64,000 bases of DNA from Opisthorchis felineus. Lineage: Eukaryota; Platyhelminthes; Trematoda; Opisthorchiida; Opisthorchiidae. Under the pieces are notes generated by a model that saw only the letters and a list, made by a program, of their open reading frames with translations, had not been told where the DNA came from and made no database searches. Position numbers and translations under genes: made by a program. Location of the stretch: contig SJOL01002920.1 of NCBI GenBank assembly GCA_004794785.1, positions 106,115 to 170,114 of the forward strand, in the 5' to 3' direction. Below are positions 1 to 64,000 of the stretch, piece by piece; the first letter of the stretch is position 1, and the number at the start of each line of letters is the position of its first letter.

Positions 1-683
1 AGTGCAGGAAGGGCCACTTTGACCCCATCTCCAAGGGCAAACATCATCCGGACCGCTCGTAACACTCATCCTCTTCAGCCATATCGTATCCAGCTCTAGG
101 TTTCTTCCACTTGATTTAGGTATGGAGACTAATGCCCGTTTGGGTAGATGGTAACTCGGCATTCGTACGGCAGTGAAGCTCACTATTCTGTAGTGGTTTT
201 GTCACTGGTTATGATGTTCGCCCTTAGTGCATACATAATATATCAGCTACCCGCACTCGATTACCGATCGAATAAACGTAGCATTTTAGAAGGATTTGTC
301 TGCATATTTGGAAGGTCCTGTGCAACCAGAGTCTTGAGGTATTCAGCTCGTACCGTTATCTTGTGAAGCAAGGTTTTGAGATAACTTTTTGCAAGTCTTC
401 CAAGGTCACGTATGGTTTGAAACATTAATATGGGCTCCACTCCTATGCCGTATGTCTCCATCTCGATCCTTGGACCGATCACCATACTTAAGTCTTGGTG
501 GCGTTGATCGATCGTTTGTGACCTTCACACCACATCACCAACAGAAATACACCACTAATAAATAATGGTGTCCTACTGCCGTACTATCATGAGAAAGGAT
601 GTCCTGGTAGATGGTGGAAAGAATGTGGAAGGACGGGGACTTGTTGCAAATATCTTTATACCCCTATATATCGTACCGCTCAG
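1..683. other. left-edge region, no gene recognised
   Basis: No coding homology was seen. A stretch at about 151-200 contains a TACGGCAGTGAAG motif, also found next to RTE 3' ends at 19150 and 41490, so a decayed LINE tail is possible. Confidence 0.4.
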
Positions 684-841
684 CTCTAGCACCCTTTCGG
701 TGCCTAGCTGCCATGCCAACGGGAGAAGGCACAGGCTGCCCAAGCATAGATTGGGGCGGTCGAGATGCCGAGGTTGGATTCGAATAACGGACCTTCCGGT
801 CCGTAAGCTGGCGCCTTAACCACTGAGCTATCTCGTGCCCG
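684..841 (-). mobile_element. tRNA-derived SINE copy 1
   Basis: On the minus strand it starts with a tRNA-like head: A box in GATAGCTCAGTGGTTAA, a B-box region near TTATTCGAATCC. An unrelated body follows with CTTGGGCAGCCTG and GCATGGCAGCTAGGCACCGAAAGGG. The same head-plus-body layout recurs at 946, 7722, 44568 and 61749. The degraded B box and long 3' body make it a SINE, not a functional tRNA. Confidence 0.8.
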
Positions 842-945
842 TATGACCCAATGGAAAACGATCACATCACTTCACCAGGCTGTCCAGTTTGGCTTGCAGC
901 GCCGGTCCATCCTGCTGATTCCCCACCAATTTCCACAGATGATGC

Positions 946-1100
946 TAGCTGGAGATAGCTCAGTGGTTAATGTGCGAACTCACCTGAAGATCCGTGGGTT
1001 GAACCCAAATCCGGCATCTCGGTTGTTTCCGTCTATGCAACCTGACAATATCTCAGTTCTCGTGCTTCCCTCGCGTGGCATGACAGCTTGGCACCGAAAT
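946..1100 (+). mobile_element. tRNA-derived SINE copy 2
   Basis: Head GGAGATAGCTCAGTGGTTAA with B-box-like GGGTTGAACCC. The body shares TCTCAGTTCTCGTGCTTCCC and the GGCATGACAGCTTGGCACCGAAA ending with the other copies. It lies 100 bp from copy 1 in the opposite orientation, so the two face each other. Confidence 0.78.
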
Positions 1101-1232
1101 GGTATTACAGATGAACGAAGTTAGCAAGCATGATGAAAACGAAAGCGATGCAAAGTGGTGCCGGGGGGGGGAGTGGTGTTGATTGTGAAAATCACTGTCA
1201 CGAAGAGACTGAAGCATGCCGGGGTGCGACAC

Positions 1233-1620
1233 TCAGATTCTCATACCAATGGTTGGAGGAGTGACCAGCACAGTCTCCTGGCCCTCTAGGTTGGAGGTTT
1301 GGACATTTGTGGCGGCCTGACCCATAAAAATGGTAACGCACTGGCATTTCTCCACCAAACAAGCTTTTGAGCCAAAGGCTTTATCGAGCACTCTGGCCGT
1401 CTTCATGTCTAGGTCTGGGCGCCATGGCAGTAACCCAGCCCACGTACAAACACGATACTTACAACTAACAATACTCCCGTGCCACATCGGCCGTCGCGTG
1501 GCCACTAGCCGGGTTGCCTTACTTGCTGCGTAAAGCAGGGCGGATAAGCGAAAACATGCTACTGCTATCGTCTCCTTTCTTACTCTTTCACGTAATCCCA
1601 CTTCCACCCTACCTCACCTC
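1233..1620 (-). repeat. dispersed repeat family A (copy also at 61140-61530)
   Basis: Translated fragments of this segment ([30 protein letters not shown]) correspond in order to fragments at 61140-61530 on the other strand ([27 protein letters not shown]). The element is non-coding or broken. I infer an interspersed repeat of at least 380 bp; the class is unknown. Confidence 0.65.
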
Positions 1621-1719
1621 AATCTGAATAATCTCCGCAGGTCCCAGCACTAGGACTGACCGCTTTGTTTACCGTGCATCACGTTCAGAGGCAGCTGTGT
1701 TCGACTTCAGTAAAAAAAA

Positions 1720-3650
1720 AACACTTCTAAGTCTTTTCCAACCCCGAATGCTGGCCTACTTAGCTTATATTAATGTTCTCACACTCAAGCAAGCAGGAAA
1801 ACAAGCGGCTCTTGCTCGTACGCTGGACTCCCTCTGCATTGATGTATGCTGTCTGACCGAAATGCCTCGTCCTCTTTCAGGTTCCGGCTACGCACCTCTG
1901 GTGATGCAGAGGGCGCTGCAGCTGCATTTGCCGGGGTGTGTATTATATTGAGCGACCGGGCGCAAGCGCCTCTGCTTGATTGGATACCCGTCACTGGTCT
2001 CCTCTGAGCGGTTCGTTTGGTAATTATGTGAAAGAATCCCGGAAAAGCGAGGGTCATCGGACCCGGTTTATTGCCTCTACGTACGCCCAACGGAGTGTAG
2101 CTCTGAATCTGCCAAGGCCAGTTTCTATGACGCTCGAGGTGCTTTGTTACAACGGGATAAAATCTTAGACACGTTGTAGTTGATGGTGACATGAACGCTC
2201 AGGTACGTATACTACGCGTTGCGGAGGTCGTCGTTTTGGGTTGGATACGAAACGCACGGACAGCGGAGATCGTTTACTTCAGATTCGTGTAGATCACAGA
2301 CTGTTCCTTTGCAATACCGATTTCCGGAACAGGGGGAATCGCTTGACGACGTGGTGCTCACCAACGAACCAGTCCGGAATCCAAATAGACCACATCGCCC
2401 TCAGTTGCCTGCCGCTGCTTCTGGAATATCTGCGGGGGCTCCTGTCATGCACTGGTGTGCTGCTGCCCTTCATTGCGCTTTTCAGAGCTACGCAAAACCC
2501 GCATACCTCGCTCAGCCACGGAGAAGTTAGTGGACCCAGAAATAAAACGAACCTTTCAGAACCGGCTCCTTCAATGCCAGCCAGACTGTCCTATTTCGGA
2601 TATTAACGGCCACTGGGAACAGATTTCCACAGTGCTACTCACAGTCGGCATTTGCGTTCGTAGTACAACCCAGCCAACCTTATCCAAATATTGGATCTCT
2701 GATAGGACCGTGGCTTTGATGGAGGGCCAGCGAGTTTCCTCCTGGACGCAACCACAACTCCACCCAACGGATCATTCGACACCAGGTAAAAGTGAGTGTC
2801 CGTGAGTGGACCCGAAAGACCGAAGAAATGGAAGATGCAAAGAATGCCACAGGCTTTTCCACTTGATTTTCTCGACTGGTACTCGGAACCTTCTTGTCAG
2901 CGAAACGATCAGGGACAAGAATGGCTCTGATATTCAGCAAAGGAGGACATTTGGACCGTTGGGCACAATACTTCGAACAACAATTCAGTTGGTCATTTAC
3001 CACCGCCAATCCGGACTGCTGACTTTCAACAGAAAGGTGCACTGTGAACCCACCTCAACCTCAGAAGTGTCCGAGTGTATATCACTACTCAAACGTCATC
3101 GTACTCCTGGCCCTGACGACCTTCCACCTGCTCTGCTCAGAGATGACGGTGAGTTCCTCAACCAGTGCCTGTCTAGCTGATTTGGATCTATTTGGGAGGG
3201 AGACCATCTCAGACAACTGAGTGAGTCGGCAATTGTGCCCGTTTTCTAAATGGGTGCCTGCGGAGAATTCAGCAACCGAAGAAGTCAGCTTGACTCTAGT
3301 TGTAACAAGTATTCTGGCATCACTGATTCTTCGTCGTCTTAAGGCACCACTTGAATCCTTGACCCGTGAGCATCAAGCGGGATTTCGACTGCGTGGAGGC
3401 TGCGTTGACCACATCTTCGCACTTGGTCAAGTGTTAGAGCAACGCCACATGTACAGACGATCCACAATCTTGGTGTCCCTTGACTTCAAGGATGCGTTCG
3501 ATTCTGTCGATCGGCCAGTGCTGTTAACCACACTTGCTAAACAGGTTATGCTCCAGAAGTTTGTGGTAATCCGGTCTTTATATTCACATACTTCCGAGCA
3601 TTCGAGTGTACGGTGAGCTCTCTAAAAGCTTCCCTTAAGAAAGTGGTGTC
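1720..3650 (+). pseudogene. RTE-type LINE, broken: endonuclease plus N-terminal half of RT
   Basis: Frames appear in the order of a non-LTR element. First comes an apurinic-endonuclease N-terminus (QAALARTLDSLCIDVCCL, about 1790-1860), then the GDMNAQ motif (2184-2201) and QIDHIAL (about 2382-2402). A linker (HWEQIS, YWISDRTVALM) follows, then reverse-transcriptase blocks: LLKRHRTPGPDDLPPALL (about 3085-3140), LTREHQAGFRLRGGC (about 3357-3402) and VSLDFKDAFDSVDR (about 3473-3514). Homology stops soon after YGELS-like text at 3615, before the YADD box. Frame changes and stops split it into at least six pieces, so it is dead. Clade is inferred from overall layout and the simple-repeat tails of other copies. 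Confidence 0.85.
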
Positions 3651-4183
3651 TGACAAAGATGTCCACTATCCGTTGGACGCTTCTATTCCTTTCTCCACCA
3701 CCAGTACAGCTGCATCTTTGAGAGGCATTCTATACCATAAAATAAGAGGCACTCGAAACATGTGAACCGTGGCACATTGGTTCCCTTTGCAACCCATGTC
3801 ATCCACCCCAGGACTACCATCCCGAGAGATGACAAGATCGCATTACTTTGTCTGCATCTAGTGTCATCTGTCCAAGGTATACGGCCAGCGACGAAAGTTT
3901 GCAACACTGGGAAACACCAGCAACCAGAATATCTTGTTCATGAAAACTTCAGTTATGCTGAACTTGTAGTCCTCTCCAGTGTGGATCGAAGGAATATTCG
4001 ATTCTGTGTTCTTTGGAGATTACAGTCGGTTTCACTGCACCATACGGAAGTCCATCGTCAAACTCGTATACCGGATTTAAATCGAATCAGCCACACCAAT
4101 CAATCAATTAAAACTACACTTTGTTCGTTAGAATCGATTGATCACGAACACAGAGTTTAACGCGTATAGACGTAATACACTAA
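3651..4183. other. no feature recognised
   Basis: Frames are open here on both strands, but none resembles a known protein. It is probably repeat-derived filler between the RTE fragment and the foldback element. Confidence 0.4.
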
Positions 4184-4453
4184 TAAATAGGGATGGAGTG
4201 CTTTAAGAACCCTCTGCTTCGACCCAGGCAGCTTGGACGAATCATTTACTCTCGCGGTCCTCCGTTCACTAATTTTTTCCACACCCCGTCAGTCCGCTCG
4301 AATTCATTTAGTTGTCAATCATCTAACCGTCGCCTAGCGTCTGTTATTCTGCCCATTAAAATGAATAAAAACATCTTAAACGAGAGATTCAACTGGGTTC
4401 CAAGTGAGTCGCTCGCAAAACCAAATTTGTTTGCAAATGAGTGTATTTCGCTA
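4184..4453 (+). repeat. left arm of inverted repeat
   Basis: Pairs with 5202-5471. An apparent frame (ECFKNPLLRPRQLGRIIYS) occurs in both arms simply because the arms are duplicates. Confidence 0.85.
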
Positions 4454-5201
4454 GAATTTAACATCTTTTGCTGTAGAAGCCATGCCACAACTGGTGAAAT
4501 CAAGTACGTCGTTCAGAAAACGTTCAACCCTAACTCAACTGTTTACGTCCATTATTCGGCGTTTTCGTCAATACTCGGCAAGCATTGAATACATTAACTT
4601 CTCTTACAATTTTAGCCTTTTATTAGGTTTGCTGTTGTGAAATCTCAGCTTCCTACGTACACAGGTGACGAAATTCCGACAAATCGTAATCTTTGTGGAG
4701 CTGATGAAGCCACTCTCCGTCATTTGTGCTTTCAGAACTAACTCTGACTTACCATCCAAATGGGTCTCATCCAGACTTGCTCGGTCAACTTGGTATATTT
4801 TCCAGCTTCTGGATCTTCCTTCTATCGAAGCCCATGCTGACACGATTGTTTATCGAATTGAGTCGTACTGACTGACAGTAGACCAGATTATCGTACAGTG
4901 CAAATACGATTGCTTACTGGAATCTATTTCGGTGCAGTGCTTCCAGCCTTGAAGCTGAGTGCAACTCGCGTGCTGTAGATAATAAGTATCACTGCGTCAA
5001 AATCATCCAGCGTCCGCACAACAAAGTGTGGGAACTATAGATTCGTCCTAATGGGTTTTAGGCATGTGACTGGGCTGTCGTATGTTCGCGCTCAGGGCAC
5101 ACCGACAGAAAGCAAAAGCAGATGTACGTTGCCGAACTTGACATCGAGCCCGGATACAAAGCCACAAGGCGAAAAAGGCCTCTTTAATTTAGTACGGGTT
5201 T

Positions 5202-5471
5202 AGCGAAATACACTCATTTGCAAACAAATTTGGTTTTGCGAGAGACTCACTTGGAACCCAGCTGAATCTCTCGTTTAAGATGTTTTTATTCATTTTAATG
5301 GGCAGAATAACAGACACTAGGCGACGGCTAGATGATCGACAGCTAAATGAATTTGAGCGGACTGACGGGGTGTGGAAAATATTAGTGAACGGAGGACCGC
5401 AAGAGTAAATGATTCGTCCAAGCTGCCTGGGTCGAAGCAGAGGGTTCTTAAAGCACCCCATCCCTATTTAA
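5202..5471 (-). repeat. right arm of inverted repeat
   Basis: Reverse complement of the left arm with scattered substitutions and no large indel seen. Confidence 0.85.
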
Positions 5472-7428
5472 TGCCTCGAAATCTTGTTTGTGGGCGAATA
5501 CGATCACACCCGTACTATCCACCAGAAATACACGTGGAAACGGTCGTTGTTGTAGTCGTACGAATGTGGGCTGGGATTTTCTTCTAAATGATTGACGACT
5601 CACGTGTACTTTTGATTCAAGGCATTATCGGATACACTAGGCGTTTCCATCAGAGAACCAAAACATATCCAATAATCCAAAGCCTTTGAGATATCACTTC
5701 TAATTGGTTGTCGGTTTGTGGTATCAGCCAAAGTGATGTGGACGACAAGAGAAAACTGACCGGGTAGTCGCATGAGGGGAGCAGATGAACTGGCTGAAAA
5801 AGTTGGGTAGTATCGAGATAGATTAGCCTGAGGATATGTAGGATCCAATAAACAAGCAACAATGGAAAGCAGCAGAAAGGATATCTAGAGAACTCGTCGC
5901 CCAGGACAATCAAATTCCGTCAGCCCCTTCCTACACCGGAGCCGGTGGATGTCAGCCCTTGAGTGTGAGTGCTGAATCAATGGATATGTCTTTTGTGCCC
6001 AAAAACGAAGGTGGTTATATTTAACTACAGATAACATCCACTTGCCGTATTGTCACCACACGACCCTAACTGGAAAATTGCATTCAGGAAGTACAACAGG
6101 AAGTTGAGTAGTGACGAACTGGAATGACTGAGTGAGGCATAAGTTGAACTCGTTGACGTCCCTAAACAGTTTAGCTCCAGTATTAATGTACTGCCGTCGA
6201 CCAAGGTTCTCAAAACCGCGGTTATCGGTGACCGGGTCAAGTAAGGAAAGTGACCGGTTCGAAAATGCAACTCAACCGCGTAGCATAGCACAAACTGGCC
6301 AACTGCCAAGAAATTGCAGCCTATTGAAAACCAACTTCCCATGTCCATAAATGGCAATGCGATCGATTTTTGGCATAAAGTACAATCTAGTACTGAATGC
6401 AAAAATCTACTGGTAACCCAGATCAACGGTTAGGCTGTCTGGGACGAGCACCGGTTTTATTGTTCAAGACAAGTGGAGGCCTAGCAAAATTCCGAATACT
6501 CCGAACTGCAGCCTCAAAAAACTGGAGGAAAGTGACCACAAACAATCTGAACACACAAGGTCTGAATAAGAAGTAATAAGATAAATATTAGGTGCATGAA
6601 ACCACTGTCTCTGAATGGTAAGATAATGCGAATGCAAGAAAAGGAAGCTGTAGGGGGCAGGGTGATAAATAGAAATCATAAAACGGATTCGGGAACAAAC
6701 AGATTAGCAGTAATGAGTTCATGTTACTTGAGTGGAGTAGATTCTTTGTGTTCGTGATACAGTGCTAGTGGGTAGTTTCGAACTCATCGAATATCTACGT
6801 CATGGTATTTTGTGGACGCTGTTATCCAAAACCCAAGGGACGAGTCCATCTTCATTCGATCAGGGGACATTCAGGGAGATGGACTGTGCCGAAAAGATTC
6901 AGTTCATAACAGCTGCAGAACACGAGAACTACAAAGTATCCCAGGAGAAGAACGAGCCCATAGGGTTTGGTCAGTCGCCAACGGTTCAAGTGTGTGACGC
7001 CAAGCAAGAACAGCACAGTTGTGAAAAGTGTAAGGACAGCATAGACCAGTCCTAAAGAAGGGAATATAGCAAAGGATTGTTACAACAAACTGATGTACGG
7101 AACTAGTCGAGTGTCATTCAAATCGTTACAGTGAACACAGTCGATTCCATCACTACAACGGAAAAGAAATCTGCACAACCTGGTGATGAGTCAGTGTCTT
7201 GGAGATTTGATGGTCGGTTAACTTATCTCCGGGAAGATTAGGTCGGTGTGATAGTATGGACTACGGGGTGTAGGTGAATCTTTCAAAGAACCAAGGTAGT
7301 GGGACACGAGCAATGAAAATGAGTAACAAGGACACCACTAATGAGCGATTGCCGCGACGCAGACCGACAGCTGCAGTCGAACGGAACACTCAACGGCTAC
7401 TAGGAGTGCAGTCAAACTAGGATCCACG
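5472..7428. other. no gene recognised
   Basis: A 97-codon plus-strand frame at 6762-7055 ends with a Cys/His-containing segment, but I cannot assign it. On the minus strand there is no match to the expected NCKX C-terminal exon. Confidence 0.4.
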
Positions 7429-7469
7429 ATATATATATATATATATATATATANTATATATATATATAT

Positions 7470-7500
<31 letters not shown>

Positions 7501-7503
7501 TAG
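7429..7503. repeat. AT then TAGA microsatellite with one ambiguous base
   Basis: Alternating AT runs either side of an N at 7454, followed by a (TAGA)n stretch to about 7503. Open frames across it are compositional. Confidence 0.95.
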
Positions 7504-7721
7504 ATAAGGTTGACGGTGAGCGACATCGTTTCAAAGCAAATACCTCCATGTCGTGAATACCGCACCAATTTAAATATGAGGCTGCCACTGAACAGCACAT
7601 TCGGTCGAAGAATAGTTTAGCCGACAGATTCAGTACAGCCTCACGTTATCACCGCCTTAATAAGCAAATAAACTCAAAAAAAGCAAACGGACATCTTATT
7701 CTTCTTTTCGCTTGGCTAGTG

Positions 7722-7900
7722 CGGGGCGAGATGGCTCAGTGGTTAGAGCGAAAATTTACTGACCGAAAGGTCCGTGGTTCGAACATGACCTCTCCCTCTC
7801 GACTTCCTCTGCCTTGGCTTGGGCAACTTGGCAGCATCGCAGCCCTCGTGCTTGAATGGTAGTGGCGCACCGAAAGGGGGCTACAGCTGAACGATTTCGG
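7722..7900 (+). mobile_element. tRNA-derived SINE copy 3
   Basis: The best preserved head of the five: GAGATGGCTCAGTGGTTAGA (A box) and GGTCCGTGGTTCGAAC (B box). The body contains CTTGGGCAACTTGGCAGC and ends near CACCGAAAGGGGGCTACAGC. Confidence 0.85.
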
Positions 7901-9460
7901 TTAGTGCAGGCGTTTGACTTTCTAACCATTAGTACTCACTCGACCAGCTCCTTTCGGGACAGGTTTTTGTGTCTGATATATGAACCATTCACTTGAGCAG
8001 CCCCATATAAAGGCCACCCCGTCCCACATACACGTGACAGCACTGATAAAACTCACATAGGACAAAAATCGACTAATTTGAGCGTCCATTCAACTTGTAA
8101 TCAATGGGTGCGAAGCCCAAAGACTGAATTACTACTAGATTGGTGAGACAGAAGGGAACGATTGGTATGTGGAGGACATAATGCAGAGCAGCCAACTTAA
8201 AATCCACTTGTAATTACGGCAAATCAATCTCCTCAGTAAGAACTAGAGCAAAATGTACTGGCATTGTTCGATCGAATTTCTCATATATTTCGGTTGTTAA
8301 AGGGCTATCTGCCGATTGGAATATCAGATGGGCAGCCTGTTGTTTGAGCAAAATCTTCGACAAATGGCCAACAGCTAACTTTTTATATTCAAAAGTTTTC
8401 ACTTTCGAACTTTTTCCTTCGTAGTTGAAAGCCCCACAATTGTAGCTTAACCTTAGGTGGTTGAAGATTCAATAACCTTGGTTGGCACTACCTCATGACT
8501 GAGACTTCAGAGATCATTGCATTGATCTACACTCAGCATTGCTCCACTCTGTGGCCATGGGAGTATCACTCACGAACCCTAAAAGAAACGCTCTCGAAGG
8601 AGGACTACCTTCAAGCTGAGAACCAAAATACCCAACCTAAAATGCTTACCTATGAGAAATTTGTCATGCTGCTTGGGACTGAATGCTACCACATGGAAGT
8701 AGCATTCACCCTCGAGTTTAAAATTGTGTTCTTAGAAGATTTCCCCCGTCCTGGTTAAAACTGCATTAAATGACCCATCGCAACACTTGAGACCGAATCA
8801 ACGGAGATAACTCTCTCTCTCAGATTATTGTTGATCAGTAGAAACTTCAGTTGTCTTTGGAATCAGCCGACTTAAGGCACTCGTTCAAACATGTTTTAGA
8901 GCCTCTTAATATTGTTGCGTCACTTGCGTGCATATACCTCGACGAGAGAAGTAGCACACCCTACGGCTTGTCGCCAGCCATCAGAGGTACCTGAGTAGTC
9001 TACTTGCAATAAGACCTTATGTAGTCTCTAGTGTATGTCACTTAGTGGGAGTGTAGCTTTCCACACGAACATTTAGAAAGAATTTTTCAGTATTGAGATT
9101 ATCAACTTCGACACCGATTTCGATGAGAGCAAATGCGGCACGATCCAGCATTGAGAATGACTCACGCACAATAGTGAAATGTGAGCTCGTACAGCAGAAT
9201 ACGAACAACCAAGCGATAAAGTCCGTTTACATACTTCATTATATCATATCTGGAATATACTGTCGAATATGATCGGGGGAAATTTCTCATAAACAGCACG
9301 CTGCAGCTTCAGCAGGGTGCTAGCAATTTGCTAAACCATCGTACCATTTGGTATTTTTGTGGAAAAATACCGCAAATCACTATCTTAACGGGTGCGCTCC
9401 TATGACAGCAAACTTGGGTCAGTGCTAGGGTTCCAAACCCTGAAGTTATAGTATTCTTAC
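7901..9460. other. probable NCKX intron 8, no other feature seen
   Basis: It follows the phase 1 donor of exon 8. A minus-strand scan for a terminal TM-encoding exon gave nothing convincing. Confidence 0.45.
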
Positions 9461-9586
9461 CTTTAGAGTATATTATCACGGGTGCTCCAGCGGTCAGACA
9501 TTTGAGGAACCACGGCAAACCCATACAAACGAGAATATCAAACACATTGCTGCCAACTGCATTGGACACGGCCATATCGCCCTCAC
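9461..9586 (-). CDS. NCKX exon 8: second half of alpha-2 repeat
   Basis: Residues 474-515. It reads [19 protein letters not shown] then [22 protein letters not shown]. Asp490 in NVFD corresponds to the Asp that gives K+ dependence in NCKX2. The acceptor is TTTTTCTGTGTAG. The exon leaves on a good donor (GTAAGA) in phase 1, so at least one more coding exon must follow, encoding the last TM segments. I found no convincing candidate between 1 and 9460. Confidence 0.94.
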
Positions 9587-12500
9587 CTACACAGAAAAAT
9601 AAGGTGGAATTATGCTGCGAATGTCAAGCAAACAGCCGAAGCCTGTGCAATCCCAACCCTTTGGGAGCAAAAATGCACTCGACTTCTGAATCTTGTGAAT
9701 TAATGAACGGAAAAAATACAAAAATGTGCGTCCTAGTCCAACCGCCTTGCGGGTTACGTCTAGGTTGACCAAATTGTCCAGGTGGACTTCCCTGCAACCA
9801 ACGCTCTATTCGATATGAAAGTCCGCTGCTCACACAGCAAACATGAAACGGAACTCTGCTTACAACACTCTGCCTTACCATACGGTGCAGGTATTAACAA
9901 GCAGTACTAGTTCCTCACCAACACTGTTTCTATCCCTTACAACATTAAAAACATCATTGACGCCAACACAAGAGAAGGGCACTGGTACTTCACTACCGTA
10001 CAACTATTTCAACTTATTTGAATAAAGCCTCACTATCAAGCTCACCTCACCATGTCCACCGAACTTTCCTAGCCGCCCAGCAGCAATCAGTGCTCAACCG
10101 CTGAAATAAGATCTATTTTGTTGACGAGCTGTATATAGGCTCCCCGCAGTGGCAGATGCTCGAAATTTGATGCGCCAACACACTACACCTGTTCAATATC
10201 GACGTATCACCTGGCGACCATCAACTTCTAAACAGCGATAAAAGCAGATTAATCACATCACAAGCACTTATCAATGGTGCGACTATCAAAAATTACCGGG
10301 ACAAGTTAATTCTGATCCTGCCTGTGGAGTTACCAAACAACACAGAACCAAAGGTGAGACCGGCGCCCTACAGCCTGACAACACTATCGCCCAAGAGTGA
10401 TACGGACTTGAGAAACCACCCTCCAGCCAACAACCGGAGCTTTTCAGTGAATACAAATTCGGGTTTCGATTATTCCGTTAGCAACATCCACTCGTTTTAG
10501 TCAATACTGAAGTTTAAGGCCACTGGCGACTTCGAAAAAAGATCAATCGACTCCAATGGCCGCGCAGCCAGTCACCAGTGAACACAGTTGGACATCCAAT
10601 GTAGCATGCAAAGGGCAGCGAGAAATGCTGCTTGCAATTTCAAAAAACCGCGGCTTTGCTGGAGGGAGTCGTTCTCGATTGAAAACGCAACAATGTCGTT
10701 ATGTTTTCAAAGATAATAGCGTTTCTGCTCAGACAGCAAAAATGCTGTATCAAACAGACCGATATTATCAAGCGACACGACACCAGTCAAGCACCAACCT
10801 CATGCGTATCAGCTGCCCCACCCGAAGCAAACACGTACCACCAGTCACACCTTAGCAGCACAGTTTACACATCTGCCATCATGGCTGGTGGCAAGTCTAC
10901 TCCAAGCAAAACGAGCTACTGAATCTCCTTCCAATCCCTTGATATTCTTGAAGCTCATTAACGCATTCCCGATGCCAGCAGCTACAACCGGATTTGTCAG
11001 GTGCCTGAAAAGTAACCAAAACATCTTTAAAATAGACAACGGAATTTGGTGAATCCAAAGTGCCTCCGAAGTTGAACCGACGTCTCTACCAGGAATCTTT
11101 CTGAAACTTTTACCTGTCAGGAATCCGGTGCAAGGACCCGTCATGTTAGTCAAACGAGACGGTCAGCCCATACCAAACATAGACAGACACCGAGTGGGGC
11201 GCTCCAATGAGTGATTGAGTTGCCCTCGTCTTTAAACATTTCTGTCAGACCCACAATTCGCCGTCCACGTCCTCTAAGTTGGGACCCGACCTTTCCAACT
11301 GAGATTTTCAGGCAACCTCAAGAAACGAAACGCCACCGGGTTTCGGAACCAAATTACCTAAATCTAGCCTTCTCGAAGTAGTAGAAACTACTGTTTTTGA
11401 CTATATGACTCAAATACTTCCGAAATATAGGATGAATGATTGATATTGACGGAATGCCGCTCTGCTACCATCCTCATCCTTGAAAAGGTGCAACAGCCAC
11501 CGAGAAATCAATCTGATGTCCATTGCGATGCACACAAGATTAGCATAATGTACTGAGCTTTTTCGATGTGACAGCCGCAGACCAAATCGCTCAAAGCTCA
11601 AAGTATAGTGGGTTCAAAAGCATGAGGTTGTCAAGCATTTCCGGGATATATAGAAAACTAAAGGTATTCTTCTTGAATAAGTGTTTTAGAAAGATAATGT
11701 TGTATTAGGTTAGTTATTACAAGGTATGCTGAAGAGTTTTCAATCCATTCAATTCAATGTATCAGCTATAAACCGTGTACCATAGGCACATGGGTTCCAG
11801 CTGCTACAGTTTCAATCACCAGAAAACGGGAAAGTGTGAGACATACAGCCAAGCTGAAGAATTTTAGCTGGAAAGTGCTGCTAAAGAGGAATGGGCCTCA
11901 CCATTATTCGTTCCCCAAATATTATTTGTGATTTTCCAATACAGTTCATTAAGAATTGACGGTTCCAAACGAGAGGAGGAAGCAAAACAAATTCCGCTGT
12001 TTAGAATTAGCTTTATGAGATGAACCATTTTACAGAAAGCTTACTGCGAAAACAATCGAACTAACGGGTGAGAAATAACATAATGTTTCGGAAACACAGG
12101 TGACAACAATTTAACTAGAATGGTTAATCGCGCTAGAAACAACAACGGATTTTCCTACCCACCTAACGGTATTGAATGCGACAATCATGCGTGTCTACCG
12201 GGCAGCTCTGCCTCACCAAATACCCTTCCGAATGCAGGCAAGCAAAACTGCTCATTCCCATCTAGCTTCTGATGTGTACGAATTAGCCAATCGTATAAAA
12301 CTTAATTGCTGCAAATTAGGTCGATGAAGAGTTTGCATTGATCACTAAAGTATGTGAGTCGGATTACAATTAGGCCCCTCAAATCAATGCGAGAAAACAG
12401 CTCACTAGCATACGCTCTCCAGACAGTGTAGGTGGGAAGAAAAACGAAAAGGGACGGCAATGACAGTATCCAATAAGAGAGAGAGCAATGTGAACGTCAT

Positions 12501-15500
12501 TAATCTAGTTAATCGGGACAAAAGTGAAATTTTCTCCCAAAACGGTAGTGCCGAAGTTCTGTCTAGGATGTGGTGCGGAATAACAAAAATGGATTGTCGT
12601 GCGCACATGAGTAAAAACCAAACTAAAAAGGAAAACTAACCTTCCCGTACGACTAATATACTTGCAATGGCATCGGGCACGCTGGAACCGGCCGCAATGA
12701 ATGTCAATCCCATGATCGTATCAGGAATGTGGAAGGTTACGCCTTTGGGAGGTGAGAAGTGGGGGTAACAGGAAAGGGTGGAACTATCTATTAAACAAAT
12801 GACAGCACTGCACGTAGGAAATAAGACTGACTGAAAACCCGGGGACTACCTGATGAATGCCAAGAAGGACGATATCGGCGCCAGGCCGTCGGAGAGCCTT
12901 CACTAACCTCTTAGTGTTATGTCAAGGTATCATTATACTTTGAAATCGCAGTTACGAATTATAACATGGGAGAATTAGGAGTGAATATGTACTTGGATGT
13001 GTTTGGACGTTCTTTACAACGGTGCGCACAGAAACCCGAAGTGTAAGAATTTCGAATGACACTGAAAACAATACGGTTCTCCAAAGTACGATTAACCGCC
13101 CTAAGCTCGAGCTGTCAGGTTTTAAAAAGATAAACTACCCGGGCGAATTAAACCAACAACTGTGAACGGCAACGTGATGGGCAAAAGAAAAAATGATCAA
13201 TTCTGGAGGAAGATCTCTGTCTGTGAGATCAAACAAACTCCCAGTTTTACGGAGCAACTGAATGGTCTCCGAGTGAGTGAGTGAGTGAGTGAGTGAGTGA
13301 GTGAATGAGTGAGTGAGTGAGTGAGTGAGTGAGTGAGTGAGTGTGAGTGAGTGAGTGAGTGAGTGAGTGAGTGAGTGTGAGTGAGTGAGTGAGTGAGTGA
13401 GTGAGTGAGTGTGAGTGAGTGAGTGTGAGTGAGTGAGTGAGCAATTAAAGAAGCTAGTAGGAAAATGAGCAAATAAGTATGGCCCTCGCTGGGCGGTTTG
13501 TCTTTCGCCGAAGTGATTTGGTGCGCGCTTCCCGTAAACATTCACAAATGACATACTTTAACAGTGAACAGTCCGGAGATTTAAGCATATAACTGTGCTA
13601 GAAGTGAAATTCCGTGGCTGCCGTTGTACAAGCCGAATTATTACTGACTAGCAATAGCCACATATGCACGCCTTACGGGTGGTACGGGTCACTAGGTGGT
13701 TTGCTCGCCTCCACATAACCTGACAAGCATTAGCCACTAGCTGGGTCTACCTATGACTTTAGAATTATCCCACCCTGTTCACCCTTCGGCGTCGTTCCCT
13801 CGAGTTCAAACCAAATACGGGGGTTTCCGCTGGTTGCACCTGTAGCTGAGAAAAAACTCCGTGCGGCAACACCTGCGCAGAAAGCTGTCAACGCAGTTCG
13901 ATGTGACAGGCAAACCGGAAACCGCATAACAACCCACCATTTCTGTGACAGGAAACTGAAAAGGTGTTCTCCTTATTACAAATCCACAAACTTTAATTCC
14001 TCGGGGCTTCGTTGCGAAATCGGAAGCTTTAACCTAGAGGAGACCGGTTAAGACTAAACCATGCGACTTGAAGTCCTGAAACAAACAAGACCAACAATAA
14101 ATCAGCTGACTCTGGCCGATCCAAAGCTCCTTCAAAAAAGTCGTTTCAACACACCTTGGAATCACACTCGGAGAATGGAACCCTACTAAAACAGGATCGC
14201 TACATGCCTATCCTCTGTGGTTTTCTTACACAGGAAACGATCACACAGGAAATCGGCAAACTGATTCGAATGAAGTAAGCATTTCTTTGTTCTGTTCAGC
14301 ATCATATTTATGTTCATCAAGTTACTGCGGACACGGCCAGTAGTGAATACCGCCCTCTCAGAACTGTCAGACACATGGAATGCTACTCGGCCACTGAAAG
14401 TCATTTCAAATATGTATGCTCAAAATAATATTAAAAACACTTAAAACGAGCAGCGTATCGGATAACAGGGCCGACATCACGGCAACATCGCTAGTCTGTG
14501 AAATACGGGGAAAAAATCCCGTTCCTCACATCTCTCTCATTTTGGGAAGCTGGTTAGGAAGCTTACTACCGAATTCGTTCGTTATTCCGACGTACGATGC
14601 ACTTGGTTTTGCGATCGATTCATTCCCCAAAATGTTTCATCGAACTGGGTTAAACTGTTTTAGTAAAAAAGAATGGCTTTTTCGCTGGATTACCTCTGTT
14701 AAACCATTATAGTTTTGTAACTGTATTGCATTTTGTAACTCTTTTTTAATTGGGTCACTGCAACTACAGTGCTCTTTTGGGCAGTTTTTTTGGTTGGGAC
14801 TTTCATAATGGATTCGAAGTAAAACTATGACAGACTGTTGAGCTTTCCATGGAGGTATTCACTAGTACAAGTACACATATGCTGCGTTTTCATCACTGTG
14901 CTCGTATTTTTGGATAATCCTCACATTTTCGCAATTCTACCTTCATGTGGGTTTCGCGTATTCTCCAATTTAAGCTTCCTAAATTCCCATCATACCCTCT
15001 GGCCTCACAAGTAGGAAGACCACTTGAGGATGACACTTTCTCCCGAATAAGCGCGGATAACAGAGGACAACGTCTCTAGCTCATCCCCAGACAATGTGTT
15101 GGATGAGCGAATGTCTACAATGACCCTGATGTCATGCTTCTATTAAATCATGAAAAAGCAAAGCAGTATTTCAAAACAACAATATAATTCCCAACAACTA
15201 GTTCAAGGCCCGATTGAACGCAAACCTGTTCAAACAATCTGTAACCTATGATATGTGTGCATTTACTCCCGTTCTGTAGTTGCACGTTCTTCTTACCCTC
15301 CTGACTATTTATTCCAGTTTCTTGGACTACTATTATCCATCCTACTGTAGTCTATTCCCCCCTATGAGTATGATCTAACAGCCATCAATTTACTGCGGAA
15401 CGAGCCTTTGTGGATTACGTGCTCCCTGCCAAACTTCACAAAATACAAGTGTGCGCAGCGTGCAGAGAAAAACAGCTCGAAAGTTCCGGTCAATATGATT

Positions 15501-18500
15501 CGGCTGATGTTGAATAGACAAAAACGGTACAAAATCCAGCAGCTACCAAACAGATCACGAAAAGTATCCAAGCGTACAGAGTTTCGCAATCCAGGTTTAC
15601 GTAAATGCTTGCCTCTATTTACAAAAACCCTGTGTTTCTGACAGTTTAGTCAAAGGAATGAAGCTTACGGGAAACTCCATTATGAATTCGAACACTATGT
15701 TCCCTTTGATCACTTATTTCCAAATGAAGTCATACGATGTATAAGGTAATCTTAGTCTGATGACTGACAGTTACCGCCTATCATAAGGGGAAAGTGTTAG
15801 AATTTCTCACCAGTTTCACTTTGAGGGGGGTATAAGGTACAAATACATTTTTATTCACCAAGAGCGTGCCTCTGAACACAAGATGGTTGAAAACATAGAA
15901 AAGAACTGCCCACCCTGAAAAATACTTTCCTTAGAAGATTATCACGATATCTCGAATATCGTAGCAACTGAAACATGGGCGGCCTGGTGCAGCACATTCA
16001 GTTGCCTGGAGACATCACAAACGAGAGATTCAGCTGGGTTCAAGGTGAGTCTCTCGCAAAACCAAATTTATTTGCAAATGAGTGTTTCGCTAATTTCGTG
16101 CAATTTGGTTTCAAGTAGAACATAAGGCTGGCGGAAACTCGGGGACTGCGTCTACCTGATGAGCCCCAAGAAGGGCGAAACCGGTAGTGGGCTGTCGAAG
16201 AATTTTCAGCAACCTTATGAGTAGTGCATTACGAAGCTTACAAGTATTTCTTGTGGTCTACCAGCTGCTGATAAAAGTCAATACATGCTTCGGCTTAGTG
16301 AGTGTTATTCAGTAGTATACCTAATAAAGGATGCAGGCCAGTGGGCCAAGATCACTTGTGAAGTCCTTATGGGTTGGGTTACAAGCAGGCCGATGTCTTT
16401 AGTAACTGTCAATAAACCTGATCGTACATCCATGCCAGCTAAAAGTTCATGAACCTTACTAGCTCCAAACCGGTCATTCTAACTTGAGACGTCCGCCGTA
16501 AAGTATTCACAGCTTCTTATGCATTAAGTGAATTATACGATTCACCTTCCGATCCTTTGATTCTCCAGAAATACGTGCATTTTAATGCCCACTTTCATGG
16601 TTGGTTCCTTTAATGTTTTTCATTATTAATAACAAACAATAGCACCTAATCCTGTTACGAAGACGGTGAGAGCAGCGCGACAAAACAGAAGCCAACCAAT
16701 TGACTTGAAGTCTGGGAATCAGTAAAACTCGGACACGTGCGCTGAAACCCGACCGAACGTTCGTTGTAACGGGAGCGCGTCTTGAATATCTCCACCACAC
16801 CGGACAAAAGTTTGGAGTGCAATAAAAAAGGTCAATCATGGAGGCTCACAGGATGTATGAAAAAGGTGATTTTTGTTTGTCATACCTCACACAAGACGGT
16901 TCAATATGAACTAACACGTTTGTTAGCTTGTCACGCAATTCTTCCTTCTGTCAAACAGAAGGAAGAATAAGGTCCTTTGTTTCGTTGATAAACCCGAAGA
17001 AATTAGACGATTTTTTTTCTCTTCCATGTTGAGTTAGATTTCGTTAGTACAGTATTACAGCTACGAATATTACGCTCTTTGAGACCGTTCCCACGTTTTA
17101 AAGTTAAGTGAAATCGGTACCGCTTAGGAAGGTGAAGGTCGATCGGCGTGATGCAAAAAGTGTACATAGGTCTCCAACACCAGGATAGGGGCAGATATGA
17201 ATCAATCAAGCCCGCTGGTGAGTGCGCGGTGCTGTGGTCCACCGATTCCACTCAAGACGAAACGCTTTGTGTACTTCAGCGTCCAAAAAGCGCTCCAAAA
17301 GTTAGAACTTATTGGTGTAAACCAGGAATCAGGAATAGCAAAGATGGAATCCTTGACAAGATGTAGAAAAGGTGGATCCCCCAATGGTCCACTCAGCCGT
17401 TACTGTCTGCCTAAATCTCGACCATATTTCAAGTATGGTGTAGCTTCAGGTGTTGGTGGTTGCGGGATTTTGCAGAATACATACTCACATGACTCTCTTT
17501 TGAAAAATTGTCCTCTGTCCTGGCGTAATCATTCTGATGAGTCCACACCAAAGGGAGAGAAGCACTGGACTCGAGTTTCTCTCTTGTTAGAGCTCATCAG
17601 CAGTGCATATCCAATGGCCGTGCCGGGGTTAAACTCCGCACATCTGACATACGAGGCGAGCATGTTACCACTACTCCACCAGTGTAGTTCTTTCATCAGA
17701 AACGTTATTATCAGCACTCCTTCGGTTTCTATGTCTGCATTTCTGCTAAATTACTTTCAAAAGAGCGATTTTTGCACTGACAGTCTCTCATGCTAGTTTA
17801 AATGTTTTCCTTCTAGTTGTATTCGAAAATGAAATATCCGATGTCGTGGAAGAACGGCCCATATTATTCATATCCAAAAGTAGATTAAGTCCACAGAAAG
17901 AATCATTGAAACGAAATCCACCATCGACACGGAAAACAGCACGAGACTCGGCTGCGTAACCAATTTCTGAGATCTTGGTGCCTACGGTGAAGGTTGCAAG
18001 GGAACGAAGTATATCCGTAGATTCTGATGAGAGGACAATAAATGAACAATCGTGATGGCAGGAAGGTAGGCTACTTGATCGTGGTCCTCCTTCGTTTCCG
18101 AGCTTCTAACAACATTTGTGTCTCCTACTTGAGTAGAAACGACGGAGGTAACAGGCTTTAGAAGACACCTACATGTGGGATGCTAAATTCAGGACTGTTT
18201 ACTCGTGAGTAAAACCACCTTTGGATGAACAGGATGTTATTCCTTTTGGTCCCAGTGGGACAGGAATTGCCGGTGACGTAGATGGCCATCGACCCGGTAA
18301 ACACGCTCTGCACTATAGGACAATTCTTTAGGTTATCAACATCTACGACAGCACCAGTACTGATTATCGGTAATCCACTTCTGTCCCTGTTTATTTTGTA
18401 ATCTCGCCAACAGATGAAGTTCCATCGAACATACTTCAGAAAGAAAGCAGAAGTTCCCGACCTGAGCGAGCCAGCTGGGGACGACACAAGTTTACCTTCG

Positions 18501-21500
18501 TTTACCCTCCATAAGCTACTGACACCAAAATGAATCACAGAATGCGGTTGATACAGACCACAATCTTTCGCAGCTCTTATTAATCTGAATCTGAATAGAA
18601 ACCCTCTCCATAGTTATGAGGTGATTTCGTTTCTCAAATCGTGGGAGTTATAAAAGACTCAAGGATCTAAAATACCTTAACACAATTAAAAAATGTTAGA
18701 CTTACCAATGATGGAAATCATCCACATCATGATTATAGTGAACAAGCCGATCCATACACAGCACATCACAAACGAGATCCAGTGTGATAGTGAGCTGCGA
18801 CGCCATTTCGCTCTTCGAACGTCGGGTACGGTGAGACATAACAAAAACCGCAAAGGCCAGATAGACAAGGCGTAAAAGAAGTGAACTTTTGCCCGGACGC
18901 CTTGGGACTTTGGTAGACGTAGTGGGGCGAAACATGTATCGAACCAAGATTCTTCCGGGTCACAGATTTGTGTCTCCAAATCAGACGTGGAATTATTGGC
19001 GGTCTTCATAATGTCCACTACTCTCTTGGGGTCACCCATTGGTTCGTCTATTAAAAATAAAACAAGTCATTAGCTGTTCCGCGAGATGTAAGGGCAGTCT
19101 CAGCGACTGGGGCTAAGGACAGAGGACAAATGATGATTTGAACACGATTGTATTTACGGCAGTGAAGCATCGGTGTTGAACACTGATGTCATGCTGTCGA
19201 TGATGATGATTATGTATTTCACTCCCAACCTTGCTAATAACAAGCGATAATGAGCTCTAGCAAGTACTTTGCACTTACCGAATGATCTCAATAACACAAC
19301 TGACACGATTTTCATTCTTATGCTAAACGATGCTACAGAAGTGTCGAGCCAGAAGCGGACGTCAGTGAACCCTGAGGGTTCCTTAGACCAAAATCGCATT
19401 GGTGGTTTTCGACCACAATAGATGTCTGACGGCGTGTCAATCTGAGAGCCGTATTTATACACTGTACATAAGATGCTAGCTACTCGTTTCTGAAATAGGT
19501 TCTCTATTAATGGAAACTATAACTGTCACCTTTCATTCCAGTCGACTAAGCCCGTAAGCCAATTCCCGAAGGTTTGCAAGACCTATAAAAACACGTGTGA
19601 TCGAATTCACTGACCGCTTGTTTGAAGTACCTGGTGCCAGGATTGAATGGGTGCGAAATGCTACTAATTTCAGTACAGACTAAGGGCAAAAATGAAAAGA
19701 TCATGGTGTGGAACAGTATTTTTGCTTCATCGTTGGCAAAATTCTGCAGCGGCTTAGATTCTACGGTAGTCCACAGGCTTTGGATAGCCATCCGCAGTTA
19801 ACAAACATTATTAGAGGTCCAGTTCCCATTGTGTGCATTTAGCACTAATAAACCCACAAATTTTCGGTCCGACTTGTATACAGAATGCCTGTTGGTCAGT
19901 CTAGTAATTGAATATTCTGCTATATATAGATTGAAACCTTACGATGCGTCGTTTTCCCGAATTGGTCTTCGCCGAATAATGATAAAAGATAATCAATAAT
20001 CGTTTAATTGCAGGACTCGTCCTATATTGTCCTGTCTAGTACGACCAAACCGTTTGTGTTTTTTCCTAAAGCCACAGTATACCCTACATTATGGCTGCGT
20101 CAATTGTTTTCGCTTTTCCTAAGTCAGCTCAGTAACAAATCAAATCATCTGGACCGTCGAGATTGAATTCCTTCTCATCAATTCTGTTATTTGTGATCCC
20201 GGTTACGACTCAGCCCACATGGCTCTGTGCTGCATGTGCAATGCAGTAATCCGGAAAGCTCTGAAGTGCCCATTAAATATGACTGACGTGCAAACTCGAA
20301 TCGAGACCTCTGCAACATAAAGGCATCCTCTGATTGGCCGTATTCGCCCCCCCAGTGACCTCTTTTTCGATTATTGGTTCCCTTCAAACACACTCCGAGG
20401 GATGTGTTAGGAAAATGTCCACAGGCGTTCGTGGTAGGATAAAAGTCTTCCTTACCCCTCCGATAGTGACTATCCGTGTGCCGTTGTTCAAACGATCAAA
20501 TGAACCATTGTTTTGTGGTGATAAATATTCATTTGCGAACTAAGCTGGCGTTCAAGTACGATATAAGACTGATGAAGACACAAGGACGAGGCCTACCAGA
20601 CGAGCATAAAGAAGCGCAAAACCGGCAGTGGGCTGCCATGAGTCTTAATCATATTCATGAGTAGTGGCGTATGAATTGTTGTTTTGTTCATATAAGGGAA
20701 ACTCCACCAGTGAATGTCACTCACGATCGCGAATATTGCACTCCTGGTCTCCGAAACCCACCGACTCGATTTGTGAGCACCACTCAATTCAAGTGGAGCC
20801 CAGTGTCCGTAATCAACTGAATTGGTCTTAACAGCGTCTTGTACCCAATCACGACCCAAAACCACGTTCTAATGCAGATCTGACTGGAAAAATATTAGGG
20901 TCCCGGTCTGCGAATTAGTGAACAAGGGAGTTTCCGTTTGAAATTTGGACCTAATAGGTTGACAATTAGCCCACAAGGTCGGAGAAGAATGTGGTTTTAT
21001 TAGCGTTTCGCAAACGGTACAAGGCATATGTTACTTGAAGTTACTCGCACCCGGGAATTCTATATACACTATCTTCGAGAGCAGATAATATCGGCCAGCA
21101 AGTTAAAATGAAATAATGAATGACCACCAAAATCGTCCGTCTACCCAGAAAACCGCAAGTGACGCGCAGTCTGCAGAGTAATTCGGGCCGTATTGCGCTG
21201 AAAGTTAGAGAACTTGACGGATGATGCCGGTGCTCATTGTTATACCCTCATGCTTAGACCAGCCGATAGCTTGCAGTAGACTTCCGCAGGTTCGCCCGCT
21301 GATCCTATTCGCTCGGGTCTACATCCACGTCAAAGGCTTGCATGAAGCTTCACATTCGGCTCAGCTCAAAATGTCCGTTCTCCTCAACTATGCGCAGGCA
21401 TTCAGTGGTTCGACCACTGTTGGTATAAATAAAAAATAAACTTTTAGCTGTAACACTGTTTCGGCACCGAAGGAGGCATGAGGCCTGAGATAATTTCAGG

Positions 21501-24500
21501 TCGCTAAAGCCTAGAGAGCAGCAGTAGAGATGCAGGGATTGGGTTCGAACCACAGATCCCAGCACACCAACGTTCATGAGGTGATGTAAAATAGTGGCGT
21601 GATCTCACAAAAAAGGCACATCAAATGATCACGTTAATTCAACTAATTACCGGACTTCACGAAACAATGCCATCACACTGCTAAACGCTGCACGACAACC
21701 CATTGTAGGCTGTTTAACTGTGCTGCTAATTGGCTTTTTTTAACGGCAATTCCGTTTCGTGTGGTAAACTGGTATGTATTGAATAGACAGTATGACCGAG
21801 AGACTGGACGGAGACACCACGTGTCATGTCGTGTGATGACGACTGTAGGATCGAACACTAACGGATATGACTGACGGTAACTGCCGTTAGAACGAATAAA
21901 TGACACAGGAAAGTGAGAGCAATCGATAGCTTAGTGTAACGCCTGTAAATGAATGACTGTGAATTTTCGAATTTTCAGTACACTGATCAGTGAGACGAAC
22001 GACAGAAGAAGCCAAGTAAAGCCAAGTCGAAGGAAGCGGAACTTTCGGCACCATGACGTAAATTATCAGCAAAAGCTTGCAATATTTTTTGCAGAATAGC
22101 GTTGAATTTCTTTAACGAGAATGAAAGAGGAGCATAAAGGATTCATCCACGTACGTTCGACAACGCAAATGGGACGTGAAGTTATTACGCAGAGAGGAGG
22201 GTGAAACCACTCAGAAATCAAGCCATTTGAAGGACCATAGAATTGATAAAGTTCTGACTAGTAGGTAGCAGTTTGTACTTGAAAGGAACACTTGAGGGAC
22301 CTGTTGCTTTGGTGTTGAAACGAATTGGGTGAAGTTGAGACCAGCTTTCAAAGCTTGCCTATTAAAGAGTCAACTAAGAGATTCCTTGAGAATTCACTGC
22401 ACATGAAGATATGCTGCAGCAGCCTGATCATAGGGCAGTAATTTTTTGCCAAGAAAGGGGCTCGGTGGGGAACAATAAACTTATGGATAAGATGGAAGAG
22501 GAATAGAAAGCATTTGGTTCTCAACATAAAGCCAGACGTCTAAATCTATAAAAAACGAATAAAGTAGGATCAACTACAGTTATACTTGGACATCCCACAG
22601 TAGAGGTTTTGTTAGGAGGAACGTTGCGAACGCTGAGCAACTGACAACTACCAAAAGGTAGCTGACTGGGGGTTTTAAAGAAGTCAACCTCCTGGCATTT
22701 TGGAAAACGAAGAGGAAATGTCCCCCTGACCAGGAGACAATTTCATTGAGTGTACACATTGCAATGGCAGATGCACACGGCCACCCGGTGTGCAATTAGC
22801 ATGTTCGCACTGCATTGGTCAGGAATCGGTATGTCCACTACGTACAGAAGAAATGGGAAGGTGGCACCCTCGGAACTCCGCTGTTGGTCAGCAATGGAGA
22901 GTTGAGCTAACAACGCATGTTTATGGAATGTGCACGATTAGTAAAATGGCACTTGGCAAGCTCGGCCAAGCCCTGTTCACCGCCTCCATTGATAAAAGCT
23001 GGATTAGCCATTCACTGTCGACTCTACCCAAGGCATGTTTGCGGTCGCCACGCGCCATGCGGCCTTGGCGCCTGCATTTAGTGGTGAGATAACGGAGTGA
23101 AACAAGTAAACAACAAGGTCTACTGAGGAGCGAAAATGGTTATACACAGATTGGTAGAATATCTGCCCCAAAATTCAGAGGTACTATTTAAAGTGGTTTA
23201 GGACTAACTAGCGAGTGGTTCACACCTTGTTTTCCCTTTCTTCGGTACAAGTGCAATTTTAGTCAAAAAATTTCCCAGCCGGAAGAAATTTCTGAACAGA
23301 AAAGAAATTGGCAAATACATTCATTTGCACACTAATTTGGTTTCCACGTCATTTTGGTATAATGAAAGTGATTCTAGTGCCTTTTGATCGGGGAACGATC
23401 AATGTTCATTAAGTATTGACTTAATCGATGCCACCCGGACATATTCCGTAATCAACCTCTAGCTCAGCGAACCAGCCAGCCACCGTTCAACAACGAAACC
23501 TCATTTACTCCATGGACGATTCGTTCATCAAGGGAGCTATCCACTAATCGTTTTAGACCCCAAAAAGCAATTCTGAATAAAGCCCATAGTATTCAAAAAC
23601 CGATTCATCATTCATCATTCGTTATATACTGACCACTTTCAGAAACGTATCCCATTGTGATTGATTCCACAGCACACCGTCCGTACCTTTCTCAATAGAT
23701 TACCAGTTCTCATTGCGGCGTAGAACGGCAAAATTTCCCACTGTGATCAACATTCGTGGAACATATATCCAGTGACCTTGCATCACAGCTTGTGTCACCT
23801 CAACGGCAAGGGTAAACTTGACCTACAGTTTACTCACCTTTGCACTGGCAGATTGGATGTCCAGTCTATTGTGTCACAACAATCACTGAAATGGAAAATG
23901 GAATTGTTCTGCTCTGATCGGTCAATCAATGCACCAAGTCGTAACCAGCTGTCGTTCAGCAACCGCACGGTGGTCAGTCGGTTTATCGTGCGCCAGAGAC
24001 CGCTCAACCGCCACCATCACAATCTGTCGTTGAATCTGGCCTGACAAATTAGCAACCTGCTATTACTAACACTACACAACTCTCGTTATATCGGTAACCT
24101 GTCCACAGACATGTGACAATGGAGCCGCAATTCGCTCAATGTGCACTGTTTGTCTCTGCTAGCGGCTTTTCAAGAGTTTTAAAAGATCAACAAATACACA
24201 TGCCGTCAATGCACGCTGGCATCCACGAACCCAACACATGCTTCCCTATGCTTCCCATTTCAATAATAAGGGCTTTAAGGATAAGAATGTTCTCTGGGTA
24301 CGAAGGGGGCTTCACTCTGCAGTAAGACTGGTAACAACTAGCAGACATGGAAAATCAGCACAGCAGACATACAGAACCAGTGTATGCGCATTGACTTCAG
24401 GGTGAAATCGGGACAACATTCTGCCTTCTTAACCAAAGCCACCCATTCACTCAACTACGGGCCAGCAATGACAACAAGATAGAATACAGCTGTGATTTAA

Positions 24501-27500
24501 CGTTGGGTTTACGCGAAATATTTGAAACAACGTCTCCTATATCTGTTACTATCAGTTATCCTAGGAAACAAAACTGAAAAGCGTGTCATTTCCACGTTTC
24601 ACTGGTTTTGCCGGACATACTGTCTCGAGCCATTTGAATGCTGATTATTCCCCGAAAGAGCCCTCTAATTCATTTACGCTCCGATAACAAGGAAGTAAAT
24701 GTGATAAAACATTCACAAGGAAACAGTCAACAACAGATGGAAAAGGCTGCTTGGCAAATGAACAAAGTTCTGAATGTGTATGCAAATTGGTTCAGAAACA
24801 AAAAGTGCACTCTGGTAGGAAATTTATTGCGGTAGGATTTAAATATAGCTATCAGTGTGGCGAAAAACAAAATCTATCTTTTCACAGGTTTACCTCGAAG
24901 GCAAAACGCACCAACTGAAAATAATGCTATTTTGATTTGTGTTGCTCAATCAGAATATTTTGTAGACGATAAAATAGTATAAAAAGCATAAAGCTTGCCA
25001 GTGGACAAGCGGTATTCGGAAATAAGAGAGAAGTTCCATCAAGGTAAGACAGAGACACCACCCAAAACTGGGTCGGACACTGCTTTACACTGGATTTACT
25101 GTGGACCTTCAAGTATACACTGTGAAGTATTGGGATGATGAGTCGGCCGGCTTTGAACTGATTCTGACAGCTACTGGCTGGCTGCTGGCCTTGTAACTTG
25201 TTACAGGCTCTGCATCACCTCATATCTATACTAGAAGTCGTTGAACCTCCGAAACTGCGAACGGATATTGCTGGATAGCACTGCAGGGTAGGCATGTTGA
25301 TGTTGAGGCCCGTGGAATCATCTCGCCAGCCTGTGTGAGGTTTCCTTACCAATTTCGACAGTTAGGCTTTTGATGTGATGCCTTGGCAACTAACCAAAGT
25401 TCATTAAGCTTGTAATTGAGGCAAAAACGCAAGAGGATTGTAAGCATGTGCAATTGCAGAGCGTTCTGACATTGTCAGCAAACAAAATTCGAGTTCGAAA
25501 GGGCAGTATACAGATATATATATATATATATATNCATGCGCATCCTCAAACCAAGAATTTAAACATCTTTGGAAAACGAAGATTGACTGACTCAAGCCAA
25601 TCATAAAATAGGATAAATGTTATTGCCCGCACGGTCATAAACAATCAGTACCTACAAGCAGTATCGCAAAACTAATTGTTGGGCCTTCAATCCTAGGTTT
25701 TATTTTTAGTTCAGTGGGTGCGTTTTGCCCTGAAACACTTGTTTAACATCGTATTTGATAAAAACAGGTTCAAACAGGATAGTATTCGCAAAAGGATGAA
25801 TAGGCAGTGTAACGAAATCAGACAGGATAGTGGGTGTGGTGAGAACAAGTTTATCCAAACAATACATCAGAATTAATTGACAACCTGTCTAACAGAGAAA
25901 TTTGCATAAGATCAAAAAACGTTGTTAGGTGGCAGCTGTCCCGTGGGCGGTGACATTTGGCGTACCGGGCTGAGCGACATATCGCATGCTATCTGGCCAC
26001 AATAAACAAAACGTACTGAAGTCAAACTATCCGGTTGGTGTGTGATTTTCTTGGATTTTCTCGTTGCAGAACAAATTTGTGCAATCTAAGTAGATTTGAT
26101 GAAAACTGGGTACGACATCAGTGAGCAAGGAAATGCATGGTACTCCACCTCAATCCATCTATTCGACAGCATAGATAAGACTGACTTGGATACGTGTGCA
26201 GTCGTACCGGGTAAGCAACCATTAATGAAGTCCGGAATCAAACAATGGAACTGGTAAGCACTCATCCAAATTCCTAACGGCTTTCTCTCCTTTGGCTTTG
26301 GTAGGGGGTGGTCGCGGTGTGCCCGCTGTCAGTCGTTCGAAGATCATCCATCAGACAAACGCTACTATACAGAACGACGTATTCCGACGAAAATGTATTG
26401 TATCGAAGTTGATGAACAGAGAGATGCTATGTGCATTAGAATTCGTGACGACAATGCGTAATTTCTCACTCAATCCACTCTAATCTACTCGACTTATTGC
26501 AAAAAAACTAGCCCAGGTCTACGGATGACTTCCGGTCAGTCAGAATTCATGAAAAATCAAGTTAACAAGAGGCAAGCAGAAAAACATACGGCGTCACCTT
26601 AGAGGCACACTAGCCAAGCTAAATCCATCGCTACATTCACATTCACTGCGCGTGTACGATCAGTAGTCACAAACCGCCGGAATTTGGGCTGTGGGTCAAT
26701 GCGCCGTAAGAAGTGGTCTCGATAAATCTAGCTGGTGAAGGATTGTGCCCTCAGGAATATGCTTGAGCCATGAATGGTTGGCTCAACAGTGCGGAGATGT
26801 GACAGGACAGAGAAACGACAAAATCTGGGATCCGAGGAATCGATGAAATGGCGAACAGAGAAAATGGTAAGACAAAATGTCAAAGTGAGACTGTAGTTTG
26901 TCTTCGACGAAAAGCCATGAATTGTAAGCCACACTTCGTTGACTCCTCAAATGATGTGAAGAAAAATTCAGCTTCAGTTGATGAAGCATTGAGTGCTATT
27001 TTGAATCCGGTGGTGGTACAAATTCATACAACAGCATAGCCCACTCACGAGTGCTTAGGTTTGCCTGAGGCTTCATCTACTTCTCTTATTTAAAATAAGT
27101 TGATAGAAAAAAGTACCTGAAAGCGATATATACCGAAGTCATGTATACATTAGAGCGAGTATTCATGATGAATCCTTCCGTCCTCAGCCTAAGCGATTAC
27201 GACGTCGTGCAACACGACAAATACATCGTCTCATTTTGGTCAAGTAAAGGAGGGGCTAGGAAGAAGCTGAAAGAGTAAACTTTAGAACATACCCCAAAGC
27301 AGCAAAGCTTTATTGACAAGTCCGGCAGTTGAAGCAAAACTAAGTTAACGTAGAATATGAACAAGTCTCCCAGGCTGTCTCTATGATCTGCGTTTGCACT
27401 TAGCTTTTGTTCGTTCCTTGCTTTGTCTGCAAGGCAAGATTCAAATAGTAACACAAGATGAAACTGAGACCAAGCACTGCTTACTGTGCCATCCACCCTA

Positions 27501-30500
27501 CTAGGTGGTATGTTTACTTAAGTTCCACGCATTTCGATGCTGTTCTTGTTGTCTTTCGAAGTTTCCACACAAATGAAACTCTTGCGTAAAACGCAGTACC
27601 GCACACCGAGTTTTACACTATTCCAACCATGATCTAGATGGAGCTAGCTCGTCCACCAGACAAACGCTACTATACAGAACGACGTATTCCGACGAAAATG
27701 TATTGTACCGAAGTTGATGACCAGAGAGATGCTATGTGCGTCAGAATTTGTAACGACAGTGAGTAATTTCTCACTCAATCCACTCTAATCCATTCGCCTT
27801 TTGCACAAAAACTAGCCCAGGTCTATCCTAGCCCGACTATCCTACGCTGTTATCACTACCAAGTACTATTAATGATCATCATCTTCGTCTCTATTGGCAG
27901 GAATGTATTGTGCTGGAACCTTCCGTTTTCTGTGTGAAAGTACTTTATTTTCGTCGTTGTAAATGGTGGACCTCCGCAGTGACTAAGGCTCTGTGTTTTT
28001 CTTCATAAAAAACCTGGTGACTTGAAGCATTATGAACGACACATCATTTTATTAAACAAACTAATGGATCTTGAGACGATCATTGATAAGAACCAAGTTT
28101 CGCACAGCAATCATGCTCATGGCGTCCGAAATTGCGCTTGAAAAAGAGCCAATTCTCTAAAAGTTAGAGAGAGACATTCTACAAGTAGGCTCACTGTTTA
28201 CTGCGATAGAAATGTGACGACAGTAACACGCATCCTCCAGCCGATCAGAATCTCTCTATTTATAGAAGCAACCATGTTTCCTTGCACGGATGAAGGACGA
28301 AAGCGAAAGGTTCAGCCCTAGAAACCTCACAACCCGATCACCTAACGGTTGACCGTGACCAACGACGCATTATCTAATAAGGTTGAAATAATTTTGAAAG
28401 CCTATAGTTCGACACCAATCAACACGCATCTGCTGGGCGCAGCAATATCAGGAATCAGTTAATCCTTTACTCGCTGTATGCTCAAGCTCGGTCATCCCCA
28501 CCGCCAAGTAGAGCAGACATCCGGTAAAGCTGCTTCAGGAAGACTGAATCGTGTGTCGTGCAGCAGCCTATACCGTAAATGTCACGAAGCGTTACATACC
28601 CTCAGATAAAATGAAATTTCAAAGGACATACAAGTTCCTTGAAATACATTCTCTTACAAACTATGTTGGTGTTAACACGATGCTCAACTAAGTTCCCGGT
28701 GACGCTCTCATTTATGATAGTCTTCAAATGAATCTGTTCATTGCATATGTTTGCACTCAGTCTGTTTTGGTTACTTACTATGAAACAACCAGCAAAAGGT
28801 CGGGAAAGTTTAGAAGCGACCGAACACTGAGGTAATTAAGTACGGGTACACTGGTGAACATGAGGATCCGATAATGAATTTCTGCACCACAAAACGAATT
28901 CCGTCAGTACCGTGGGTGTTCTCAGCGAAAACAACCGTGAATCAGCTGCATTATTTTATAGAAAAATTCGGGAAGATTTGGAATATGAACTAGTCGTAGG
29001 TGGAGATGCCTTTCAGTTTATTGCTGCAGACCCCTAAAAAGTACACTTACTCTCTGTTGCCACGTCGCCCTGTTTTTCGATGTCCGTTAGGCGTTCGTAC
29101 TTTGATTGCCCAATAACAGGCTGTTCGTCCTCACAAACAATATTGGTATGCGCGAAGCCTCCTCTGTGTTGCTGCACGCTTTGCTGCTGTTCGATCTCCG
29201 TATGGTGCACACGCGGGCAGAAGTTCGGGTGCTGGCGACACCAGAGGTTGAGGAATGCATCGAGTTTCGGGTTCACGTACATGAATGCAACGTAGACACC
29301 GTACAGAATGAGAAAAATAAGTGCTTCGTACCTGTAACAAAAGGAAGAGGAGTTCATTTCACAACACTAAAAAGCGGTGGCCGACATAAATGGGCTATGG
29401 ATAACATCCGTAACAGTACATTCGATAATGTAATATCCAAAGTCTGGCGATTTGGTCCAGTACAGTGGTCGCCCCTCCACCTCAAACCAAATAAACAGGT
29501 CACATGCAAGCAACTCAGGAGAATAACCAAGACAGTGATTGGTCCAAAAATATCAGACTATCCGACAAATGCGCAACACAGAATATGGGCCAACTGCCTG
29601 GAGGTGCAGTGGAATAGAATGCTGGTTGTATGAATCCGATTCGAATTGTCACACATGGTTGAATTGCTCTCCTATTCAAAAACCGCGCCGTCATTTCTGA
29701 GGCCGAAGCTATTGTTCTGAGTGCTTTCTGGCATTCTTATTCATTCCATCATTATTCATATTCACATTAAAAAGCAACCATATATGAAAAAGCAATCGAG
29801 AAAGAACTCCAGATTACTGTTGGGTGTTACGGTGGTGTACTGTTATAGAATAGGATGAAGGTCCGCGCTCTAGTCTGAGTTCCTGAAACTTAAATTCTTT
29901 GTCCTACTTCAACGGGACATAGGATGGGTCACGCACAATGATGAGGAGGACACGTAAAAATTGGACTCGAACGCCCTTCTTAGCTTAGTTGGTTTTTTAT
30001 CCAAGGCAAAAACGTTGAGCACGGCACACAAGACTGCCTACCAAGAAAAAAGCCACGAATTGTATGTATATGAAAGGTTCGCTATTCAATCTTGGCAGAA
30101 CTCTCCGTAAACTGTTGCTGAAAATTTTTTCGGTAGATCAACACCTATCGTTCTTCTTGAGGCTCATCAGGTACACGTGGTTCCTATCAATCTTCACTCC
30201 AGTTTGTATCCGTTGTTTCATTTTACTTCACCAATTATAAGTGATGAAATAGTGTTTAATTTCGATAGCGTGTACTCCTATTTTGAAGACCCGCCACTTT
30301 TTGCTTGCAGCTAAATCAGCCAATCAGCAAAACTTCAACAGATGAGATGACTCACGGATTGTGAAGAGCTCGATAGGATGCCTTCAAGAATTAATAACAG
30401 TCGGGAAAGAATGTTCAGTACGGAACATTTTTTATACCAATATGAATCGACTGTTGATTATCCGCCTAGATATTTGTGATTGACTCATTTCCACGGCTAA

Positions 30501-33500
30501 CTTGGACGTTGCCATATTCCAGTTACGACTGGCCCAATGAAGACGCAAGTAACAAGCATAGCGTTTCACTTCATAACAGATCTCCAACAAGCAGCACATC
30601 TGAGAATCACTTTACAAACTTCCATTCTTTTTGCGATAAAGATCATTCTCACAAACAAGCGGGAAACGCTTCTGGTTCCTCCACGTTCTGTCGACTAGTC
30701 AAACCAACCTACACAACATCTATTTTTGAAACAACTCCAGGTCGTGCGGCCTTTGTAATTAGAACATCATGAAAAGTGCTACAGGCCTGGGCTATGTGTA
30801 CGTTTCTGTGCCATGTTTACGAGGCCGGAGCATAGAGCAGGAAGTCACTCTCCAGCTGTGCTGGCGAAGGTCATGGAATCCATTATTGCTGACGATGCAG
30901 TTAAGTGTCACAACACATCATGTTAGCTCTGTCACAATATTTTCTCACGGTGGTTCTGCAGTACAACTCTCCTACTAGCCCGAGGATCATGATTAATAAC
31001 AGTAGATGCAAGCTTCTGAGTGGATAAGGCTTAGTGCTTTCAAAAGCACTTAACAACGATGGACACGACAAAAGGGCCCGTGAATTAATCGACTAACGCC
31101 AATTTCAGTAGAGATCTGAAATCAATACTTTTAACCGAACATGTCAAAAGAGAACGTTATCGGGAAGGTTGTCTGAGTGGTTGCAGGATTGGCGCTAACA
31201 TATTAGCAGACGTACACCGGTATTACATTCTGTTAGCTTATTTATCGGCATAGATTATTCACCCTTCCATGATAAAATCAGATCACATATGTGATTAAGT
31301 TAACCTGATCATATCAGATACAAGTACACCGATCCTTGGGAACTGGTCCACTGAGACGGTATTGAAAAACTAGCAGCCACATCACTAAAGAAAGTGCAGC
31401 TCAAAGGTCGAGTTCATTTTTTCTTGATGTGAACTTCTGACCTCAAAGACACAAAAAGGTAAAACAAAACGTACTCTAAAACCACTTGATGCATTGCACA
31501 CAAGTAACTTGTTTTCAGTCCGAAGGCAAGTTCAAGGAAATTAGTATTAAACTCAGTGATCAATTCCATTCGGTACGGAGATTTTCCAGCAGGAGACTAA
31601 AACATCATCATAAAGCTTTGAGTAAATGGACCTTATGTAGTTTCCTACCATAGCCTGTGGAATTAGTTCAAACGTACACATTCAATGCCCACGAACTGTG
31701 ACAAAACCAGAATGGTTTTGCCCTCCACTTTGCGTAAGTGCCAGACTTTACTCGCCAATAAATAACATCAAAGCATTGCTGCTGAACTACATTTTAAATA
31801 GGAGGTTGCCGAAAAGGAACAGAACAAAATAGCACATAAGTTTTCTGCATAGTGCATGAATTTTTTGGGATTATTGCGCCATCGTTGTACCAAGGCAATA
31901 ATATCAAAAGAGACGTATCCTCTGGGCAGCCTGAAGGTAATGAGATCCATGATCCCACTCAGTGGCATTCACAAGATAATGGAAAGCGTAGGTTTTCAAA
32001 TTCAGCGGTGAAAATTTCGTGATCATCGCCCTTGTTGGTACTTAGCGGATTAGAAGTGTTAGACAGTAGGCGACCTGAGTCTGTTCAAAAGTCTGTTGGA
32101 AGTGTGCGACTGTGGTTGCGTCTTCAGAACATACCTCCAGTGCACACCTAGCTATAATGTGGGATCGCACTACCAGATTTTGAGGTCCAATGGCATTGGA
32201 GTCGATTAAAGGACACTTGACTGACTTATTGTGCACGGCTTTAATACAAGCGCCTTGGTTGATCAGAACAAGGAGCCCGTGGTCTGTCGCTCGCATCTTG
32301 TCCTTGGGTGTCACATGTGCAATCAACTGCTGTTCCAACATCACTGACCTACATATCGATGAGTGTAGACCAGACCAAGTGAGTTATCGTGCTGACCTTG
32401 GGAAGCCGTGGAACTGGAAAGCTTAACAATAGCCCTGAGAAAAAGCACACCTGTTAAGTACCCCAGTGGTTAAATTGGATTAGGAATCTTGGTAATGTAA
32501 CATTTAGCGTTGTGTAGGGTGGCCGACTTGATAGATGCTTCGGAGCCAATACGTGGAGGCCTGAGAGATTTGTTGTGATTTGGCTACTATGCTATGTGCT
32601 ATCAGGTTACTCACAAAGTTCAGTTTATGATCTGGAAAAGTACTCCGAGTTCATGTGTAAGGAAATTCGTTTTCTGTAGTCCACAGTTCACCATTTCTGC
32701 AACCAACTGTCATCAATTTGTGCACTATTCAACGGTCTCCATGTCGTGAAACGTCAAGAAAACAGTGGGTTGTGGTGAAAGTAAGGATGGTCGAAGTTTA
32801 CGAAGGCTGACATGTAAGTTCGAAAAGTTACAGGTGTAAAAAATTTAAGTCTGAAATCGACATTATAGATTGACGCAGATTACAGTTTGACGATTTTTTT
32901 CGAACCGTGAAAACCAAACGCTAATTTAAACAACCTAAACGGGAGTCACGACGAACCACGGTTGTAGCAATCGACTGATATCGTTTCTTACACTTCACGC
33001 GATTCTCCTTGTGTAGCACGTATTCGATTCTATGGATGGCTGTTCAACTAATCAATCGTAATGCAAACATGCTCAGCTGTTGGAAATTTGAATTTTACAT
33101 TCGCGCCACTCTCGGTTGCATGAACCGCCTCCTGTCCTGGAGAATTACTGTAATGAGTCTGCCAAAAAAAGGACTGGACTCGAGTTTCGCTCTTATCACG
33201 ACTACTCAGCGTTGCACATCCTTGGCTGTGCCGGACCATGAAGACCTGACATCTGACATACGAGGCGAGTGTGCTACCACTATTCCAACAGCGCACACTG
33301 AACACAGCTGAATTATCACGTCCCTACATACGGGTCGAAGAAGTGACCCAACCAGGTCATCGCTGAAGTCGTCAGACGAACCGACTACACCGCTCAAGCG
33401 TGAACACGTTCGTCCGTCCGGACTTGATAATCCTGGTGGTCGAGTCCAGTGCGTCCCTACTTGGTGTGGACTCACCAGAATAAATGCAAGCCCCTCAGTC

Positions 33501-36500
33501 TGACAGATTTTCTCCAAACAAAAGCTTTTTACCATCAGTGTTGAGACACGTTAACAGCATGAAATATGGATTAGCAAGCTTCTGAGTGACCGCAACCGAC
33601 AATGAAAGTGACCTGGTGTAGCCTAGTTGTTTGTAAAACCTAGTGTGTAGAATTGAAAATGAGGCTGTCATGTTACACGGAGAGAACGGTGTCATATTCA
33701 TGTTACCATGTAGGTTCCCGGTAGGTTTCAAGCACTAATGGCTGGAGTGAATGGGAAGCCGTTGGTCGTCAGTTAAAATAGCCACTTCGTTGTCATTCGA
33801 ACCGATAACCTAAACCCAGGTAACACCTTCGTCCAGTGTGCATGAAAGAAGCGATGATCGGTGAACTCGTTGCACAGCATATCTATGGGCCGGATGACCA
33901 ACTCATCGCAAATGTAATTCGATGAATAGGACCAGATGGGGGACCGATGCCAGGTCTGCCTCGTGTGTCAAGTGCCCAGAGTTCAAAATCTGTACGAACG
34001 AGGATATGCACTACCGATAAAGCCTTGAAAAAGCAGACATCCAGATTATAAACTAACAAAAACAATCACGCAGGAACACGAGAAAGACTGTGCCAATGAG
34101 ACTGACCTAGATACAACTTCAGCAGCATGTTTTGAAGAGAGAGTTGGTAGCGTAAGATGAGGTCAACTTATGTTGAACGCTACGGCAAAGCGGCCCAAGG
34201 ATTGGGTCCGTATTCAAACTTGCCAGCAAGGTTTATCTCGTGAGTCTGTATTGATCTCCGACTTGTTAGTCTTCATATAGGGGACCAAAAACCTATTTTT
34301 GCGCTGATTGCTCAGCATGTATTTGTATCGTGCTCTTAGAAGGAGTTCCGTTACGAGTGTTGACCTCGACCTCTGACGGAAAATGATCCAGTCACATGGA
34401 AAACTCACAAATAACACGAGTACGGACACAGCAGTATCTGACAATTCACTGGGGAATGTAACTGTTTCATAGAGTGGATAAATTTCAGCCAAAACGCGGA
34501 GTAAATGGTTCCTCACTGACCACCCTCCACCATCCTATTCAAGTAGAAAACATTCACCTTTGAGTGACATTCGGACTTGCAGTATAGATTGAACTAGATT
34601 TTGACGACACCTCTGGACTGTGGCAAAACCAGATCATTTTGCAGACGTATCTAAAGCGGACGACTTGGGTACGAGTCACAATGGGAAATACAAGAGGACA
34701 ACAGCACAATCAGTGCCTTACATCAAGTGGGAGAAACAAACTGTCGTCCACTAAGCTAGCGCCTATTCTACCAAAGTTATTTAAACCGATCACAGAATGA
34801 TCCCCTCGATGACGGTAACGTTCCAAAAGGATGCTACTGTAAACTCGGTATTCGAAAAACCAGCCCTTACCTCACACTCTGAAGGCTCACAGTTTCGAAG
34901 AATGGATACGTTTTGGAACTTCAGGAATTTGAATGTAGATGGTGTGAAAACACTTTCTGTTACTTTAGAGAGTATTTCTGAGTAAATTTTCTGCATGTTT
35001 CAACAGGGTAATTGCAGCAACCCCTTGCCACATATCAGAGAGCAATTGAGTTATGGATGTTTAGCTGAATTTCAGCTTTCTAAGATATTGTACATAAGGA
35101 CACTGAAGTTACGAAAAAAATCCTACCTCACACATCAAACTTCAGCATCTAGATTGCAAACATCGCAACAGGTCATGAATAAACCCCCGTCTACTCACTA
35201 ATAACCCGATTCTCCAGAGGATTCAGACGTACGATCTTTTCCAACGTAACAGCTTTCTCCGAAATGAGGTCTTTTGACAGAGTAAGCTTGCCTGAGCTTC
35301 GCGTAACGTGCAAATTCTAAGGACAAGCTTGCGGAGCTGCGTTAAGTTTCACTAACTATTCCACACTAATTGAAAATGATATCTTTCTCCGACGGAGTTT
35401 CATAAAGTGCATTGCAGCGATGGCAGTTAGATTCGAATCACAAGCTGACCACAACCGACCAAACTTCCATATTTTCCGGTTACCATTGGACTAACAGCTC
35501 CAGCTGAACTCGCTGACAATGCCACAAAAAACAATGACTGATCTCGACTCACAGCACTTGCGTACACTCTAGAGTCAATCCGATTTGCAAATGAAGATTA
35601 GGCGGACAGGAAAAGTGCTACTTACCCGATGGACTGACACGGTCCGCATGTCAGTCTTTATGAACTTCGCCAAGTTAGGCCAACTCGTGGCTAAATATAT
35701 AAGCCACGTCGCTGTAACCTGCGTTCGACATAGGCTCCAATTCTACTCGAAACGAACACTATTGGGTTAAGCAGTTATGCTGTATTGGCAAAAAATCGCC
35801 TTAAAGCTCTGGATATAACGGAGCGCTAAACGGTGCTAGAATTGGTCTTGTTGATATACAGACCAATTTGACTACTTGCTAACACTAGCTAGCCATATGT
35901 GCACTTTCGGGGCGTCATGTGAGTGATGCAGCCGCTAGGCCACTCTCCATGCACAGAATGGGGTTCAACTTTTCACTTTTCTGTACATGAATTCACAATC
36001 GTAGACCATCAGTTGGACATGCTGATGACTTGAGAACTGTCCTCATACTGTTTACACTCCAGGTTTATTCCCTCAGGTTTACACCGAGTGCAAGGCTCAG
36101 TGAAAACATGTGGCCTTACACAGTGTGCACGGAGACAGTTCGAGGCGACACGCAAATGCAGAACTGGATATCAGTCCACCATGAACCCTGCTTTAGGCTG
36201 AAACCAGCTTTGACTTGTCCGTCTTAAGTGCCGCCTAACCTAGAGACCTAAATCCGACCGAGTGAGATAGAGTTCAGCACAGATAGAGGGCTCAAATGAT
36301 GGCCCACAGCCATCCGTTATACTAGTTAGTCCCAAGCACATTTGATGGACTGATCAAAACCTCCAATTGTGGTCGATTGTTCAACTATCCTTTCAGCTTA
36401 ACAGCGATGTCGTGAACGATCCATAACTAGCTGGGGTAAGGGATTTGGTCTAGATTTTAAAAGCCTGTAATTGAAGATCGTTCAAGGTGAGCAGTGTCAA

Positions 36501-39500
36501 CACAACCACAACGTAGATCAAGTATTTCGTCGGATTGATGATGCTGTTTAGAACACAACCACTTACCTCACCGAAATAAGGGGCATATGATAAGGTGACT
36601 TCAGCTACCGTCTGTGATTTATCAGAATTCAGAGGTGAATTATTTCTATGATGATCATAAGGCGGCTTGTGAATACAGGTGGACCTAGGGTTTAAATGAA
36701 TCTCCCAACATCTTTACTTCCATACTCCCGTTCAAAGTCTCGATAACCTACAAGCAGTTGGTAGTTGGCGTATTGATGAACTATCAGTAAAGACAGCTAC
36801 AGCACGCAAGAGGCTCCCATTGAAAGCATAATGAGCGAACAAACTAGTGTGCTAGTAAAAGTTGTCCGTTCATGGGATCATTCCTACTCACGGTATCTCA
36901 GGTAGTTTTCTTGTTTCTTTATTCGATTTCTACCAGAAAATTGCGGGGCCGTATGATTGGAACTTTAGCCACCTTCGCCTCCAGTAAATACAAGGCACAC
37001 AATACAAGCTTAGGTGACTGATAAGTGGCGCTTTACTATTGTGCCAGTTGGAACAAGAAAGCCCTCGAAGTGTATGCAATTACAATAAAGTCGACGCAGT
37101 GGAGAGAAAATAATCCCATTTCCATCCTGCTTTTGGCAGACAAAACTGGTGAATGTTTGTCACCATGGTAACCATAGGGATACATAAAGGTCCCATTGAA
37201 TTCACAAACATGGTGGTGTAGAAAGCACATTATGTCCGAAAATTGGTGGGCTGTTTGCAATTAACGGTATTATTACTTTAAAAAATATCTTACTCCAGTA
37301 CGTTAACCTTCTTCGTCTCTTCATCTGAATTCCTTAAGTTTAGATAGTAAAGCGCTCGCAGACTTCCGGAATTTAGGAGAAACTAATGTGATCAGAGGTC
37401 ACATTGACTCTCACAAAATCAGAACATTACTATTGACTGGTTGTAGGTTGTTGTTTTCATAAACCTATGGTCTTCGGTAATGAGCGGAACATACAACGCA
37501 AGACTAAAATGCAGCACACAAACGCACCTGGATGATTCATTCAGTGCACCATCAACTAAACTAAAGAGAGTGGTGATGAACCGACGTGGTCCGTAAAGTT
37601 GTTTGTGTTCTTCGGATAGAATACTCAGAACGTTGACAGTGCTATAGCACTTTCCTGTGCCTGTCTTCTACGAACGGATTAGTTGGCATCAGGTGCTTAT
37701 TACCAAGATGTGTAGCGGAGCAACGAAGCAATTTCTTATGAGTAATATTCTCATTACCATTTTCCAGTATTTGCACAACTAGCTCTGGTCTTTAAGATGG
37801 CAAAATATATATGGAGAATCGTTAGGCTGCCCAAATGTCCCTCCTGCTACAAAACTGACCCCTTTACTCTTAAAGTGATCAGTACTGTGCAAGAATCACT
37901 TTTGGTCGGTCCATTGTGACGTCTATAAAATGATCGCGGCGACAGGCAAATTTAACATCAAGCTCTTTTCACACTACTCACTCGTACTAACCACTGTTTC
38001 CCATATAATCATTCGTGGACACGTTTACATTTTGAAAGCTGGACTGTTGACCGTACACTGAAGTTGAAGTCGCTTCCTTCATAAGTAGTTAAAAACTAAG
38101 CCGGGAGTTCTTTTACTGCGGTACTGACTGAGCACTGAGGTACATGCAAGCTTGGAAAATACGGGAAGATTTGAAGTGAAGATCGAAATGCGAAACGAAT
38201 GTATACAAAGTTGACCTTTAGGTGGTAAACGGGCTAATGATCAACGCTTGTAATAACTATACAGCGAAACAGAAAACCATCACTCGAACATCTTGTAATA
38301 TGAAAAATTGCAGTTGCATAACAGTAGTCGGTAGTAGTGCTGAAATGTTCCGGTTACATCATCAACATCATCATGCACAGCATAACATCAGTGGTACACT
38401 TGTGTTTCGGTGCCACACAACCATGATTTATTTGAAAGCCTTATGGCGAAAAAAGAATAGTGGACAAAGAAGGGACTTAGTGCTAGTCTAAAACAACCAT
38501 TTCGAGGTGCCCACATCGCCAGACACTCACTCAGGTGATCTGAGTTGGCGTATTGACATCGGTTGCTAGCCATTTCCTGCAGCGTCTCCAACTAGGTGCA
38601 GTGGTGATCACGCGTTTTCCAACCTGGAAGGCGAGTCGCACCGACAAAACCTAGACCTTTCGTAATCTCTTTCATACCCCTATGATAAGCCAAAAGTTGG
38701 CCACCTCTCTGCTTCCATCACTCTGAATGCGGCACGGAAAACAGCACTCTCTCCGGCAAACGATGGTTCGGCGTGCACAATACACAACTTAACCAGCGCA
38801 GCTTCTCGTGCTGGACACGTTCTTCAATGGAAGCCCTCCCCGTTGCACAACCGAGCACTCGCTTTCTAGCTGCTTCGTTACGATTCCGCGACACCAACCC
38901 ACACGAGCTACGGTCGTGGGAAAACGGTTGTCGAAGACCTGAAGACGTCTCAGTTACGCTGGTCGAACAGGCCAAATCTCACAGCCATACCACAAAACAG
39001 CCTGCACTGTAGTCTGATACATACGTTTCTAGAGATTCAGAGATGTGCTACTTTGACGCCACGGTGTATCATATTAGCAAAGGTGCCCCAAGCCTTGCAG
39101 GTTCGTGCATTGACTTATTCTGTCACACTACAGTAGGAACTTATACAACTTCCGAGATAGGTAAAACGCTCCACAACTTCGAGTACCTCTCCCTGGATTG
39201 TAACTGCCGTGTCCAGGAGCATGAACTTAAACCTTGTAGATGAAAAGCACATGTCGAAGGACGGAATGATATTGGTCAGTTAGTCAAATAAGACGTGCGC
39301 CTTCTTTTCCTCTTCGAAGACGACAGCGATGTCGTCTGCATATTCCAGGTTGACAAGGATTTCGACAGCAGCTATGTGAACACCAGGGTTTTGAAGACCC
39401 TCCAGTGTTCGTCTAATTATCTCGTCCATCACGGAAGTAAATAGAAATGGAGAGTGTGAGCGCCCCTCACTGACACCGCTTTGTGTACGGAAGCTTAGGA

Positions 39501-42500
39501 GGGAGAGCTCACCGTATACTTTCACACGCCCGGAAGTCGCGGAACACGAAAAACTTATTATGTTCACAAACTTCCGGGGCATTCTTTGCTGGGCAAGAAA
39601 AGACGAATACCCCAAGACACAGCTCAGGAGGATGATGTCTTCACTTCTGAACAGCATCGAACTGTACGAAGATGAGCATCCTGTCAAAGCAAGATGGCAG
39701 CCTTGCCATGTCTCTCCGTGACTACCCAATGATCCCTATGCACTTGTTGATAAAAAACAAAGATGATAACCATACAACACTAGAGTAGTCTTTGTTTGCA
39801 AGGACTGGAAATGGCACGTTAAACAGTATGATAAGGAGATGCTATAGTAATGTCTAACTTGTCACAATTTTACGTTATTCTCAGTGTCACAGGTTCGTAT
39901 TTCAGTTCAGTGCAGACAGCGCTGGTCAAAGAAGGACAGATTGAATATGGAAGGGTTCTCATTCCTGCTAGAAAAGCTTGAAAAGCGACACGTAGGAGCA
40001 GGTATCACCGGATAAGCGACTAAATCATGTGTCCTGATGAATGCCACCAATGCGTTTCTCTATGAAGGCCACTTAGGGACACGACAGCAGTTAAAATAAC
40101 CAATTTCGCCGCTGAACCATGAATCCTTAGGATCTAGCCCATGGTTCACGGGTAAGTACTCTGCGAATTAGGCAGCCCACCAACATACGTGACAAATGTT
40201 CAACCAGCGCGCCCTAGGGAGTATGACTGGTTCACCTATTGTGAGCGAGTTGCTTCTCATGATGTATTTCTACAATAACACGTAGTACACGTAGAAAACT
40301 ATATTGAAAACGGAGTTACGGAGGACTGTGCTTCGCATTTACCTAAAGGAATCACTAAACACATCGCATTTGGGTTCTCTTTTAAACCCTAGTAGGACAG
40401 ATTACTTAGAAGTAGCACGAGTGAACTTTCTTGTTAAATAGCTAACTGACCGGAAGCCAAATTACACTCAACTCGAAGTGTTTGGTGATTGCTACGAGCT
40501 GTGGTTGTGGTGGTCGGGCCTTAAGTTATTCAAGGGAAACCAAAATCAATAAATATAATTAATAACTTTCCGAAGACGGGTGTCCGTATCACGTTGGGCC
40601 CGCTGGGTGTTGAACGTTTTGACTTATTATTATTACTTTTATTATCACTATATTACGCTCCTCCTCAAATAGCATCGAATGACATATGAAACATGGAATA
40701 CACTTTCAACAAAATGGAAGTAGTCTAATACGTTAGCTACAGTGAATCTGGGGAATTTTCTCAGTAAGCCCGCAAGCAAGTGACATACCTATCTATCAAT
40801 TCGCAATGCAACCCACAGCTTGTTCTTCGACATACCGTCAAACAATCACGTACAGACTAATATATCATGGGAATCGAAATTCGCCAGTTCAAGAGATAGA
40901 CGCGTCGGTAGAAGTTTAATCTTTATCAAGCGGGATCTGCTAAGAGACAATCGCATATTGAGTGCCTCAGAAGCGTGGCTGGTTTTGGATGGCGTCAGCG
41001 TGTTAGTAACGAGGTGATTAGAAAACGGGTATTTGGTTGTGCTGCAGGTACTTCAATCGGGGAAAACATCCAGCACCACCGACTACGATGGCTCGGTCAT
41101 GTGCTACGCATGCCGAAACACCGTCTACCGAGACGAGTGTTGTTCTCCATGCCTCCTTCAGAATAGCGCAAACCGCGAGGTGGACGACGCATGACTTGGC
41201 AGAAGGGCGTGAAAGAGAGTTTGGGTGTTGTTAGTGTTGTATGCCTTCCAGGATGGGGTCCCCGTGACCCCGCCTGTGCTTGGCTGGAGACGTTGCAAGA
41301 AATGGCGGCTAATCGATGTCAGTGACGTTCATGCTGCCAGTTTCCTTCCAGGTTGTCTGATTGAGCGGTTGGAGGTGTAGGCACCTCAGAATGCTTGACA
41401 TAGGCCAGCACTAGGTCCCCTCCCTCACCCACTCTTTTTCTCTTCTTTTCACTCTAGGGCTTTAAATATAACTAGACGAACCTTATGGTTGTACGGCAGT
41501 GAAGCATCAGTGTCAACACTGATGTTGCTGTCTTTGATGATGATGATGATCATGATGATGATGATGACACTGAGTGCTCTGAGCTATGCCAAGTGCTTCA
41601 CATACCAAGTAAAATTCCAGACTAGATATGCTACGGTGCAGTTGTTCTCGATCAGGGGGATCCGGCTCTGGAAGAGGCGATCTCCAAGGTTCTGAGAGAT
41701 TGGGGAATCAGGTTTGAGGTTAAAAATACTGGTGTGTTGAGTACTCATGACTCGTAGGCTGATTCATCTGATTCTCTGGTGACTATGTATACACGCATTC
41801 TCACTAATCTTTTCTGTGGCAAGTGTTTAGCCAGAACATTCGTGTTTGCTGTATGAAACGCATCGCACCGTGGCTTACGAGTGAAATTCGACACACGGAA
41901 GATGGCAAAACGCTGTGAAAACAGTTGGTTGTATTTAGTCCGTGGATGACAACTGCTTATGGTTCACAAGTCTGAACTCCAAACGGGCTCAAACACGTGT
42001 ATAGGCACAGGATATTCAACGACCGAAACGCTGAGAAAGTTATAATCTTTCGGTGTTCATGGATCACCACACTGCACCAAAAGGAAGCCGATACCAAAAT
42101 GAGCGGTCGAGGAGCAGGGTAGTAAATCCTGACGGGCCGGTGAAGTGTCACAAGTTGATATAATCATGCCTGGCCTGAGGTAAGGATTATAATTGCTCCG
42201 TTCGATGCGCCAGAAACGGTGACCTTGTCACAGTGTGCAATACTGTGTGTTCACTAAACCGATGGCTTCTGACAGGACTCCGCTCTTCATCATTTTATTA
42301 CTGGTTATACCAACGAACAAACGTATTACGCGTGGTGTAAATGCCAACCTGATAAGGTTCGATGGAGAGAGTTGTCTCATCTGTTCATTGTTTTAAGATG
42401 TGCACTTATTGGTTGAAATGATGCCAGTGGATAACAGTCAGTATGAAGAATCGCGCACTTTTGCTTGGATCACCGTCGGATCGAAGTGAGTTGTGACAAG

Positions 42501-45500
42501 CGTCACACCTACCATCACCTACGGGCCCGAAAAACGACTTGACAGTCAGCATCATCGTCATTTAAAAACACCAAAGTGGTGGTACAGTAGCCCTAGCTAC
42601 CGCGTTGATCCGATTGTATTTTGATTAACGTTACGACTTGCAGTTTAGAAAATTTGAGCCCTCAAAGAGAAAAGTCTCGAATCTCGGGCCTCATGATAAG
42701 GGAATAGTTACTCATACAATGCTTTTACTTGTGCTGAGGTAACCGAGCAACTGAGCTGCAAAACTTAGAGTACGGAGTAGAGTAAAACAAACAAACAGAT
42801 TGGAGACAAAAATGACGTGTTAACAAGAACTGGCTAAGAGGAAACTATCGGATGGCATCTATTTCAACGTGAGGAAAATTACCAATCTTGTATCAGGGTA
42901 TGCTCTCCATCTGGATTGCGAAACACAAACGAAGCCGTAATGGTGAACCCAATTTTCAGTCTTCTATTTACGAGTAGTTTTCATGATACTTGGAATAACT
43001 TGCTTCAGGACAGAAAGTCCTGGATAACGGAACTGCCTTTCGCAATATACGAAAGGGATATAAGGGATTGGTTGTTTAAAGCTTTTGCGACGGCACGTCC
43101 CCCATTACACTGAGGCATCCTAATTAACGCATTGAAAAGAAAATACGATCCCGGCACAAAAGTAAAGTAATGCCTATTCATATCACCAGGCTTCTGGAAG
43201 GTAAAAAAAACTACTAGTCTCACGTGTTAGCTGAAACCGACCACGTTGAAAATTGGGCCACTTTGTACCACCGCGGTAAAATGGTCTTTAACTATCACCA
43301 AACCAGAAGTACACAACCAGTTTTTATTAGCCCTAGGACATTACACTCATTTGTAAATTAGATAAGTATTGACAGATGACTCAAATGAACCTCGGCCGAG
43401 GCTTCCGTTTTTTGACATTCTTCAACCAAATGTGTTGCAGAAAGGGCGCACTTGAACTCCGGAAAATCGCTAATATACTACGTTTGATCAGTGGTTCACA
43501 GTGCACGTAGGCTGACAAATATGAGCGACCTGGTTGTTGTAACCACATTAGAAATGTTGCACCGGTCAACCTGCGATAGGGTTACCATAAAACACACAAA
43601 CGCATTTATTTATCGGTTCCTTCACGAAGGTTTTCTGTGACTTTTCGATGGTTGTGCAGAACCGAGGTGCTGGTGCTGAGCACTGCTGTTACTAACCATG
43701 AAATCAGTGTTGTGGATGATAAGATCATCATAGTTATGTACAGTGAAATTGATTACAGTTTGTAGGGTGTAAATAAATGGTTAACGGCCGACAAATTTAT
43801 TATCATGATACCCCGAAAAGGACCTTTATCTGTTGATACTGTTGTCGTTTTCACCAGTCAAACCATGACGGCGACCTATAGGAAACGGTGTACCAACCGC
43901 TTAATTTTACATCAGTTTACTTGGCTGACAATAGTTGATTCTATCTTATGGTTTCAGTCCTGCGATAAGTGTGGGTAACCTTCATTTCACCGTCTTGTGT
44001 CCAGCTCGAGTCTTGCCACTTTGTAAGGACTTTAAACAAACTTTATCTGAGCAATCCAGAGACATGACGGGAAAACATCTCTCGACTGTTTCCTCACCAA
44101 ATAAGAGATGATGTCTTGCAAATTCGAAGTTTGAGTAAACGTACTATGTACAACAAGGGAAGCCTGTGGACGGATTGGAACCATCGCCCACCAACCATAC
44201 ACACACACACCGGACGTTCTACTAACTGATTGTTCCTACAGTTAGTAGTATCCCAAGAAGGACTGAGAATAGATACGCACAATGCAACCAGAGCAGCGTT
44301 AAAACAGCTCACCTAGAGTAGCGGGTTACAAGCACCTATCTTCAATGCGTAACTGCGAGACCAGCACACGGAAGCTGATTATCTGAGATAAGAGGCTAGC
44401 TGTGTATATAAAAGAGCTCAAGTATTCAACAATGTTGGTCACCAAATCCTATTGGGAAACCCATGGAATGTAGAGTTGGGTAGTTTCCAATCAGGCGATT
44501 ATCTGAGTCTTTGAAACCATGGTTTGTGCTTGTCACCACTGGACTTACGTAGTCCTAGTAGCATATGATGGCCGAGAAGGCTCAGTGGTTAAAGCGTGAA
44601 TTTACTGACCGGAAGGTTCGTGGTTCAAACCAAACCTCTTCATCTCGGCTGCCCCTGTCTAGTCTTGGGCAACTTGGCAGTACCTCAGCCCTCGTGCTTT
44701 CCTTCGGGTGGCATGGCAGATAGGCAAAGCTCAACGATATGTAGTAGCGTATGAAGCGGGTTATCAATAACATACGAAAGACACAGAAAAACGTTCCGCC
44801 ACATCAGTATAACCTCGGAAGTTTGTACGGACTCAGAGACGAGAACTCACGCAGTCCTCCCTATTAGCAAGATCTAGATTGTAATGAACAACAGTTTAGG
44901 ATCCGGGACCTTTCGCCATCGAAGTATGTGTATTCTTGTACCGTAAAAAACAATTCCTGTTGCTGCACGACTGCATTCATAACCCACTGAACAAGTCTAG
45001 ACCCACAGCCCCAGAAAAGCGATGTTTTTTCTAGTGTAGACTAGTGAAAGTGTACATATTCTTTTGTAGGTTCTTCATTTGCACGCACATATTCTGTGGA
45101 AAATATGGCCGTCCACATTTTGACTTTGATATTTGTACGCTAAAAATCTGCCCAACCATTGGAAAATAGAGCACTAACTCATCAATCCACTGCTTGAGAT
45201 ATTTCTCATTCCCTTCTTCTCGGACTTGTCGTTAATGAATTGCACTGTCATCGCAAACTGCTGAAACGTACACTGAAACCGCATCCATCGGTAGCACTAT
45301 ATCGTATAGATCGTTTATCCATTTTCATCCACAATAATTAACCTGAACAGACACTACCTAGATGTTGCAAATAAGTTCAGTTGACGTCAAATTCTCATGT
45401 ACTAATCAACATTTTTATACGCGAACCGCACCACACTGTGCACAATATCTCTACAACCGAGTCATGTAAACTTGCAGCCTACAAAGTTAAAATCACTGAC

Positions 45501-48500
45501 CACTGGTCCACGGCGTCTTCGGAACACCAGGGCCTCAGCATCAGTGTCACAAAATACCTCAACAGTCGACGATGGGCAAATGGGATCGACCCAATGACTT
45601 GTAAATCTTGGGCGGTAGTTGCTGCTAGTGTATTGTATGGCAGTTGCTGCGCACGACCGGTCGTTGGTTGACGTTGGCGCTACTGGCCTCATTTCTGTCA
45701 CAATGTACTGCGTCGTAATTCGAACCAGTCAGATGGACCTAGAGACAGACGACTGTCCTGGACGCTTAGTGGAGTCTAGCAATCAATCTAGTGACCACAC
45801 AATAGCAACAAACAGAAGCGGTCTACACCGATATACCTGCAACGAGATTGCTCAAAGGAAGTGACGAATGAGCCGACCTTCATGAATTTATCAAGCCACC
45901 CAAAAATATAGCATCAAATACGACTAAGCTATCCCTCTGCCACGACTTCCATGTTTTCACGAGTCAAATCAAACAATTGCATTACCATTTGACGGACACG
46001 TTTCTCCAAAACATATGGCATGTGAAATAATCCAACTCAGCGGTTCTATCGGTGGATTCACTCTTCGCAGGGAATCTCAGAAATTCATGAGGACCTCATG
46101 TTTGAAGACGCCATCATATAGGACCTTCGTGTCGACTAGATTTATCACTGGACACTTGTCTTTGTTTAATTTGTTATTCTTGTTAGCTCCACCCACTAAC
46201 TGCCCCTGATAGTTGGTTATTGGTGCTTGCTAAATGATCATGACGAGTGTGTTGGCAGTTCAAGACTGTTTTCACCCTGTTTAGCTGGTCACTGAAATTC
46301 TGCTCAGGTAAAACTGCAACATGTTGCGCTTGGTGTACTTGGTACAGTAGTCGGGGCAGCACACTCGCACAACTATTGTACGCATTGCATTGTATATGCA
46401 TGAGGCCGAACACATTTTCAAGCACAGGCACGTTCTCAATCGCAGTCACGTATAAGAGCCTCCATCGTCCGAGACGTTGAAAAATTTGTAACAATTCCTG
46501 CTAATTGTCCCCCACTATTTTACGCAGCATAGCTTCGTCGACTTCGTAGTGAATGAAGAGTTGAATAAAGAGATTATAAAGGATGATGGCACATCAGTGG
46601 AGTAACCAGCTGCACGAAAATCTATCCCATAAAGTCATATTCTCAGATTTTATCTGAAAAGGTGTGACAGCCTACAACCTGGGAGACGCCAATCTGGGGT
46701 CCCGAAGCCCGCGATTTCTCTTATTTAAAACTGCTTTTAAACAAAAACGAACAACATAATATGAAACTCATTTGTACAGAGTGAAAACTTGAACCTGACT
46801 GAAAATTGGACTTTGGGACGGAAAGTGAGACAACTAGCTCCCTGAAAGAGGAATGTATTGTGTCTCGTACCAGTCAGAATATTCTCACTCATCTTTGGGT
46901 CTATCGTAAAGATTCCGAAGTACAGTAAATCTGAACTTCTCATCACTTGTTTGGTTTTTAAACTACGTATAAATAAGGACGTCGATCACGTAGTTCTACT
47001 TCGTATATGACTAGGCTGTTTGTCTAACTGAAATGACGTGACTAGCATCTGCCGGTTATAGACTGACGTTAACCTGCATCACAAAGTGCAGTACACAGCT
47101 AATGTGTGAAAGATGAAATTGATCCTTTAGTTCATGTGTTAAGCCAATCTCATAAGATGCAGGCGAAATGTGACTTCAGTGAAGTGAAAAGAAAATGTTA
47201 AAGGAATCAACATGAGGTTCATGCATAGTGAAAATACTGGTGACTACATAATGGACATTTCCACCACCGAGGGTAGCCTTTATTAAGAAACAAAAGAATG
47301 ATATTAAAACAATATCAATGTGGCTAGCCAGAGGCTGGTTGAGCAGTTATGCTGGAACAGTGAAAGCTGCAACTCATAACTGAAACTGTATCACGTGTGA
47401 AACAGTTTTTGGTGAGGAAGATGAACTAAAAACTTGAACCGCGTGGGTAAGTAAAAATAACTTAAAAATAACCGAATCTCTCGGGAAGAAAATTCACTGT
47501 ACATTCTTAATCTTACCAAAACGTGAAGTGATTCAGCACATCACCAGCATCCATATCCCCATTATGAAGAGTACCGTACAAGTTGCACCCACTAGTGCTT
47601 AACTAGCATACAGAACAGCAATCACCTGACGGGATTGGAGGATGAAAAATGCACTCATGGAGAATAAATATGCGTCAGCAATAGCGGAGCTGTACGAATC
47701 TGTTCTGTTATGTGCAGCTAACATGAACTTCAGGCGACGGTCGATGCGGTATGCGATAATTTTTATTGGTGTCACATTTACTTGACAACTAGGATACTGT
47801 CGATTCCAACAAAAGGGATCATTAGGATACTCAGTCGAACTATCTCGCTCCACTGTCTAACCGCAGAGTGGCAATGGTTGACATGACATTCCCAAACAAG
47901 TCTGAAGTACACATAACGAGTGGACAAAGATAAAGGAGATTTCGTCCTCTAGGTGATCAGCAGCTGATCATCATCATTAACTGGCACTTAGATATGTTCC
48001 GCCCGAACCTGAACGAACAGGAGACTGCACCTGTGTACTCTGGAGTCACGACCCCCGAAAGAATTCCGGTTCATGAGCTATCACTTTATCAAGCACCAAT
48101 AAAAAATCGGGCCGTTGGGGCGATTAACTAATGTATTACCTGTTTCATTTTAATTTGTTGCCTATCTTGAGGTCCAGATAAACCATCATCTGAGTTTTTC
48201 ATCCAAGTTGTAAACGGGTGAGACTAGATTTCGATACCAATAGCTATTAGAACAAAACCATACGATCAGTCTCATACTGATGTAGACACCAGATTGATAG
48301 TGACAAAATTAATTCCTAAACATCAACTTTTACATCCAATACACTGTTATCGTGTTCCTTTTATTGGACAGCGTTTCACGGAATCCGAGGATTAGACCCT
48401 GACTCCGACCACTAAAATCATGCTGAGTACCTGTTCTTCTTCTGATACGAACATTGCAGTTTTCGAAGTTGAAAACGTCTCTTCATTTTTGTCTATCCAA

Positions 48501-51500
48501 CCATTCAGAATTATCAGCAAAATAATAACCTCCTGGAGCACATGCTTCACCTAACCACTAACCTAGTTAATTCAGCGCTGGCAGCTTTGATTGAATGGTA
48601 CTGCGAGTGCAGCTACTGTCATCTATAATAAACATTCAGGGTACTTCAGGCTCATATCACTCTCCTAGGAATAGTTGTTATCCTGTCCTGGCTCAAACAT
48701 TCTGCTGAGTCCACGCCAAAAGGCGGGCACTGGACTCGAGGTTTGCTCCTGTTAGAGCTCACCAGCAGTGCATATCCGCGACTGCGGTCGTGGTCACCAG
48801 CACAAACTGGACGAGAAACGTGTTCACGCTTGAGTGATGTGAGTAGTTGGCCCGACGCCTAGAACGAAGACCCAATAATTGTCCTCGTTGTCTAGATCGA
48901 TTGGCCCACCTGTCAGGAATTTCCAGTCAAGTAGCGCCACAGACACTTGTAACCTGCTGAAAAATCCACAGTATTTGCCGGCGGCCAGTACATGTTGCAC
49001 TGAGTGTTCAAGCCCGACAAGTTCAAACCGAATACTGTTCGGCACAACAGACATAATGAGCAGTGTCAGTGACTAGGTTCGTTATGTGTAGCACGACCAT
49101 ACAGTCATTCAGCTGTACTCAACCAGCAAAAGATACCTCTACTTGAAAACTGTCTATATTCAGGTGATGATAGAGGTCGGAAGCACCACAGAGAACGGAT
49201 TCGACTGCCTTATTGTGGCAGTGAAGAACCTACGTGGTGAATTCACCTGCGGTATAAAAAGCTGGGAGCAACACACGCCGAAGAATCAATGTATGCAATC
49301 AAGTGAATCAAAAGCCAAAACAATGGCAAATATCACCTGACTGATTAACGCGGTTCATTAATTAACTGGGTGACGGATAAACCGGGTGTTTGGACGTCCT
49401 TGTCACTAGGGAGCAGCAGGAAGCAGCAAAAAAGCGTTATGTGTGCTGTCAAGCGCATATGGAACTTGAGCATCCGCATCCGCATACGATAGAATACCGT
49501 ATACTGGTGTAAGGAGGAAAACCCTTCGCTGCAGAGTTGTTTATTAGAAAACGCCAACTAAACGGTTACAGACTATTGGACAGGAAGGTTAAACTCTCAT
49601 TTGCATGTTGTTTTTAAAAACGGAATATCCATCTTCTTCTCGAACGCGTCTTCTTGAACTCTCCCACCCTCCATTAGATCAAGGCGAAGTTACGAGAACA
49701 CACATACTACTCGCATGCCTCATCAGTAGCACCCACCGTTACACTGGTAGTCCTGACTTCCATCCCAGTTTCATCGTATCTTAATTTTCTTTCTGTGCGT
49801 CTTCTGGCTATCGTACAAACTAGTTCTGAAATGCCGAAATTCGAAATATGGGCACTACTTGAAAATTGCAGACAGCCATCCACGCCTCTTGTCTACATGC
49901 GTCGATCTCCTTATGCAAACTTGCCAAACCAGTCACAACCGAAGAAGCAAGGCAACGACAGCCCTAAATGAAGAACGCTGTACTCCTTCAAGCAGTTCGT
50001 CAGGTTTTCGGGAGCTCGCCAAGAAAAATCTACCAGAAGTTCTCCCGTTGACTGAAATCCTTTTAAAAACGAATAAAAGCAATGTTGTATCATTGTGGTC
50101 TATCACCTTTTTGGATCGCTTCCGTCAAAAACTAAAGAATTCAGTTTAACCCGGTATTCCTATTTATTACCTCCGAATAGTCTTGTAGTATTGGGAATAC
50201 GGTATTTCGGGGTCAGCGGAAGTCCGAAGGGGAACGACCTTCCGCAGTTTATTGAAAAGGTGGGGAATGGGTTGAAAACCATTACGCAAGTGTCTTCTCT
50301 CGTCTTCAGACCTTTGACAATATTACCGGCTCTAGCTGTAAGCCGACTGTGTACGTTAAGTGGCTTAAACGGCAGTGGAAACAGACAGCTACAGGAGAAA
50401 TGGAAATTATCCAAAAGGGAAAGATTTTAAAATTTGAAACGACTGTGCACTGAGTTGGTGCTAAGTGTACTCCAACTATCAGATTCGAGCATACCTAAGC
50501 TAGTATGACCTACCAGTACACGTGTTCATCGAGGATCACCAAAGCAAGGACGATTATGGAGAGCAAATAGAATGTGCAGTCTCGAACCAAAGGCCACCAA
50601 TTCAAGTAGATGATCTGAAGTGAAGAAACATGCGAAACACAATAATGCAACAATAGAGGGGAGATCAATATACCAATACTCAAATAAGCCATTCGAAGTG
50701 TACTCGCCTTGCCAAGCAAACCGTACTAATTCGATGCAGCCCTGAATGTGAACCAAAGGTATAAGCTAGAGTATACCCGACTCCTAGTAGTCCTTCGCAC
50801 TTAGTGGATGCATCTTCAGATTGTCGACGCATCCGCTTAAATCAGTAAAGCCAAAGGAAATCGCGGATGCAACACGCGGTCGATAACTGCATACAATTTG
50901 GTAGTATCACAAACATATCTCCGGCTTAAATTTCACTACTCGTAAAATGGCGAACATATACTTGCCAGAAACGTGTGAGAATTAGCAGCTCGGACATGCT
51001 CGAGAACGGGATGTCCATGGTCTGAGTACATGCCTGATGTCTAGACTGACTCTGTGTAGGCTTGCGTAAATTGGAAGCATACCCCGCTCTCGTCAAAACG
51101 ACACGATCCGTTTTCGAAACACTGTCAATGAAGAAAAGTTCCAGCATGGTGTACTCGAAGCGGTTTTAAGCTCTTTCCCGAATCAATCATTCATAAAAAA
51201 TGAGTGATATGTTGCAGAGAAATGCAAAGAAAAACGCCACCTTCGAGCATTTACTGACAGTTATGATGCTCAGCACAACCCTATTGAAGCTTTTTGTCTG
51301 CGACATGGTCCAAGTTATTTGCATGACCTGAATTCCCGAATTTCAAAGAGGCATATCATGACTGTAGTTGCATCGTTCACTTATGTTGGTGGAAAACTTT
51401 TCAACCAATCTACATCTTTGTTCCAGCCGGCACGTTAACAACAATGAACCGATACATTATCAGAGCGGAACTCTTTCTTGTGAAAGTGGCTAGGTGGTGA

Positions 51501-54500
51501 AGAAGTCTGTCGGCGTTCTCCGCCGTAGTAGGTCGGTATCCTCTACAACACCAAAGCAACAATAGTTCTTGAGTTAACAAGACAACGTACAATTGCATAG
51601 CGTCGAAAGAAACATTAAAATGTTTATAGGCTAACCAAAGCCGACTTGAGAGTACTGACCTTCTGTGTTCGCATTCGAAGGGGTTGCCCGTACTAGAGTC
51701 AAGTCTCTGAGGTAAGACGGTCAGACGGGAATGTCCGATAATGATTTCAAAGAACAAAGCTGATGCCTGATGATCCGTGGTATGTATATCGCAGTCCTAC
51801 TTCTGCTGCTACGATTGCTAACATACCACGATGTGTGTCATCTATCTGTATTGATACGATTTGCAGAAAATCCGGATTCCACGAGTTCCATACACCGGAC
51901 CAACGTACCGAGAACTCAATGGGACTAACGCAAGACATGCAGTGAGGGAGTCCTTCTGCTATCAGTTCACTTAGTAATTCTGCGGTGCAGAAAAACTACT
52001 GGCGTAATGTGTGTGGAATAAGTGTAGTATTGACTCAGCGATCTTCCTGGGAAAGGTGGGTGCGAATGCAACCAAACCCGACATACAGTGCATGATGTAA
52101 CAAGCAACATCCTGAGGTAGGAAGTGCGCACGTACGTAATTACGAGATACCAACTGAATGGTCCATAATTCCTCCCCCACCTCCCGATCGCGAGGTGCCG
52201 CATAACGTTGATGGATTAGGTACGGCGGTCGTCTTGGCTCTGGCGAACACGATAACATATCGTAAGAAAGGCCGATGCAACACGACATTCATATTTTCCA
52301 AACTAAGAGAGGTTGAGTTGCTCGATAGTCATTTACCAGGAAAAGTGCACAACACTTTTGATTGCCTTGACGCTACAACACACCACGGTAGTCTCACGGA
52401 AGAAAACCGGTAGAATCCTCGGAAGTAGTAAACACCATTACCACACTAAGTATAGTGCTGTAATCTTCAAAACGGTCACCTTTCTAGTGAACATTAACAT
52501 CAGTCAGCCTAGAAATGTGGGTCTTGTAAGAGGGACGGATAAAGCTAGCTTTCTTTTGACTGTCTATGAACATTACGGATGTTCTTATCGAAAAGATCAA
52601 TCACTACTGCAACCACTCTATTTAAGATTGTTTTTATTGTTTTTGTTTTTATTCAACAATATCTTGCCCTAAGGATGCAAGCGAATTACAAGAATTAGGT
52701 CGCAAACATCTTTAAACTCCAGTTCGGTAATGCTCTGATTAGTTTTTATGGTTCATTGCACAATAATTGTTTTATAACAAAGTCACATACCGCCTTTGGT
52801 CAAAGCGACGCTCGTCACAGTCGGAATTCGCAAAGTTGTAAATCAAATCAAACCGACGCAGCCAGTTGTGGCTCATTGCTTGCCTGCCGCCCGTAAGAAT
52901 TACGAGGTCTGAAGTGTTGCCAATTAAAAACTGAACTATCACGCTATCCCAGACTTATAGTCAAAACACCAAATGGCCACGAAATTTGGCTTACCTCTTT
53001 TGCAAACAGAGCAGTCACGCTAACGACCAGCATGACATTAAAGTCTGCGGAACCAACGACCGCACCAAGCCCGATGTCGTCCTGAAAAATGAGGAAAGTG
53101 GATTCGCTTTATCGGCAGGCTATCAGCGTTGGCTGTAGGTTAGAACAAAATACTTGCATATGGGACATAAATGCGTAGATTTCCGGAAAAGTTAGAACAG
53201 CGTACCATGGACGGTGAACCAAAACTATACTCAAATTCAGAGAAAATAACTGACATGGTTTCATTCGATTCAATTATGAAAAGGAAAAGCTACGACTGGA
53301 CGCAGTTACAATGACATGAATATGACAGTATGACTCACATCAGTACATCTGTCTATTGACTCTGTCCGAAATTTGTGTAAAGCTGTCTTACTTCTGCTTT
53401 CAGTTAACCGAATTGAGGGATTATTGTCTCTTCGTTCCCCTCTCAATCACTGGTAAATTCCGACGGGTTTCGAATATTCACGCTGGATACTCCAACCACA
53501 TCATTTATTTACATTGTAATCTCTTCTTGCTGAGATTTTCAAAGACTGCCGAAAAAGACATGAAAACTAAATACACTGCCACTGTGGTCCATCCAGGAAG
53601 TAAAGTTATTCTGTAATTTTTTTCCATTTTTGGAATCACGCGGAAACATGCGTTCCTGCCAGATCAAACTGAAGAGATTGACTTAATTGGTCAACTGTTT
53701 GAAACCCAAACCACAGAAGCAGCGAAGATCCTAGGTGCGTTCCCAGCTGATGCACGAACATGACTATAGAAAACATGGTTTATAATTAAGTGGGGAAGAA
53801 ACGGAAAAAAAGCTCCGGATGATAAAGATTTCAAGGATGAGAATCGCGAGGCTACCTACAACTTCGCAACTATGACACTCATACAGTGTTTTCGGTAACG
53901 CGCGTTTCACCCTAGAATGTGATATCTAGTTTTAAATTCACGTAGAATTATTGTTAGGCTGGGAATGCAAGTCATGATACCCGGTTCGGGGCACAATATT
54001 CCTTACTTCACCGACCGCTGATGGATATCCATCATCCCAGCCCTAACCGCATTCTTAAGAATCACCAGGAAAATATCATTCCTCCCGATAAAACAAGGGT
54101 TATGTGCTGATAATATGGACCGAATTCAATTCACAGGGTCTCTGCTTAACTTTTCACCAGCACTCCACGTTTATTTTTAAAGTAAACATGCATGAAAGCC
54201 CATTGAAATGTCCTCGGCTACATTATGCAACAAAATTTGGTGGCAGTTTAATCTCTAATGACTAACAATCGTCTCGCAATAAAGTACCTCTTTCCTTAAA
54301 GGCATCCCGGGCATCTCAACCTAGTACAAGTTTTACATGAGAGTGGGGTTGTTATCTTACATGCAAATTCATCGGTAACCTCGCATTCTACAAAAAACGA
54401 CAGGAGCACAACTTGAAAGTTCATAAGACTGTTTACTTAAAATTAGGACGGGTCCAGATTTCTTCTTGCTTTTATATTTGTTGCTGATACAGTTCGCCAA

Positions 54501-57500
54501 GCGCGTCATGTAGCTGGGATATCTGTGCATTCTGTAAAATTGAAAATATCTCGAAAAAAGCATCAGAATTTTGTTCCTTTATCAGTATATATTTTCCATT
54601 ATTGAGAAACTGACCAGATACAGATGTGTTGCTTGAAAACCGCCTAACTGCACTGAATTTGTTTCGAAAAAATATTGTCGGGACAATAAGAACTGGTTCC
54701 TCAAAGGAGTTAATTTATAAAGGTGAGTCAGACGAAACATCCACCCTTCCCTAAAAGAGACAAGAAACTTCAAATTGTTTACAAGCGCTTCTCAGCACGC
54801 CCGTTTCCACCAAAAAATGTAACGGAACTTTTAAAATAGATGACTAATAGGTGCTTACTATGATTCTATTGGGTGTGTATAGTGGTGGTGGTGATGGGAC
54901 AACTTCTTGGATCCGACCATATTTTCCATAGAAACTCCCAAAGATACATCTCTTAGAAGACAACATTGAATTTACACCCCAAAATCGCGCACCACTAATA
55001 AAAGTCACTAGCAAATAGTAGTCACTGAACAGTACATGAGAAACTGCATGAATTGCAGTTTATTGCCAAACCGTAGCTAAATTTTACGAAACTTCACTTT
55101 CTACACGGTTAGATGAATTAAGACGCAGGGGAGTCACCGGGAAGTTGTACAGCAGCACACCACATGACCCTCAATGCTGTGAAACTAAGCTTGGCTTACC
55201 ACCCAGTGTCCAGAGCTCTCCTGGCCAAAAATATGAATTCGTCAAAGCTGAACAAAAAGTAGCTCCTAGTCTTGAAAACTGAGCGGTCCACTTCTTTCCT
55301 AGTCTCTTGAATATTACTATAAGGCTTTTGTTCTTACTTCCAGAAACAGTCTGGATGCAGGGAGCTTTCAGTATTGCACACAACCAGTTCGCCCTATGAA
55401 TTTCCTGAGAACAATAAGCAGTGTAAATAATAGGAGAGGACTAATTTGCGTACCATATCAGCTGTTTACATACATCCAAAATGAGCCGACTAGAAAAGCT
55501 GAGGCAACTGAATACCGGTGTTCGATTGCGGTACAACGCAACAGAAACCCAGGTGTTGGAGAGAAAAGAGAGAGTAGGGGGCATAACACGCGTCCAGTCA
55601 AGCGGTCACATAAGAAACGTAACCGGATAAACAATTTTCACTAAAATCCCATTTATGGCTATTGGATGTGTTTAACTTAGACAGCTATGCTGCCATAATA
55701 TAACCAAAATTTGCCGTATGAGAATAAACGTGCGCAAATCTATGAGGGAAATGACTACAACAAACTAATGAGGCAAAGGAAGTTGAAGAAGTGAATGTAC
55801 CGTCGATTGCACGGGCAATTCTGCGTTTTCAAGCTACGCCCCACCTCCCACCGCATTGCGTAACCAACTGAGAATAAAGGCTGATAAATTAATCTGACAT
55901 CCACTTCAGAGTGGATAACTTTGGTCCGTCCTGATACTTAGATCCGCGAGAAAATCGTTCATACATCCATCTATTTGATTAAAGCGTGCAAACGTGCTCC
56001 GGTCCTTTTCCATAAGTCTGGGGAAAATGTGTAGCCCACCAGATCAGGTCACATGCTACACGGATAGGGAAAAACGGGTCATCAACTATGATAAGTAAAA
56101 AAAAGCATAACTGAAAGCGAAATTACGTAAAGTCAATTACTAATAGGTCTTTGAACAGTAGTAAACTACTTCAACTCCCTTATTCATACCGGGACTACGA
56201 TTTTGGTCACATGCTTCGAAAACTTGACACCCTTATGGCCACTGATTGGTCGAAGCAGAGCAGCGTCTCTTCCTTGCGGAGAAAAGCCATCCATAAAAGT
56301 TCCCGCACTTGTCTTGAAGGTATTGACAGTAAAAATGGCTTTTGAGATAATGTTATCCTCTTCAATGGGTGGCGAGGTCTGTGTATGCTATTATTCCACC
56401 AATTGTACTGAACCCTGCATGGGTTTGTAGTTGTAAAGTAGTCATAGTAGCAGGACGCCAGATTGGGCAACCAGTACTGGTGACAGGTAAAAAAAGAAGT
56501 TAGGTCACATGAAGTGACCGACGTTCAAAACCTTCAGCTTATAAGTTGCCCTGAGTGTTGTTACTAACAATGGCATGCTACACCCAAAAAGTTGCTTATT
56601 TCGGAAGTTTGAGGTACAGAGTGGTCCATATTCGTTTCTGATAAAAAAGATAAGGTCTGTGTATATTATTGTTTCCCTGAATGCGTGTGACATCGGAATA
56701 GAACTCCGAGTATAATATGACGAAAAATAGAACGATATTCCCGGTATAATAAGTCAGCCTCATTTGTATAGCTAAAAGTTAAGTATGAAAACAAAGCACG
56801 TTATAAGATAAACTTTCCAGGCAATTGTTTGGACTCAAAACAAACATATGAAAGGGAATATAGTTTACTTCGTATTTGATGGAAAAGTTAATTTCTAGAC
56901 CACTAGTTATAGCCATTTTCCAATATCTGAAGGAATTATCGACATCATCATGACTGTCACCATCACAGACAGTAAAACTGATGAGAAAACATGAAGCAGG
57001 GGAGGTCATTCTAAACCGTTGATCCGGGAAGTAGGGAATGGGTATTTTAGGGGTAGTCAAGGGAACCGTCGACGAAGACGAATACTGTAATGAACTTGAA
57101 GAGGCTAGTGTGGCAGTCAGGTTGCCAATTTCAAGAAGCCAATGACGATGATAAATAGAAACGCAATGACCTATCCACAGCCTTTGAATAGCTGGAAAGT
57201 GGAAGAATGTTGGGATCCGTAAAAGCGAGGAATGGATCAAAATTGATAACATAAAGTGAAGTAGTTAAAGGGAAGGCTCAGGTAGAATATAATGCTTTGA
57301 GGAACATCTGTGCTGGTTTACGCCCGGAAGACAAAATCGTCATGACACACTGGCCTAGATCAATCACTCAGAAAACTTTCAAAACATCTGAACAAACTGC
57401 GCTGCAGGGTAGAAATGGAAGCCCCATCGAGATATCCATACGCCTCCAAGATATGGACGGGATAACTCAAGTAAGTCTGTCTACACGCATATCACAAAAC

Positions 57501-60500
57501 ATGTCCCAATGAAGCAATGGTGTTTAAAACCATAGAGGTGCTCGTAAGGCCGTGTAGAGGAGTACGAGTGAACTGATTAGAAATCGCAGACTTACAAACT
57601 TTTGAAGCATAACGGTTTTTGGGGCTATTGAAGTGAGATAAGAAGCTAATTATTGTAATCACATTGGAGAAAAAATCTTCCGACGGGAACAGACTTTCTG
57701 ACACCCCCGGAGAATTGCTGTCCCTTTGGGGAAGTGTGTAGGACCCAAAATTAAAGTGCTGGATAATGAAATCATTTCATGTAAAAAGTTTCGGTGTTTC
57801 CGCAAGTAGTTTTTAAAACCAACCAATAATCTTCAGGGAGTTACGGCTTGCCTATAATCGTGCTCCAGGGTTTTTATGGGTGGGGTTCGCAAACGATGCT
57901 GGATCTATAACGGTGACGGCGACGTACTCCTATATGGAGGCTAGGTGTGTTCGAATGTGCAAACAAATTGTTCCTGATCATTTCCCTCCAGAACAGTGAA
58001 GTATATGTCATAAACCGGAACTCTCCCACTGCTATTTACCAGGACACTTTCTTTCTCGATCGAAAGCTGGTGGTCGGGCTTGAGTGTTGCAATGATCCCG
58101 CGGGCTACGCTGCCTGGAATTTCATTCTACAAGGTTTAACCACAAGCTGAGGCCCATGATGGAGCACACAGATAGGGAAGAGCACCTGACGGTCCCATGA
58201 GTAATCGTATTGTGAGGCTGCCTGTGGGTAGGGGTGTGAAAATGCTACTCCTGCTTCCTCCTGGAGAAGCCACAGTGCTACGTTCCTCGAGAAAGAATGG
58301 GTAGTAAAAGACCAATCCTAAAACTCACACAATCCGATAGCGCAAGTAGTTCGCCGATACCCAATGCGGTCATAATACAACCAAAACTAACCGGAAGCGC
58401 CCCCACACACTCGTCGTGTAACAGCTCCGAGAGTGAGACGTTTATGAAGTACTCTCAGCGCCCTCAGGCTAGGCAATTAAGTGGGTCAGTCTATTAGATC
58501 CTTGATTCCTGACCTTATGGATTCACCAGAATAATTAGGCCAGGACAAGAGGACTGTTAAAACGAGAGTGATGCACATATCTCACAACGACCCGCAACTA
58601 ACTGAAAAATTGTCATGCAGGTTTCAAGCGTCCGTGGTGTTACCTGATTGGGAGGTCCAGACAGGTGAGGCAGTCGACCGACACAACCAGGACAGTTACC
58701 GGGTCTTCGTCAGAGGCATCAAAAACCAACAACACCGCTCAAGAACGAACGCGTTAGCCTGTTCAGGCCTGATAATTCAGGCGCATGTAGCGTCCACCGG
58801 TGGAGTAGTGGTGACACGCTCGCATCACACCCCAGTATCATATCATTTTTATCCCTACCGCTTACTATAACTCCATTCGTCAACAAGCGACAAAATGCTT
58901 GTGAGCATTCCACTCAAATCAGTATATTAAAACAATGACTGCAAAGTAGACGATGGCTATACTGATTCCTTGATTGCTTGTAAACGGCCTGAAGTGGGAC
59001 GATGGACGTCCTGTGCATTGGCGTCTAGCTTAGCACAGAAGTTACTCTTGAAATCATGTGCCTAACTAGTAGGATAAGTGGCAGGCCTCGAAGAGTCGCA
59101 AAGTGGCATCAACTGAGAGGGTTGGCGTAATTGGTTAAGTCAGCCAGAGTAGACGACTGGAAGCACGCTATAATCACAACCAAAGACGAGCGCACAAAAA
59201 GTTATCAGAAATATATCAACAGTGTTCGGCAGTATGGGCAATAATGACAACGTGTTTAGATAAAAATTTTCTGATTCTCCAAATTCGTGCGAAGACAGCC
59301 CTGTAATTGATCATAAAAATTAGTCAACAACAAGTATGCTGAACAGAAAAGTCTCCCCTGTTACTCACAACCCTATCAACTTAAGAAAGAAATTTTTTGT
59401 TAACTAGGACTAGTAAATGATTCTGCTTCCCACTAAAGATGGCGCACAAATAAACCAACCAGCCCACGTCAATATGATTGGCTTATACACAATACATCCG
59501 GACTTGAAGACTACCAATTCGGTGGTATCAAATTAAAGTAGTCTTTCCTACTAAAAGCAACTTCAAGATTAAAAAATACCGGGCGTTTCACATGAAAGGA
59601 GCCTCCTAAGGACAGATGGAACATAACAACTTGCTTTGGAAAAGTCATGAAAATGTGAGCGACTTTCTTACCATTCTTCTTTCAGAAATCGCCACTTGTA
59701 ATACTAGCAAGGGAAGACAGATTTCAAACAACAGGGCCCAAGAGACATTTCCTACAGTCCACAACAATAGCGCCCTCATTGCTAGGATAAAACCTGACTC
59801 ACTATCCTACTTCGACATCATAGCCGTGCGAAATGCTGCACTTAAACACTTAAATACAAAACCATTGTCAGGCTAATTGTTTGCAGTGCTTCTAGTTGAA
59901 AAGTGAAGGGCTAAGTGTCGGATGTGGATCGCACTTGCGTTGCTTTCACATGTACAAAAAACACCCCTGGTTCTGTCGTAGGTAAGGGATACACAAGTAT
60001 GAGTCAATAAATTGTACTTCAAAGCTCTACCAAAAGATGGGTTCTATTGTGTCAAGAAAAATCAGTCAAAATCACATGTTGAAATTTGGTGAAGGTTTAC
60101 CTTTTACAAGGTGCATCACAAGACTAGCGCATTAGCTGCCAGCGTCAAACCAATCCCCCATAAAGAGTATGCGGTGCTGATTTTGGCACATTACAGGATG
60201 CTCCAGATGCTCCAATTTTGAGGTACATGACCTCTTCTGAAAGCACTGACCTTCTGAAAGCAATTTATGCCTACTTTGGTTTTCAACAGACCAACGATAA
60301 TTGCGGAAATCTACTGTTATGAGAAATCCATTTGGAAACACGAGCGCTGAAAACTCACACTCAAACGAACGCCAAGTAACGGTTGTAATAGGTTAGGAAC
60401 ACCTCATGCATCAACAGATTACGTTGTTGAGTTTGAACACAGCGGCAACGCAGTCCCGAAGCGCATCTTACAGAATACTTTGGTATGAACGCTACATCAA

Positions 60501-62963
60501 AGCAATCCATAAGATGCGGGTATGTGATGTCAGATGCTCACAATTCTCACTGGACAAACATCACTGCATGCAATTTTACATGTTGGAGCGGAAGTTTGGA
60601 AGCTCAAATTCGTAGGCAGACGCAAACAAGCTGGGTCAATTGGCTATCGTCCTATCATCCTTTCCACAAGTGTTTGAAAAATTTAACCATGTCACCACCA
60701 AATAGATGAAGTGAGGCGGTCATAGTCAGTAACAGATACCCCGAGACTAACAGACGATAAGATTCTGCCTTTTGCTTTGTGACTTTTCTTTTTCACTATA
60801 TAGTTGGACTTTGCAAGCATTGCGAGCATGTGTGATGCGTCCGGACACATAGTTTATTTCGGTTTGTTAAAACGTTGGTCGGACTACCGACGTTTTAAAG
60901 CTATTAAAATGGAAAGGTCTACAGCCACATCTCTAGTAAAATAATACTGACACTTAATGAATGTCGATCTAGATAAGGGGTTTTTGATAGCGGGAAAAGC
61001 AACGCACATTGGAGGCTGCAGTGGAAAATGTTTTGCATAATAATGCAAATAGCAGCAAAGGAAAGTGTTTCTAGCATGAACTTGCACTTTGTAGATACAA
61101 AGCTCATGCCTAGTGCTCGGACCTGCAAAGAAAGTGTTCAAATTCGGTTGGGATAAGGTAGACGACGGAATATGTAAAAGTGTAGGTGAGACGCTAGCAG
61201 TAGCATGTTTTTGCTTAACCACCCCACTGTATGCAGCAAGTAAGGCGACCCAGTTAATGGCACCAGACGACAGCCGATGTGGCGCGATAATACTTTTCTT
61301 GACGACATTCGTGGTTGTACGCGGGCTGTGACATTGTCACGTAGCCCACAATTAGACGGGAGGACGATTAGGGTCCTCAACAAAAGCCCTTGGGTTCAAA
61401 ATCCTGACCACACGGAAGTGAGTGGGTGCCGGCTTACAACTATGGTAGCAAGAATCTTATAAGTAACAGGTCACAGCGCCTGGTCCAACTCCAGACTGGA
61501 GGACCAGGAGGCTGCATTCTTCAGACTTCTACATACTAACCAACGTGGTACAAGCAACTCTGTGGGTGTCAAGGTGAAACTCCCCAGTACGACTCAGTGA
61601 GTCTTAAAGGTACACAAACCGGCACACTAAGATAAGGCCCGGTGCCTTTACAGTAGTTGAAACACGGGGGAGGCACTGATAAGATATGAGATATGATAAT
61701 ATAGTGAGACAAGATATAATAAGATATAATAATAGTATAATAATCATAGCCCTTTCGGTGCCTTGCTGCCGTGCCACACGAAGGAAGCACGGAGGCTGAG
61801 GTACTAACAGGTTGTCCAATCCTAGACATCCTAGACATGATCAAAATAGACGCCGGCGTTAGCTCCGAACCAAGGACCTTCCGGTCAGCAAGTGTGAGTC
61901 TTAATAACTGAGCTATCTCCAGCTCAGCGAAGGTGGAGCAGAAACAATGAGCGGAGGGGAATCCAAAATGGCATCTACGGAGGATAATCAGACAGTTCAG
62001 TCTCAAGTAAGGGTGCTAAAAAGGCTTTCTTCGAGAGCGCGACACTAGTCACTTCCCCCTAGATGCGTGACGGAAGGGAGTGAACGAGATTGAGAGGCGT
62101 TGAGCTGGGGTCGCTTGATTGACGTTGCGAAGTATGATTAATGACCGACTTCAATACCGTTTGTGCGGTCAGTTTATATTGAGACTGTCTGAGTGAACGT
62201 CTATATGTGCATCAATCCCGAGCACCCCAGCACCAAGCCATTTTACATTTAACCTTCGCCCCTTCTCTTTGATACGGAGAACGCTGATGTCAATGTACAC
62301 CAGTGGAATTAGAGCGTCGAAGTTCTCAGATAGAGGATTTACCGAAGATGAACCAAACCTTCTATTCACAGATAGTTAACTGTTCATAAAAACCTGACCA
62401 TATGAAACCTAGGCAACCAACCTTCGCGATGAAAACTCCAACAAGCGTTGTGGCCAACTCGGGGGCTGAGCTTCCTGCTGCCATAAAAGTTGCTCCAGCA
62501 ACATCAGGTTGCAGATTCAAGACTGGAAGAAACGTTCAGTAAAGGCTAACAATGTACCTTCACAAATTCTCTCCAAACAAGGAATAAAGTAGTCGTCACA
62601 TAGGATAGCCAGTGCAAGAAACATGTATGCCGCACCGATAATATGCAGAATAACGGCACCTCGCTGCCGATCACGCTGACGGAATAAGTCTTTAGGGAAG
62701 TTATCGACGGCCAGTGGCGTGCAATTGGACTCCGGGTGTGGACGGTGAACCCTCATGGTCAACAAATGTCTATGGAAACTCGACTGCCATCCAACATCTT
62801 CAACCTGTAATTGGACTGCCTCTAATTCTTGGGCTGCGCTAGAAGTATCGGACGGGAAGTGTCTTAACCGGAGAAACATGAGCTTTGAGCACCAGAACAG
62901 GAGACAAACAAGAATCAGAATTAATCTGGATAGCATAGATGACTGCTTATTGCGGAACGCCAT
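9461..62963 (-). CDS. SLC24-type K+-dependent Na+/Ca2+ exchanger gene (partial, 8 exons joined)
   Basis: Gene-level entry. NCKX proteins sit in a membrane and use inward Na+ and outward K+ gradients to move Ca2+. Eight exons join in one frame through GT/AG sites with phases 1,0,0,2,1,1,1 and an open phase 1 end, giving 515 codons. In order: N-terminal hydrophobic segment, extracellular segment, TM1, alpha-1 repeat, TM cluster, cytosolic loop, TM cluster, alpha-2 repeat. The alpha-1 Glu (residue 157, APE) and alpha-2 Asp (463, SVPD) match the paired ion-site acids of NCKX2, and Asp490 (NVFD) matches its K+-dependence Asp. Loop and TM text resemble NCKX3/4/5 more than NCKX1/2. The family C-terminal TM segment is missing, so the final exon lies off the left edge or was not recognised. 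Introns are 35, 9340, 2380, 21182, 10003, 5963 and 3054 nt. The family call is secure; the subfamily is inferred. Confidence 0.93.
9587..12640 (-). other. NCKX intron 7
   Basis: A 3054-nt intron. The part at about 9850-10930 is A/C-rich on the plus strand and carries long but unrecognised frames, including one without ATG at about 10167-10500. No repeat was named. Confidence 0.6.
12641..12742 (-). CDS. NCKX exon 7: first half of alpha-2 repeat
   Basis: Residues 440-473. It reads [20 protein letters not shown] then [13 protein letters not shown], the canonical alpha-2 core. Asp463 occupies the position of the essential alpha-2 Asp (Asp548 of NCKX2). The acceptor is CTCCCAAAG and the donor GTTAGT. 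The phase 1 junction continues as G-EGDMAV in exon 8. Confidence 0.95.
12805..12925 (+). repeat. hammerhead-bearing repeat family B, degraded copy
   Basis: It aligns with the 16.1-kb copy across GGGGACT-CTACCTGATGA, CAAGAAGG and GCCGTC. The CTGATGA box (12850-12856) and GTC (12888-12890) remain and a GGC/GCC stem III is well paired. Stem II is broken and GAAA has become GATA, so it is probably inactive. Confidence 0.6.
13269..13441. repeat. GAGT tetranucleotide array with GTGAGT variants
   Basis: About 170 bp of GAGT units with interspersed GAGTGT steps. It creates open frames of THSL repeats on the minus strand in all phases; these are not genes. Confidence 0.97.
13445..16015. other. NCKX intron 6 interior, nothing recognised
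   Basis: Unique-looking intronic sequence. Frames at 14416-14712 and 15362-15641 show no recognisable family. Confidence 0.4.
16018..16245 (+). repeat. hammerhead-bearing repeat family B, best copy
   Basis: It starts with the segment shared with the foldback arms (GAGAGATTCAGCTGGGTTC ... GCAAATGAGTG, to about 16090) and continues into the ribozyme motif and AATTTTCAGCAACCTTATGA. The same downstream block occurs at 12.8, 20.5 and 30.1 kb, so this copy links the two sequence blocks into one family. Confidence 0.7.
16151..16201 (+). ncRNA. hammerhead ribozyme motif
   Basis: The catalytic core is complete. CTGATGA (16156-16162) is followed by stem II GCCC/GGGC (16163-16166 with 16173-16176) closed by loop CAAGAA, then GAAA (16177-16180). 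Cleavage-site GTC is at 16194-16196. Stem III pairs A16180-T16195 and C16181-G16194, with weaker inner pairs (G16183/T16193, G16184/C16192) around a bulged C. Stem I pairs four of five positions (16151-16155 with 16197-16201, one A/A mismatch). The stem II length and CA-rich hexaloop resemble the schistosome hammerhead. Self-cleavage is inferred, not shown. Confidence 0.65.
16938..16968. other. perfect 14-bp hairpin
   Basis: ATTCTTCCTTCTGT, loop CAA, then its exact complement. It is isolated in the intron; no neighbouring terminal repeats were seen. Confidence 0.9.
17470..17720 (+). repeat. dispersed repeat family C, copy 1
   Basis: It contains TGATGAGTCCACACCAAAGG, CACTGGACTCGAG, AGCAGTGCATATCC and CTGACATACGAGGCGAG. 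The same blocks recur in order at 33130-33310 and partly at 48690-48790. Frames over it are repeat-derived. Confidence 0.75.
17788..18590 (-). CDS. candidate nested two-exon gene or relic with MRH/CIMR-like motif
   Basis: Two adjacent minus-strand frames join across a plausible 67-nt intron (18106-18172; donor GTAGGT, acceptor TTGTTAG, phase 0). Exon i (18173-18590) is open for about 139 codons. Exon ii (18105-17788) runs 105 codons to a TGA. Exon i contains [18 protein letters not shown] then NNILFIQ, resembling the Y..G..C....R....F.C strand pattern of mannose-6-phosphate-receptor homology domains. NSPEF and, after the intron, DCSFIVL follow, similar to inter-repeat text in CI-MPR-type proteins. 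The last expected Cys (F.C) is Gln here. It lies inside the NCKX intron on the same strand, starting 115 nt after exon 6. No start codon or upstream exon was identified. Frame length alone is not significant in a window this size. It may be a pseudogene. Confidence 0.3.
18706..19047 (-). CDS. NCKX exon 6: loop end and TM6-TM7
   Basis: It completes Asn326 and encodes 327-439. The loop continues with a polar region containing an N-glycosylation-like NNST, which is cytosolic by topology and so probably not used. It then reads [11 protein letters not shown], a TM helix ([20 protein letters not shown]), a basic turn (VRRAKWRR) and another TM helix ending MMWMISIIG. The LTVPD and WMISIIG motifs are family signatures. 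The acceptor is TATTTTTAATAG and the donor GTAAGT, phase 1. Confidence 0.93.
19149..19217 (+). mobile_element. RTE LINE 3' tail fragment
   Basis: TACGGCAGTGAAGCATCGGT then AACACTGATGT...CTGTC(GATGAT)n. It is nearly the same as the 3' terminus of the RTE copy at 41490-41570. Confidence 0.65.
19220..20505. other. NCKX intron 5, nothing recognised
   Basis: Intronic sequence with no named repeat or coding homology. Confidence 0.4.
20510..20690 (+). repeat. hammerhead-bearing repeat family B, decayed copy
   Basis: It shares the CATTTGCGAA-like upstream block, AAGACTGATGAAG, and ACCGGCAGTGGGCTGCC then CATGAGTAGT downstream. The core is mutated: CAGACGA for CTGATGA and AAAA for GAAA. Confidence 0.55.
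20700..23300. other. NCKX intron 5, nothing recognised
   Basis: Possible low-identity repeat text at 20700-20870 and 21540-21600. No gene was supported. Confidence 0.4.
23316..23352 (-). repeat. short fragment of foldback-arm/family B sequence
   Basis: The minus strand reads AACCAAATTAGTGTGCAAA then TGAATGTATTTGCC, matching the inner arm end at 4420-4450 with several changes. Confidence 0.5.
23360..26040. other. NCKX intron 5, unassigned; AT microsatellite at 25513-25533
   Basis: The 23460-24330 part is C/A-rich with unassigned frames. A short (TA)n with an ambiguous base at 25534 lies near 25520. No gene was recognised. Confidence 0.4.
26099..26253 (+). CDS. candidate small nested gene, exon 1
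   Basis: Unknown protein. ATG at 26099 opens 51 codons plus two bases, ending at AACTG followed by donor GTAAGC. An earlier GTAAGC donor at 26211 breaks the frame to exon 2. A strong acceptor (GATTTTCTCGTTGCAG) ends at 26069, 29 nt before the ATG, and an in-frame TAA lies between. The acceptor would therefore receive a 5' UTR exon or spliced leader, or the TAA marks a relic. The peptide begins [16 protein letters not shown] and has no signal peptide. It lies inside a 10-kb NCKX intron on the opposite strand. Function is unassigned. Confidence 0.28.
26305..26453 (+). CDS. candidate small nested gene, exon 2 (duplicated downstream)
   Basis: A 51-nt intron (26254-26304, pyrimidine-rich, ending TTTGGTAG) joins exon 1 in frame, giving [18 protein letters not shown] and then [16 protein letters not shown]. 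The Cys spacing looks like a secreted or Cys-rich domain, but I do not recognise the family. At the position where the 1.3-kb downstream copy has a perfect GTGAGT donor, this copy has ATGCGT, so its donor is damaged; the frame ends at TAA (26459-26461). Substitutions between the copies are mostly nonsynonymous, which argues for relaxed constraint. Confidence 0.27.
27651..27826 (+). repeat. partial duplicate of candidate exon 26341-26520
   Basis: About 175 bp repeat the segment near 26345-26520 in direct orientation at roughly 90% identity by eye. The copy keeps the coding frame ([16 protein letters not shown], then [10 protein letters not shown]) and has an intact GTGAGT donor at 27759. It lacks the upstream WSRCARC part. 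Homology runs about 60 nt past the donor into intron-like sequence and stops abruptly, as in a segmental duplication rather than a retrocopy. Confidence 0.75.
27830..29050. other. NCKX intron 5 near exon 5, nothing recognised
   Basis: No coding or repeat homology was seen between the duplicated exon and NCKX exon 5. Confidence 0.4.
29051..29331 (-). CDS. NCKX exon 5: TM5 and start of cytosolic loop
   Basis: It completes Trp232 and encodes 233-325. TM5 is [19 protein letters not shown], followed by [12 protein letters not shown] and then a polar, Gln/His-rich cytosolic loop ([14 protein letters not shown] and on). The loop is short compared with NCKX1/2, as in NCKX3/4/5. The donor GTAAGT is a perfect consensus. 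Longer frames on the opposite strand of this exon are shadows. Confidence 0.93.
30095..30235 (-). repeat. hammerhead-bearing repeat family B, inverted copy
   Basis: The minus strand reads GTGTACCTGATGAGC (CTGATGA at 30170-30164), CAAGAAGAACGATAGG and AATTTTCAGCAAC, collinear with the 16.1-kb copy. Stem II is disrupted and GAAA is GATA. Confidence 0.6.
30240..33115. other. NCKX intron 4, nothing recognised
   Basis: No gene or named repeat. Frames at 32042-32426 overlap on both strands without homology. Confidence 0.4.
33120..33480 (+). repeat. dispersed repeat family C, longest copy
   Basis: The first part (33130-33310) matches 17510-17690 (GGACTGGACTCGAGTTTC, CTGACATACGAGGCGAG). The second part (33385-33450) contains CGCTCAAGCGTGAACACGTT, related to text at 48815-48835 and 58735-58760. 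This copy joins modules that occur separately elsewhere. Confidence 0.7.
33490..38490. other. NCKX intron 4, nothing recognised
   Basis: About 5 kb without a recognisable coding region, RNA gene or named repeat. Confidence 0.4.
38500..39740 (-). pseudogene. RTE-type LINE, broken: C-terminal half of RT to 3' end
   Basis: The minus strand starts with RKFVNIIS...[12 protein letters not shown], then [20 protein letters not shown]. The RT active-site box YADD is at 39331-39342. After several breaks comes the element C-terminus ARKRVLGCA...[10 protein letters not shown]...[17 protein letters not shown] (about 38718-38900) and [13 protein letters not shown] near 38550-38590. The frame changes more than once and stops occur, so it is non-functional. 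Its order overlaps the 41-kb copy, so they are separate insertions. Confidence 0.85.
39745..40960. other. inter-LINE intronic sequence
   Basis: A short TTATTATTATTAC run lies at about 40625-40655, which could be an old poly-simple tail. Nothing else was recognised. Confidence 0.4.
40965..41570 (+). pseudogene. RTE-type LINE 3' end, 5'-truncated
   Basis: It encodes [61 protein letters not shown] (one stop at the W codon region) and [14 protein letters not shown] 3' UTR follows, ending TACGGCAGTGAAGCATCAG and a (GATGAT)n tail at 41535-41569. Short UTRs and a trinucleotide-repeat tail are typical of RTE elements. Truncated at the 5' side. Confidence 0.87.
41580..44560. other. NCKX intron 4, nothing recognised
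   Basis: No gene. A GTGCTGAGCACTGCTGTTAC then GATGATAAGATCATCAT stretch near 43670-43730 may be another worn RTE tail. Confidence 0.4.
44568..44740 (+). mobile_element. tRNA-derived SINE copy 4
   Basis: Head GGCCGAGAAGGCTCAGTGG, B box GGTTCGTGGTTCAAACC, body CTTGGGCAACTTGGCAGTAC and CCTTCGGGTGGCATGGCAG. Confidence 0.82.
44745..47620. other. NCKX intron 4, nothing recognised
   Basis: No supported gene. Overlapping frames at 45381-45701 and 46183-46494 are unassigned. Confidence 0.4.
47626..47856 (-). other. orphan exon-like frame, 77 codons
   Basis: It is flanked by acceptor CTCTGCGGTTAG and donor CAG|GTGATT with phase 0 at both ends. The peptide includes [20 protein letters not shown] and [19 protein letters not shown]. 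No family recognised and no partner exon found. The hydrophobic frame beyond the donor is interrupted by TAA. Confidence 0.2.
48690..49075. repeat. dispersed repeat family C, composite copy 3
   Basis: 48690-48780 matches the first module (TGCTGAGTCCACGCC, CACTGGACTCGAGG, AGCAGTGCATATCC). 48835-49060 on the minus strand ([46 protein letters not shown]) matches the 58.58-kb copy. Confidence 0.7.
49080..50513. other. NCKX intron 4 near exon 4, nothing recognised
   Basis: Frames at 49859-50430 on the plus strand are unassigned and shadowed on the minus strand. Confidence 0.4.
50514..50614 (-). CDS. NCKX exon 4: TM segment with WWPLVRD motif
   Basis: Residues 199-231 plus two bases, between acceptor TTCTTCACTTCAG and donor GTAGGT. 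It carries the family motif [15 protein letters not shown] and a following TM helix ([15 protein letters not shown]). The split Trp codon (TG, then G at 29331) joins to exon 5 to give HVYWYEAL, which closely matches the VYWYEG segment of NCKX5-like proteins. A 21.2-kb intron follows, the longest in the gene. Confidence 0.94.
50615..52994 (-). other. NCKX intron 3
   Basis: A 2380-nt intron. No repeat or nested gene was recognised. Confidence 0.6.
52995..53081 (-). CDS. NCKX exon 3: second half of alpha-1 repeat
   Basis: Residues 170-198, phase 0 to phase 0, with acceptor TTTTTCAG and donor GTAAGC. It reads [18 protein letters not shown] followed by a hydrophobic run ([11 protein letters not shown]). 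Family members have GSAVFNIL or GSAIYNLL here; this copy has Asp182 where a hydrophobic residue is usual. It is flanked by introns of 9.3 kb and 2.4 kb. Confidence 0.95.
53082..58560. other. NCKX intron 2, first part: nothing recognised
   Basis: About 5.5 kb AT-rich intronic sequence. Frames at 57947-58497 are unassigned. Confidence 0.4.
58575..58790 (+). repeat. dispersed repeat family C, second module
   Basis: [36 protein letters not shown] parallels the minus-strand reading at 48835-49060. CGCTCAAGAACGAACGCGTT matches the 33.4-kb module. Confidence 0.65.
58800..61130. other. NCKX intron 2, nothing recognised; hairpin at 60867-60898
   Basis: No gene. A 32-nt imperfect hairpin (TTAAAACGT ... 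ACGTTTTAA) is the only structure noticed. Confidence 0.4.
61140..61530 (+). repeat. dispersed repeat family A, second copy
   Basis: Collinear with 1233-1620 on the opposite strand: GTAGCATGTTTTTGCTTAAC, GCAGCAAGTAAGGCGACCCA, AGGGTCCTCAACAAAAGCCC, GGACCAGGAGGCTG. Confidence 0.65.
61669..61745. repeat. ATAAGATAT-rich low-complexity tract
   Basis: Irregular GATATAATAA units directly abut the 3' end of SINE copy 5 and are likely its tail. Confidence 0.75.
61749..61922 (-). mobile_element. tRNA-derived SINE copy 5
   Basis: The minus strand reads GGAGATAGCTCAGTTATTAA, B-box-like GGTCCTTGGTTCGGAGC, and ends GGCACGGCAGCAAGGCACCG. Its 3' end runs into the AT-rich tract, as expected for a retroposed SINE tail. 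Confidence 0.82.
61925..62421 (-). other. start of NCKX intron 2, nothing recognised
   Basis: Intronic sequence following the exon 2 donor. No repeat was identified. Confidence 0.5.
62422..62522 (-). CDS. NCKX exon 2: first half of alpha-1 repeat
   Basis: Residues 136-169. It carries the NCX/NCKX hallmark [17 protein letters not shown] followed by [12 protein letters not shown]. Glu157 is the alpha-1 acidic residue needed for Ca2+ transport in relatives. The exon is separated from exon 1 by a 35-nt intron (62523-62557) with acceptor TTTCTTCCAG. The donor after AAG is GTTGGT, the weakest in the gene, but phase 0 joining to exon 3 restores the expected AK-DDIGLG sequence. Confidence 0.95.
62558..62963 (-). 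CDS. NCKX exon 1: N-terminus, signal-anchor and TM1
   Basis: Codons 1-135 plus one base. I chose the ATG at 62963 because an in-frame TAA lies only seven codons upstream and the hydrophobic stretch at residues 11-30 follows, as for the cleaved or anchoring TM0 of NCKX proteins. A conserved extracellular block follows (NCTP...FPKDLF, residues 80-94; [12 protein letters not shown], 99-110). TM1 covers about 103-122 with the family signature [11 protein letters not shown]. The donor is GTACAT at 62557. A pyrimidine-rich stretch ending in AAAG just upstream (about 62980) could be an acceptor, so a 5' untranslated exon further upstream, or spliced-leader addition, is possible; no upstream promoter was recognised. 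Confidence 0.92.
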
Positions 62964-62984
62964 GTCCAAGGTCTCCAATCTTTA

Positions 62985-63485
62985 AGGAAAACTTGAGTAG
63001 GACTTTCTGTGATCCACGTCAATATGTGGTGATAGTGTTGAACCCAAAAAACCGGTATTCAGTTGCTTGTATGAGGGTTTATCGAACGGCCAGCAATCGC
63101 TCCTACACTGCCCGGATATGCGATGAGTAATATGGCAAAGTTTTTCAGTGAAACGTAAGTGTAAGAGAAATCAACTCGTTTCAATTATGCTGTTTTCAGC
63201 GCACCTTAATGCCCTGGTTGATAGTTACAACGAAAAACTACTTATAAGCAACGGACAGCAGGTAAGTCCATTTAGCATTCAAAAGCGATCAAGCCGAAAT
63301 ATTGAGTATTCAGTACGTTTAAACGCCTTTGAGTTCAGTCCCGGAATATTCACCCATTCAGGGATTCACGAACTGATACACAGGATCGAGGCTTTTGCCC
63401 AAGTTTCCCGGGTCGGTTGTGTTCTTGCCGTTCTGCGGTTGTCGTTCACCTGAAAGACACAAGCGAAAGAAGGGTGTAGCACTGC
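62985..63485. other. upstream flank of NCKX exon 1
   Basis: No clear promoter element or upstream coding exon. A plus-strand frame (63148-63453) is unassigned. The 3' end of the adjacent LINE fragment lies next to it, 0.5 kb from the start codon. Confidence 0.4.
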
Positions 63486-63488
63486 TCT

Positions 63489-64000
63489 TTAAGTTCTCAG
63501 CGCGGGGCAGTATGTTTGCCAGCACGAGGACTCGCATAGAAAAGTGTCTAGTAGTGCTTTGAAATGGGTTCTAGTAGCAGCGTGGACAACTGATGGAGGA
63601 AGGTTATTCCACGCAGCTACTACACGAAATGAGAAAAAATTTTGCCTAATAAAAGTGTGCGCTCTTAGCTTGAAAATCTTCTTACCATGTCCCCGCCGTG
63701 TGTTTGCTGGCTCAACGGTGAAAAACCTGTCGGCCAAACCTTGTTCAAACAGGGCATAAGTAAGAATTAGGTCCCCTCGGAGGCGGCGATACTCGAGGGG
63801 AAAGAGGTCAAGCGCCGTGAGACGCATTTCGTAGTCCACGGATTTAAGGCCCGCAACCATTTTCGTAGCAGCTCGCTGGACACGCTCAGTGAGGGTTACG
63901 TCCTTCGTGCGCCCTGAGTAGACAACTTGGTTGGCGTATTCAAGAAGCGGTCTGACGTAGGCCCCATAGAGTATTTGGAAGTCCATGCGAGTAATACGGG
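63489..64000 (-). pseudogene. CR1-like non-LTR retrotransposon, RT C-terminal region (runs off right edge)
   Basis: An unbroken minus-strand frame of at least 165 codons encodes [82 protein letters not shown] and [14 protein letters not shown]. This is the thumb/C-terminal region seen at the end of CR1/Jockey-group reverse transcriptases. The frame continues past the window edge, so truncation cannot be judged. It ends about 0.5 kb upstream of NCKX exon 1, on the same strand. Typed as a pseudogene because only this part is visible; it may be intact. Confidence 0.85.

Follow-up and report, generated by a model that had tools for sequence, protein, structure and literature searches.

The hammerhead motif at 16.15 kb of the window, by which we mean the whole analysed stretch of 64 kb of Opisthorchis felineus DNA, lies in a repeat copy (15940–16235) that fits a known kind of element, the non-LTR animal retrozyme, of which it appears to be a single, moderately decayed and ordinary copy. 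We consider it very probable that this copy is a decayed retrozyme monomer, that its family was inserted in a Penelope-type manner, and that it is a passenger in an intron of an NCKX-like gene. The intronic copy being ordinary, the part worth following is the insertion pattern of the family. This footprint of recurrent 3′ ends, head-to-head joining and short duplications is relevant to the still unanswered question of the enzyme by which animal retrozymes are mobilised, and it makes the proposal of a Penelope-like mover testable by end counts elsewhere and by in vitro priming. Among the papers listed from the open-licence literature on hammerheads, retrozymes, Penelope-like elements and flukes, no report of such a retrozyme insertion footprint was found.

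The hammerhead core was read directly from the sequence. On the plus strand, CTGATGA (16156–16162) is followed by stem II with the strands GCCC and GGGC and the loop CAAGAA (16163–16176) and by the GAAA core (16177–16180), so that these parts stand at 16156–16180 in the correct order, as had been described in the earlier note. The remaining parts of the fold are as follows.

16144–16196, plus strand: type I hammerhead ribozyme, bounded by the two outer strands of stem I (Rfam HH9 alignment)
16150–16155, plus strand: 5′ strand of stem I, GTCTAC, forming six pairs with GTGGGC at 16187–16192 (sequence and alignment)
16144–16146 and 16194–16196, plus strand: outer stem I, GAC with GTC, three pairs (sequence and alignment)
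16180–16185, plus strand: stem III, the loop-less palindrome ACCGGT (sequence)
16184–16186, plus strand: cleavage triplet GTA, which is GTC in most family copies (HH9 alignment and family copies)

In the comparison with the Rfam covariance models, Hammerhead_HH9 (RF02275) aligned with 16141–16205 over the full length of the model (31.2 bits, E 6.7e-6). The match is complete, but its score is below the gathering score of 52, and a scan of the whole window at gathering scores gave no hits. Stem I is open-ended, with an internal loop (TGC/T) separating the six inner from the three outer pairs, and contains two wobbles (T16151–G16191 and T16153–G16189). The earlier note had taken GTC at 16194–16196 as the cleavage site, with the cut at 16196. 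Because the type I alignment pairs GAC 16144–16146 with 16194–16196, this GTC forms the outer stem I strand, and cleavage at 16196 was rejected. The alignment predicts the cut after 16186. Cleavage triplets of hammerheads follow the NUH rule, which GTA at 16184–16186 satisfies, and GUA is tolerated as a triplet, being weaker than GUC. The description of the motif as intact holds for the core and stem II, but not for the cleavage triplet with its GTA nor for stem I with its two wobbles. Stem III can form all of its pairs only when two copies come together, the ACCGGT duplex having six pairs and a duplex energy of −8.3 kcal/mol. A 12-nt family piece around stem III formed no pairs when folded alone. 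Because stem III is a palindrome without a loop, the predicted hammerhead activity would probably need dimeric RNA. The hammerheads of newts and viroids described in passages of PMC6155905, which are dimeric, are similar in this respect.

The bare pattern CTGATGA-N4..20-GAAA was found twice in the window versus 1.05 times expected from shuffles, and is thus not significant on its own; the plain fold of 16135–16210 was ordinary (z −0.57). Because about one occurrence of this loose motif is to be expected in 64 kb, the case is carried by the complete fold together with the membership in a repeat family, and on these grounds of sequence we take the hammerhead motif to be real. A chance motif unrelated to a ribozyme, for which the frequency of the loose pattern could be cited, is hardly credible in view of the E value over the entire HH9 model. 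It also fits poorly with the motif bearing GAAACCGGT, which recurs in 35 of 92 loci, most of them retrieved through similarity or the core motif.

For the repeat itself, the own genome (630 Mb, 1,848 contigs) was searched for similarity with 15700–16700 as query. At least 101 matches were obtained when the best 40 of 3,994 first-look candidates were scored, and the long ones span 15940–16235. The dispersed repeat postulated in the earlier note was thereby identified as a high-copy family with a 307-nt unit, and its class, given there as unknown, could be resolved as fitting a non-LTR retrozyme.

15940–16235, plus strand: one retrozyme monomer, unit positions u1–u299 of 307 (own-genome search; 96% to the tandem unit of locus L010)

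With the doubled unit as query, the match in the window extends to 16247. Head-to-tail arrays with an exact 307-nt period were found in L010 and L012, each with five full units plus partial ones, and the successive units leave no room for an ORF. HH9 was matched in all five units of L010 (36.0 bits, E 4.9e-6); at gathering scores, none of six loci reached the threshold. The majority sequence of the family (44 full copies from 31 loci) has GTC at the cleavage triplet. Among 32 distinct copies, the hammerhead core is intact in 24, of which 19 have a fully paired stem II; position 17 in these 24 is C in 20, A in three and T in one, and the window copy has A. In a circular fold, the L010 unit reached −99.7 kcal/mol (z −4.78) and the window copy a z of −2.53, each compared with 100 shuffles. 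The GC content of the unit is 46.6%. The idea that the unit originated as an old dimer, made up of two half-units, was rejected, as the halves scored 11.0 and the shuffles on average 11.3, leaving no signal.

Metazoan non-LTR retrozymes, with platyhelminths among their carriers, were described by Cervera and de la Pena (2020; PMC7229834). In the relevant sections of that paper they have tandem units of 150–450 bp with a type I hammerhead, a GC content below 50%, TSDs of more than 4 bp when present, highly paired RNA, and coexist with Penelope-like elements, which are proposed as their movers (section 17). The family of O. felineus is alike in these points: the units of L010 and L012 are tandem, of suitable length and carry the type I hammerhead, the window copy being a monomer; GC is below 50% and the RNA is highly self-paired; and TSDs of more than 4 bp flank some insertions of the family, the window copy having none. 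It differs from the retrozymes of those sections in that insertion ends are described here and in that the family is known from DNA alone.

For analysis of the insertions, ends were mapped on the circular unit in 72 sequences (71 loci and the window), after seven overlapping loci had been dropped. Pieces with less than 80% identity or shorter than 50 nt (25 nt for the analysis of insertion pairs) were excluded, as were insertions shorter than 60 bases and those lying no more than 30 bases from the end of a locus. The 67 3′ ends occupy 74 rows; nine rows correspond to junctions inside the L010 and L012 arrays, two of which were among the 67. Two regions of the unit, site A and site B, are represented in the window.

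16220–16235, plus strand: 3′-terminus region "site A" (u291–307), the end point of many copies (end mapping)
4351–4451, plus strand: retrozyme-family fragment with its 3′ end at site B (u154; unit mapping)
5200–5303, minus strand: retrozyme-family fragment with its 3′ end at site B (u157; unit mapping)

After removal of the junctions, 31 of 65 3′ ends were located at site A (u291–307) and 13 at u151–160 (site B). The main copies of L010–L038 had been fetched with the u1–u299 query, a choice that biases the sample toward site-A ends and consequently toward A+B pairs. Among unseeded, non-junction 3′ ends, 14 of 29 lie at u148–164, i.e. at site B (P 9e-11 versus uniform), and five of 29 at site A, which is no enrichment (P 0.12). 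When main copies were fetched by the hammerhead motif alone, seven of 11 ended at u285–307; the P of 3e-6 versus uniform overstates this clustering, as such copies must contain u220–250. Ends exactly at u299 were seen in eight loci with a query extending past u299. The 5′ ends are scattered, and only one of 63 falls at u251–260, the expected start of a self-cleaved linear RNA. Because of this scatter and the near absence of 5′ ends at the hammerhead cut, we infer that the usual template is continuous across the cleavage site, either as a circle or as an uncut multimer. A start motif shared by sites A and B (ATGAGT..GYATTWCG) was considered and discarded, since 488 of 7,828 pairs of 30-nt stretches align equally well or better.

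Both ends were in view in 49 insertions. Head-to-head copies with the RNA 3′ ends pointing outward were found in 19 of them, and insertions with two outward 5′ ends in none. Flanks sharing at least 8 bases occurred in nine of the 49, versus 0.23 expected when flanks were re-paired, and eight of these nine are head-to-head. The shared direct repeats comprise 8–15 bases, some including a few bases of the element (for example in L023, L014, L011, L017, L026 and L038). Read from the table with windows of u285–5 and u148–164, 11 of the 19 head-to-head insertions are A+B pairs; with looser windows (A to u13, B u128–178) these become 15, besides one A+A, no B+B and three others, and both counts are biased upward by the u1–u299 seeding. 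The window copy has neither an inverted arm nor a TSD (shared flanking string of 4).

By analogy, head-to-head copies with short TSDs resemble the footprint of Penelope. Copies of Penelope in a rotifer are described in parts of PMC3846280 as having inverted pLTRs joined head-to-head and TSDs of 8–10 bp, some copies being without TSD. For a Poseidon enzyme, sections of PMC11167929 report that both strands are cut and extended, that uncleaved RNA is used, that synthesis starts within the RNA at two adjacent sites, and that hammerhead mutants left insertion in the assay unaffected. As far as these sources describe them, Penelope-like elements and the retrozyme family have in common head-to-head copies, short TSDs, tandem copies, a type I hammerhead and more than one start of reverse transcription. 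The retrozyme unit differs in having no ORF, longer hammerhead stems and 3′ sites that are about 145 nt apart and not adjacent.

A cycle can be proposed in which multimers would be transcribed from tandem copies and cut into 307-nt units by their type I hammerheads. Continuous RNA, circular or uncut multimeric, would be reverse transcribed at a new site, giving rise to the tandem copies seen in the DNA. Insertion would most likely be performed by a Penelope-like reverse transcriptase with its GIY-YIG endonuclease. After a staggered cut, both strands may prime synthesis at preferred sites of the RNA, B near u155 and A near u299, and two copies would then meet in the observed head-to-head architecture, leaving short TSDs. 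More specifically, a Penelope-type enzyme could prime both cut strands off one continuous, probably circular RNA, with the starts A and B about half a circle apart and the cDNAs joined at their 5′ ends; this we put forward tentatively, at slightly less than an even chance. If true, retrozymes would parasitise Penelope-like elements and possess two defined start sites acting in cis.

Head-to-head copies could also arise by self-priming or template switching within one cDNA synthesis by any enzyme, and the authors of PMC3846280 favour self-priming in the part of their text that explains the rotifer Penelope copies. Both outer ends being RNA 3′ ends, the repeated position of the inverted arm at site B and the direct repeats outside speak against it. 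The outer 3′ ends and the outside repeats would be expected from independent priming by each of the two target strands, and less so from self-priming, which we therefore regard as possible but doubtful. As a point against Penelope-type insertion, which remains our preferred explanation, a LINE with template jumping could likewise leave inverted ends. A role for LINEs is also part of another explanation, in which the repeat would be a SINE-like satellite comparable to Sm-alpha of schistosomes, with its own polymerase III promoter, moved by LINEs, the hammerhead trimming its transcripts. In accordance with this, a short repeat in the genome of a worm carries a type I hammerhead, and Sm-alpha is characterised in passages of PMC6155905 as a non-autonomous retrotransposon with type I hammerheads; by description, the Sm-alpha/W-elements of Schistosoma are likewise short fluke hammerhead repeats (parts of PMC6155905 and PMC8490949). 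We judge it unlikely here in view of the exact 307-nt head-to-tail arrays, the head-to-head insertions and the clustered 3′ ends. Moreover, no A/T tail was seen by eye at the inspected 3′ ends of the retrozyme pieces, and A and B boxes could not be clearly made out by eye in the unit.

A search of the own genome for GIY-YIG sequences gave at least six matches when 150 of 553 candidates were scored, and GIY-YIG pieces above the Pfam cut-off are present in L082, L083 and L084. The reverse-transcriptase piece of L082 scored 26.5 bits, slightly under the cut-off of 29.6. For L082's piece, homologs with an E value of at most 0.001 number 230. The best of them (120 of the 230 listed) include partial proteins of Opisthorchis viverrini and of tapeworms, many annotated with PF26215. 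L081, L082, L084 and L088 all have CCAACGACCA at their 3′ end or close to it, preceded by a short hammerhead-like motif, which we class by eye as a minimal hammerhead. Its stems are different from and shorter than those of the retrozyme, and Rfam gave no match to it at E 0.1 (L084, L008). Inverted 3′ pieces are joined head-to-head in L082 and L008. By script, no shared flanks of more than four bases were detected in five Penelope-type loci, for which six choices of boundary were used and the L008 flank on the left was masked. Between retrozyme and Penelope-like loci there was no sequence similarity beyond short weak matches in L081. Since no sequence tie to the Penelope-like element was found, it is the footprint and the coexistence that hint at a link between the two. 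As a separate observation on L084, TGATTTATTGA is visible on both of its sides by eye.

The repeat could alternatively be a remnant of the Penelope-like element's own pseudo-LTR and not a separate retrozyme. For this reading it can be said that such an element is present in the same genome, and that Penelope-like elements have type I hammerheads and a similar footprint according to sections of PMC11167929 and PMC3846280. We consider it quite improbable, as the hammerhead-like motif of the element found here has different, shorter stems, and as the 307-nt units of L010 and L012 are consecutive with no ORF between them. Of the features of a Penelope element, head-to-head inverted copies with a short TSD are thus seen in the family (19 of 49, eight with a shared flank of at least 8), but an ORF for reverse transcriptase and GIY-YIG is absent between the L010 and L012 units, the ORF pieces lying in other loci.

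In the host gene, one exon (minus strand, about 12639–12745) was recognised by a sequence motif and is taken to be NCKX-like; it is probably the second matched stretch of the NCKX search, in the same frame. The exons detected in the window are the following.

18701–18868, minus strand: NCKX-like exon (TIGR00927 positions 1022–1074, E 0.0017; reading frame)
About 12639–12745, minus strand: NCKX-like exon with approximate boundaries (sequence motif)
9459–9587, minus strand: NCKX-like exon (TIGR00927 positions 1107–1150; PF01699; reading frame)

One NCKX reading frame was also searched against the sequences of the PDB, where nothing was found. The 16.15-kb hammerhead lies in the intron between the exons 18701–18868 and ~12639–12745 and, because these flanking exons are on the minus strand, antisense to the host transcript, as the earlier note had stated. 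The divergence of the hammerhead span was 0.0395 versus 0.0473 for the rest of the unit (32 distinct copies), and 36% of equal-length stretches are as conserved or more, so that the hammerhead is not clearly better kept than the rest. For this reason the genomic copies appear to decay neutrally, and the retrozyme copy in the NCKX intron looks like a passenger, with no sign of use by the host.

These data also bear on a domesticated intronic hammerhead regulating NCKX, comparable to the conserved HH9/HH10 of amniotes. HH9 is the best Rfam family and aligns over its full length, and two hammerheads are located in one NCKX intron; the family here, though, is multicopy and below the gathering score, unlike a single conserved intronic ribozyme. 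Together with the divergence values, the antisense orientation of the 16.15-kb copy and the GTA at its cut site, this makes domestication highly improbable.

The second hammerhead of this intron, which had not been listed in the earlier note, is in sense orientation.

17545–17615, minus strand: second hammerhead, family B2, sense to NCKX (HH9 34.1 bits, E 5.3e-7, under the gathering score)

Its stem I is perfect, with six pairs (GCACTG/CAGTGC), its stem III is palindromic (ACTCGAGT), its triplet is GTC and its stem II closes with a G–A pair; a cut is predicted after 17568. Its family is distinct and also high-copy, with at least 49 matches when the best 40 of 3,813 candidates were scored. If at all, this hammerhead would act in the NCKX pre-mRNA. 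The statement that the NCKX pre-mRNA would not be cut thus stands for the 16.15-kb copy but cannot be extended to the second hammerhead.

Further families were sought in 40 loci picked by hand from the motif listing for their hammerhead-like look. At least two were found: the L048 type, whose locus contains a self-repeat of about 352 nt and for which an Rfam match was absent at E 0.1, and one related to the hammerhead at 17545–17615. In L042, an Rfam match was obtained (23.6 bits, E 0.049). On both strands of the genome, CTGATGA-N4..20-GAAA occurs 34,499 times versus 5,379 for a reversed control pattern, and several hammerhead families are mixed in this excess.

The NCKX intron that carries the reported hammerhead also holds a second hammerhead, which lies sense to the gene and matches the Rfam model Hammerhead_HH9 (RF02275) with 34.1 bits, above the score of the reported hammerhead and below the gathering score of 52. 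The high-copy family from which it derives differs from that of the reported hammerhead, and additional fragments of this second family are dispersed in the window:

17545-17615, minus strand, second hammerhead
33132-33481, additional fragment
48651-48777, additional fragment
58518-58826, additional fragment

The same intron contains a perfect inverted repeat (16938-16968; 14-bp arms, 3-nt loop). Elsewhere in the window, a reverse-transcriptase fragment was detected on the minus strand (39283-39735; PF00078, 24.5 bits, below the cut-off of 29.6).

Hammerhead-like sequences were also found at other loci of the O. felineus genome:

L048, about 969-1409, additional hammerhead-like repeat family, direct repeat at about 352 nt
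L081, Penelope-like element copy
L082, 514-2247, Penelope-like element copy
L084, 1208-2245, Penelope-like element copy

In the L048 motif, stem III reads as the palindrome ACAGCTGT; an Rfam search of this locus at E 0.1 gave no match to the repeat. RT and GIY-YIG fragments occur among the three Penelope-like copies, which carry a short hammerhead-like motif close to their 3' end and have CCAACGACCA in common.
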